This document shows positions 1 through 64,000 of a stretch of 64,000 nt of DNA, piece after piece; the first letter of the stretch is position 1, and every line of letters starts with the position of its first letter. This DNA comes from Selaginella tamariscina (Eukaryota; Streptophyta; Lycopodiopsida; Selaginellales; Selaginellaceae). The stretch is taken from NCBI GenBank assembly GCA_003024785.1, contig PUQB01000628.1, positions 62,001-126,000 on the forward strand, read 5' to 3'. The notes under the pieces are model-generated. The model did not search any database. It saw only the letters and a program-made list of their open reading frames with translations, and was not told the origin of the DNA. A program made the position numbers and the translations under genes.

Positions 1-529
1 GTCCCACCTTTGGGTTAGCTTACCCTTATTGTTGGTAAGATTTCATCTTTATGACTAGGTACGGAGTTAGTCAAATTCCTTGGTCCGAAAACCTGCTCAC
101 AAACTCAAAAGCATTGCTCGACTTCACATTTATAGAACTAGTGGTTGAGGCCTCGCTCCGACCGTCTCAACCACGCTAAGCTAGGAATGATACATGTAGT
201 TTGGTTAGCCATATATCCTAATTCACAAGGTGAGCCTGTTTGTGGACTTAGTCAACTGGGGGTTTAAGTTCCTATCTGGCAAGCCACCTTCGTAGCACCA
301 ATTAAAAACTCTGACTTAGGAACTTGCTTTCATCACTTTAATGAGTAGTCCTTAGCAGTTTGTCCACTTTGCTTAACCATAAGATGTATTGATTTACCAT
401 GCCACAGCCATCAAACTCAAAGAAGCTTCTTCTCAAAAAACTAGCGCTCAGCTCTACTCACATAATGACAATCACTACTCCTAGAGCATCATGTTCCATC
501 TGGTTTTCGCTCCTGACTCCTCCCAAGCT
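1..529. other. Unassigned non-coding DNA
   Basis: I see no convincing gene, repeat boundary or RNA here. The stretch is of mixed composition and its left context is cut by the window edge. Confidence 0.4.
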
Positions 530-3500
530 TGAGGAGCTACTTAATCTTTCCTAGTTCATCTCTTAAAGCATAGAGACTGTCTCCAACCACAAAATTTGGA
601 AGTTCACGTTCATCTCTCACAACAATTCTTGCCTTGCATCCAACACACACCAAAGCTATACGTTTGACCTTTGGGTCTTCAACTTTGAGCCATCCAATCA
701 CCTGAAGCACAATTAATTGATGAAAAAGAAACCAAAAATGCAAACCTATGTGTTTGGGGGATTTTCTTAAGCGAGGCACCTAGGTGAGCAGCATGCGAGT
801 GGTAGCATTGGCTAACTCTTGCTTTTAAATCCCATCTTCAATCTCATGGAAGAATGTATTAGCTCCACATCCATCTCGTCCTTTCACTAGGTTAAATTTT
901 AATTTGTTAAGAATTCAAAAGTTACAACTCTAGAACAAATTTTACAAAAAAAACACTAACCTCCATATTTCTTCAAGGTCACAGCTTCTGTAGGCAGAGG
1001 CAACAAGAGCACCACTTGTTGGATCTTCCCTCACAACAAATACATCAATGGAAAGTTCTCATGTGCATAAGCACATTGTTGTCTTATACCAAATGAAGAA
1101 CCAACCAATATCGATCTTCAATTGATGGATTGATTGTTAATCGTCAATGGTGGTGACAATGTTCCTTGTCAAAAGTTCAATTGAATAATCCTAGCTACAT
1201 GTGTCCATGGTTCACAATTTTTCACATGGTCAAGAAAGAATAAATTAACATTATTACTCACTATGAAGTTTTCAATTTGGATCCAGTAGTAAACAATTAA
1301 CTAATTGCGAAAGAGCATGGTGACATTAGTGAACCTCCAAGCCAAGTTCACAGTGACTATGCCGCACAAGTCTAACAATTCATAATAAAGGTTTTCTTTT
1401 TCAGATCAATTTTCTACCCTTTAATATAGAGGTTATACTTGGTGGATGGAAGTTAGAACAAGTGCATCTAAAATGTACTTAGTTAAAATCTGACTAATGT
1501 AAGCAACTCCATACGTGCTAAAGCCATAGTGGGCAATAGTTAAGGATCAAATGCGAACAATTACTATTCTTAGTATACAAAGTGCCTTAACTTCTTTTGC
1601 ATGCGATGCCACCATGCCAAAAAAACTATCTCTTCGTCCCATAGACTCAATTGGCCCCCTTGAACTCTTGGGTATGCATGTAGCCAAGCAAACAAATGAG
1701 GCTTAAGCTCAAAAATAATAAGTAGAAGTTGGAAAATCTTGGATAAACTTAATGACAATGGACTATTAGTGGCCACATGAAGGATGGTAAGGTAGCGGGA
1801 ATTTTGTGAATAGCATAGCTAGTTCCATGTCCATGGGTGTCACAGTATCATTTGGAGCCCCAAAAATCTGCAAACAAACATTATTAATCAAATGCTACTC
1901 AAAAACACTAATGCATATTCATCACAACATAGAGAGAATTTTTTTTATGAAAGAACATGGAAAACTAGCAACACAACCTACTTGGATTGAGATGACATGA
2001 TGAAAGTGTGTAGATGGAATGGGCTCAAACTCTTGGCAGAGCATTGTTTTCTAGGAGGGTCTACTATAACCTTGCATTCAGGTGACAAAAAGTTTTCGTT
2101 GGAAAGTTAATGGGCAAATGCATTTGCCCATGAATAAAGGCTGCTCCAATTTCCCAATGCACATACCTCACAAGCTCCATAGTCCCAAATGTTCTCTCTA
2201 GCACTACATACATTATACCATTCAACCTAAATGCCATCTACCCACTTGTCACTTATAATGTGCCATGTAACAATGATTCCCATAATGATTAATATAAATC
2301 AAAGATTTAATTAGAAATGCCCTGTACCCACTTGTTAATTACATTGTGCCCATGTGGCAATGACTTCCACAATGAACAATGCAAAATAAAAATTTACTTA
2401 AATTTTGTACTCATGTTAATAATGTTGCATTTGAGCATTGAATAGTCCAATGATTGCACCCATTAGGCAAATGTTTATCATGGTTTTAGTTTGAAACATG
2501 TTCCTTCGTACTCATCCAAGTTGTGCATCTCAAATGAAACATCCATGTTGGATAAAATACATAGTTGAAAAGGTTTACTATCGATCTATTTGTGTGCTGT
2601 GGCCAACATGCAACTACTCAAAAACCTTTAATCAAAGATCATATGACAGACATCCATCCCGCCGATAATAATGAAACTTTATATCAAAGAAAAGTAAATA
2701 TCATTTATCTCATATTAATTAAATAGAAAGAAAATTAAAATAATTAATAATACATCTTAATTAAAAAAAATGTGAGTATCACTAATAAAACTTAGAATAA
2801 AAAGAGACTAAAAATGAATATCAATCATATATCTTAATACAAAAGTGAGCATTATTTAATTAAGATCATAACGAAATAAAAGTGTCACTCCCATATCTAA
2901 CTTTTCAAAATTAATACTAGCTTTTAATTATCACTTTTAATTCAGTCTTAATTAGATAATTTGAACTTTATTTTAACCTTAAACCTTTTTTAAGAAACGA
3001 TAAACATAAAATGTTTGTTTTACAACTAAATAATAATTTAAAGTAATAAGTAATAAATTTAATAATGAATGTTACATGAATATTGAGTGTTTCATTTGTA
3101 CTGTGTACATGTATGCCTTGCTAGGACATCCACCAATAAAAGATTTAATTAGCTAAATTAGAAAATAAAAAGAAACAAATATAAATATATACATGTGTAT
3201 GTGTGGTTAAATAACTGTCCAGCGATAAGCATAAAAGCCTTTAATTTGTAATCTTAATTACCCAGTAGCTTGACCGATGCACCGTTAATCGTCTGCTCCC
3301 ACAAGCCAATCCACGCCGTTCATCTAAAGTTTAGGCTAATCTAGACCATCCGCAAGATCCGATGGATAAGAGTAACGTTTACAAACTTGAAATGTAACGC
3401 CGCCGACAACATTATTAATATGAATTCATATTAATAATATGTAAAATAATACTATCTAAGTATTACTATTAGCAGTGAAATTTTCTAGTAAATTAACATT

Positions 3501-4210
3501 TTCACACTTTCATATAAAAATTATATTGCATACATGTCATCTTACAGGACGTATAGTGTCTCCTGGATTGTTGGGCACTTAAGTAAATTTTTAAAAACTG
3601 GGTTCAATTGTTATATACAAATACATAAAATAAAACTCCTTGTCCAATATACTGCCAATATTCCACATTTATGAATATCTGATATAGTATATATTAGATT
3701 TCTCATATATTATATAGTATAGTATAATTATAATATAAATTAAGCATATTTAATAATTTACTAATTTTCTCTATTATGCGTCTCTCTGCTATATATTATA
3801 TATGTGTTTATGTATATGAAAACACACTCTATGTATATCACACGCAGATACACACACACACACACGAGAGAGAGAGAGTACTAACATATGCTGGCGGATG
3901 TATATACTTTGTACGTGTCTGTTATGTGTGGCGAGGTATTCATTACATGCATACACATATAAACGAGATAGTATATTATCATGTATGCACTGTATCAAAC
4001 CAGGAACAATAATCTCTGTCGTGCAAATATATATATGTTGCATAAAATTAAGTTTGACTTGTAAACAATTTAAGTTAAATTAAATTAAAATTAGTAAACA
4101 ATAAATTAAGGATTTAAAACTTAAATATGATAAAAATGTAAGTGATACATTGTTAACACATAATTAATTAAGTTAATTATTTAACACGTGGCCCCTCTCA
4201 TTATCCATAT
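530..4210. repeat. Long dispersed repeat, copy A (fullest of three)
   Basis: About 530-2690 is collinear with 6560-8730. About 2060-4210 is collinear with 16560-18570. Shared landmarks include the block around 3290-3370 (matched at 17630-17710) and the ending TTAACACGTGGCCCCTCT at 4180 and 18541. The copies differ by many small indels and substitutions, so the duplications are not recent. A perfect 28-bp palindrome centred on GAATTC lies at 3412-3439; only its core survives in copy C. On the minus strand at 560-1010 there are exon-like segments (see next entry). No transposase or terminal repeats were recognised. Confidence 0.75.
537..1010 (-). pseudogene. Degenerate multi-exon gene fragment, unknown family (copy A)
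   Basis: On the minus strand an acceptor TTCAG near 703 is followed by an open exon that reads GWLKVEDPKVKRIALVCVGC and ends at 543. Further upstream a segment reading DPTSGALVASAYRSCDLEE ends at a GTTAGT donor near 961. Another reads GRDGCGANTFFHEIEDG at about 835-890. The same segments occur, more decayed or variant, at 6570-7130, for example DGCGANTKPKTFFHEVEDG. Conservation of frame-like text in two copies suggests an old gene or transposon coding region. I do not recognise the family, and no continuous ORF remains. Confidence 0.3.
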
Positions 4211-4871
4211 TTAGTTTTAGTTCACTGAACTCCATATCTTATAACATTTAATTTATTTTTTCTGAACTCTAAACCCTTTCATCTTATTAAAAATATGAAC
4301 TTCCCTTGCACTAAACTTACTTAATCTTAAGTAATTTATTTTGCATTTTCAAGTAAGTCTAATGTTTAATTTTCACATGTTCTCCGTATAACTGAATTTA
4401 ACGCCAAAAGCACTTAAACTTAAAACTTAATTTAAAATTTAAATTTCAAGAGAAAACATATTTACACCAAATTTTTATATAATTTTTCACTTACTTAAAA
4501 TTTTGAAGAGATTTTTTTAAGGTGAAGAGTATTCAAAATTAACGATAATTAACGAGATATATATTATTAGTATAGAAAATTATTATATTATTATATTATA
4601 ATATTAATTAATATTACATTATTAATTATATTAACGAGATATTATATTATATTAATTTTGAAGGGACCTATGAAGGTCCCTTAAAATTTGGTGTGAAAGT
4701 GGATAAGGTGTTGGCACGGATTCCAATTCTCTTAAATTATAAAAATACTTATTTTACCTTAATTAAATTAAAAAGAACACTTTATTCTACAATTCTACAA
4801 TTTTACAATTAGTAAAAGTAATTATATATACTTATACATGCGCTGGGATGCACACACACATATAATGTAAT

Positions 4872-4915
<44 letters not shown>

Positions 4916-5617
4916 ATAACTATATATAATAAATAATGATATAGTAAAATTTCATGTTGATTTACAATGTTAACATGTATGTTAAATATTATTAATTTTT
5001 AGTTATTAATAAGGCAAATTCACATGGACACTATGTGTTAAAATGTAAAGTACTAACGACTCTCTCTCCTTCGTAATATCTCTAACACGTTTGATTAATA
5101 TTCACATGGTTTCATTATAAATTTGTATTATAATATGCCATATTGATTTTTAACTTTGTATCTATATATATATATATATTATTATATTATTCTGATTTAT
5201 ATAAAATTAAAAGTCTAGAGTTTAAATAATTAAGTATTTTTTATTTAAACACATTTTTTCTTAAAAATTTACTTTAAAATTTATATGCTCTTGCTTAAAT
5301 TTTAAGAATAAAACAAAGAGTTAATGTGAATACGCTACACTTATTTAATAACTTAAGTGAAATTTGGTGTGAACACATTCATCTTTACTTTTACTACGCT
5401 TAAGGGTCGGTGTGAATTAAAGAAATCAAATTAAAGGAAAATTATATTTATATCCCTGAAATTTATCATTTATATATATATATATATATATATCCTTAAA
5501 ATTTTATATTTACATATATACTTCTTAAAAGTTTTAATTTACATATGTACCCTTAAAAAAATTTATATATATAGTGGTTAATCACAGTCTTTAACCGGAA
5601 ACTACTGCACTATTTCC

Positions 5618-5650
<33 letters not shown>

Positions 5651-6560
5651 CACGAGCCAAATATAATGGGTTGTTTGGGTACGGAATTGGTGTACTTCTC
5701 CTGGGAGATGCTCACTCGATTGTTTGCTCGCATGGGAACTTGAGCACGGAACCTTATATTGCTGTGCACAATATGTTGCTAGCACACAGCTGCAAAAATA
5801 TATAGAGAAAACTTCCAGGTAGGAGTAGATGTGTGTGTGTGCACTTACTTATGCTAGTAAATACACAGTTTCTATTCATACCTCCAACTACAAAAGCTGG
5901 AAAGAGTATGAGGTGTATGCAGTAGGATATCAGCAATATATCCTTGACAGCCTAGATCTAGAGTGCAAGAGTCATAACCTTTCATATCCATTTTGCTCGT
6001 TGTATAAATTCACTTCTTTTACTTTGCTCAATAGACTAGAGGGTCCTTTCTTTCTCAATAGTTCTAGATACATGTATGCAGCTACATTTGCCAAGGAAGT
6101 TTGCTAAAAGAGGCTAGAGTTGTTTGTAGAACTCCAAGAATTGTAACAAAGCTGGTGGTGAGAGTTGTTTCATTGTTCTAAAAGGTACAATTTAACCTAC
6201 TATCAAGAACAATTGATTTTGGAAAAGAGCTTATTTATGTACAAGACTTTACTTAATATTATAATGCCGTTGTACTTAAATTTAAAAGTGCAAACAAAAC
6301 AACTTTGAAATAAGAAGGCCAAGCTACTCACACAGTTTCTTTTATAAAGTCCTTGTAGATCTCTAAAAATGCAACAATTGAGTAGCGATAATTATACATT
6401 CCAGATGCCATATTTTGTTGTGAGTAGGTAGACATTCAACGTGAGTGCTACATTGTAAAATACACTTTGTAGTAAAACGATTCAAAGGGTAACTTAACGT
6501 TTTTATGAGACACCTTGTGCCCTTTATGTCACCAGGAATGCATGAGAAGTCCCACACGAA
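4211..6560. other. AT-rich non-coding stretch with TA microsatellites
   Basis: No gene supported. It holds long (TA)n runs near 4877-4912, 5161-5180, 5474-5494 and 5620-5651. A compact hairpin lies at 4657-4690 (arms AAGGGACCT / AGGTCCCTT, 4-nt loop). The short ORFs here are in low-complexity sequence. Confidence 0.5.
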
Positions 6561-8730
6561 TTTCCTTGCCTTGCAAACCACAATATAAGCAATGTGAAAG
6601 TTCATGTTCACAACAGTTCTTGACTTGCATCCAGCACACACCAAAGTGTAAGTTTGACCTTTGGGTGTTCAACTTTGCACCATCCAATCACCTAAAGCAC
6701 AATCTAGTGATGGAAAAGAAACCAAAATGTAAAACTGTGTGTTGGGATTTTCTTCCCTTCTCATTGAAAAAGGGCCACATAGATCAACAGCATGCAAGCG
6801 GACAACATTGACTAAATGTTGCTTTTGGATCCCATCTTCAACCTCATGAAAGAATGTTTTGGGCTTTGTATTAGCTCCACATCCATCTGGTCCCTTTCAC
6901 CATGTTTCGCATAAAGAACACAAGCACCATGCATGCATCCCAAACCACATCTATATGTTCTCCAAGGTTAAACGTTTGTTGTGGCCAAATTTTAATTTGT
7001 TAAGAATTCAAAGTTAAACTCTAAAAAAATTCTACAAAAGAAAACACTAACCTCCACATTGTCTTGAAGGTCACAGCTTCTGCAAGCAAAGACAAGAAGA
7101 GCACCACTTGTTGGATCTTACTAACGGAATGGATGTTGATTGTTAATGGTGGTGACAATGCTCTTTGTCGAAAATTCAATTGAATAACCACAATACTTAT
7201 GTTTCATGGTTTACAACTTAGTCAAGAAAAAATGGTGAGGTAAATATTTGGAGCAAAAATAAAATTAACACTACTACTCATAATGAAGTTTTGAGCCTAG
7301 ATCCAGTTGGTCAATAATTAGCTAATTGTGAAAAGCATGGTGACATTAGTGACCTTACATTCCAAGTTCACAGTGACTGTGCTACACAAGTCTAACAGTT
7401 CACAGCAAAGGGTTTTTTTTTTATTGATTCCCTACCTTGACATAAAGGCCATACTTGGTGGATGGAAGTTAAAACAAGTGCATGCTACTAAGTTAAAATG
7501 TAGCTAGTTAGAACTTGACCAATGTAAGCAACTTTGTACATACTCAAGCAAGATAGAGTGAATAATAGTTGAGATCATTCTTGGCATACAAGGTGCCATA
7601 ACTTTTTTGCATGCCATGCCACCATGCCAAAAAGTTGTTTTTTCATCATGTAGGCTCAATTGGCCCCTTGAACTCTTGGGTATGCATGTAGCCAAGTAAA
7701 CAAATGCAGCTTAACAATATGTAGAAGTTAGAACATCATGGACAAACCTAGTGATAATGGACTATTATATGGCCACATAAAAGGATGGTAAAGTAGTGGG
7801 AATCTTGTGAACAAAAGGCACTGGCCATTAATAGGATGGTAAAGTAGTGGGAATCTTGTGAACAAAAGGCGCGTGGATAGCTAGTTCGATGTCCATGGGT
7901 GCTACAGTATCATTTGGAGCCACCATAAATCTGCAAAAAACATTATTAATCAATGCTACTCAAAATGTTAATGAATATTCATTGCTTCGCCACAATAAAG
8001 AGGAGAAATCTTTTATGAAGCAACATGGAAAACTAACAGCATAACCTACTTGGACATATGATGAAATCTATACAACATGTGTAGATGGAATGGGTTCAAA
8101 CTCTTGGCAAAACATCATTTATATGAAAGGGCCTTTACATCCAGGTGACAAAAGAGTTTCCATTAGAAAGTGAATGGGCAAATGCATTCACCAATAAATA
8201 AAGGCACTTCAGTTTCCCAACGCACAGCTCCATAGTTAGCGAATTTCTTTGCCAAACACACATATGTTTGCCATTCGACCTAAACGCTATCTAGCCACTT
8301 GCCACTTACAATGTGTCATGTAGCAATGACTCTCACAATGATTAATATAAATCAAGGATTTAATTGGACCTAAATGCTTCATACCATTGTCAATTGCAGT
8401 GTGCCATGTAGTGATGACTCCCATATTGAACCATGTAAAACAAAGTTTTTACTCATACTAATAATGTGCATTTGAGCATCAAATAGTCCAATGATTACAC
8501 TAGTTGGGGCAACTGTTATATCTGTCCTTGGTCTAAAGCATGTTCCCTTGTACTTATCTAGGATGCACATATCAAACAAGAACATCTCTGCACATGGATA
8601 AAATGCAACTCAAATATTTACTAAATTTGATGGTTGCAATCTATTTGTGCATATGTGACAAGACTGCAACCCTCAAAAAACCTTAATCAAAGATCGTACA
8701 TCAGAAATCAATACGACAATAATAATGAAA
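6560..8730. repeat. Long dispersed repeat, copy B
   Basis: Collinear with about 530-2690, offset about 6.03 kb, same orientation. It carries the same minus-strand exon-like pieces (6570-7130) and the same downstream text near 7600-7690, which matches 1600-1690. An internal direct repeat of about 55 bp occurs at 7780-7870 (GGATGGTAAAGTAGTGGGAA twice). No intact coding sequence. Confidence 0.75.
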
Positions 8731-8749
8731 ACTCTATATGGATTACAGA

Positions 8750-8905
8750 TATGCTATAAGATATACCTACAAGATATACCTGCAGGATATTCCTACAGGA
8801 TATGCCTATAGAATATACCTACAGGATATGCCTGCAGAATATTTCTATAGGATATGCTTACAGGATATGTCTATAGGATTACTATAGGATATGCCTAGAG
8901 GATAA
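8750..8905. repeat. Minisatellite, ~16-bp unit CCTACAGGATATGC-like
   Basis: Nine to ten degenerate tandem units of about 16 bp (CTACAGGATATGCCTA variants) lie just before the promoter-like start of the gypsy relic. No coding role seen. Confidence 0.8.
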
Positions 8906-8939
8906 GGGTCACTATTTTTAGCTCATGACCAGATTAGCG

Positions 8940-11400
8940 TTGGAGTTGTGAGTATAAAAGCTCTGACCTAATTGTTGTACAATCAATTACTATCAAACCA
9001 GTCTTTCTACAATCAATCTTGTCTTGTCTTGCTCATTGCTCCTGCTCTTGTCTTGTTCCTAGTTCTTAGTTCCTATCTTGCTCCATTTGTCCTGCTCCCT
9101 GTCCTACTCCTTGTCCTGCTTCTGAGTCAAGCTTCTTGCTTTCGGAATCCTACTCATTCATTGTTCCTGGATCGTGACTTGACACATGCAGTTAATGAAT
9201 TTCATTTTTGCCGGTATATCGATCCTTTTATTGAAGTTTTTTTAGATGATTTCTCATCTATAGTAGAACTTTAGAGAGTATGTGGAGCATCTACGTCTAG
9301 TGCATAGACTCTAAGGAGAAGAAACTATATGCTAAGCTCTCGGAGTGTGAGTTTGCTAAGGAGGAGGTGGAGTACCTCAAGCATATTGTTTTCTAAGGAC
9401 GGTGTTGCTCCTGATCCTAAGAAGGTATATGTAATGAGGCATTGGCCTATGCCTAAGAACGTGCAAGAGCTCAAGAGTTTTATGGGCTTGGCTAATTATT
9501 ATCGTTGGTTCATTCAAGGCTTTAGTCATTTAGATCTTCCTTTGACATCATTGAAGAGGAAGTGTTGTGTTTGAGTGGTCTACAAGACAATGTGCAGCAT
9601 TTGAAGCTTTGAAAACTGCGTTGACAACATCACCAGTATTAGCTATCGCTAATGAGAACGAGTCTTATGAGGTGTACAGATGCATGTGGTATGCCATTGG
9701 AGGAGTTTTTATGCAAGTTGGTCATGTCATTGCTTTTGAGAGTCAAAAAGTTAAATAATATGGAGTGTCGGTACTTGACTTATGATCAGGAACTGATAGC
9801 TTAGTGTCGTGAACACTAGGCACTATCTACGTAATGGATGTCCCTTCAAAGTGTTTATTAATTATCAACCTTTGAGGCATTTCTTAGATTAGAAGGATCT
9901 AAATGCTAGGCAGGCTCGTTGGTCGGTGTTTTCTACATGAGTTTTCATGATTTATGATTGTCCATATAAGGAGGGAAGGAGAACATGGTTGCAAATTCTC
10001 CTTCTTGTATTATACGATTAAATGCTATTGGAAGATTAAATGAAGTTTTGGTTCTTTTGATTCACAAAGCAAGGGCTAAGGATCTAGCTTGTCAGCAGCA
10101 TCTCAGCAATTTGGTGGAGCCTTATGCTAAGCAGAATGGTTTATTACTGTACAAGTAATGTCTAATGTGCCTAAGACAACAGAGCTTGTAGCAGAGTCAT
10201 GCATCTTTTGCATGATAGTCCATTTGATGAACATGGAGGAGAGGATAAGATGTATGACTTGGTGAAACGTCAATTCTTCGTGCCTAACTGAAGAAGGACA
10301 TTGTGGAGTATGTTCGCACTTGTGCTAAGTGCCAGTCAGTTAAGGCCAAAGAGAGTGGCTCAGCTTGGATTGCTGATGCCTTTGGAAGTGTCTCAAGGAA
10401 GATGGGAGAGTATCTTTATGAATTTTATTACACATCTTGTGTTGCAATGAGCAAGTGTGGGTCATTGTGGATTGCTGAGCAAGTATGCTAAGTTCATTCC
10501 TTTGAAAAAGAATGCAACATTGAAGGAGCTTACATTGGTGTATCTAATGTAGGTGTATTTTGAGCATGGGATGCTAAGAACATTATTAGTGGCCAGGACA
10601 ACAAGTTCACTTCGGCATTTTGGGTGAAGTTCTATAAAGGACTTGGCACTAAGGTGAATTTTAGTAGTGGAGATCACCGCAATTAGATGGCCAAACTAAG
10701 TGTGTGAACAAGGTTCTAGAGGATATGTTAAGAACTTGTGTGGCTAAGAAGCAAAAGAACAGTGGGACAAGTTCTTACCTTTGGTTGAGTTTGCCTACAA
10801 ATAGTAAGCATAACTCTCTAAAATCTATTCTATGCTTACAAAGGTAGACATCTTCAGTCTCTAGCAAATGTTGGAATACGTTGGAAATGGTGAGAGAGGA
10901 TATCTAAGCTCATAGCTTGGCTATGGAGATGGACAAGATATTTTTGATGTGTTGGAAGAATTTGCTTAAGGCAAGGGATTGAGCTAAAAGGCTAGTTGAT
11001 GAGAAGCACATTTACAGACAATTTAATGTAGGAGACAAAGTGTTTGTGCAAGTCATCTTTGTTTCCTCATTAAAGTGTAATTCTCTACAATTGTGGACTA
11101 GGAAGTGTGAGAAGCTAAGTCCTCTGTATGCTGATCATACAAGATCATTGAGAAAATCAATGTTGTGGCTTAAAGTTGAGGTTGCTAAGGGAGGCAACTA
11201 CATCTGTGTTTCAATTGAGTAAACTAAAGAGGGCCTTGTACGTGCAAAAGTATAGTAACTCACTTGAAGAGTTAAGGAGTCTAACCAAGAGGATGTTTAA
11301 AGCAACTTGTTTTAAAGAAAATCATTGACGTAAATATTTGTAAAGTGTACACAATTTGTCCTTGAGGACAAGTACTTTTTCCAAAGGGGAAGGAATGTTG
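8940..11400 (+). mobile_element. Decayed Ty3/gypsy retrotransposon (RT, RNase H, integrase relics)
   Basis: A TATA-like TATAAAA at 8953 precedes the body. From 9180 the plus strand reads, across several frames, reverse transcriptase around VFLDDF (9237), then YAKLSECEFAKEEVEYLKH and MGLANYYRWFIQGFSHLDLP (9330-9560). RNase H follows (FEWSTRQCAAFEALKTAL from 9570; RYLTYDQEL near 9770). An integrase zinc region (VEYVRTCAKCQSVKAKES near 10300) and a tail near 10980-11050 (AKRLVDEKHIYRQFNVGDKV) complete the order. Gag and protease are missing, and the frame is broken at least eight times. A purine-rich tract AAAGGGGAAGGAATG ends at 11396. The order RT-RNase H-integrase is typical of Ty3/gypsy. Confidence 0.85.
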
Positions 11401-11700
11401 CAGCCGGATGTTGGTCCATGGTCTTGGTCAAAGGTTTGACCATGATTGATCTCAAGCTAATTATGTTTTTAAGGAGGCCCTAATTAAGGAGACCTTAATT
11501 TTGAAGAGCAACAACAACTTTTGAGTGGAGTTCAACTTGCTGTAGCTCGAGGGTGAGCTAGTGTGCTCTAAAGCTGGGTGGTGAGTTAGGCAAGCATCTA
11601 CATATGGTTCGTAGGAGTGTAACATACACCCACTATGCATCTTTAAACCAAGGTTGTCTGGCAAACTTTCTATAATTCAATGTGTTTTGCCACACAAGAT
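11397..11700 (+). repeat. Probable start of the 3' LTR of the gypsy relic
   Basis: A sequence starting TGTTGCAGCCGG follows directly on the polypurine tract, where a 3' LTR is expected. I cannot define its end, because no 5' LTR copy is recognisable in the window. Confidence 0.4.
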
Positions 11701-11989
11701 AGAAGATTTGACATCACATTAAATCTCTTCTTTTTTCAATTCAATAAAGTGCCTTATAGAATTAGTCACAGCCAAATGCAAATGTGCTTTTGCCGTGTAA
11801 CTCATGGTCAAAGTGTAACTATTGCACATGCTGCAAATATGTTTGGTGTTCGAACATTATTTGCCTCAAACTTGTGCTACAAGAACCCTACACCTTTTTG
11901 AACCTCTCGAAGCACTAGATGCTTCAAAAAGGATTTCTTAGGCATCATAAGACAATCCATTCATATGGTTTGTAAGTTTTTCATGTTGT

Positions 11990-14450
11990 GAGCAACTTTG
12001 GCCAAACTTGGTTTGCGCTTTAAAAGAGCTAAACATAGACATTGTAGCAAAAGCTCAAATAACAAGACTGACACAATAGCATGTTTGTTAGAGCAAACCT
12101 GTTACAATCATGCGCTATTTTATCACAAGGCATGTGCATTAAAGACCTTGTTGTTGAATGGCAACACTTTAGTAAATGTCAAAAGTACATGTTTGCTACA
12201 CAATTCCAAATGTGTGGGGCACTCATGAACATTCTCTTCTATGTTCCAGATGCACCTATGTATTAATGTGACCCTATGACGATGTGGTGTCCTTCATAGA
12301 CAAACATATTTCAACTAATAGAGAACTATTGCATGTTAATATTTCATTTATCCAAACATATACACACAAGGCAACCTGCCAACAAAACCAATATCGAATG
12401 TGGTTCAATGCTCTTGGCCAACCTATGGAAGCAACTCGCATTCTAATTCCTTTCACCCTAGAAGAAGACATGGTACGCAAATATTGGTACACAAATATTG
12501 GTATGGTATTAAAAGCTTCAAATCAAGAGTTATCACAAGTAATGCAACTGATCCTCCTTCCTTCGAAGCATTGCTTTGCAATGTAGCTTTCATGTTAATG
12601 ACTATGAGCAAGTTTGCAGTCAGGCATTAATAACCAAAGGTTTTACTTTGTAAAACCATGCACAACATCTTGATAAGCCCCTTCAACCTTGCTCTAATTT
12701 CTGTTTGGCACTCAAACATGGCATTCAATTTGTCTTGGATCCTCACAAGACTGTACAATATTGCACTTCCTACATGACAGTGATGCTAAGATGTGAGACA
12801 ATTTTGCAAAAACTCTACAAGTTTGTAGCAAACAAGAATTGCCAACATTACTCGATTAGGCAAAATGACAACTACTTTCATCAAAGCCCAAAATGCCAAT
12901 TGGCCTAGATGTTTTCTCAACTTATCAATGCCATTACACCACAAAACACGCTATTCAATTTCTTGACATGAACTTGGCAATTAATCACACACTTATATTA
13001 AACCTTTAGCACAACTTTAGCTTACCTCCAAAAAGTAAATTTGTAATGAGAAGTAAACTTAAAAAATATAAACATGAAGCCTTAACATGGAAGGAATCTT
13101 TTTTGCTAATTGTTATAAAGAAGCTTTTGATTGTGAACGCTTTGCCCTTGTTTTTCATGCATTACTTTAGTTCACTTCACAACATCGTATCCAACTTGGG
13201 AAGAGAGCAATTGGCAAGTTCATGTTACAAAGAAGACGAGAGGTCTATTATGCAAAATAACATTATTAATGGTTTTGAAATAATTGATGATGCTATTATA
13301 AACATTGGAAAACCAATCATCGAACTAGGTAAAGTGCTACCTTGAGTTGACTTTATGCCTAATGTTAAATACCACGCAAAACTATGCTCCATGACCCATG
13401 AACAACAACAGCTATTTGATGAAGTCATCCATGCTAAGCATCTCTAACCTAATAAGCTTCTTAACATGCGATACTAACACTGGCAAGACATATGTGATAA
13501 TTCTTTTGTTGCAAGGTCTTGAATGGCAATATAAAATTTCTGATCCAACTTTAAAAGGCAAACATAAGAGTCTTATGATTGCAATTACATGTTGGGCAAC
13601 CTTCAATATTGGTGGCACAATAATTCACGAAGCATTTAAACTAATACCTTGTTCTAGAGATTAATTGAAATTGAACCCAAAAACATTGATGCCTTTCAGA
13701 AACACTATGAAATTTTGAAATGTTCAATTATAAAAGAGGCATCATTAGTTGGGTAGTTATATATCAAATAAATGACAAACCATGTTGAGCAAATTTGACA
13801 TGTTCATGTCCAAATGTTAAAAGGGTTTGAATACTTTATTTTGTGATGATCTATACCAAATTCGACCAATAGTTAACAATTGGTGCTTTGAGGACTGGGA
13901 AAAAAACATATTCACAAGGCCCCTCATATATAACAAGATTACACATGCGATTGAGCTCAAACATGTAAAAAGATAAAAAGACCAAACATTTATTAATATC
14001 CTAAATACAATGCGATCAACAAACATCAACTAATCTAGAGTGTGTGAACAATAAGTGTATTTGGCTAGTTCCACATGACCCTATATTCCAATATCTTTTT
14101 GTTATAAACAAAGAAATGATGAACACAATAATGCTTTTATAACAAAAATCAAGAATCTAGAGTACACACTCCATGCAATTGATACTAAATCATCATCTTG
14201 TTCATCAACTACCAAACTCCCCAACAAAGTCCAACAACCGTGGCTTCAGAACTGTCCTTGTCTTAAAACTAAACATGCCTATAAAATTGAATTACAATTT
14301 AAATGTTAAGAATGGTATGGTTAATGGTACAGATGGCATTTTTAAAGCATACACTTCGAATATACCCAATTGTTTGGTTCAAATCTTCAGTTCCTCTTGT
14401 TGGGAAAGAAGCATGTGTCAACCTCAAACATTTATATACACCTAAGATAG
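11990..14450 (+). pseudogene. PIF1/Helitron-type helicase relic
   Basis: Pieces in helicase order can be read in changing frames. Near 12340 there is IQTYTHKATC...ATRIL, the Cys/His region that precedes the helicase in plant PIF1/Helitron-like proteins. At 12720 it reads IQFVLDPHKTVQYCTSYMT. A Walker A-like TNTGKTYVIILLLQG lies at 13470-13520, followed by an AAxNIGGTIIHEAFKL block (13590-13650). A Walker B-like FCDDLYQIRPIVNNWCFED is at 13840-13895, then INILNTMRS. At 14290 LNVKNGMVNGTDGIFKAYT is the usual C-terminal motif. Introns or frameshifts interrupt it everywhere. No Rep domain or Helitron ends were found, so it could be a cellular PIF1-like copy. Confidence 0.7.
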
Positions 14451-15220
14451 ACCAAACATGGATCCATGTACTTTATTATTCAACTCAATTGTGTTAAAAA
14501 TACAATTCCTGACATAATTTCCTCTTCTTCTTACTATTGCATGCACTCTTCACAATCACAAGCTTTAACTTATCAACTGTTTACTTTGAACAACAAAAAT
14601 GAATCAACATGGGTATGTATACACTGCAATGAGTAGGGTTGAATCCTTGGATTGTCTATCTTGTGAAATCCACTTGTGCATTAAAACTTTATAAAAGAAT
14701 ATAAAGTAACAAAATGGCTCATTTGCAAGTGACTTGTCAGTGAGAAAACCCAATAACATACTTGGCCATTTTAAAAATGTTACTATGGTATGCATAAGTC
14801 TAAACACATGTAGCACTAAAGCACATGCTGAAGACAACTCACTAAGACTAGTTCATATACTTTGCTTACAAGAACTCATAAATTCAATTAGGACCATTTT
14901 AATAATCGTTTCCTTTGAGTTTTTATATATTTAATATTTAATTGATTTTGGAAAAGCAAAATAAACATACTCATGTTACAAGACCTCAATATCCATTGAT
15001 ATAAACAACTGTCTAGCAATGTTGTTTGCGCCCAAAGTCTTTCTATAACCCAAGTAGTCAAGTTAATCTTTGGAACCACAATTCAACTGGCAAACATTTT
15101 ATTTTGTGGCACATGCTACCATATTGCAAATGTGCACCGATCACCATTATGTAATGTTGACCAATTTCTATAACTGCTTCACAACATATTTCTTAAATTA
15201 CATGAAAACTTGGTGATTTT
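14451..15220. other. Non-coding stretch
   Basis: AT-rich, no supported gene. The ORFs present are short and lack recognisable motifs. Confidence 0.4.
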
Positions 15221-15225
15221 CAGAT

Positions 15226-15310
15226 GCACATTGTAATTAAAATGGGCATGATACATGAAAATGAGAATAAAAAATAAATTGCTAATTAATACTTAATACT
15301 TAACGTGCAT
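15226..15310. repeat. Second copy of the left terminal sequence of the 14.8-kb transposon
   Basis: About 80 bp starting ATGCACATTGTAATTAAAAT match the first 80 bp of the 38.8-53.6 kb element at roughly 80-85%, including TGGGCATGATAC and the following CTAATTAATACTTAA. It ends with AACGTGCAT, which could be a short inverted end, so this may be a small non-autonomous element or an isolated terminus. Confidence 0.6.
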
Positions 15311-16460
15311 GGTCAAAATAAGCACAACTATATACATTAACATAATAATGTTGACTAATTTCACCATGTAAGAAAAAGACAGAATAGTTAAGTGAAATAA
15401 AGACATAAATATGAGTAGAAGACTAGTTCACTAATGCATATCATGGCTACAAGGTGATGGTTCAAATTTTCCTGTGACATAGTTAAGGCACAACCCTCTA
15501 TATGCTGCTTCAACTTCCAGAAAAGGGATATGTCCACCTTCGTGGTAACCTACCCTTAACGTTAGCGAATCCATACGTAGGAAGTCTTATCGAAATGCAT
15601 GTTCCAAGGGTCAGAAGTTAAAGCATGTCTCCAACTCCTCCTTTGCATCAAGCTAGGTGTAGCACTCACACTAAGTAAGGTACATCCATGTCCTTGTCCA
15701 AATGTGAGTGTGGGATCTTGACTGACATGTTTTTGTTATCAAATTCCTAAGGGTTCACATAGGGGTTCTAGAGTTAGCATTTAGGAGCCACGTTCGTGGC
15801 ACTTTTATGGCATGATAACCCACATCATGGGAGATAGAGTCACATGAAGATGTGACACTAAGCTAGACATGGTACAATGTTTGAGGCACGCCCTTTGGGG
15901 TTGTTCTCATGTGTTTGTCGCCAAGGGGTTGGATAGTTCAGTAAACATGCATGCTTGTACTCACACCATGGGCATTAGCTTTAAGGGAGTTTAGGTCTTG
16001 TAACTAGGTGTGGTTTTGGCACACTTGGCTAGGGGGTGTTCTCTTGAGATCTAAGGGTTAAAACAACCTAAGCTCATTAACAAGAGCCCTACTTGTAAGG
16101 TCGTGTATTTAAGGTTATCTAAACCTCCTTAGTAGAACACTCGTGTCTGCCTATGGTGCAACTCATGTCCTCATTAAGTTTAGCCTTAAGTATAAGGTAC
16201 GACTTGGCCACTCAAACTCTTAAGGGTAGTCGTGGTTCGGTATCCTTGTCGTCCTAAAGGGGTTGTACTCGATTCTTTAAAGGGTAAGCCTTAACTTTGT
16301 CACAGGGTATGTTTCCTTTGTGGGGTTATGGCATGAGCATGTTTAGGTCTACTAGGATACGATCCCAAAGTCTACTTATTGCCCGCCGACCAACCCTTGT
16401 GGTGCACTGTCGAGTCTAGGAATAACTGGGGGTTATCCTCTAGGGTTTGGGACTTAGGAT
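15311..16460. other. Non-coding, low-AT stretch
   Basis: Between 15440 and 16460 the base composition is more balanced than its surroundings. I find no ORF above 60 codons and no known motif. It may be LTR or intergenic repeat DNA; unassigned. Confidence 0.3.
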
Positions 16461-17096
16461 AGGACTATGAGTCTTCTACTTATTTAAACATTTAAGTCAG
16501 ACTCTTGAAGTCATCTTGGAAGACTTAACATTGTTCCCACATGATGTTAATGCCGAATGGCCACTTAACAGCCATATGTTGCCATGTGTTCAAACTCTAA
16601 GAAAGCATTGTTTATAGGAGGGCCTACTACAGGTGTGACAAAAGAGTTTCCATTGGAAAGCCAATGTGCAAATGCATTTGCCCATGAATAAAAGCACTTT
16701 AGTTTCCCAATGCAATACCTCACAAGCTCCATAGTCACCAAATTTTCTTGTCAGTATGATGTACGTTATGCTATTTGATAGGACTATGAGTCTTCTACTT
16801 AATTAAACATTTGAGCAGACTTGAAGTCATCTTGGAAGACTTAACATTATTCCACATGATGTTAATGCCAAATGGCCACTTAACAACCATATGTTGCCAT
16901 GTGTTCAACTCTAAGTAAAGCATTTTTTATAGGAGGGCCTACTACAGGTGTGATAAAAGAGTTTCCATTGGAAAGCCAATGTGCAAATGCATTTGCCCAT
17001 GAATAAAGCACTTTAGTTTCCCAATGCAAATACCTCACAAGCTCCATAGTCACCAAATTTTCTTGTCAGTATGATGTACGTTATGCTATTCGACCT
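16461..17096. repeat. Tandem duplication, ~319-bp unit
   Basis: 16461-16779 and 16780-17096 are two near-identical units starting AGGACTATGAGTCTTCTACT. The unit lies inside the copy C repeat. Part of it (GATGTTAATGCCGAATGGCC and the following bases) is also found, diverged, at 26300-26345. Confidence 0.9.
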
Positions 17097-18570
17097 AAAT
17101 GCCATATACCCACTTGCCACTTACAATGTGCATAGTGATTAATGTAAATTAAAGATTTAATTTGACCTAAATGCTTCATACCCACTTGCCAATTACACCT
17201 AAATGCCATATACCCACTTACCACTTACAATGTGTATAGTGATTAATGTAAATCAAAGATTTAATTTGACCTAAATGCTTCATACCCACTTGCCAATTAC
17301 AACGTGCCATGTAGTGAAGACTCTCATAATAACTAATGCTAAACAAGATTTACTTAGATTTTTTACTCACTAATGATGTTGTATTCCAACATTGAATATT
17401 CCAATGGTTGCACTCATTGGGCAAATGTTTTATCATGCTTTAACAAATCCTAAACAAATATTTATATACGTGTATGTGTGGTAATTAATTATCCAATGAT
17501 AAGCATCAAAGCCTTTAATTAGGAGAATTCATGTGAGAAAAAACTATCTTTGATTTACATAATCCTTACTTATCACGTAATCTTAATTACCAGTAGTTTT
17601 TACTAGTGACATGACTGACCGGTCCGTAAACCGCACCCACAAGCCAATCCACGCCGCTCATCTCAAGTTTAGGCTAATCTAGACCATCCGCAAAATCCGA
17701 TGGATAAGAAGTTTAAATGTTCACAGTGACATGGCACAATTGCGGCCTTACTATCGTTTACGAACTGAAATGTAAGGTGGACATCTATCCCGCCAACAGC
17801 ATTAATAATATGAATTCATATTAATAATATGTAAAAAATAATACTATCTAAGTACTACTATTAGCAGTGAAATTTTCTAGTAATTAACAGTTTCACACTT
17901 TCATATAATAAAATTATATTGCATACATGTCATCTTACAGACGTACAGTGTTCCTGGATTGTTGGGCACTTAAATAAATTTACTTTTAAATACTGGGTTA
18001 ATTGTTATATAGACATAAAATAAAACTCTTAGTCCAAGATACTGCCAATATTCCACATTTATGAATATCTGATATAGTATATTTTAGATTTCCCATTATA
18101 ATTATCTAGTATAGTAATTATAATTATAAATTAAGCATATTTAAAGATTTACTAATTTTTTATAATATGAAGTGGGTATATTATGCGTCTCTCTTCTATA
18201 TATTATATGTCTGTTATGTATATGAAATACACTCTATGTATATCCACACACACACGAGAGAGAGAGTACTCTGGCGTATGTGTACACTTTGTACGTGTCT
18301 GTTTATATACGCAGTCGGTCTGCGAGGTATTCATTACATGCATACACATATACGAGTATATTATAATTATGTACCAGATATACACATACGAACCAGGAAC
18401 AATAATCTCTTCCTGCATAAATTTTAAGTTGGACTTGTAATAGCAATTAGAATTAATAAACAATAATTTTTAAAATTTAAAACTTAATATGATAAATATG
18501 TAAGTAATACATTGTTAACACTGATTAATTAAGCAATTATTTAACACGTGGCCCCTCTTATTATCCATTG
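16530..18570. repeat. Long dispersed repeat, copy C (3' half)
   Basis: Collinear with 2060-4210 in the same orientation, with indels, a local tandem expansion at its left end and microsatellite differences near 18240. Both copies end within the same CACGTGGCCCCTCT motif, suggesting a real repeat boundary near 4210 and 18570. Confidence 0.75.
17090..17300. repeat. Tandem duplication, ~100-bp unit
   Basis: Two copies of a unit that starts ACCTAAATGCCATATACCCA occur at about 17092 and 17190. They are followed by a shared continuation with copies A and B. Confidence 0.8.
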
Positions 18571-20990
18571 ATAATGAAATGGCCGTGGGAGCCAGATAAC
18601 AAAACTTTGCCAGAAATTCTAAGACATTTAATTTTAGTTTTGGAACTCTAAACCGTTTCATTGTCCATATCTTTATCTTAATATATTTAAGTTAACTATA
18701 AATATGAATTTCCCTTCCACTAAATCTATTTAATTTTATCATTAAACTTACTTAATTTTTAATTTCTATTAGTATTATGACTTAAGTAATTCTTAAGTTA
18801 AGATGCATTAATTTTCATATGCACTTATGCCCAAAGTATTCAACCTTAGGATTTCTTAAGTGACCAGGGGATCAACATATAAAAATAAATTATTCATGAT
18901 TTATTTCAATATTTAGTTTTAGAATTTTACAGCTATTAAACTTTAATGATATATATAATCGATCTATATTATGTATTCTAAAACTTAAATATTGTTTTCA
19001 TGTTGTCAATATAAATAAAAATATATTTAAATAATACTTGAAACAATAAACGTTAACTTAAACAATTATCTAAATTTAATATGCACATTTAAGTGAGGGC
19101 TAATAAAGAAGAAAAAAAGTACAGAATCCTTTGAATGCTTCTGTACCTATTTAGTACGTTATTATGTAATATATTATAATTAAAACAATATATATATATG
19201 TAAGGGTGAAATAGATTCGTGAGGATACTTATACATGTATTATGCATTAATATTAATTTTGATATCTAGTGTATGTATATTATGTATATATTACCTAGTC
19301 ATGTGGTTTTATTATTACATTACCTAATCAACTTATATATCTGTACTTGGATATTTTATTATATTTTGTTAATATTTAAAATATGCATGTCTCTTTAAGA
19401 CTCGGCTATACAACTAGAGATCGTACATTGCATCATTGTTTATATGCACTGGAATTTATGTAATGATTATTAACTAAGTCAATCTTTTAACGAGGATTTA
19501 AAATATGGACTTAGTTAGTATTCTAAATATTGACTAGGGTTTGATTTATTATTGATGATTTAATATAAAAAGGATTTTATTGCTTAATATGCATCAAATT
19601 TATTAACAAGAAAACTTCGTAGAAAGCCATACTGATTAATAATTTAAAGGTTTTATAGTAAAACTTTATTAAATTAAATAATTCAAATGCTGATGTTTTG
19701 CTTTTATTATAATTTTGTGTTTGTTTTTTAAATATCTTTATATAAAAACTGATTAAGTATTACTAAATCATTTTATATAAGAACTAAATTGCTTAATTGG
19801 ATCAAATTCAATGAGGAATTAGACAATTTCAATTACAAGTGAAAGTTTATATAATCTGAGTAATTAATATATGATACAATAAAATATACATCATACTGTA
19901 ACCGCTCGTGTACACGTGTGTATAACATTTTTCATGCATATTACCATAACATTTCATGCGTGAACATGTTATACACGTACATATATACGACTCTTGTTAG
20001 CGTTGCGTGTGCATACGCATGTATGTACATAAAAGTACATAAAAAAGTGAATTATGATAGCCATACGTGCATATATATAGACACTATATTATATATATAC
20101 ACTGTAAAATAAATGTCTAAAAGTCTAGAAAGCGTGTTGTTACGTGACATAATATATTTGACATTTTACAAGCGGGTTTGTTAACTAATTAAGTTTAATT
20201 GTTATATTTGGCATAGTTTAATGTTAATATCTGTATGCACAACTGTACCTCAACTCACATATGCATATATATACATTAACATGCTAAGTCAGTCAATAAA
20301 TTATTATAATGGTTAGTTCAATTTCACTTATTATAATAGTTAGTTAAAGTACGGTATTTTATGTAGCTGAGTCTTTACATACATGCTTTAAAATTTATAA
20401 TCTAATGAAAATTATATACAAATGCGCGCATGTGTGTCTGTGTTATATTAGTTAGTTTTTGTGTCTTCCATTACAAACTGCATCTTTAGATATATAACCG
20501 GAACTATTACACTATATGGTTTGATTTTCATATTAAATCTGTAAAATAAAATAAAAAGAAGAGATAGAATATATAAATAACAGAGTTATTCTGTGACACT
20601 GCCTGAGTGACTGTGCCCATCCGAACACCAACAAAGAGAAGAAGCATAAAGAAAACCACAAATTTAGACATATTGCACAAACTCAAATATTACCACACAT
20701 ACGCAGAAAGACATTGCTCGTATATAATGAGAATATTATTAAATATAGAATATGCTCTACACTTCAACTGTTTACTTAACTGTACTATTTGCAAAATATA
20801 TAGTGTTTAATACTTAATCAGTAGCGAAACGTAAAAGTGTGTGTATATATATATATATATATAAATCTGTGTTTAGTTATTTTTAATATTATTGTAAATG
20901 TAATATAAAAAATTGAAATTTAAATAAGATGATATTTACGTATTTGATTTATTGAGCACAGCAAAACACAGAAAACTATGATAAAGACTG
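18571..20990. other. AT-rich non-coding stretch
   Basis: No gene supported. It contains scattered TA and TG microsatellites (for example 20838-20862). Confidence 0.5.
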
Positions 20991-20991
20991 T

Positions 20992-21151
20992 AGGTTACCT
21001 TAGTAATTAAGGTTTATATATACAATTAAAAAGTATTATAGGATTAGCATTCATATATATACCTTAATTACTAGGGTAATTACATAAAGGTCTAATAAAT
21101 ATGATTAAAAATATATTTTATATATATAAACCTTAATTACTATGGTAACCT
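20992..21151. mobile_element. MITE-like element, ~160 bp with ~30-bp TIRs
   Basis: AGGTTACCTTAGTAATTAAG at 20992 is mirrored at the right end (…CTATGGTAACCT, ending 21151). The two ~30-bp arms differ at one position. An internal copy of the arm (TATATACCTTAATTACTAGG) lies at 21055. I see no clear target-site duplication. The element lies 14 bp upstream of a possible first exon. Confidence 0.7.
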
Positions 21152-21165
21152 GTTGCTAGGGTTTC

Positions 21166-21297
21166 ATGGATGTAGCTGATGCGGAAGTATTCACTGTTTT
21201 CTTTTGTATCGTGGATAGTGCAGAGAGGCTAGATCCGACAGAAGATGCGGTAAAGCGGCACGGTTCATCGGAAACAGTAAGGCCAGATGTTGGACAT
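21166..21297 (+). CDS. Possible first exon of an unrecognised gene (44 codons)
   Basis: ATG at 21166 opens a 44-codon frame starting MDVADAEVFTVFFCIVDSAE and ending ...RPDVGH, directly followed by a strong donor GTAAGT at 21298. The local GC content rises sharply relative to flanks. The upstream GCTAGGGTTTC is like many plant leader sequences. I could not identify the next exon or the family, so it could also be a chance ORF. Read past the donor, it stops two codons later. Confidence 0.3.
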
Positions 21298-21609
21298 GTA
21301 AGTGATTGAGAGCATTAGGACAAGCATCGGGCAGGATTTGCGCGTTGCATATTTGAGCAGCGGGGCCTGGCATGGCTTATCGGACAGTCAGCGGGGCCTG
21401 GCGGGTTAACAATGCGTGCGTTCAAATTTGTTGGGGATTTGATAGTTTGATGATGATTAGTATCAATTGCATGGTGTGTATTCTAGATTCTTGATTTTTA
21501 TTATAAAAACATATTATGTTCATTAATTTCTTTGTTTATAAAAAAAATACAGGAATATAAAGTCATGTGTACTAATCAAATACATTTATTGTTTACATAC
21601 TTTAGGTTA

Positions 21610-22100
21610 ATCGATGTTTGTTGACAATACTTATTGTATTTAGAATATTAATAAATATTTAATCTTTTTATCTTTTTACATGTTTAAGCTCAATCGCATG
21701 TGTAATCTTGTATATACGAGGGCATGTGATATATGTTTTTTCTAGTTCTCAGCATCAATGTTATTATTGACCGAATTTGGTATATTCATCACAAAATAAA
21801 ATATAAACCTTTTTAACATTTGGACATGAACATGTTAATTTGCTCAACATTTTATCATTTATTTAATATGTAATTATTTAACTAATGATAATTCTTTTAT
21901 AATTGAACATTTCAAAATTTCATTAGTGTTTGAAATGCATCAATGTTTTTAAGATTTAATTTTAATTAATCTCTAAAACAAGGTACTAGTTTAAATACTT
22001 TGTGAATTATTGTGCCACCAATATAAAGGTTGCCCAGTATGTAATTACAATCGTAAGATTCTTATGTTTGCCTTTTAAAGTTGAATCAAAATTTTGTTTA
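21610..22100 (-). pseudogene. Inverted fragment of the PIF1-type helicase relic
   Basis: The reverse complement of 21680-22090 matches 13540-13990 base by base over long runs, for example CATGTCCAAATGTTAAAA and the helicase Walker B region. It is only about 0.45 kb and contains stops. It is a second, opposite-strand copy of the same transposon-type gene. Confidence 0.75.
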
Positions 22101-22418
22101 ATCTCATATAACAATGTGTGCGTTAAAATTTGTTTAATCCCATGGTGCGTTAAAAGCTCAGACACATTTACAGCGTTGGTAAAGAGGTAAGTGACATTAT
22201 GTTCACATTATACATCATCATTGTAGCTAAAGAGAAATACACACGCATGCACACATGTAAGCACTTAGAAACATGAAACACGAAACCTATATTGCATAGT
22301 TGTGTATTTTCATTATATTAAGAGTATTCATTCCTTTTGTAGACATGTCATGAAATTGTAGCCAGGCGTTTGTCGTTGGTGAATACACATAAGTCCTTCT
22401 GGCACTGGGTATTGAAAA

Positions 22419-22451
22419 TGAACAGTGTGTGTGTGTGTGTGTGTGTGTGTG
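22419..22451. repeat. (GT)n microsatellite
   Basis: An uninterrupted GT run of about 32 bp. Confidence 0.95.
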
Positions 22452-22479
22452 AACGATCTAGGTATTAGACCATGTTACC

Positions 22480-23515
22480 AAGGTTCTTAAGAAGGCAATG
22501 ACCATTACCTGGAGGATCACTTGTTGCATCTTATTGAAATTCTACGTTTTCAACAAAACGACAAGTCGGGACTTGCAGTTTTGCTTGTTCAAAGAGGTAA
22601 ACTTACATCTCTATCCCTCAGTAATATGATAGATAGTGTCTAATGTAATTGTTACTGTTAAGGCACATGTATACATGTATCCGTATATGTACTCAACATG
22701 AATAGTAATATACGTATTCCGAACAGCTCCGGATATAGCGAAGTGTTTCCGGAAGTGTCTAACAGAGGAGTTGAAAGGCCCAGACAGGAAGCAGTACTGG
22801 AACTTCTGCGAGGCATTCCACACAGCTCAAAACACAGCTCGACAACAACAGACAATCAAGGCTCCTCTCTCTCCACACACACACTCACTCACACACACAC
22901 ACGCACACGCACACATCGATTAGGTACTTAATTCATGCATTTCTCATGAAGGAGAAGGCAATCCAACGAAATGGTAACAAGACGACAAAGCCAAAGAAGC
23001 ATCTTCTACTGCCAGAGGTCTTCCTTCGCAATGATTGGTACCCCTCTCTCTCTCTCTCACTCTCTCTCACACACACACACGCACGCATGCACACATTGGT
23101 TGCATTCTATTCAGGTGCCACGTGCCCGGGAGGAAAGGTTTCCTAGTGAAGGGATACCTGTATTACATTGGATACAGGGAACTACCCGAGACATTCCCAG
23201 ACGACGTCCAACAGAGTTTACATGTGCTCAAGAGGACAAGGAGAAGATGAAAACGCTTTACAACAAGGAAAGATGGTACCACTTCGGCATGTTCTGGTCC
23301 ACGTTCACAAGCAGGTATGCACACACACGCATGCACACGTACGTACGTATGTATCTAACAAACGCATACACACGCGTTTCACATGAACCTAACAGTGTCT
23401 CATCTGTAAGACAATATGCAAGACAATAAGTTGTTCCGGAAGAAGGTGGAGGAGTCCACTGTTTATGTGACTCGGCACTTCACTGCTTACAACACGTTGG
23501 AGAAACGGTGAGAGG
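22480..23515 (+). CDS. Possible multi-exon gene, family not recognised
   Basis: Several plus-strand segments look like exons. About 22730-22850 reads EELKGPDRKQYWNFCEAFHT and runs to ACAATCAAG. About 22945-23038 reads KPKKHLLLPEVFLRNDW and stops at a GTACCC donor. About 23115-23312 reads ERFPSEGIPVLHWIQGTTRD ... WYHFGMFWSTFTSR and stops at GTATGC. About 23430-23510 reads EESTVYVTRHFTAYNTLEKR and stops at GTGAGA. The introns would be full of CA/CT repeats. Segment composition is protein-like, but frame continuity across exons is not proven. It could be part of the receptor-kinase gene downstream or a separate gene. Confidence 0.35.
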
Positions 23516-24014
23516 TTCAACTGCACGGATGAGTATGAGAAAGAGATAGTCAATTGTATAAATAAAATTAGAAAATAGGAGTGTTTAACATCCGTGTTAG
23601 CAGTTAATAATAATTAATAATGGACACCCATAAAAAAAGAATTTATTATATTATATATGTATATGCATAAATTAACATACATTTATATTAAAATTTTACT
23701 GTTTTTATTATGTTGATTTAAATTACAGGTTTTATAAATTACAATTAAAATTAAGTAATTAATTTTAGGTGAAGATTTAAATATAAATACATTTTATAAA
23801 AACATAGGTTAAAACAGATGTAAAAAGTATATTTTTACACCTTTTATAAATATTCTATACATATACGTCGGTACATATGTATATGCAAGATGTATATGCA
23901 AGATGATATATCCTAGCTACGTTTATTCTGTGTGCTTCCTGCCTAGCTGCTAGTGGAATCCTGAGAAGTTCCTTGCCCATGGTTAATTTGTTTCGGTTTT
24001 ATTCTACATTCTCT

Positions 24015-24080
<66 letters not shown>

Positions 24081-24360
24081 TGATATCCTTCATGTGTAAT
24101 ATTGAATTCTATTTGGATACATTATGTATCAATAAAATATATGTATCTATGTAAAAGAATGTATGTATCTTATATTCTCTTAATATGTTTTATACGTTTT
24201 GGCCCTTTCACGTGTTATACAGTAAGACGACTACAAGGTCAAGGAAGAATACAAGGTCGATCCGCAAGTGCCAGCTAGATTCCAGCATTTGCATACACAT
24301 AAACCGTGTATATATATATATATATATATTATATATTATATATATATATATATATATAGA
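24015..24360. repeat. CT/TA microsatellites
   Basis: (CT)n followed by (AT)n at 24015-24072, and two (TA)n blocks at 24307-24358. Confidence 0.9.
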
Positions 24361-24589
24361 ATGCCATATATGGACACATGGAGTCCAGGCAAGCTTCTCT
24401 ATATGTAGCAAGAATCATATGACATATGGAAAACAATATATACATACAAAGGGACAGACTAGCCTAGCATTATATATATCCATAATTCGAATATAATATT
24501 AATATGTATTATATATATAAACTAGCCATCCACTTGTTATTTGCCTGTCACTATGTTGTTACCGTTACCTATGCATTATCCGTAGAAGA

Positions 24590-25715
24590 ACTGCAATTCA
24601 GCCCGAGAAAGAAGTAACTGAGGCTGCAGACTTTAAGTTATTTAAACACCTCCATCCAGACAAAATTGACTTTGTAAAGCTTACCAATGGCTTTGATAAA
24701 GAGTTGATCCTTGGTAAAGGTGGTTCTAGCACTGTATATGAGGGCAAGCTTCCAAATGGTCAGTCTGTAGCTGTAAAAAAGCTTGACATCGAAAATGACA
24801 AGAAGACTTTCTTAAGAGAGCTTCAAACTGTGGGAAAGTTGCGACATCGAAATCTTGTCAAAGTACTAGGATATTACTCTGATACAGAGTGCACTGCAAT
24901 TATTCTTGAGTATATGCCTTATGGAACTCTTGAGCAGTTACTACATCCTAAACAAGTACTCCGAGGACTAGATTAAATACCATATAGATGATTATCTCTT
25001 CTCAAAACATGTTTCTATATATAGGTATAACATTGCTGTAGCAGTGGCAACGGGATTAAGTTATCTTCATCATGATGTGAACAAACAATTGTGTATTGCG
25101 ATCTTAAGCCAAGCAACATTCTTCTAGATGAAGACTTCGTAGCAAAAATAGCAGATTTTGGAGTTGCGAGGATTCTTGATCAAACCGCTGCAGACACCTT
25201 AACATTTAAATGGAGCATTGGTTATACAGCTCCAGGCAAGTAGATAGACGCCTTACACATGGCTTCCTATGCTTCGAGCAACACACACACACAGGTTACA
25301 AGAGAACAGATATTTGTAGGATATTTTACCATTATTCTGCATATGATAATAACATGTTTATGTTTCCAGAGATTGCACAGGGAGCAAGTTCATCCACTAA
25401 AGCAGATATATACAGCTTTGGCATCATACTAATGGAGCTTTTGACTAGAGAATATAATGCAAGGTTTGAGCAAAACTCCATTAGAGATTATGTGTTACGT
25501 GCCATGCAAAGAGACCAAGGGCCATGAAATTCTAGATGTAGAACTCCAGGTATTACAAATCTTTCAAGTTTATAGACCTTACAAGAAACATTTATATTTT
25601 AGATGGAGACTGAACATTTGGGGAGATGTCAGAGACATTCAAATTGGCATTGTGTTGCACAAGAAGATTCTCCAAGTTCCAGGCCAGAGGCAAAGGCAGT
25701 TTAATTTTCCTTAGA
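24590..25715 (+). CDS. Receptor-like protein kinase, kinase-domain part (frame broken)
   Basis: A plant RLK/Pelle-type serine/threonine kinase domain. Exon 24590-24955 carries the glycine loop [12 protein letters not shown], the lysine in VAVKKL and the αC region [17 protein letters not shown]. Exon 25025-25235 reads [11 protein letters not shown], then [14 protein letters not shown] and ADFGVARIL. The HRD arginine position is cysteine (YCD), as in non-RD receptor kinases of LRR type. A GC-AG intron (25236-25369) leads to [18 protein letters not shown]. After a 53-nt intron, 25603-25710 reads ETFKLALCC, the end of the C-lobe. Frame breaks occur near 25085 (AAACAATT) and 25522 (AAGGGCC). No LRR ectodomain or membrane segment was recognised upstream, so only the cytoplasmic part is visible, with N-terminal exons missing, lost or unrecognised. 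Confidence 0.8.
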
Positions 25716-25719
25716 AACA

Positions 25720-27175
25720 AAGATATGAAACTTCGGTTTGGTAAGTCTTTACTAGAGCTGGCGAAGAATGTTACCTTATACAGTTGTATAAGTTAATACT
25801 GTATTAATTAATATAAAATGTTAGTCTGAACAATTGTAAATAAAATAACGGTATAAAATAACATACTTAAATTGCATTAAAATAAAACATGGATATACCA
25901 AAAAAACACATGTATAATACTTTGTATAAAGAAGTACTACAAGTTGAATGTCAAGTGGGCCTCACTGTTGACTAAACATCTACCTTTACTCATAATTTCT
26001 TGAAATGATTAGTGAAAAAGCTAGTTAGTTTACCTCTAAACACTTAAATGCACCAAGTAAGCATTTAGAGTCCATCTACATCTACAGACTCAATAAGACT
26101 CAGTAGGTAACAACAATAACTTTTAAAATAAAAGTAAAGAGTTAGAGTAAAATAATAATTAACAGGATCCTAAGTCTATCTTTCAAGATTCTAAGATAAA
26201 CACTTAGGCTAGACCATTAGTCTCTTGCCTGTTAATGCATTTGAGTCTAACCTTAGGGGTCATTAAGATTGTCTTGAAAATTTACCGTTGCTCATATGGA
26301 TGATAATGCCGAATGACCGTATAACAGTCATATGTTGCCACGTGTTGGCCCTTCGGGTTAAAACTTTAATAGTCAAAGCATAGTTTAGGTTGTTGGTTCT
26401 TTTGTATAATGATATGTGAGGTTTGCATTTTCACATCACCGTTGGCTTTTATATCGTCTGCACTTATTAATATGGTTTTAATTTTTTCTTACCACCTTGT
26501 TTTAGGCTAAAAAGAGTGTTATAATTTTGTATGTGTGATAAAGGCCTTTCTAAATCCTAAATAATAGTCTCCAATAGTTGATCACAATTCTGAATAGTCA
26601 GTTACCTTCTCAAAATTCTTGAACATTAATTTTTAAACCCACGTCAATACTTTTTATATCGTTAATAATGAGCTCATGTATTAAGCCCTTTTAAGTGACC
26701 ATTCATGTTTTAATGACTAAACTTGTACTGCATAATAGGTATATTATTTCTTGTAAAGAATAAGAATTATAGTGGCACAAGATGACCGGTTAAGGAATTG
26801 CTTCCGTTTTTGATATATTCATTCATAAACTTTTTAAAGGTTAACACCTTAATCATGAGGACAACACAACTTTTTTTAAAGATGCAATTTTCAAAAAACT
26901 CTATCATATGTGATAAGGTAAGTACACTTACTTATTTTTTCGAGTTGAAAACCTTACTAAATAATGCATCAATATCGGCCAATGATAAGAAAAATTGAGT
27001 ATGCGTCTCAAACACACATTTGGCAATGTCGCAACATGCATTGATTAGTACACATCCCCACCGTTAGTGGGTTTAACTATTTAATAATAATTTATTATTT
27101 AATAAATCTTTAACTCAATTATTATTTTTAATCTGGTGAATTTATTAACTTGTTGCATAAAGATAAATATATCTT
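25720..27175. other. Non-coding stretch with one dispersed-repeat fragment
   Basis: No gene supported. 26290-26345 (AATGCCGAATGACCGTATAA and flanks) is a diverged match to 16540-16590 in repeat C. Confidence 0.5.
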
Positions 27176-27179
27176 CAGT

Positions 27180-28870
27180 TGTTAATATGAGATAGTTTTC
27201 AAATCAGTTGATCCATATAAGCTTCCTCACACACACACACATTGGTGAGAGGGAGAATATATGTAAATACATAATATATGTGCATGGTTGAGCGCCTATA
27301 TGTAATTGTACATATACATACACACATACAGGTACATACAAACATATGTGTGTATAAATAGGTACAATGTTTACATATCATATATATTTTGAACCATCTA
27401 AGTTAGTATTTATTAAAAATTCTTATATATATGTTATATACAAATTAATATTCATTTATAGCATTCTGAAAGTTCCATGTTTTCCAAATAATTTGAAATT
27501 TAAATATAATAGGTATTTATATGTTTATAAATATGTGTATTTATTATTTATATTTTTAGAAACATTTATTATTAATATATTTCAATTTTATATAACTATT
27601 TTGTTTTAACAGAATTTATCCACATAATATATATTGAAAGCATCCATATTAAAACTTAAATGATAAAGTCATTTTAACACATACATTTAATTTGTTTTTA
27701 TAGATATATAGTAAAGTGTATTTATATTATAAATTTAATATGGAATATTATATTTTAAATTTTATAATTAAACAAAGTTTAACAAAAAATTGAATGTATA
27801 TATTTTGATGGCAATAATGTAAAAAAAAAATTAAACATGTGTAATTCATTTAAAATTATTCATGTAGAAATTGAGAACTGCATCATAATGGGATGGCATA
27901 TTTTTCATTAGCTAATTAAAAAATTTAATTAATTTAAACCTTAAATGAAATACAAATGGCCATTTTCTATTAGAATTATAAACATTTAAATATTAAATAA
28001 GAATTATCTTTTTGATTGAAGAAAAACATTATTATCAATTCATTATATAATTATTTCATGGATTCCCTGGTCCATTAGTGGGAGACTTGTTTGGTGGGCG
28101 GTAGCCTTGATCTTGGCTAATTCTTCTTATAAATTGCTGAAAAGCAATATATATAAAAATCCATCCTATAAAAACAACTAAATAGTAAAGATACTCACCT
28201 TATTCTTACGAACTTGGTAAGTTATCCCCAATTCTTTACCTACACATAGCCAACACTCTTTGAGAGAAAGAGAGAGAGTATTGAACGTTACCTCTTTTGG
28301 CAGAAATAAGATCCATACTTGAAAGTACAATAAGGAAGAAGACAAGGGCAACTGCTCTTTTCATCTTCATCTTTTAGGAAGTCCCAAACCAAAATACAGT
28401 AATACATCTACTAGATATATACTCGTCAGTGTGTTTACATGTATATGCAGACAGTACACACGCTCATGTATTGTATACGTTGACATATTCGTATAAATAG
28501 GTTCCAAAACAAAGACAGTTTCAACAAGGAGCCTATAATACTGACTTGGTCTTTGTTTGTATCTATTAATACAACTTAGACCGTGCTTCAATAGTCTATT
28601 AACTAGACTCACTCCATTGACTCCTGTAGAAACGTCTATTATATATATCACACACACACATAACACACGCATGTATGGACACGCACTTGCATTCAGCGTC
28701 TGTTTATGTACATTCTGTTGTATGTATCCACTCCATCTTACTAAAATAACAAGAATATATCACTCACACACACACACATACAAATCTGCATTCATCTTGA
28801 AGCGTTTTCATACAAGCGGAGACCACGTTTAGCTATACACACCACGCGGTCAAATTAAACCAGTGTACAA
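27180..28870. repeat. Direct duplication, left copy (~1.7 kb) containing the peptide gene
   Basis: Collinear with 30970-32515 about 3.8 kb downstream, same orientation. The copies share GATCCAT.CAAGCTTC plus CA-repeat at the left, the gene in the middle and TTGTTTGTATC...AATACAACTT in the gene's upstream flank. Divergence by indels is considerable. Confidence 0.85.
28056..28370 (-). CDS. Small secreted peptide precursor (66 aa, three exons), possible PSY-like or other signalling peptide
   Basis: Exons 28292-28370, 28199-28239 and 28056-28136 join in frame across introns of 52 and 62 nt with GT...AG borders. ATG at 28370 follows an in-frame TAA. Residues 1-24 are a clear signal peptide (basic MKMKR, then a hydrophobic run, A-K-R after it). 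The middle is short and basic. The last residues read DQGYRPPNKSPTNGPGNP then stop. This Pro/Gly/Asn-rich C-terminus with a single Tyr has the spacing Y-x-P-P...P...P-G-x-P seen in tyrosine-sulfated PSY/RaxX-type peptides. The related broken copy at 31894-32195 has Asp before the Tyr, as tyrosylprotein sulfotransferase prefers. CLE- or CEP-like resemblance is weaker. The family assignment is inference; exon structure and secretion signal are seen directly. Confidence 0.6.
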
Positions 28871-30969
28871 AGTGTGTATAAGTCAGCAAGTTCCAGCAAG
28901 TGGGTACTATACAACTTGTGGTCCCATGTTTTGCCTTTCTTGACAAATGATCGTTTTGTGCTTACAAATGAAAATTGTGTTGTATATGGGTAAATATTTT
29001 AACTATATACTAAATAAATATATTTAGAATGTTTAGATACTGATAAATTTTTAAGAACATTTAAAACTTTATTCAACTTTAAACTTCCTTTAAAAAATCA
29101 AAATCCTATAAAATAAAGGGGATTAGAAACTTATAATACAATATGAATAGTAAATTGTACCCTAATTAGATTTTATTGATATACAATATGTGTGTATATA
29201 ATAATGTGTTTAAAGTTGTAAAGAGCACATTAAAAATATGTTTCACCATTTATATTATTAATATGTGTATGTTTGTAATATATAATATCTTTAAACTAAA
29301 ATGTGTGTGGTGTGTGATATGTATAATTATATGAATTAACATTTACTAGCCTATATACAAGAAAGTAAGTGTAATGTATATTTGTCTTTTAAAGTTGTTA
29401 TATGTTTATAATAAAAAAAAAGTAAATATAATAATAATAACTGGATTTATATATATAATATGTTATAAATATATAAATTTCAACATATATATAGTTTAAA
29501 CTATATGACAAGTTTGTTAAATTTTGATTTATAATTTTATGTAAGTGGGAAACTAGGAGAAACAATATATTTTAAAGTTATTTCTTAATCAGATAAATTA
29601 AATTTTGTTGTAACTTTACATTTTTATAATGTTCATATATGAAACATTTTTTTTTAAATGGCAAATGAAAAAAATGTATATATTGATAACATTTTATGTT
29701 TGGATATCAGTAATACAATATATTTTATTGATATACTTTAACTGGATGGTTTATAACTTTGTTAAATTTTAATTAAATAAAAAATTAAATTTATAATATT
29801 TAAATAATTATGCATAAATTGATAAGGCGAAGGCAAGTATGAGGTTAATTACTTGACTCATTTGTTTCACTCTATAAATCATAGTAATGATATAATGTAT
29901 TTTAAGAATATATTTTAATTACTTAATTTAAATTTTATTTTAATAATATTTAATGTTTAAGGTGAAAATTATAATGAGATGTGTGAGCATCAAAAATTGC
30001 ATAAACTTATATATATTTACATATATACTCTCAAAATTACATTTTGACCTTAAAAAGAATTTTATATTTACCCTTATCAAACTTCAACATAGAATATACT
30101 TAATAAATATAAATATTAAAAGTCAAAATATAATTTTAGCATTATTATTTAAATTTTTTATTTAAATTTAAAAAAAATTAAAAATAATCAAATAAACAAA
30201 TTTTATTTAAGAACTTCATATAATATTTTTAATATATAAATTTTTAGTGATCATTATATTTTAAAATCAATGAAATATTATTTGTGTTAGAAGTTAAATT
30301 TTTGAAAGATATAGTAAAATTATTAATATATGTTAATAATGAAAATAATTAAATATATATGTTTTATCTATAAAATGAAATAAATTAAATATCAAATTAA
30401 TAAATGTTAGAAATTTATAAAATTAGTTTTACTTTGGAATTAAATGAAATTACAAATTAACTATATTTTTATGTTTTCTAAAAATAAATTTTGATTTTTA
30501 ATATATATTAATAGGTGAAAAATGTAATTTCTAGAATTTTTAACATTAAAGTTTTTAATAGGTAAAAATGTAATTTCCATATATAAATACTATCAATTTT
30601 GGAAGTTCCATTATTTTAAATATATAGAGATGAACAATATTAATATATAGAGACTCTTATATTAAATATAAGTTAAATAAAAATTAAAATCAATTAAAAT
30701 CTATATATTAAATAGTGTACCCCATTCCATATAAATAATTTATTTAATTTACATGTACCATTTACATATAAGTATAAATATTGTAAAACATACATTAAAT
30801 AAATTGTTAAATTGATAATACTTCAAATTATTTACTTTTCTTTCTTTGGTTTTTTAATTTATTTAATATTTTATTTATTATTTTGATGCTTCTCAGAAGT
30901 ATTGCTTCAGTGGTGCAATATAATTCCACTGGATTTTCCTACATAATTTCATGGTAATAATGCCATTTA
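28871..30969. other. Very AT-rich non-coding stretch
   Basis: No gene supported. It is the spacer between the two peptide-gene copies and has near-continuous A/T sequence. Confidence 0.6.
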
Positions 30970-31986
30970 ACACGTAAAGATGAGATAGTATTTAAATCGG
31001 TTGATCCATGCAAGCTTCGTCACAACACACACACACATTGGTGGGGTAGGGAGAATATAGGTTTCTCATCTATATGTAACTGTACATATACATACACACA
31101 TACATCAAACATATGCGTAAGTACAATCTTTACATATATAAATTAATTCATCTAAGTTAAATATTTTATTTATAATTTCTTTATATATGTTATATACAAT
31201 TTTAAATATTTATTTATGGTTTACTAGCATTAGGAAAGTTCCATGTTTTCCACATAAATTGAAATTTAAATATAATAGGTATTTAGATGTTTATAAAGAT
31301 GTGTATTTTAAAATAAATTATTGTTAATATATTTCAATTTTATATAATTATTATGTTTAACAGAATTAATATAAGTATATTCGTATTAAAACTTCAAACG
31401 GTAAAGTATAATCTAGCTTCGTTTTAACACATACATTTAAGAATATTATACATAAGAGTAAGGTATACGTACATAGATATGTATTTAAAATTTTAATATG
31501 GAATATTTACTCATACATATAATTAAGATATAGATTATATCATCTTTATCTAAGTATATTCTAAAGTTTTATAATTAAACAAAGTTTACCTAAAATTTAA
31601 TGTATACTTACGTAAACATGGCATAAATATTTTGATAGCAACAAAGTAAATTTGTTTCATTATAAAAGGAATTAAACATTTTAACATTATTCAGGTTTTA
31701 AAAAGCAAATGATTGGAAATTGATAACTGCTATCATAATGGGATGACATTTTTTTCATTAGCTAATTAAATTAATTTAAACCTTAAATTAAATACAACTA
31801 GCCATATTTCTATTAGAAATAAATATTCAATAAGAATTATCTTTTTATTGAAGAAAAACATGAATATTATTATCATTTCGTTATATAATTATTTCATGGA
31901 TTCCCTGGTCCATTAGTGGAGGCTTGTTTGGTGGGCGGTAGTCTGGACGGCAATTTGGACATTGTTCTTATAAATTCCTAAAAGCA

Positions 31987-32027
<41 letters not shown>

Positions 32028-32515
32028 CCATTACACTGTCTTATTCTTAAGAACTTGGTAAATTATCCCCAATTCTTTACCTATACATCGCCAACACTCT
32101 TGAGAGAGAGAGAGAGTATTGAATGTTACCTCTTTTGGCAGAAGTAAGATCCATAGTCGAAAATACAATGAGGAGGAAGAACTTTTCATCTTCATCTTCT
32201 AGGAAGTCCCATGATTTATGCAAGATATATACTTGTCAGGGGTTTACATGTATATACAGACAGTACACACGTATTGTGTAGGTTGGGTGTATACGCATGC
32301 CGGTACATATTTTTCCAAAACAAGACGGTTTCACCAAGGAGTCTACAATACCGACTTGGCTTGGTCTTTGTTTGTATCGATTAATACAACTTGGACCACG
32401 ATTCAATAGTCTATTAACTCCATTGACTCCTGTACAAACTTTATTATATGTCACACACGGACACAGACTTGCATGTCAGTGTCTGCTTATGTACATTGTT
32501 TTGTATGCATAAATA
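30970..32515. repeat. Direct duplication, right copy
   Basis: Collinear with 27180-28870 (see that entry). It contains a long (TA)n run at 31987-32024 where the second intron of the peptide gene should be. Confidence 0.85.
31894..32195 (-). pseudogene. Broken paralogue of the secreted peptide gene
   Basis: Aligned to the intact copy, exon 1 lacks 13 nt in the signal-peptide core, which throws it out of frame. The donor of intron 2 is changed (AAGACAGTGT instead of AAGGTGAGT) and the intron is invaded by (TA)n. The third exon lacks one C in the CCC before ACTAATGG. Upstream of that last break the peptide frame reads CPNCRPDYRPPNK, so the Tyr is preceded by Asp and extra cysteines are present. 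The three independent lesions argue for a pseudogene rather than base-call error alone. Confidence 0.65.
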
Positions 32516-33136
32516 ATACCTTAATATTTAATATATAGATTATTAATTATATATAGTTTAAGTTTATATTTGTAACATGAGTGTGAAACATTAAATGCAA
32601 AAGTGAATTTTCAAGGCTATATATATAGCTATACAATTATTTTATATAATAGGACATATATGAATTTCTCCGTAATAATAATTCACATCCATATACATAG
32701 TTTATAAAGTGGTGTTGTTTAGAAGTCCTTTTCAATGCACGACAAACATGAATATTCTAAAATATATTATGAACATGCCGTCTTATTAACCTTGTTAGAC
32801 GGTGATTAGGTTGTCTTGTATGGAAGTAGCTCTTCTATAGAATGGCCATTAACAAATACACACCCACAGACACATACACACACACATGTACACAATCACA
32901 CATACTGTTGTTAACACATTGTTATGCACCTACCTGCAAGTTTCATTTCCTTATGGGACGCGTTTAAGCTTGTAAAGATCGTTGACTTGTTCAAACTATT
33001 TTATTCATGTTATCGATTTTTGATTGATGATAATTCCTATAGTCCGCGTGTTACTTCACACACACACACATATATATAGTACTCTACTCGACTGCATAAT
33101 ATATGTGCATTTACATTCATATATTCTTCTTCCACA
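32516..33136. other. Intergenic stretch upstream of the P450
   Basis: AT-rich with CA repeats (32870-32886, 33056-33070). No gene supported. The P450 promoter presumably lies here, but I cannot point to a TATA box with confidence. Confidence 0.4.
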
Positions 33137-34803
33137 ATGGTGTTCTTAGTGATGCTCTTCATTATTCTCTCACAACAATACTTTGGTATGTATTTCATAG
33201 AGAAAGATTGGTAAATCTCCCGCCAGGTCCATTTAACTGGCCGATAATAGGAAGTCTGCATAGAGTTGGTCCTCTCCCACACGTGTCTCTTCACGAACTC
33301 TCGAGAAAGTACGGATCCATCTTCTACATGAAGCTAGGAACAGTTCCATACGTAATATTAAACTCCGCCGAAGTAATCAAGGAAGCATATGCGAGATACC
33401 CTGTGGAGATGGCCGATAAGTTGCCTACTATCGCAGGGGAGGTGTGTGGGATGAACTACAGTGGTTTGATCCTTGCAAGACACTCGCCTTCCTCGATTCT
33501 ACTAAGGAAACTCTTAAACATGCATATGTTGTCTGCTTCAAGGCTTAAGGCGTATGAGGATGTTCGAAAGCAGGAGCTCATGGTTGTTGTTAACAACATT
33601 TACCAGCGTACAAGACAGGGAGTTTCTATCCAGGTTGGTTTATACACTTGCACAGAGAGAGAGAGAGAGAGAGATGGATGATAATGGATATGTTTTGTAG
33701 GTGAGACCATTGTTACACTCGATGAACATGAACGTGGTGACGTATATGTTATTTGGTGAACGATTCTTTGGTTCGAGCATTTCACAAGGAGTAAACACGG
33801 AGTTTGTGAGTATATTCACTCAGGCTTTGCATCTGATTAAGGCACCAAAATCAGCGAGTACATCCCTCAACTCAGGTAACAACACTCTAATATACGTATT
33901 AGTAATAATAATAACATTAACTCTTGATTCTACAAGGTGGCTTGATCTTAATGGGGTCGAGAAGAAGTACAGAGAGTTCATGCCGCAGATGAAGAAAGTC
34001 CTCGGTTCGATTTTGGAGAAGCGGAAACGTATTCTATTTGAAAGCAAGAACAGTGAACCTGCGACCTTCGTAGACATATTAATTTCCAGGGAGGATGTAG
34101 AGATGCCTGGTCTGTCCAAACTGGCATTGATCTTTGTAAGTCTCTCTCTAGAGTGATATAGTTGAAGTATAATATATTGATATATACAGGACTTAATAAT
34201 AGCAACTGTGGATAGCACTGCGACGGCGCTTGAATGGAACCTAGCAGAGCTTGTTTCACACAGGGACATACTAGAGAGATGCCAGGAGGAAATACAACGA
34301 GTTGTTGGTACAGAAAGATGGATCGAAGAAGCGGACCTCCCAAGTTGAAGTTCCTGGACGCAGTGGTGAAAGAGAATCTGAGGCTACATATTCCAGGTCC
34401 GCTTCCGATTCCAAGAATATTCGAAACGCAAGTGGAGATCGGAGGGTACACAATTCCCGCCGGAACTGCAGTTCTTCCAAACTTTTATGCAGCTGGTATG
34501 GATGAAAAACAATGGGAAAAACCCTTCGAGTTTGTTCCTGAGAGGTTTATGGAGAGTAAGATCGATGTGTTTGGAGCTGACTACAATATGCTTCCATTTG
34601 GGACTGGCAGAAGAGTGTGCCCCGGTGCAAAATTTGCATTTAACACACTGAAGATGAACATGGCTGTTCTGCTGCAGGGATTTGAGTGGGAATGCGGCAA
34701 AGTTAATATGGATGCTGTGTACAGTACAGTGAATCTCAGAGCTCAGCCTCTTGAAGTTCGAGCTAGTCCGAGAATGCATGCTGAATTCTATCATGCACCA
34801 TAA
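33137..34803 (+). CDS. Cytochrome P450, A-type plant family (frame broken, altered active-site motifs)
   Basis: Haem-thiolate monooxygenase of the plant A-type clan, normally ER-anchored. ATG at 33137 gives a hydrophobic anchor MVFLVMLFIILS. The proline hinge LPPGPFNWPIIGSLHRVG follows one frame over (break near 33185). Introns of 67 (33634-33700), 61 (33876-33936) and 54 nt (34136-34189) have correct borders. ENLRLH (ExxR), FVPERF and the haem loop LPFGTGRRVCPGAKFA with its Cys are intact. A second break near 34345 (CCAAGTTG) separates DLP from KLKFLDAVVKE. The C-helix WxxxR lacks its Trp (SSILLRKL), and the I-helix reads ATVDSTATALEW, so the usual A/GGxD/ETT is altered. Length fits a full P450 of about 490 residues. 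It is either a decaying gene or a diverged gene with assembly indels. Substrate unknown. Confidence 0.85.
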
Positions 34804-35570
34804 TGTACATTGTTAATTCTATCTTTTCTCCAATTTAAATATGCTTTAAGTCTACATTTTTAATAACAACAGTGTGTATGTACACATTCCTGTGGTTTGC
34901 ATGCGTTGTTTCTGACTCCGTGTGTGTGCTTGTCTTATTAGATAGCTGTTTAACTTTTATGATCATATTACTTACATAAGTTGTCTGTATTATAATAATA
35001 TATTATGTGTAGTATTAGAGTTCTGGAAAACTTATATTCTACAATATGCAGCAATCCCATTCTCTGGACTAGGTCTCCTTTGTGTGTGTTTTATGTGTAT
35101 ATACATGTTACATGTTATGTATATATGTATATATTAAGGTTTTCATATAAACATGAATGAGCTAGTATAGAAAAACACAGAACATACTATTTATATACCA
35201 CACACGTTTACACATTTTCTTTCATCCTGTGCATATGCAGCTCATCCTGTATGCATCTCTTTCTTTTATCATTGTGAGCATTTTGTGCGTGCGTGCGTGC
35301 GTGTGTGTGTGTGTTAAACAGAAAAACCTTACTAATTAATATAATGTTAGTTTGTTAATGAAAACTAAGAAACGTCATCTTTATCTAAAATTTAATCAAT
35401 TTAAAGTAAATGCATTTTTATTAAATTTTCATGTAGTCATTTTTAATTTGCTAAAAACTACCTTCTTGTTTCCATTCAAGACGAACAAACTTTGTGAATC
35501 TCGACATTTAAAAATAGGATATTCCTTTATCCTTTTAGTGAAATCTTCTCAATGTGGTGGAGACGGAGAC
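34804..35570. other. Intergenic stretch between convergent genes
   Basis: No gene supported. It holds a (GCGT)n/(GT)n microsatellite at 35287-35312. The P450 runs rightward and the proline-rich gene leftward, so both 3' ends lie here. Confidence 0.5.
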
Positions 35571-35583
35571 CTCTGGTTGTGAG

Positions 35584-36990
35584 TCACCAGGGGCAGCAGG
35601 AGTTGAAGTGTACGGAGGTGGCTTCGGTGATGGTAATGGTGAAGGTCGAAGGTTCTTCAGTGGAGGAGAATGTGGTTTGGGGGATCTCCTTGGTGTAGGT
35701 GGAACTGCTACAGCTGGGCGATCTCTTAAATACCGGTGGTGATATCTTCAAAGGAGGAGATCTCTCTGGTGGTATCAGTGGTGATGGTGGGGATCTCTTT
35801 GAAGGAGGAGATCTCTCTGGCGGTACCGCTGGTGATGGTGGTGATGTCTTTGAAGGAGGAGATCTCTCTGGCGGTACCGCTGGTGATGGTGGTGATCTCT
35901 TTGAAGGAGGAGATCTCTCTGGCGGTGTGCTGGGATGGTGATCTCTTTGGCGGTACTGCTGGGAGGTTGGTGGTGATCTCTTTGAAGGAGGAGATCTCTC
36001 TGATGTACTTCTGGACATGGTGGTGATCTCTTCAGAGGAGGAGAAGGTATCGCTGAAGATGGTGGTGATCTCTTATAAGGAGGATGGTGGTGGTAGTGTT
36101 GGAGATCCCTTGGGTGCTCGAGTGATCTCTCTGGTGGTAGTGATGGTGGTGGCGGTTTCACACCTGGAGGTTTAACAACTGAACGTGGTGACGGGTGGTG
36201 TAGGCGGTATGACAATCTCATCTGGGGGAGGGAGTCGAGATTCAGGAGCAGGTTCTACATACAATGGTGGTGGTGGATAAATGGATTAAATGTGAGCTCC
36301 CAAGAGGGGGAGCAATCCCAAACCACGGAGACGGGCAAGGAAGATTGCCGGAGGTAGAGGCGGTATGATAGAACCGTCAACTGCTTCTTTTTCAGCGATG
36401 TGCATCTCGGTTTCTCAGGGCGAAATGCAAACGGACCGACTGAGTATATGAGCTCGTTTACACCTGAGCCTGCTCTTTCCGACAAGGGTGCACCAGACAG
36501 GCCGTTTCCAATGTTGGGGTGGTATCCGATCGGGGCTTCTTATAATTCTTACCAGCACTTCTTCCCAGCGTGATGTGCATGGTAGCTCCTTTGATTGTTA
36601 GCTTGAAAACCCCGTTCTTGTTTGATTATCCCAGAGACAAGCGGGTGCTTCTCTGCCGTGCACTCTAAACTCACTTCGGCCCCTATAGCATTCAAACACT
36701 TCAGTATCTATACATTATATTGGAACTAAGATTGAATATACGAATTAAAATTCTTCAGTTTTTTGATTTGTAATGCTTTTTAGTGGGTTTAGTGCAGGTT
36801 TGTACTGGTAAGGCGTAGTGAGTTGATTCTCGAGTGACCCTTGAAAGCATTTATCACAGAAGACTATGCCAGTAACGGTGATAGTCGCTCTGGTGTCACC
36901 TTGGAGACACAGATAAAGTGGAGAATGAAGAGGAACAAGATTTATGAAGGTCATTGTCTCCATGGAGCACCATAGCAAGAAGAAGAAAAT
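35584..36990 (-). CDS. Pollen Ole e 1/extensin-like protein with proline-rich C-terminus (frame broken)
   Basis: Secreted cell-wall type protein. Minus-strand exon 36990-36827 has a hydrophobic SIIFFFLLWCS followed by ITVTGIVFCDKCFQGSL, the Cys-x-x-Cys start of Ole e 1-like domains. After an intron of roughly 130 nt, 36693 onward reads GAEVSLECTAEKHPLVSG. A frame change leads to VFKLTIKG, and another to YHPNIGNGLSGAPL and LIYSVGPFAFRPEKPRC, the usual domain end. Then come Pro-rich segments (YPPPPLYVEPAPESRLPPPD) and about five SPPSKRSPPSPAVPPER-like repeats (35650-36010). At least four single-base frame changes occur, several in homopolymers, yet each segment stays family-like. No ATG lies in frame before the hydrophobic region except inside it, so the true start is uncertain. 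Confidence 0.7.
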
Positions 36991-37300
36991 GATACTCCTG
37001 TCAACCAGCTAAAATCCAGATGTTGTTGTTTAGTCTACTGCATCTGTTTAAAAAGAGACAAAGAGTAGAACACACACACACACAGAGTACCAAAACCCAT
37101 ATACAGTGTGGGGTTTAGGGTTTAAGAGAATAGTATATAACCTTATTGAAATGCATAATATATATTATCTTAAAACTTGACTTGCTCGTATGAGATCTCT
37201 TGTACAAATAAATAAAAGAATATAGAGGATCAAGATCAAAGGATTGAACGTTCACACGCATGAATCGATGAATCACAGCCGCTTATTTGAATTGAATCAG
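36991..37300. promoter_or_regulatory. Intergenic region between divergent genes
   Basis: Holds the presumed promoter of the leftward proline-rich gene. A GGGTTTAGGGTTTAAG telo-box-like motif lies at 37109-37125 and CA repeats at 37073-37082. No TATA box is assigned. Confidence 0.3.
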
Positions 37301-37309
37301 ATTTCTTGA

Positions 37310-37709
37310 TGGGGCAGTGAGGAAACATGGATTTGTTAGTTGGGTTGGAGTGTCCATGGAATATCAAAGTGATTGGACTCGATTCTGCCACTCCATGGCT
37401 GCCAGGTGCTTGGAATGCAGCTCTCTTGGGATGAGAGGGATCCTATGGAGTCCTGAGAGTGAGCAGCTCAAGCCACCACACTGGAAAGTGACTCAACCCT
37501 GAAAGTCCTCGTCCCTCGACCAACAATGGGATTCATGGATTCGTGAGAATGTTTGTCCGGAATGTGGGGGAAACCAGGGACAGATGAATCCCAACAGCAG
37601 GAACAGCAGGAACATAATCAGAATATGGGATTGCCCGAGTGCAATGTCTGTGTGGGATGAAGTCTCGGTTACTGATCCCATGCTCTTCCCCAGAATCGCT
37701 CTGATGGTA
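37310..37709 (+). other. GC-richer unassigned segment, exon-like
   Basis: One plus frame runs from 37317 to 37502 (HGFVSWVGVSMEYQSDW region) and the same frame resumes after the stop, to a GTACAT donor-like site at 37708. Another frame reads LECPWNIKVIGLDSATPWLP. No family was recognised. It may be the first exon of the sensor gene at 37856, with an intron ending TTAATACAG. Confidence 0.25.
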
Positions 37710-37855
37710 CATATGTTATTATTATATATATTTATATTTTAATTTACTCCTTTTGTTTCTATTTGGTTATAGTATGTGTTTTGTCTCTTTTCCTGATGTG
37801 TGTGTTATATATACATATATATTGAGAGAGAGAGTTACTAAAAAGTGTTAATACA

Positions 37856-38110
37856 GGTAATGGTGTTTTGGTTATAACCGTGTTATCAGTGAGCACATTC
37901 TACGTGGCAGCAGCACAGATACGTAGGACGGTGGTACCAATCGTTTCATCTCTCCGTACAGAAGCCACGTACCATTGTACGAAAACCGCTCGAGTATTCC
38001 ATGAACATACTCGTTACCTCTGTTTCCTCGCTTGCTCAACTTTTCTCTTCGTCAGACACAACACCTACATCTCCTCAGGTATTACATATACACACACACG
38101 TATACAATGT

Positions 38111-38141
<31 letters not shown>

Positions 38142-38758
38142 ACACATGTAGTTTGCAGCTTCGAAATATACTATGGACAGGCTTCTTCTTAAGACCAGGA
38201 ATAACGTGGGCAGGCTTTCTATCAACAGACGGAACACTCACAGCGTACACTTAAGAACTCAAGCAGAACATATTTCAATACCTCAAGAAATACACAAAGA
38301 AATCCCGACTGCATCCACACCGTACACGTGCCTCTCTCCGAAATCGTATACGTTCTACACACAAGAAGCAGATTCAAGCACAGGAAGGTTGATAAACTCT
38401 CCTTCACCAGTACCATGTATGATATATTACGATGATTATACAGTATATGGAGTGTTTTGAACTCTACTTCTGGAGATCTCTCATGGATATTGCTGTGGAC
38501 ACCTCGGGTGAACTGTTACTGTTTGGTGTTAAGACAGGTTTAGTCTTTGTTGGTCGGAAGTTTAACAACATGCTTAACGAGGTTAATGCATTCGGACAAC
38601 AGATGTTCTTAATGAGTTCCGACAGGAAGTTAATAGGTGTTTATGGGTTAAACTACTCTGTTAATGATCTTGGTCAGTTGAGTAAGGCCAGTGAATCTAA
38701 CATCTCACCATTGCTTATGTCGCAAGATCCCTGGAACAGAGGAACTCGAAGAGCATAG
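37856..38758 (+). pseudogene. Fragment resembling the N-terminal sensory domain of a CKI1-type histidine kinase
   Basis: After an acceptor ending ATACAG (37857), VLVITVLSVSTFYVAAAQIR is a membrane segment. A second frame gives ILVTSVSSLAQLFSSSD, and an 80-nt intron with a CA run (38079-38158) follows. Next comes WTGFFLRPGITWAGFLSTDG, then SYTFYTQEADSSTGRL and DIAVDTSGELLLFGV, ending at a stop at 38756. The YT.YTQ...D..TG+L pattern followed by a glycine-rich 'LG' region and a membrane-proximal block resembles the extracytoplasmic domain of CKI1-like cytokinin-pathway kinases. No second membrane segment, histidine-kinase or receiver domain follows. The gene appears cut 40 bp before the transposon end at 38799. 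Similarity is from memory of the family and is moderate. Confidence 0.45.
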
Positions 38759-38798
38759 ATAAACTTGCTTGTGGATAGGATAGATACAACGTAAATAC

Positions 38799-38825
38799 AT
38801 GCACGTTGTAACTAAAGTGGGCATG
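38799..38825 (+). repeat. Left terminal inverted repeat
   Basis: Begins ATGCACGTTGTAACTAAAGT and ends TGGGCATG. It pairs with 53532-53558, with mismatches at positions 6 and 19 only. Confidence 0.85.
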
Positions 38826-39078
38826 ATACGTGAAAATGGGAATATAAAATAAATTACTAATTAATACTTAAGTTTTAATTATTAATTAATCATTTAATTA
38901 ATATGTAATTAAGCCTTAAATATTAATTAATTAATTAATTAATCCTTCAATAACCTTACTTAGTAAGGAATATTCCTAAAATATCTTAGAATATTCATAT
39001 TATTCTAAAAATAGTTTACAATAATGAAGAAATACTATCAAACATAATTACAAATGAAATCATTTTCTTATCAACATG

Positions 39079-40255
39079 TTAATTTTTTATAAATACTTTC
39101 TTTCTATCATACAAAGAAATCTTCATTTTGTCTAAATCATCACTCTCCGGATTAATCAAATCATTTTGGTCAATATCTTGATGTTGTTGCCACCACTTAA
39201 CACTCTCACGAATGCAATTGGGAGTTGCCATCCTTGTTAATACATAAGATGTGATAAGAGAAGGTCTGCATAAAGGCTCATCTAAAAACTGACGTTCCTT
39301 AAGAATAATATTATAAAGCGCCCGGTTGCTATCCTTCATTTTATAAAATTCAATATCACGAGAAAGAAAAGCTTCAGGAAATGTATGATACGGTGGATAC
39401 TGCTCACAAAAATTTTCGAGATTCTTCTTTCTGAGGCACGTATCCAAGTAGTTCACTAGCTCATCCATGATATCGGTATCAGAATATGGATCGAAAGTGA
39501 TTGGATGAATACAAGCAATGTTTTGGTTGAGCATAGCCTTCTGAGGAGAGTCGTCTACTACTAAGATATGTGCATTCTTCATTATCCTTAAGCGACTGAT
39601 CTCCCCATGAGTCCCAATTATTCTTTCATTCTTGAAGAAGTATGGCTTGCTTTCCTTTCTTATATTGTGAAATTCGAGAGGTTTATAACATATTCGCTGG
39701 TCAAAAATCCAATCTTTACGAATCACCTCTTCTGCAACACTACAATGTTTCTTAAGTAAATTCAACAGCGGTGTTAAGTTATGAATCTGCATGCATGACC
39801 AAATCCCCACAAGCGCACCCATCTCCTTAAGCTTTTGAAAGAGACGATCCAACCCTGGACGAAAAATAATATCATATCGAAATTTACCATGACAAGGAAT
39901 GAAATCTCCTTGTTTGATTTCTTTTTTCTATCCTCGGGCCTTTGTCGATGAAGCAGAACACCATTGACATCCAACAACACAATATGGCCATGAGTAACAT
40001 GAGATAGCGTTGCCTCTTGAATACTTTGCAAATCACTTGTTTGCTCCCTTTCACATTTATCCGTTGCCACTATCTCGTTGCCTATCCCTTCATCATTTAA
40101 TTGTACATCATCCTTACAAGATTCAGATATTGCATGCGCTGAAGAAATTGATTTCGGAACTGAAGCCAATAAAAATGATGAAAAACTGAAGTGGCCCCCA
40201 TGGTAACGATGTTTTGAGCTGCATTATTATCCATTTCCTGCATGAACTCTGTCAT
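39079..40255 (-). CDS. HAD-superfamily, FCP1/TIM50-like phosphatase-fold protein (possibly inactive)
   Basis: Minus-strand protein with the FCP1/NIF-type HAD fold. ATG at 40255 (MTEFMQEMDNNAAQ) is the likely start. A frame change near 40185 (TTTTT) leads to SVPKSISSAHAISESCKDD. HIVLLDVNGVLLH at about 39970 is the nucleophile motif. The usual DxDxT/V reads DVNGV, so the second Asp is Asn and acid catalysis is probably lost. After a frame change in a run of six A near 39925 come FRPGLDRLFQKLKEMGALVG and IWSCM. At 39540 ILVVDDSPQKAM is the third HAD motif. The C-terminal part (YPPYHTFPEAFLSRDIEFYK) has no known motif; stop at 39079. The gene lies inside the TIR element, tail to its left end, and may be captured cargo. 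Role unknown. Confidence 0.75.
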
Positions 40256-40534
40256 TCTGACATGTGGCACAAGAAATTGTCGCCAAACCCCTCTCTTACC
40301 TCATGCAATGCTGAAAATCCATGTTCTCAATTATTTCATTACATCTGCAAAATGATAATTAGCTGACCTTAAAATTATCAAGGTATATTATTTACCTTGT
40401 TAATGTGTGACCCATGTTTGAACTAAAAGCTTCATTAATCCTTGAGAATTTATTTTCTGTACAAATATAAAAGAAATATACAAAAATGCCTTATGTTACA
40501 CTCATTTACAACTATTCATCACTCTATCAATTCA
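40256..40534. other. Short gap between two leftward genes
   Basis: No independent gene seen. It presumably holds the 3' end of the ParB/methylase transcript and the 5' part of the HAD gene. Confidence 0.4.
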
Positions 40535-43500
40535 TTACAATTCTTCTTCGCTATTACCTTCTGAGTGAGGCGAAGAAGGTCTAAGCCGCTTGTGAGATGG
40601 TTCAAGATCTTCTGCATCTTCTATTGATGTTTCCATGGGTCCTGGAGTGTGCGAATGTTCTGTACTCCTCGAGATAACTTCCGGTCTAATATCTGATTGA
40701 AGTTCGTTCTCAGACTCCGAGATTGAACCAGATTCACCTTCAGAGCTATCGCACTTATCTGGAGGGAACTTTCTCAAATACGCCTTTATGGATTCGTTGG
40801 GGTACTCAGTTGAGACCCAATCTATCCACTTGTTCAGGTCCTCAACCATGGTCTTATCCTTTCAACGGCAAACACACATGTATGCCGAAGGTAACACTCC
40901 TTCAAGACGGACCCCCTAGTGCAGTAGTCAAAAACCCACGCATCACTGTGAGGACCCCTGATCAAGTTGACGATGCTCCGTGCCGCTTGACTTGTAATGT
41001 TTGGATAACGTACATTGCCGAATACGTCACTCATACCTATCGGTGTATCGGATGGAGGTTCAGGGCCGTTGGAGTGCAAACAGATGCCTGGCCAGTCATT
41101 TGGAAGCTTGAAATTGTTTGGCGCATTCCTAACAACCAAGTGAACAACGTATCAATGCACTTGGGATTAGCATCGTTCATATAAAATCCTGTCCAACGAT
41201 GTCTATTCTTCTTGGCGAAGGCGAAGGCAAAAGTATCGGTGACATGAGCAAGAATCAAGAAATAAATACCTGAAAAAGTAGGTATCAGTGAAGAGCGCAA
41301 GCATGAATTCAATAATAAATACCTTCTATGTATATGCTTGCACGGCTAAGTTTCTCCACCAGATCCTCTAGTGCCCTATCTGTCGAAAGATTTTTTGACA
41401 CCCGCCGATCCATCACGAACAATTGAAACGGTTTCCTACAAGCAGTGATGTTACCCCATAAAGTCTCCGAATCTAACAACAAACATCTGTAGGGCTTGTC
41501 GTGATTCGTAGCATCCTCCTTTATAAGGTTCAATTCGGTTCTCCGCTGCTGAAGGACTGCCATAAGAGAAGGCGTCATCCCAATGTTCTCCTTTTTGGCG
41601 TTGGCGTGCAATAGATTCTTGCCTAGATCTTCCGATTGGTTCACCCATTCGACAAGCATATCATCGTTCGTCACATGCAAATATTTGCTGACCTCTTCAT
41701 ATGTTGAAGTCGAGGTCCAACCCAGTTTGTGGCAGTGTATTCCCAACCACTCCTTGAAATGCCTGACCGTCTTCAACTCCATTGCCTTGAGATGAAAAGG
41801 AGAGGTTGGGCTGCTGTTATTAATTTGTAGTTTGCCATCGATCACCAAATCAGCCAAGACTTCCATCTCCTCCATCGTTGTTCCATTTAAAGGCTTCAAC
41901 CATGTGAGCTTGAAATCGTTGTCTACATCCTTTGTAGATTGAACAGACTTAGCCTTCGGCGTCTTACTGGGTTTCTTTGCAGACTTTTCTGAGGGCTCCC
42001 TTCACTTGTCTGCTTCTTCTTCAGTGTTCCTTTTGAAAAGGATTCCATAATCCCCAACCATTTGGCAAAGATCCTATCTTCGGGGCAAGAAATCAACATC
42101 ATCAGAAAGGATGTTTCCTTCCCGCCCACCTGGGCAAAATCAACTGCTGCAATTTCTTCAACTCTCTGAGGAAAAAGACAGATTAATATACCGGCGAGAT
42201 AAATCCCGCCCAAACAATTTGCTTACCCGGTATTCCGCAGATTGTGTATTCCCTGCGGTAGCTCTTTGTGGTCGCTGAAGAGATTCCCACACGGCTCGCG
42301 TGTGTTTAAACTTCTCCCATATTTTGCTGTTGTAGTGGTTGGTGTCGGCAGCGTCCCATTCCGCCGATAACTTATGGTACTGCTCGATTGTGAGATTCGG
42401 CTTAGCTAAAAACGCCGATCTTTTTGTCAGCTTCTCACGGGTATGCTCGGAAAGTTTTGTTGCCATCGTTCCTTTGTTGTGTTCATCGAGAAGTCGTTGG
42501 GCTGCCGTTATTGTGTGCTGGCCACTAATGATGTAGTACTTGATAGATTTTTATTCTCCGTCTGAATCTTCATGAGTTGTTCTGGTGTTGTGATCCAGAC
42601 TTTGTCAGCGCCCTTCCTTCTTTCATAGTATGGACACAAAACAGCATTATGTGGAACGGTATAAGAATTGTCGTCCTTCATCTTCTCCATGAGCTCAGCT
42701 ACACGTTCCTGGTTGAGTGGCCTGTAATTGAAGTTTGGGTTGACGCTGCAATATTTAACCCTACAAGGATAAATCTTATCATCCAACATCATTTCCTTGT
42801 GACTTATTGCAGCATGAGATGCCACAGGTGCAGCTGACAAAACGATTGATGATTTTCTTTTGCGATCCGAATCAACATGTGTGATCCCCGACTGCAGCTG
42901 TTCTAGTGTTCTCGGCACACTCTTCCAGCTCCCGAAGCTTCCTAAGCAAATTGAACGTGATCTGTAGAGAACCTGAGACCGAGCCACCCTCTCAATCCCT
43001 TATGATGTCGCTGTGTTCTTCTTCAATGTGAAGAGGGAAGATTGCTCCACTTGCTGATTTTCTGTATTGTGAAGCAATATCTCCTGACAATACACCTACT
43101 CGATGAGTCTGAAGATCTTCGAAGTAGACATCCAGATGGATCCCCTCCATAGATGGGCTTTCGTTGAGTTGAAGAAGAACTCCAAGGTCAACATCATTAG
43201 TGAACACGTGAACGTCATTATCCACAAGTCGACAAAACCACCCGAATTAATGTTGTAACTGACGACCTCTGGATCCGAGAACGTGACATTGGATGGAACA
43301 AGGCATATCTGTCGAGCATCGTCCAATCTGGGTTCGCAGCCTGCTTTCGGGTGCTTGACTAGCGAATCTACTTTCCATTGTTTTGCTTGTCCATGAGATG
43401 TGACAGAGGTTAATTTGACAGCAACCATGGTTGCTCCAATGCGCTTCCCATTTATCTTAAAATATGGCCAAGTTGATTCCAGAATCCCCCTGCCCATCTC

Positions 43501-43663
43501 TTCTCCTGCTCTTGTCTTTAATGTCACCTCAATTCCACATCTGAATACAAAAATGATTAGTTCAAGTATCCGAGTATAACAGATTTTATTTTAATTCTTA
43601 CCCAGAATTTGACGACGACTCCATACTAATGACTCGATCTCCTTGTTTGATCAAATCGTCCTT
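40535..43663 (-). CDS. ParB-like domain fused to amino-methyltransferase-like domain, transposon-encoded (frame broken)
   Basis: Exon 43663-43602 (LIKQGDRVIS...) and introns 43541-43601 (61 nt), 42166-42226 (61) and 41270-41322 (53) are bounded by GT-AG in frame. The first part (GRGILESTWPYFKINGKRIG ... KQWKVDSLVKHP) resembles the small domain at the start of En/Spm-type transposase proteins. Next, YCSVNPNFNYRPLNQERVAE followed by YYIISGQHTITAAQRLL is a ParB/Srx-type nucleotide-binding fold. After a helical linker, FLILAHVTDTFAFAFAKKN and AARSIVNLIRGPHSDAWVFD, then TRGSVLKECYLRHTCVFAVE, follow the order of beta-class N4/N6 DNA methylases (motif V, then X, then I with G-x-S and acidic end of strand 2). 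The expected DPPY/DPPW reads MDRRVS near 41405, so catalysis may be lost or an indel masks it. The C-terminus is acidic and Ser-rich. About five frame changes. ParB-methylase fusions are known from phages and bacterial mobile elements. Confidence 0.6.
42193..42213. repeat. Single copy of the array palindrome inside an intron
   Basis: CGGCGAGATAAATCCCGCC lies in the middle of the 61-nt intron 42166-42226. It is the same variant as the array copy near 45393. Confidence 0.8.
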
Positions 43664-43768
43664 CTGCAAAATAATACACTATGAATACAAATATATAAAA
43701 ACGCACACACACTTGTATAAACCCGAATATACAAAAATAATACACAGAGAGAAGTAGACGTAATTAAC

Positions 43769-43850
43769 TGTCCGAAGCTCACATTTGTGTTAGTGCAAAA
43801 GAAAGATAACATTTCGTTTTAGAACCACCACAAATGTGAGCTCTGGACAG
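43769..43850. repeat. Imperfect inverted repeat / hairpin
   Basis: CTGTCCGAAGCTCACATTTG at 43769 is the inverted copy of CAAATGTGAGCTCTGGACAG ending 43850. The 22-bp arms have two mismatches and a 38-nt loop. It sits just upstream of the ParB/methylase exon and before array 1. It could fold in RNA or be a tiny MITE. Confidence 0.75.
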
Positions 43851-43959
43851 TTTTACATAGATTCCTAGCTTTTACTCGAAATATTATGATAAGATGATAA
43901 AAGTAAATAAAATGAGATATGCAACTTATATATACTAATACACATATATATTCACATGG

Positions 43960-45670
43960 AAGGTGCGGCGGGATTAATCTCGCCACCCTTTCTGGAGGCC
44001 TTGAACGGGAGTGCGGAATTAATCTTGCCACCCTTCTCGGTCTCAGAGAGAACTGGGCAGGATTTATTTCTCACACCCCTTCAGTGACTCCAGAAAGGAG
44101 GCGGGATTAATCTCGCCCACCATGTAAGGATGGTTAAATGAATTTCCCCACCCTTCCCATTCTCTCCATTGGTATGTTGTAAACCTTCTACGTCTCAGAC
44201 AGAAACGTTTGGGATTGGTCCGACTCACCAATGGAGAAAAAAGGAAGGGTGGCGGGATTCATTCCTCCAACAGGCATTGAAGACTCGGCGGGATTAATCC
44301 CGCCGCCCAGGGCCTTCACTCGGTCCCTATGCGGCGGGATTAATCCCGCCGGACGCCAATTCCCTGCGCGAATCGGGCGGGATTAATCCCGCCGCCTAGG
44401 CACTTCAGACAGGCCAATGGCGGCGGGATTAAATCCCCCGATTCCGCGCAGGGCATTGCGTCGCGGCGGGATTAATCCCGCCTCCCAGGCCCTTCACTCG
44501 GGCCTTAGTCGGCGGGATTAATCCCGCCGAACGCCAATGCCCTGTGCGAAATCTTGCGGGATTAATTCCCGCCGCCTAGGCCTTCAGGCAGGCAATGGCG
44601 CGGGATTAATCCCGCCCGATTCCGCGCAGGGCATGCGTACGCGGCGGGTTAATCCCGCCGCCCAGGCCCTTCACTTCGGTCGTAGGCGGCGGGATTAATC
44701 CGCTGGACGCCACCTTTCTCGTTCTCAGAGAGAATTGGGCAGGATTTATTTCTCACACCCCTTCAGGGGCTCCGAAAAGGCGGCGGGATTAATCCCGCCC
44801 ACCATGTAAGGGATGGTGAAATTAATCCCACCACCCTTCTCAGTTCCCTCCATTGGTATTTTGTAAACCTTCTCTGTCTCAGACAGAGTTAGTCGGGATT
44901 GATTCAACATACCAATGGAGGAAAAAAAGAAGGGTGGCAGGATTAATCCCGCCACCGGGCAATGAAGGTTCGAAGAGATTAATCCCGCCGCCCTTTCGTA
45001 AATCATGCACTCACACATATATATTGGCTGCGGCATTTTGAACAGGGATGGGTGGGGGCGGGATTAATCCCGCCGCTTATATCCTGCAGAAGTGCCTGAG
45101 CGGCGGGATTAATCCCGCCGCCCTCCGCGAAGGGCATGAGCGTGGGGCGGGATTAATCCCGCCGTTCATGTCCTGCGTGAATTCCCTGAGCGGCGGGATT
45201 AATCCCGCCGCCTTACGCGCAGGACATGTCATGTAGGCTCTTCGGTTAGCCTTCCGTGCAGGATCTTTCATGCAGGCTCTTCGGTTAGCCTCATGAGCGG
45301 CGGGATTAATCCTGCCGCCCATCCCTGTAAATGCCCTGCGCGGAATCCGCCGGGATTAATCCCGCCCATTAGGGCCTTCACACAGGCCATTGCCGGCGAG
45401 ATAAATCCCGCCGCATTCTGCGCAGGGCATTGGGCGGCGGGATTAATCCCGCCACCGAGGCCCTCACGCAGGCCATGCGGCGAAATTAATCCCGCCGCTC
45501 TTCGGTTTGTCCTAGAGCGGCGGGATTAATCCCGCCGCCCATAGCCTGCGTGAAGGGCCTCGGCGGCGGGATTAATCCCGCCGCCATGGCCCCAACCATA
45601 TAGCGGCAGGATTAATCCCGCCGCCGAGGCCATAAACCTATAGCGGCGGGATTAATCCCGCCGCTCGAGG
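43960..45670. repeat. Palindrome array 1: ~30 copies of GGCGGGATTAATCCCGCC
   Basis: About 30 copies, some degenerate, of an 18-20-bp perfect palindrome occur every 40-50 bp. In 44286-44700 four monomers of about 44 bp form a higher-order unit of about 177 bp that repeats at 44286, 44463 and 44640, recognisable by spacer text (CCCAGG.CCTTCACTC, ACGCCAAT.CCCTG, CCTAGG.CTTCAG, ATTCCGCGCAGGGCAT). The flanking blocks 44029-44285 and 44711-44970 are a direct duplication of about 257 bp. From 45056 spacers diversify (GCCCTGCGCG, CACGCAGGCC). Each copy could form a hairpin in single strands. The array lies between the ParB/methylase coding exon and a possible 5' leader exon. Confidence 0.9.
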
Positions 45671-45751
45671 GGCTTAGCGTGTGTGCGAGAGATAAAATTA
45701 ATAAATAAAAAAATTATACAGATAAAACACACACATATATATATGTGTGTG

Positions 45752-45796
<45 letters not shown>

Positions 45797-46787
45797 ATAG
45801 GAGTGTACGTGTGTGTGCAAGAGATAGATAAATAAATAAAATTATACAGTACTGGTACACATAATATATGTGTGTACATAGGTATATATATGTGTGTATA
45901 TGTATATCGTGTGTATGCGTGTGAGCGAAACAAATAAAATCATACAGATAAACAAACACACACACACATATGTATACACAGGAGTGTGCGTGTGTGTGCG
46001 AAAGATAAAACTAATAAATAAATAAAATTATACAGATAAACACACACATATATATGTGTGTATATAGATATATAACCATAGAGAAAGAGAGAGAGTCTGT
46101 GAATATATAAGCATATATATAAACTAGTGTTGTATACTATTTGTTAATATGCATTGATTATATATATATATATATGTAAAGCAGTGTGCGTGTGTGTGGG
46201 AGAGATAGATCAATAAAAAAAATTATAGATACTGGTACACATAATATATGTATGTATATATGTATATAGTATATATTATGTGTATATGTATATTGTGTGT
46301 ATGCGTGTGTGAGCAAACAAATAAAATGACAGATAAACAAATACACACACACACATATATTATACACAGGAGTGTGCGTGTGTGTGCGAGAGATAAAACT
46401 AATAAATAAATAAAATTATACAGATAAACACACACATATATATGTGTGTATATAGATATATAACCCATATGAATATATAAGCATATATATAAACTAGTGT
46501 TGTATACTATTTGTTATATGCATTGATTAATATATTATATATATGTAAAGCAGTGTGCGTGTGTGTAAATTATAGATACTAGTACACAAATATATGTATG
46601 TATATATGTATATAGGTATATATATATATGTGTATATGTATATCGTGTGTATGCGTGTGTGAGCGAAACAAATAAAATCATACAGATAAACAAACACACA
46701 CCCACACACACTTATATACACAGGAGTGTGCGTGTGTGTGCGAGAGATAATCAATAAATAAAATTATACGCACACTCCTATACATAT

Positions 46788-46820
<33 letters not shown>

Positions 46821-47610
46821 GATCTCACCTGTGTGCACCGCCGCTGCCGCCGCCTTTGAAACCCTAAGAATATACCTAAACCCTAAAGGAATTAAATATA
46901 TATATTAACCCTAATAGAATATTCCTTCTGAGAATATACTTAAACCCTAAAAAGAATAAAATATAGATTCGCCCTAAACGAATATTCTTTCATTATATTA
47001 TTAGCGCTGCGTGTGCGTGGGTGTATCACATACACCCCAAAAATATAAATCATGCAGGGATTTAACATGTGTGTGTCCATGAGAGTGTTAAAGTTTCATG
47101 TGTATCAATACATACATACACATTGCATATATTAATACACATAATATATACATACACACGTGTATACACACAGACATACATACATATTACATGGGTTTAG
47201 GGTTTTGGATTTAGGATGGATCATGCATGGTGTGTATGTATGAGAGAAGAGAGAGTGTTGAAAAATTATTTTTGTACACATTGCATATATTAGTACACAT
47301 ATATACTTACACATATTATACACAGATATACATATATATATGAGAGAAGAGAGACAGTACATATTATGGATCATGCATGGTGTGTATTATACACACAGAC
47401 ATACATACATATTAGTACATAATATTAGAGAGACCGAGTACATATTATAGATCATGCATGGTGTGTATGTTTGAGAGAAGAGAGACAGTACATATTAACA
47501 TGGATCATGCATGGTGTGTATGTATGAGAGAAGAGAGAAAGTACACATATATATACATACACACGTGTATACACACAGACATACATACATATTACATGAG
47601 TAAATTCATT
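45671..47610. repeat. Microsatellite-rich tandem repeats (TG/TA/CA and ~390-bp units)
   Basis: No gene supported apart from a possible leader exon. About 45800-46170, 46190-46545 and 46550-46770 are related ~380-390-bp units made of TG/TA runs plus GTGTGCGTGTGTGTGCGAGA and AAATAAAATTATACAGATAA. From 47150 to 47660 another tandem family repeats GGATCATGCATGGTGTG with GAGAGAAGAGAGA about five times. ORFs here are low-complexity artefacts. Confidence 0.8.
46819..46990 (-). promoter_or_regulatory. Possible 5' leader exon of the ParB/methylase gene
   Basis: On the minus strand a GC-rich stretch (GGCGGCGGCAGCGGCGG) ends in CACACAG followed by GTGAGA, a good donor. It is preceded by TTAGGGTTT telo-box motifs, common near plant transcription starts. 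With the acceptor TTTTGCAG at 43664, the intron would be about 3.2 kb and contain array 1. No transcript evidence is available. Confidence 0.35.
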
Positions 47611-47745
47611 GTGTTACATATTAGGGTTTAGGGTTTAGGGTTTAGGATGGATCATGCATGGTGTGAAGAGAGAGTGTTGAAAAATTATTTTTGTACACAC
47701 ATGTATACACAGGGTTTAGGGTTTAGGGTTTAGGGTTTGCTCCCA
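47611..47745. repeat. Interstitial plant telomere-type repeats
   Basis: TTTAGGG units run in tandem at 47622-47645 (3-4 units) and 47706-47738 (4 units), with single or double units near 47190. Too short and internal to be a chromosome end. Confidence 0.85.
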
Positions 47746-47929
47746 ACAAGCTTAATATAAATATTACACATGTAAATTCAATGTGTTACATACACACAGA
47801 TTGAGTACATATATCATACATGCGTTGAACATGATGTTTTCAATAAAGAAGCAACATATTTCTTCAGTTTGGTTTAGGGTTGTGTGCATATGTGTTTTTG
47901 TAAGTTCTTGTAATGCGTGTGTAAATTTA

Positions 47930-48740
47930 TGATTGTGTTTATATATGTGTGCAAAACAAACATCGAATAATTAAGAAAATAATATTAATAAACACACTAT
48001 GAACATATTTTAAATTATATATAATAATATATGATTTTATCTAATATATAGCCATATATAGTTTTAATAATATATATTAATTTAATATTGATAAAAAGGT
48101 TTAACATTGAAATATTCTTGAAATAATAAGAAATTAATTGAGAAAATCCCATTAATATATACAAATGTAAATTAAGTACTCAAATAATTAACTAAATTAA
48201 TTATCATAATCATGTTTAATATTGGAATATTCTTGGAATAATAAGAAAATAATAAAGAATATCCCATTAATATAAAGAAGATTAATTACTCAAGTAATTA
48301 AGGAAATGATATTAATATACACACTATGAACATATTTTAAATTATACATAATAATACATCATTTTATCTAATATATAGTCAATATAGTTTTATAATATAT
48401 TAATTTAATATTGATAATAAGGTTTAACACATGAATATTCTTGAAATAATAACAAATTAATTGAGAAAATCCCATTAATATATACAAATGTAGAATAATT
48501 ACTGCAATAATTAAGAACAAACTAATTTAATTATGATAATCAGGTTTAATATTAGAATATTCTTCAAATATTAATAAAATAATAAAGAATATCCCATTGA
48601 TACTAGGAAATGAAAACTAAATACTCGAGTAATTAAGAAAATAATAATAATAAACAGACTATGAATATATTTTAAATGATACATAATAATATATCAATTT
48701 ATTTATTGTATAAGTATATATTTATATATATATATATAAA
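47930..48740. repeat. AT-rich tandem repeat, ~330-bp unit
   Basis: At least two units, starting near 47985 and 48315, share AACACACTATGAACATATTT, TTTTATCTAATATATAG, GGTTTAACA and AATATTCTTGAAATAATAA; a partial third begins near 48650. The same family occurs in inverted orientation at 59800-60160. Confidence 0.8.
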
Positions 48741-48959
48741 TATACTTGAATACTAAGAATGTAGAATATAGTCTAAAATTTCGTAATATTAAACAGCTTG
48801 AATCACTTGAATAACATTAAATGCAATTTTAAAATACTCATTGGAACTGGAGAGTATATATGTCAGAGTGTCGGATATTTGTGTCAACTCATCTTTATTT
48901 TCTGTTCTTTTTAAAAAATTTGAATTTCTGACATATGTATTGTCGGTCTGACATGTAAA

Positions 48960-49145
48960 TTTGAAAATGCATTTAATTTCCCACTCAAATTCAGATCTGG
49001 TTCTTTCTCCGGCAAGGGTTTCTTCATTTCTGTATTTTTCACTCTTTAGATCTTCTTTTTTCTTCATAGTGATCATCTCAGGAGCGAGATTAAATTGGGT
49101 GCTATTCTTTATAGGAAAGCACGGCGCCTTCAGTGCTGTTTACAA
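48960..49145 (+). promoter_or_regulatory. Possible 5' leader exon of the DUF7869-like gene
   Basis: A less AT-rich segment with pyrimidine tracts ends TTTACAA followed by GTAAGT, a strong donor at 49147. The acceptor TATGTGCAG at 49932 would close an intron of about 790 nt that contains array 2. No coding role is required. Confidence 0.4.
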
Positions 49146-49312
49146 GTAAGTATTATAAACAAATTTAAAAATACTTATAAAGATTCACTCTCTTACATTC
49201 TCTCTTAAAATTACAATTTAGGGGTTTAGGAATGCATTAGGATTATAATATATTCCGTTAGGGATTTATCCCGTTTAAATATCCTTTTAACTTAATATTC
49301 TAGGTTAACCGG

Positions 49313-49785
49313 GGCGGCGGGATTAATCCGGCCATTTCTTTTTCGCCTCTTCGAAGAGGTGGCGGGATTAATCCCGCCACCATCTCTCGGGCAATGCTTC
49401 TCCGCCACTGAAAAAGAGTGGCGGGATTAATCCCGCCGATAACCTTCTCAACTGATGAAGAGTTACCAGAATTTATTAGAAAGAGTTGTCGGCGGGATTA
49501 ATCCCGCCAACCATTTTAGGAGGCAGGGAAGGGGTGGCGGGATTAATCTCGCCACCACTCCCTGTTTTAAGGATTTGGGGACAGGATTTATCCCGAGATC
49601 TCTTTGAAATCATAGTTTTGGAGAGAGTTATGTGCGGGTTTAATCCCGCCACCCATTCCCCGTCGTAAGAATTGTGGGCGGGATTAATCCCGCCGACTCT
49701 CTCCGAAGGGGTTGAGTCGGCGGCGGGATTAATCCCGCCGACCGTTCCTCGTCGGAGGGATTCGTGGGCGGGATTAATCCCGCCC
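49313..49785. repeat. Palindrome array 2: ~10 copies of the same palindrome
   Basis: Ten copies, eight of them close to GGCGGGATTAATCCCGCC, are spaced 43-70 bp apart. The spacers (for example TTCTTTTTCGCCTCTTCGAA) are unlike those of array 1, so only the palindrome is shared. The array ends about 150 bp before the first coding ATG of the rightward gene. Confidence 0.9.
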
Positions 49786-49938
49786 ATCAGTTGTATTAAT
49801 CAAACATGAGATATTATCTCTAAACATAATTATGTATTATTGCATATGCATATTATTAAGTAACCGTAATTCAGATTTCTTAGAAATATTGCATAAACAG
49901 ATATCATAAATAATACAATTATTTATGTGCAGGACAAT

Positions 49939-52900
49939 ATGTTTAATACTGGAGATAAAGTATGTCTTCTTCGGAACAACGAGATAGTTGGCACTGGAAC
50001 TGTGGAAGTTCGAGATAATAATGCATCATGTCACAATATTGCCCAAGGATCTTGTGTGTACGTATGGGTGAACACCATTTACAAGCATGTTGAGGTTCTG
50101 GGAATGGAATTTGAGGAGGGTTCTCCTGTATTGTGGAATTTGGATGAAGTCAAGGCTGACACAGAATATGCAGAGTCACAAACAAATAGTAGCACGAGTT
50201 TACCAGATGATGGCTTGCCTGCTGTGATGGATGAGGTGATTCTCTTTCTTCGTGAGATTGAAGTCGGAAGAGGCATCATCACAGCTATAAATCCAATGGA
50301 AGCAGTGTCAGAAGAGAAACTAGGGTCCGACTTCGTGGGTGTAGTTGTGACAGAGGTTTCACCTAATGGCACATTGTATCCTGGATCCCTCGTGAGGTGG
50401 CGAACATCTGAATTAAGACGGCAAGATGGTTCAACATATTCTGGGTTGGATTTCAATAATAACAACCCGGAAGAACAACTCATATTTGAAGAGGTTCCTT
50501 GCATTGGTCCTATTGTAAGAAAAAGGCGATTCATGGGTTGTAGATCTTCCCCTGCAAGTTTCAGCAAGAGGGTAAAGATGGATCCTACATCTTCCGAAAG
50601 TGTTACGAGCATTTCCACGATTGACTGTTGCAAGAAGAAGTGTTGTCAGATGGCAGACCGGAATGAAATTACCCAATGTAGACATGTCTTTCGTATGCTC
50701 ACCCAAAAGCAAAGGCATGAGTTTGTATATGCTGCACTAACTGGGTGTATTGATGGAATGGCCTCGGACACAGGTTATCAGAGTACATCCATGGTATTTA
50801 ATAAGGTGGCCATCTGCTTCAAAGCTTGGTACAGTATATACGGGATCCCAAAGACCACGTTCTACCGTCGGAGGGATGAGTGGCTAGATGGAGCGCGAAC
50901 CTCAGTTCATGGGAACACTCGCTTGGTCAAAACCCGCTCTCACATCATGGCAGCCATAGAGATACTCAAGGCTTTTGTGGAAGCAAATGCAGACAGGATG
51001 CCTCACAAATGCCGAACCACAAATGCAGGGGTCAGGGAAAATCTCAAGGTTTTGCCTTCAATCTACACTCAATTGAAGCTGTGTGAACATGTGAACAAGT
51101 GCCTCAGTTTGATGGGGCTCCAAGCAATCTGCACTGGTACCTTCAACAACATATGGAATACTCATTTTAAGGATGTGGAGATTGCAAAACACTCTAGCTT
51201 TTCCAAGTGTGACACTTGTACATCATTGAAGGCTGCAGAGGCTTGTGCAAAAACCTTGGTGGAGATCACTACCATTCAAAGAAGATGGAGGCCCACATGA
51301 TTGCACAACAAACTTGCCGGTCTCAGTACTATGCACACCGCATGCTTTCTGTGTCACGCCCATCAGAGTACCTGTGCTTGATCCATGACAAGATGGATCA
51401 TTCAAAGACCAGCATTCCAAAGCTCTTTGCAACACCAAAGTGCCTTGGAAATGTCATGAAACTTCCGATTTCATTGACAGGTGTGCTAACACATGGACAC
51501 GGTTGTGAGTCATATGGACACTTTTCACTTCCACATTGGTCTAGCGACTCCAATTTCACTATTGGGTCGTTAGCCATGTGTTTCAGAAACCTTGAAGCCC
51601 ACTCACAGACAAGTCCTATCAGTGATCTCAAAGTGAAGAAACAACACCTTCAACCTTTACATAATGCTCTCATGAACAATCTGCACTTGAGGCTACTTGG
51701 GAATATGAGAGGCATTGTCAACAGCCTGCACAGAAAACAGATGGCCCTGTTGAGAGTTCTGGTTCAGTGGAGGGATCTAGCTCAAATAGTGTACATGTGT
51801 CCTCAACATCAAATAAGCTTCCTCGTCATTTGCTTTTACAGATGGATAATTGTGCAGGCGAGAACAAAAATAGGTAAATCATTTTACTTAAGGGTTTCTC
51901 AAGCTCATACTTACTTTTATTTTCTAGATATGTGCTAGCATACTTGTCAATGCTTGTTGCCAAAGGTGTGTTTGAAACAATCACGCTCAGTTTCCTTATG
52001 GTTGGTCACACTCATGAAGATATTGATGCGTTCTTCAGCAAGGTCTCCAACTCTACAAAAAGGACAAGTGCACTTACCTTACCGCATATGATGAATCTTT
52101 TTGAAAATTGCATCTCCAAAAAAAGTTGTGCTTTGCTTGTGACTGAGGTGCCAGACTTCAAAAAATTTCTCAAGGAGTATATAAAAGAAGGGAGTGATTC
52201 TTTAGTTGGTCACCTTGTGCCGCTACAATTCTTTTTCTCCATACGAGATGGTATACCTATTATGCAGTACAAGTTACGGCCATCAGAGCAGGAGTGGTTA
52301 CCGAAAGAGGGCTTAATGCTCTTCAAAAGTGGAGAGGATGGAAAGCCACTTCTCCCAGAAGGACAACCAGACCCTATTCCATTGAGTGCCCAGCTCAAGG
52401 AACAAGAGGTTATTATTGATGGCATCAAAAAATATGTGGCATGGGTTCAAAAATCGATGCCAAAGAATTCTGATAAGGCAACTGGTTACTCAGAACTATA
52501 TAAGCATGTGGTCGACTATTGGGAGACTGTTGTTCGAGAGTTGGAAGGGCCTACTGTCACAAGTACAGAATTGCAACACCCTTTTGGCCTAAAACAAGGT
52601 GGCGAGAGGAGATTGAAATGACATCACTGAGCATAGACGACATAGAAGCCAGTAGTGATGTGGAAGTGCAAACCCCACACTTTGTTGGACAAAGGAACCA
52701 AAAACCTAAAGCATACTTTGATTGTGCAAGGATCTTCAAAAACTAATGATGGTTCTCATTACTCCAGATGCGTCATATAATCAGCCTATTTGGATGGGTC
52801 AAATTATCGACACACCTGAAGTAATCACAAAAAATAGTATTGTTAAGGTTGCATGGTTCAAACCACAAAAAAGGCGACACGAGAAGGAGAGCGAAAGATA

Positions 52901-53054
52901 TAATGGATGCCTAGAGAAAACATGGTCTCCCAATCAAAAAGACCCAGCATGTTTTATAAATGTTAAATCCATTCGATATGGGTGGATGTCAAGAAGCGTT
53001 GATAAAGTCACGATTAACAAAACTGCAAGGGAATGTATGTTTTCTGAAGCTTAA
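49939..53054 (+). CDS. Transposase-type protein (DUF7869-like), probable mobilising enzyme of the TIR element (frame broken)
   Basis: ATG at 49939 follows an acceptor at 49932. Residues 1-150 hold two copies of a small beta-domain (TGDKVCLLRNNEIVGTGTV; DEVILFLREIEVGRGIITA) resembling the N-terminal domain of En/Spm-type proteins. Then come a Cys-rich linker, a helical region with IPKTTFYRRRDEWLDG, and a zinc-like SKCDTCTSLKAA. After a frame change near 51270: HDKMDHSKTSIPKLF, GHGCESYGHFSLPHW, then QMDNCAGENKNR. A 54-nt intron (51874-51927) follows, then FLMVGHTHEDIDAFFSKVS. The D...DN.GENKN...GHT(H)EDID pattern is that of DUF7869, thought to be an RNase H-like transposase core. Further frame changes near 52600 and 52740 lead to a C-terminal block with PIWMGQIIDTPE. 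The breaks would prevent a full protein unless they are assembly errors. Confidence 0.7.
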
Positions 53055-53531
53055 AGCAATTACAAAATTATAAAATATCATATATTTAATATTCATAATT
53101 ATTATAAACTCTTTAATAATAGTACCAAATTGTATACTTAACTATATAAATTTAAAAAATGATATGGAAGATTGACTATATTATTATAGGATTTTTATAT
53201 ATATTATTACTACTACAAATTTTTAATTAATAATGTTATATTTAAATATTAATATTTTAATAACAACATCAATATTTATATAATGTACCTCTTATGCTCT
53301 TCCTTAATTGTTATATTAGGCAATATATTATATAATTTAATACCTTCTACTTTTATAATGTTATTAATTTTTGTTCAATGAATGCTATAATTTATTAAAG
53401 GGTAGAATACAAAATAGAATATTCTAAAGATATTCTTTTTTCAAACATATATTTTAAAGAATATTCCTTTAATATTAGAAAATGCTAATTAAATAGTTAA
53501 AATTGCTAATTATTAGAAAAGGGACTATAGC
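53055..53531. other. AT-rich subterminal region of the TIR element
   Basis: No gene. It contains GAATATTC-type motifs also seen at the left end (38960-39010). Confidence 0.5.
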
Positions 53532-53558
53532 CATGCCCATTTTAGTTACAACTTGCAT
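53532..53558 (-). repeat. Right terminal inverted repeat
   Basis: The inverse of the left terminus; on the minus strand it begins ATGCAAGTTGTAACTAAAAT. Confidence 0.85.
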
Positions 53559-53669
53559 ATTAGGCTGATGTAGAACCTGGGTCCGGAATCTGTCCCGTGT
53601 CCGCCACCCAAACCAAATCCTTTGGCAGATTTGGAGCCCTTGCAAACCGCAACTCAGCCGTTACATAAT

Positions 53670-55160
53670 TTAGCGAAGGAGAGAAGTCGTGCACCAGCAC
53701 TGCAATGCATCTTCTACCTCGCCCAACCTTGTCGTGAGGAACTTCACCAACTCCGTCTCCTCATGAAACCCCGGGGCAATTAGGGGAACCTCCCCAATCC
53801 CCTCCTTGCGTGTCACAAGCAGTTCACACGTCCCATCCTCCTTTGTCCTCCACGGGTAGCATCGTTTCGAGGCTGGTTGCACTTGCACCTCGACATGCTT
53901 CTCTAATGGTCCATCATCTGCCACTACCCTCTTTGTCCCACATGTCCATGCTCCGAGCTTAGGTGCCACACTCTTACGAGCATATGGTTGCACTTTGACT
54001 TTCTTCTTCTTCTTGGTCCACTGCTTACGATTGGGCTGGATTGGTAGTGATGACGGGACTTCCTCTCCTTCCGATTGTTGCTCCATCTCGGTCTCCAATC
54101 CGGCGAAGGGGTTGCTGGTGGCCACACTCTTTCGCGGAGTTGCTTGGGGAGTTGTTCGAGCCTTCTTCGGGGTTTGCCATCCGTCGCTCTGCTCATCACC
54201 TTGCTCTACTCTCGCCTCTTCTCCCTGCTTCAGCTTCTTTGCCGCCAGTCGCTTGCACTGGTCTAGCATGTGCCCCTGCATCTTGCAGAACCTGCATGCC
54301 CCAACTCCGCCCTTGAGGACCAATCCTACGCGTACCCGATCAAACCACATAACTGCAGGATATGTCCTATAGCTCAGAACACACATCTGCACTGGCCCTT
54401 CCACCCCATGAGGCGGTTGGGAGACGACATACTCTGTCGCTCCGAGATCCACGGCTAGACGCGTCATTAGTTCCTCACTATCACAAAATAGGGATGGTAG
54501 GCCCCACACCTCCAACTCCCTGTCCTCGCTGGCTACTAGCAGGTCATCCTTATCCTCCACTGAAAACAAAGGTGCCCACTTTAGGAGTCGCGCCCTAAAT
54601 TGGCCCATCCTCAACGTTTTACGGTCCAGCAACTCCTACAGTCCATCAGCGTCCTTCAGCATGGCTTCAAAGCATCCTCGGCCGAGGTTTCGAATACGAG
54701 TCACTGAGTGTTGCTGCACTGGATCTCCTAGCGCTGCATCCAGTCACGAGTTTCTCTTGTCGGTGGATAACAACCCATGAACAGCACCATGAAGCGGTTT
54801 CCCTGAGCCTCCATCCAGTGTTGATTCTTCATCAGTTCCTCCTCCTCATCGGACAGGCCAAAATGCAACTCCAGCTCTCCATCAGCGTTTTCGACCTCTT
54901 TCGAGTACTTAGGGCGTACTCCTAGTTGCACTCGAATCACCCTCTCCCGAGGGACACAGCTGCCTTCAGCGTTTCACTGCCGTTGTTTGCCCAGGCATTT
55001 GTAGGTCTCGTCTTCACCGGTTTTGGAGGGATTATCTCCTCTGCACGTACCTCTGTCAGAGTTGGAACTACCAGACTTGGCCCTGCACGCTAATCACAAT
55101 CAGCCATGACAGAGGATTGAGGTGGTGAGGAGCTCATCTGCTTCGATTGCATCGAAGGCG
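53670..55160 (-). mobile_element. LINE-type ORF1 (gag-like, CCHC zinc knuckle)
   Basis: From a possible ATG at about 55153 (MQSKQMSSSPPQSSVMADCD) the minus strand reads a leader with NAWANNGSETLKAAVSLGR, then VIRVQLGVRPKYSKEVENAD and GNRFMVLFMGCYPPTRETRD. After a break near 54700 comes LLDRKTLRMGQFRARLLKWA, then a single zinc knuckle CRFCKMQGHMLDQC. A basic linker and a C-terminal part end at 53670. The order (DUF4283-like RNA-binding domain, then CCHC) is that of plant L1-type ORF1. No endonuclease or reverse transcriptase ORF follows before the TIR element at 53558, so ORF2 is missing from this copy. Base composition is clearly GC-richer than the surroundings. Confidence 0.65.
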
Positions 55161-55229
55161 GTTGCCAAGGTACGATCGCATTATGATTCCCCCTTGTGGG
55201 GAGAGCACTTTGCACTACTCAGCCCATGC

Positions 55230-56357
55230 TCAATTCTCCGCTTCCTGTTTCCGCAGAAAGGTCGCAATGTTGTACGCTCTCCGTGCGTCATCAACCTCAT
55301 CCGACAAGCTCCACACATACGCAGTCGGGAGCTGCGGGGGTTTCTTGTTGGTCCATCGAACTTCACAGACACCCGGCTCCGTTTCTTGGGTCAAAAAGCT
55401 ACCCTTGGTCCAGCCAAACCTATCTTCGGCCATACGTTGCAGTGCTACTGCCGGAGTTTCCTTCTCTCCACAAGCAATGCGGGCAAGAACCCACTGTCCG
55501 TCTTCCAACCGTTCCATGAGAATGCGCTGGGATCCTACAGCAACCAGCACCACCTTTATCGGGGTTGAGGTTCGCACCTCCTCCTGCATCGTTCTCTGAA
55601 ACGTTGAAGAGTGATCCCTCGAGCGCAATGCACAAACCCACTCCTCCAGCTCTCCAGGGACTTTGGGAAGTGTTTCCCGCACCACCACACCCTCATCCAC
55701 CGGTGCTTGTTCCACACTTCCGCTCTTGGCAGCCGCTGCCAAAGCAACGGCCTAGTTGGAGAGAGCATCCGCCCTCACATTCTCCTCCCGAGGTATATAA
55801 ACCATCTCAAAGTGCTCAAACTGCTTGTGCAATACTTGGAGAGACGGCTTCTTCACCCCCACCTGTCCACAAACTTGTTTAGCCATCAAGTCCGAGTCGC
55901 AGAAGGCCCGCACCGATTGAGCTCCAACTTCCTTTGCTGCACACAGTCCGATTGTGAGTCCCAATATTCTGCTTCGTTGTTGGTTGCACGCATAAGTGGC
56001 TGTAACACTTCTTGGACAACCTTCTCGTTCAGCATTGACAGGACCGCACCAGCCCCTGCCACTCCCTTGGGGTTCTCCTTTGCTGCACCATCAGAGTGTA
56101 GAATCATCCATCCTTCGCCCCCGTCCTCACTCACGGCCCGCTCACTGTCCAAACCGTCCTCACTCTTCCTTGACCCGTATGTGCCATCTGAGCTTGAACG
56201 CACTCGATCACTGTTGTCCGTCCCCGACTGATGAGCCGAGCCTTGGTTCACCAAAACACATGCTCCGTCATTGCCGAGTCCTCGTCTCCGCCCATCTCCT
56301 TCGACTGGTTCGATAATCCCTCCCTGATCTGCCGAATACGCCTCGTCTCCACCATCG
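55230..56357 (-). CDS. RNase H domain protein with Nudix-like region, retroelement-derived
   Basis: From ATG at 56357 (MVETRRIRQIREGLS), after a frame change near 56250, the minus strand reads MILHSDGAAKENPKGVAGAG, ATNNEAEYW, then after a break in a GGG run GLCAAKEVGAQSVRAFCDSD and PREENVRADALSN. The D...E...D...D set of type I RNase H is complete. Downstream, VPGELEEWVCALRSRDHSS is followed by VVLVAVGSQRILMERLEDG and GEKETPAVALQRMAEDRFGW, which has the shape of a Nudix box but lacks the REVxEE glutamates. The stop is at 55230, only about 75 bp before the LINE-type ORF1 start. In LINEs, RNase H is normally at the end of ORF2, so this order is unusual. GC-rich, like ORF1, suggesting one origin. 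Confidence 0.6.
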
Positions 56358-57060
56358 AATCAAGATCCTCACGCTCCTCCAACCCTGCTCTCGTTCTATC
56401 TACTTTGCTATGCTCTACTCTGTCCTAATTCTTACGTTGAACCCTAATTTCTGGCTTGCCCTACACACCTCGATCCCTTCGATTCTACACCATCCCCACC
56501 GAATTGCTTGAAATCCATCATGCCCACTTGCAATTCCAATCCTCGCCTACCCCTTTCAACCTCAAACTCCCACACCCATATCCATTTCGCTCCCTGCCTT
56601 TGCCCTACGTCCTGTACACAGGTCCACCTACCTCCCCCCTACACCTAAATGCTGCTATCTACTGTATTCACCGCCACCCCCAGCTCTTACGGATGCATCT
56701 GCTACTGCCTCAGCCGAGACAAATCAGCCCAAGCAAGAAACCTTGCAAGAGACCTCACAAAGCACATGGCGCCAGTGTGGCGCCATGGCGGCACCCCCCG
56801 TGGAGACCTCCCACAGCCCGAATCGATTGACTCCACTCCAAGCTATCAAAGAGCAGGCTCTTATATATAATATTATATACTGTTGTTCCGCTTCCCTTCT
56901 GGGTGGTTCTTTCTCTATCTATAAACGCACATTTATTTATATACATATATTCACATTGCAGGCTGTTGGGGATGCATTTAATCAAGGATTTTACAAACAA
57001 CAAGCATACTTGAGAGGAATTCAAAAATACTGGGGATAATTACTCGCAAAGACCTACTGC
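56358..57060. other. GC-rich stretch, then an exon-like segment
   Basis: 56370-56860 shares the GC-rich character of the retroelement and may be its 5' leader; overlapping ORFs on the plus strand lack motifs. At 56962, after an acceptor CACATTGCAG, a plus-strand frame reads AVGDAFNQGFYKQQAYLRGI then a stop. This is exon-like but unidentified. Confidence 0.3.
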
Positions 57061-58150
57061 CAGAGGTGCGTCTCACACACACACACAGAGGCGCCTGTGT
57101 ATGTGTTTATGTATCTTCCTATACTCGGAATATTCTGGCCGTTCCTATGCATATACCGTCGGCATATTCTGTGCCGCGTGTAGAATATCCTTTTTAGTGC
57201 ATGGGAATATTCTTTAGGTCTTTCCATGCATTATTAAACTCTTAAATCCCACATGCATGGGATTTTGCGGGATGGCCTGTATAAATAGGGATTCATGAGC
57301 ATGGATTAGTGCCTGAGCAGGGAAGACTGGTGATTGATCCAGTGTATTTGAAATAACTAAAACTTGGATAACATATGGGAGTTAAACATTAACATACCGG
57401 ACTGGCTTCCCCTGCATCCGTTTTTAATTGTGTGTATATGTTATGTGTTAAAAGTGTGCGCGTGTGCATATGTTATGTGTTAAAAGTGTGCGCGTGTGCA
57501 TATGTGTGTTATGTGTTAGATTGTTTGACTTATAAGGTGTGTTGTATGTGTTAATTGTGTGCGCGTGTGTATGTGGATAGGATTTCTCTTTGCAATCAAC
57601 AACAACAGAAGAAGGTAAATAGAATGAATGAATACGATTGGGTTATGTTATGCAGATACAAAACGCCACAAACGGTGAATTATGATTTTAATATATACAT
57701 ACATATATGACGGCAGAAATTTGTTGTGCTTGAGCACTTTAATATTGATAGCACTACTAATACAAAACAAAATTGAGTAGAGAAGTATATAAGTCAGTCC
57801 CTTCGTTCTCTTGCAAGATGGAATTTGTGGTATGGGATATTCCTTCCGTACTACATTGATATGACCACTCTATTAAACGACCGCTCATACGTGTGAACTG
57901 CATTATATTACAAGCAGGTATATGTGTGTCTTATTAACTTGATTAATAATAAATTTGACTCAAGATTAATTTGATAATTATCTGAACATTTTGATAATAT
58001 TAAAGAGTCAGTTTTCCCCAGACATTAACATGAATATTATTGGTAGGAGTTTACTATTAAAAAATGTATTTAAAGTCAAAAGTCTTGTTGTGAAAGCTCA
58101 AAATATAAAAATGTGTCAAAACCCTGGCTTATATACACAAGCAAATGGTC
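57061..58150. other. Non-coding, possible LTR promoter and a TG minisatellite
   Basis: A TATAAATAGGG box at 57279 lies in a TG/CA-bounded, LTR-like stretch (57100-57350). From 57430 to 57515 a unit of about 36 bp, GTGTGCGCGTGTGCATATGT plus GTTATGTGTTAAAA, repeats 2-3 times. Its alternating purine-pyrimidine makeup favours Z-DNA. No gene supported. Confidence 0.4.
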
Positions 58151-58559
58151 TAGATTGAGATTAATTGACGATGACCAAAATCACACTACACTAATAATAA
58201 TAGTATATGCATGCAGTCACATACATGGATCTTACATTATCCTCTCTTCTCACAAGGATGGAAGGTGTTTAGAGTTCTTTGGTAAATAGGTTCAGATCCA
58301 AAAGACTATCCGAAGGAGGCACTAGAGGCAGTACAACTTCTTTTTAACCTCGTTGCACAAAACACTTCAATCATTGCACATGTACAATCTCTAAAGGATT
58401 AAGTTAAAAGTTATGTTAAATTTTATAAACTTGCAACCCTACTTGCCGTAGCACTCGATATAGTCCCTTCTACTGAGGAAGGAGACTTTTGGCTAAACCA
58501 CGTATTGTAAATTTTGAAAAATGAACAAACACTAGTTCATCCACCTTGTATTTCACAAA

Positions 58560-59640
58560 TGGACGATGATGAGAGTTAACTGCTATTGTTGTCCCACTTG
58601 TATGTGGCCAGGAGCTACTAATGCTAGAGATTTAAGGAGCATTCTTCCATTGGTATGAGTGGAGTCTATAGAACACTTAGGAAGCAAAAAGGTAGACCTA
58701 ATTGTGTTAGTAACACTAGGTCATAATTATATAAAAATTTATATGGTGAAGTACCAATGGAATTATGCATTTCAGCATATTAAAGAGACAACATATAATC
58801 ATCCCAATTTGAATGTTAAAAGTTCACATACTTCATGATCATCTTTTTAAAAGTCTTAACAAGCTATTCCCCCAAACCATTTATTTAAAGCATGAATTAA
58901 CAATTTTGACTTAAACTATGGTTTAAATTATTAAATAAACTATGTTGGTTTAAATCAATAAACTTCAAACCAATTTAAATAATGATTTTAAATTAAATTA
59001 AATATATAAATTTTTAATTTTATAAATACATTTTTAATTTATTCATTATACAAATTATCAGTATATACATATTTTTATTAAAATTAGGGTTTACTATTTA
59101 TGAATAATAAAAATTTAAGCCAAAAAAGTTAATCCATGATTTGAGAATGATAAGTATTTATAAAGTGTGGTGTATCCCCAATCGAGATGTTAAGACATGA
59201 AATGCCTTAGTCATAAATGCAAAATCATTGTCTAAGAGAATTCGCTCCAGACAAGAATGTTAAAATACTACTCAATTAACGAAAAATTGGCCAACAAAGA
59301 AGCATAAGAACACTAGCTTCCACTCAACAAATTAGATAGTCAGAAGTGATAATAATGTACTCGTTGCTAGAAGTCGACTGTGAAAAAGGTCCATGTTAAA
59401 GGCCAAAAATAGAACATGGAGAAACATAACATATATAGAACTTTCCTACATTGGAAAAAATTAGTAGAAAAGGTGTAGTAGATAAAATCCTTTGAGTATA
59501 ATAAAAATTCTATGATGATAAGAAAAATCCAAAAAGGAAATAGACAGTTATGACAATTGGAGGAGGACATGATTCGGTTAGGGCAAGTAGGCCAAGAAGG
59601 GGCTATGAAGGTTATAGTGGAGCTATGGAGAACTATGGAG
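58560..59640 (-). pseudogene. Ty3/gypsy integrase relic
   Basis: Minus strand, mixed frames: IIITSDYLICWVEASVL near 59340 corresponds to the first catalytic Asp block of retroviral-type integrase. ILLDNDFAFMTKAFHVL near 59210 is the second Asp block. Near 58760 AEMHNSIGTSPYKFLY is the conserved region before the chromodomain or tail. Upstream and downstream parts are too decayed to call. Confidence 0.6.
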
Positions 59641-59759
59641 AACAATGTATGAAAAAGAGAGAAGTAAGTTGCTATCTCTTTATAATCGTTTAGTAAGTGC
59701 ATGATTATTATATATGATATATGATCATCCCATATATTCTTGCCTTATGAGTAAGATAT

Positions 59760-60165
59760 TTATATATATTATAACATGGCAATGGCTAAAGCAAAATCTT
59801 ATCCTTAACCTTATAAATTATTTAATAATTATTCTACATTTATTTATAATGGTATTTTCTTAATTATTTTTGTATTATTCTAAGAATATTCAAATATTAA
59901 ACCTTATTATCAATATTAAATTAGTATATATTATTATAATTATATATAATTATACAATAAAGAAAATGATATATTATTACGTGTCATTTATAATATATTC
60001 ATAGTGTGTATATTAATATTATTTTCTTAATTATTTAAGTAATTATTCTATATTTATTTATAATGGGATTTCTTATTATTTTCTTAATATTCCAAGAATA
60101 TTCTAATATTAAACCTTATTATTAATATTAAATTAGTATATTTATTAAGACAAAATCTTCTACAC
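59760..60165. repeat. AT-rich dispersed repeat, inverted relative to 47.9-48.7 kb
   Basis: The reverse complement shares GGTTTAATATT.GAATATTC, AATAATATATCATTTT and ATTTATAATATATTCAT-type blocks with 47985-48700; about 1.3 units. Confidence 0.7.
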
Positions 60166-60169
60166 TTTA

Positions 60170-61440
60170 ATTAGGAAACGTTTTTTGTGCTATGAATAGT
60201 GATTTTTGCTCACATGAAAGTTTACCATGTTAACACACAGCGACCACGGAGGGATTTCGCCATTGTTGTGTAGAAATTCATAAAATTCTTAAGTGAGAAG
60301 TGATATATGTGTAATAGCTTTAAAAAAAATAGAGCTTAAATGAAAAAATATAATAGCTTTAAGGTATCATAATCTTAATTCATCTCTAACAAAAGAGAAA
60401 GGTTGCCCTTGCTGAGCAAATAAATATTGTCAATGTCATAGTTTTTACTATGACTCTTCTTTACTTTGGATATTAATTGTTGTTACCTACCAACTATATT
60501 GATAAGCTCTACATGTAGTGAGAAACAGCCCCACTTAGTACACTTAAGTGTTTAGGGGTAGTTCGACTGGCTACCCTTAAAAAATTGTGAGAAACTCTAA
60601 GCTAAGGTAGCACTTACCTTTATCCCGGTGGGTTAATGGTTAATTCTGGTGAGTTCGGCATGTCGGATATGTTTAGAAATACCCGAGGCTTTGAGAGGTT
60701 AGGGTTTAAGTGTTAATGATTCATTAATCAACTCACGAAGTATATTCCCTTTGGGAATGAGATTCTATGCCAGTTATTAGGATCGTAGTTAGACATGTAG
60801 AAGGATCCTAGTTGTGTTTTATTTCATGGGCAAATTTAATGGGAAAAACACTAAAAAAAGTATATATTGTGGAAAAATGAGATTCGGATAGAAATATCGG
60901 AATACAAGTCACTATTGTAATACGAGTGAGTTACTACTGCAATACGCTGTTTGAAGCGAAGTATGACATACCCGATAAGGATAAGAAGAAGTTACAGTAA
61001 CTAAATGATAAGGCTAAGAGGTAGTTACTATAACTGCTAGTACGGGACCAAGAGTACCGGTATAAATAGACCAGATTAGAACTAGAATAGTATCCCAAGT
61101 ATACTAATGATGTACTATGTGCCGTGTGCGGACATAATATAAGTTTCTTTTCACTTTCAATACAACTATCTCTTGCTCATCTTACTATTTTAGTATATAC
61201 TATTCTTTTCTTAGTCCGCAGTACTGCTACCTACTACATACCTTACCATCCTTATCCTTTTCCGTCTTTTTGAAGTCTAATTTATACACTATTTTATTAC
61301 TTCTTATTCCGATAAACCCTTAATATGGGTATGTCGGTGGCGACCACTGCTATGTTTTAGATCATAGAATTTTCTCTGTTTAACATATGGCGACCACGGA
61401 AGGATGGTCGTATTAGTAAGTAATTGACAATGTGTTTGTA
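60170..61440 (+). mobile_element. 5' LTR/leader region of the right-hand gypsy element
   Basis: A TATA box TATAAATA lies at 61063, then a pyrimidine-rich R/U5-like stretch. TGGCGACCAC occurs at 61338 and 61388 just before gag, where a primer-binding site is expected. CAGCGACCACGGAGGGAT at 60239 resembles the second one and may mark another LTR end. LTR borders cannot be fixed without the 3' LTR. Confidence 0.4.
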
Positions 61441-61442
61441 CA

Positions 61443-64000
61443 ATGTACCAGATGGGTAGATTGATACCCAAAGAAGTGTTGGAGTTTGAAGATAAATTAC
61501 GGCGGAAGAAGAAATTTGAGGCTTTTCATAAGCTCAAAAGTGAGTACTTAATACGATCGGGACAACTATCACAGAGACGGAAGAACGCTCAACAAAGACA
61601 GCATGAGAATGGATCTGCTACATCTAGTAGTAAGTGAATGGATGATTACCGACGTATTCTTAAAAACGTCAATGATATGAAGAGATAAGGTAAAGACAGC
61701 AAAGAGAGCGCGAGGAGCGATACTTACGACGACAAGCAGTAATAGAGACCCAGAAAAGGATTGAGGAACGTGAAGAACAGAGAAGGAAGGAGCAAACTGA
61801 AGCTCGACAAAAGAGCAATAGCAGATGAAGTACGACGAGGTTACGGAGGAAGAGGACAATAATCAGGAAAAAGTTACGATCATGAAAGACACGTACCAAT
61901 GTGAGGAAATTGGGATCTGTTGGCAGTTGAAGCACCTGATGAAATGGGAACACTAACAGGGAAAGTCATACCATCTACCTTTTCAAGTCTAGAGAACGAG
62001 GATACGAATCGCCATATACAGCAATTTGAGAAGGTGTGTGAAGCTAACGAAATCAAAAATGAATACGAGAAACTTCTAATATTTCCATTTACACTAAAGG
62101 GAGATGCTAGTGATTGGTATTATGAAAATGCTATCACAATCAACAAGTACGATACACTACTTGCACTATTTAGGAATTACTATGTACGCAAATATCGCAA
62201 ACGAGACCCAATAGTACAATTATAAGAAATACGACAAGGTCTTACGGAGGCGGTGGAAGATTACATGCAAAGGTTTCAGAGGATACACAACCACTACGAG
62301 GTGGGAGATGTCAGTGATAAATTGGCAAGGAAATGGTATATCAACGGACTATGGACAACTTACAGCTTCAAGTACGACTATAAAACTGCATGATCTAAGA
62401 GATACAATCAAAGAGGTTGAGCACTGATACCTCTGAGATACGTAGATGATGATGAACAAGAACCAAGAAGGCAATATCAAAAGGAGAACGAGATACAGGC
62501 AAGATCTAAAGTAATATTTTGTATAACATGCAAGAATGAAGGACATAATGCTTCTGAATGTAAAGTACCCAAGTGTCAGATGTGTGGAGGAATAGATTAT
62601 GAAGCGAGGCAATGTCAAAGTGCAGGATATAAACCTCAACCAATGATTAGATGTACTGAAGGTTACCCACCACCACCACCCAGATGGGACAACACCAGGA
62701 ATGCAAACCCATATGACTATCCACAATCTCGAAATGCCAACCCATACGATTATTCACAAAGATCATATAATGGAGAACAAAGAAATAGCAATGGAAGGAG
62801 ATTTCCCTATGAATTTGGAGCATTTTATCGACAAGGCAATAATACAGAGATACCGCGAAGGGGACAATCTCTATTACTAGCCCTAGCACAAACGGGACCC
62901 CTTTATTGCCACCAATACCACCTCCACCAGCATTAAGAGGTCTGAATCCAAATGTGACATACTTCAGATGTGAAGAGAAAGGGCACTATTCCACTAAATG
63001 CAATAAATTCAACAATGTTCGATGCTACACATGTGGAGAGCTGGGACATTATTCACCAGAGTGCCCACAACACGAATTTAACACCAAAACATCACCCACG
63101 TAACCAACAACATGGAGAATTGAAGTCCAAGAAAATGATCCAGAGAGACCATGCAAAATCATGAGTGAAATGAGAAGAAGATACAGAATTACCCTCAACA
63201 GAAACATATGCAGTAACACAGGCTAAACGAGTACGAGTTGAACCAAACAAATAAGAGCCGATACGCAAAAACTAGGAGAAAGAGAAGGCTACAGTACAAA
63301 GAGTGGCGGATCAAATTCAGAAAATACATCAAAAAGAAAATCAAGACTCCATACCTAATGAAGCAAGCATCCATTCACAACAATCCACGTCGGCTGTACC
63401 ACTTGGAGATCGTATTGTTGCCGTCATTCTGCAACAATCGGTATAGTTAACAATCGGAGAGTTACTCACCTTAGCACCATTTCTGCGAACACAAATAACT
63501 AACGCTGTGGACTTCAACAATATCCAAATCGACACCAGTCAAGCTAGAGTGAATATCACTAAGTTCTTACAGATGAAAAGGATTGGGATGAAGAGGTGCC
63601 AATGATTATTGCTCAGATCGGCAAGAACAACATTCATAACATACCCATTGATGGGGGCTCAGGAATCAATATAATCGAAGAGCAAACTTACAAGGAACTG
63701 GGTTTAGGACCCATAGAAAATGCACCATTCTTAGTACGAATGGCTGACCAGAGAAAAGTAAGACCAGTTGGTATAATTAGATCCGTATGTATAGAAATTG
63801 CAGCGATCAAGTTTAAGGTATCTTTGGTCATGCTACGTATCGAGTAGACGAGCAAACCATACCAAATATTATTAGGAAGATCTTGGTTAAGAGACGCGAA
63901 AGTACACCATAATTGGGAGAACGACGAAATGGTACTATATAAGCATGGACAAAAAGTAGTTGTTAGAACACAACAAAAGAAACCAATTGAATGACCAACT
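61443..64000 (+). mobile_element. Ty3/gypsy element, gag and protease part, cut by window end
   Basis: Plus strand. A short basic N-terminal part (61443-61637) is followed by a gag domain at 61920-62400 (NRHIQQFEKVCEANEIKNEY, LKGDASDWYYENA, YMQRFQRI). Zinc-knuckle Cys/His clusters lie at 62523 (CITCKNEGHNASEC) and 62960-63075 (CEEKGHYSTKC; CYTCGELGHYSPEC). An aspartic protease site IDGGSGIN lies near 63650, and a downstream region reads LRDAKVHHNWENDEMVLY. Breaks occur near 61640, 62225, 62390, 63105 and 63850. RT would begin beyond the window. It is better preserved than the relic at 9-11 kb. Confidence 0.8.

Follow-up and report, generated by a model that had tools for sequence, protein, structure and literature searches.

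The element and its genes in the window

The window analysed here, a 64,000-nucleotide stretch of the Selaginella tamariscina genome, holds an element bounded by terminal inverted repeats (TIRs). Within it a HAD gene and a gene with ParB-like and methylase-like motifs (the ParB-region gene) point leftward, a transposase gene points rightward, and two arrays of a short palindrome lie between them (Table 1). The 27-bp inverted ends, reported at exactly these coordinates in the first-pass annotation, match each other at 25 of 27 bases, and a 26-base end pattern (up to three mismatches) was matched three times in the window as opposed to never in 100 shuffles. The third match, at 15225, lies within a remnant of a left end, which confirms the earlier observation that the left terminus recurs near 15226; blastn of the rest of the window (E ≤ 1e-6) revealed no further piece of the element. 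The three large genes and two repeat arrays of the first-pass annotation are all present, though each gene frame is broken in this copy. Its description of coding sequence right up to both ends holds for the two sides but not for the middle (about 43.6 to 49.9 kb), which consists of non-coding arrays and AT-rich DNA.

Table 1. Features of the element and its remnant in the window.
Feature	Positions	Strand	Remarks
Solo left-end remnant	15224..15296	+	73 bp, outside the element; blastn
Whole element	38799..53558	.	14,760 bp; TIR-bounded; 10/10 fetched copies align end to end
Left TIR, 27 bp	38799..38825	+	ATGCACGTTGTAACTAAAGTGGGCATG; left-type end runs on as ATACGTGAAAATGGG
HAD gene, NIF/FCP-SCP-like phosphatase domain	39079..40223	-	PF03031; frame broken in window copy
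ParB-region/methylase-like gene, at least 3 exons	40535..43590	-	Frames, GT..AG introns; broken in window copy
Palindrome variant in intron of ParB-region gene	42191..42210	.	Sequence
Left palindrome array	43950..45690	.	23 sites (≤2 mismatches), mostly 40-46 bp apart; upstream of leftward genes
AT-rich non-coding middle with simple repeats	45691..49300	.	Composition
Right palindrome array	about 49300..49800	.	9 sites at ≤2 mismatches; upstream of transposase gene
Transposase exon 1, MFNTGD...ENKN(R)	49939..51873	+	Frames; broken in window copy, open over the stretch in E3
Transposase intron, 54 bp, GT..AG	51874..51927	+	Inferred from frames
Transposase exon 2, with VGHTHEDID	51928..52621	+	PF25273, E 4.3e-27
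Right TIR, 27 bp	53532..53558	-	ATGCAAGTTGTAACTAAAATGGGCATG, inverted partner of left; right-type end runs on as GCTATAGTCCC

The surroundings of the element include a host cytochrome P450 gene (33100-34803; PF00067 matches its first frame, 33100-33681), a host protein kinase fragment (24521-24976) and low-complexity frames with ERSPPSKRSPP-type repeats (35584-36254, minus strand). Immediately beyond the right end, minus-strand frames at 53670-56359 look by eye like an old retroelement, as they include a CCHC knuckle and a stretch similar to RNase H; they have no Pfam match at 0.01. The segment at 60147-60339 is a dispersed repeat with 86% identity to the right flank of another copy of the element (E5), and was rejected as an empty site for E5 because the left flank does not carry on there.

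Copies of the element in the host genome

The host assembly comprises 1391 contigs with a total of 300.7 Mb, and we searched it for the ends of the element. Allowing up to two mismatches, we counted 4674 (2383 + 2291) occurrences of the 21-base TIR core and none of the reversed control. Patterns extended into the sub-end, at up to three mismatches, gave 1943 left-type and 2077 right-type ends (controls, 0), and the copy number of the element is therefore up to about 2000. The first 100 perfect ends listed include 27 convergent neighbour pairs less than 60 kb apart, 21 of which are spaced 10-16 kb, with a median of 14.4 kb. From this paired share (42 of the first 100 listed ends) we estimate about 1000 near-full-length copies. 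If all ends represented full copies (about 2000 x 14.4 kb), the element would account for roughly a tenth of the assembly; counting only the paired share it would account for about 5%. The exact TIR pattern was absent from prokaryote contigs. Another 13 neighbour pairs less than 60 kb apart among the same 100 ends face outward, and four of these (L013/L014 on C1, and pairs on C25, C27 and C79) are 13.1-15.3 kb apart, near the element's own length.

For ten pairs of facing ends with a spacing of 12-16 kb, the whole copy (E1-E10) was fetched and aligned to the window element. The alignments of all ten run from 38799 (38795 for E1, 38803 for E3) to 53558-53566, leaving the array region, which varies, and some intervening stretches unaligned. 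E2 and E4 contain a gap of 2500 Ns, which in E2 removes most of the ParB-region gene. Ten further facing end pairs were probed with 500-bp pieces at the expected offsets: the HAD and transposase genes were found in all ten and the ParB-region gene in nine, the exception being a shorter copy of 10.1 kb. A search of the host genome by gene gave at least 138 scored matches to the HAD gene among 6167 candidates. Of the listed HAD matches, 39 share a contig with a listed transposase match; for 16 of them, one being the window copy, the distance to such a match is 11-17 kb, and 15 of these 16 listed pairs are divergent as in the window. A search for multiple copies had been proposed as a check of the transposon reading, and the ends recur by the thousand, with the genes between them in the copies sampled, rather than occurring once each or apart from the genes.

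Among the window copy, E3, E5, E7, E8 and E10, identity over the gene sides is 98-99.9%, which points to recent, and apparently very high, activity. The left half of E4 is near the E1/E6 subfamily (0.990, 0.994) and its right half is closest to E9 (0.987), so that E4 may be a mosaic produced by recombination or by chimeric assembly. Perfect ends about 250 bp apart were seen twice (C1:2394829 and 2395084; C80:563737 and 563986); together with the nesting of E4 in the array of another copy, these close-set ends suggest that existing copies and their vicinity may attract further insertions.

Target-site duplications and an empty site

An exact 4-bp target-site duplication (TSD) flanks 10 of 22 end pairs (ATGT, TAAT, ATTA, TCTT, ACTT, GTAG, TAGA, CGTT, CTAT and ATAA), compared with 0.48 expected from cross-pairing of the same flanks. 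Three more pairs (E1, E5 and L065) match over 4 bp, as judged by eye, if a 1-bp indel is allowed, and nine, including the window copy (ATAC/ATTA), have no TSD even then. These counts are exclusive of the facing pair L014/L015, whose ends are 26 kb apart and whose flanks (TTTA/ATAA) have no 4 bp in common. E4 sits in the right array of another copy, and its flanks, when joined minus one TAAT, are continuous with the array region of the window, which represents a paralogous empty site. Of the constant TSD and empty sites that the first-pass annotation had proposed to look for, a 4-bp duplication was found in 10 of the 22 pairs, along with one empty site. Recombination between near-identical copies, or their chimeric assembly, may be behind the copies that lack a TSD. 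The copy number, the joint occurrence of ends and genes, the TSD and the empty site uphold the original designation of this locus as a TIR transposon.

The transposase gene

The assignment of the rightward gene to the DUF7869 type was borne out by the profile PF25273, which window exon 2 matches with 95.4 bits (cut-off 26). A 392-residue exon-2 frame is open in about 40 of the best 150 scored genome copies. We collected 73 DUF7869 homologues, the named ones of which are from a liverwort, molluscs, echinoderms, a coral, a hemichordate and Tubulanus. All 43 homologues that were aligned match PF25273, and in this alignment D482, D660, D700 and D702 do not vary, while E699 is kept in 93% (P0003 numbering). 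These acidic residues are as expected of a DDE/D-type transposase, and we infer such catalysis for the DUF7869 protein. No second Pfam family was matched by more than one of the 43, the single case being Transposase_23 at 6.6e-4. No PDB chain matches the transposase by sequence, viral contigs held no relative of the exon-2 query by tblastn, and the term DUF7869 was absent from the papers in the open-licence literature searched. The element, with its ends, 4-bp TSD and full copies, supplies a context for DUF7869 proteins, which are filed as function unknown.

The HAD and ParB-region genes

The HAD gene claimed in the first-pass annotation is supported by PF03031, which matches the window ORF at 4.1e-09 (36.8 bits; cut-off 21.8) and a composite of the copies at 1.1e-12 (48.4 bits; same cut-off). 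HAD phosphatases of the NIF/FCP-SCP type have the nucleophile motif DxDx(T/V). In the element this motif is altered to DVNGVL, DVNGV being found in the ORFs of the window copy, E2, E3, E8 and E10. A search for homologues of this gene returned none among 1038 candidates.

The ParB-region protein contains, by eye, a ParB-like box (IISGQHTITAAQ) and a stretch like methylase motif I (AWVFDYCTRGSVL). The labels ParB and methylase, which date from the first-pass annotation, are putative, as they follow from motifs read by eye and no profile confirmed them. The protein matched nothing in Pfam or NCBIfam; its best match in PHROGs (0.033) was to a family of unknown function, and PDB searches returned only unrelated chains at E ≥ 0.34. 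The ParB_N profile (PF02195) is matched nowhere in the genome, although matches to it turned up in 10 of 14 control genomes. No homologue was found at E ≤ 0.001 among the 7996 scored candidates sharing most words, and tblastn against phages and plasmids gave one weak phage match (E 0.9), annotated as a virion RNA polymerase. N4/N6 DNA methyltransferases have the catalytic motif [DNST]PP[YFW], which is absent from the joined ParB-region protein.

All three genes are under purifying selection. Summed over the 55 pairs of 11 copies, dN/dS was 0.47 for the HAD gene (344 codons), 0.31 for the ParB-region gene (728 codons, about seven of which were later assigned to an intron) and 0.32 for the transposase gene (837 codons). 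A codon was left out of a comparison when one of the two copies had a gap or stop there. The 55 comparisons are interdependent, and the presence of some dead copies among them should raise the ratio rather than lower it. Based on these values, the HAD and ParB-region genes were retained by selection while the element multiplied.

The palindrome arrays

The 18-bp palindrome GGCGGGATTAATCCCGCC is present 27,128 times in the assembly without mismatch, whereas its reversed control is absent. Among viral contigs it was found in one, at a single site. Two arrays are found in all nine copies that have no long N gap, the window copy among them, with 12-24 sites in the left and 9-18 in the right at up to two mismatches and a modal spacing of 45 bp. 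The intron with the palindrome variant is present in 10 of 11 copies, the other being E2, which has its N gap there. Over 412 sites at up to four mismatches in the 11 copies, positions of the core are 87-99% conserved and flanking positions at most 58%, a difference that is inflated by choosing the sites on similarity. Within arrays, spacers vary widely and the 18-bp cores are alike. Lying upstream of both gene units and in an intron, the palindromes are candidate sites for a protein of the element.

Between copies the two arrays behave differently. In the right array (five copies versus the window) we counted 5 substitutions in 804 palindrome positions and 82 in 1564 spacer positions, about 8-fold fewer in palindromes; in the left array (seven copies versus the window) the counts were 32 in 1569 and 79 in 3103, with no real difference. 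Only stretches alignable at ≥88% were counted, and related copies were pooled as if independent, so that the pooled test gives no probability.

The two arrays have observed/expected CpG ratios of 1.02 and 1.11; the ratio is 0.39 for the transposase gene and 0.75 for the left genes. CpG transitions in the gene regions are just 1.5-1.7 times as frequent as those at other C/G sites, and we therefore see no firm methylation signal in the sequence, the CpG content and the CpG transitions disagreeing in strength; neither was used as a proxy for methylation in our conclusions.

Nature of the element

Sola1 elements have a 4-bp TSD. According to the parts of its description available, the 21.5-kb Sola-1 element of Ectocarpus, Sola1-1_Ec32, carries a ParB-like and methylase gene opposite its transposase; Sola-1 makes up 0.17% of Ectocarpus, and green and red algal cases of such a gene are mentioned (PMC12477816). 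Because of its putative gene of this kind, the 4-bp TSD and the size, Sola1 is the likely home of the S. tamariscina element, which by published description is probably a giant transposon of Sola1 type. The first-pass annotation had taken it to fit no named superfamily, with a gene combination not known from any described plant transposon. In view of Sola1-1_Ec32 this is only partly right; we found no report of such a ParB-like/methylase gene in a land-plant transposon in the open-licence literature. On balance, we favour the reading that the locus is a DNA transposon, probably of the Sola1 group, with a DUF7869 DDE/D transposase, two selected genes, and palindromes predicted to be bound by a protein of the element.

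This reading has to be set against several others. The DUF7869 transposase might define a superfamily of its own, having gained a ParB-methylase-like gene independently of the algal cases, an idea with which the lack of any recurrent second Pfam family and the scatter of homologues over a liverwort and several animals agree. We think it rather unlikely, given the resemblance to Sola1-1_Ec32 in giant size and in a gene of this kind opposite the transposase, and the 4-bp TSD, although the available parts of its description do not state the TSD of that element. Segmental duplication or an assembly artefact in place of transposition would fit the end pairs lacking a TSD even with an indel allowed and the origin of the two halves of E4 from different subfamilies. 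Such an origin is highly improbable in view of the varied flanks, the frequency of 4-bp TSDs far above chance and the empty site; chimeric joins or recombination between copies would account for the exceptions only. The broken gene copies in the window and the altered HAD and methylase motifs could indicate that the HAD and ParB-region genes are captured passengers in the style of Pack-type elements, drifting with their carrier. Their dN/dS values across 11 copies and their presence in ten and nine, respectively, of the ten further copies probed make this improbable.

The palindromes themselves could be sites for a host factor, or passive tandem repeats that slippage and gene conversion keep homogeneous. 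Between copies, the left array has similar rates of divergence in spacers and palindromes, and the half-site GGCGGGA presumably resembles E2F-type sites. Against this, cores are alike within arrays where spacers differ widely, the palindromes of the right array have changed far less than its spacers, and the two-array layout is common to every copy free of a long N gap. We regard a host or passive origin as quite conceivable, if not what we expect.

In the favoured reading, the DUF7869 transposase is expected to bind the ATGCA[C/A]GTTGTAAC... ends and to duplicate 4 bp of target on insertion. A protein encoded by the element, with the ParB-region protein as the likeliest candidate, would bind the 18-bp palindromes in front of the two gene units and within one intron, and would mark the element's divergent promoters or relieve their repression. 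ParB loads on parS palindromes. A more specific, and doubtful, proposal is that the ParB-region protein loads on the GGCGGGATTAATCCCGCC arrays and holds these promoters open or chemically marked. If so, it would explain the burst to so many copies, and it would give the DNA address so far missing for the algal proteins: the ParB-methylase-like accessory proteins of algal transposons have been proposed to bind and mark their own DNA, with no target named in the available parts of that account (PMC12477816). The family described here offers a concrete candidate target, in the form of its many exact palindromes, alongside accessory genes under selection.

Comparison with known transposons

Several known types of element were considered and rejected. 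The target of piggyBac and Kolobok is TTAA, and none of the ten exact TSDs is TTAA. No polymerase or capsid gene was noticed among the frames, as opposed to a Polinton-like element. GingerRoot of Selaginella lepidophylla is likewise a DNA transposon of a lycophyte, but is described in the available text as having a 6-bp TSD and mostly TA..TA termini (PMC10045372), in contrast to 4 bp and ATGCA.. here; 6 bp were common to the flanks in 0 of 22 end pairs.

The transposase of VANDAL elements is of the MULE type. VANDALs with VANC share with the S. tamariscina element arrays of a motif upstream of genes and in introns, a motif number that varies among copies, and extra genes. The arrangement here would, by analogy, work like VANC and its tandem target motifs, although the element is no member of VANDAL: motif and transposase differ, and binding and demethylation have been shown for VANC, according to the portions of the report available (PMC5735166), whereas the palindromes are candidate targets by analogy.

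The Sola2 elements with Fanzor1 resemble the element in their 4-bp AT-rich TSDs, short TIRs and an accessory gene; as far as their description was available (PMC3627910), they differ in that the accessory gene is Fanzor1, that they occur in amoebozoa and that they belong to another Sola group, and the TSDs here also include GTAG and CGTT. The closest likeness is to Sola1-1_Ec32, set beside our element by the available parts of its description, which is also a giant DNA transposon with a large ParB-like/methylase-like gene on the strand opposite the transposase. The S. tamariscina element differs in its land-plant host, its length of 14.8 kb, its high copy number and the absence of a recognisable DPPY motif, and what is new relative to that description is the HAD/NIF gene together with the palindrome arrays.
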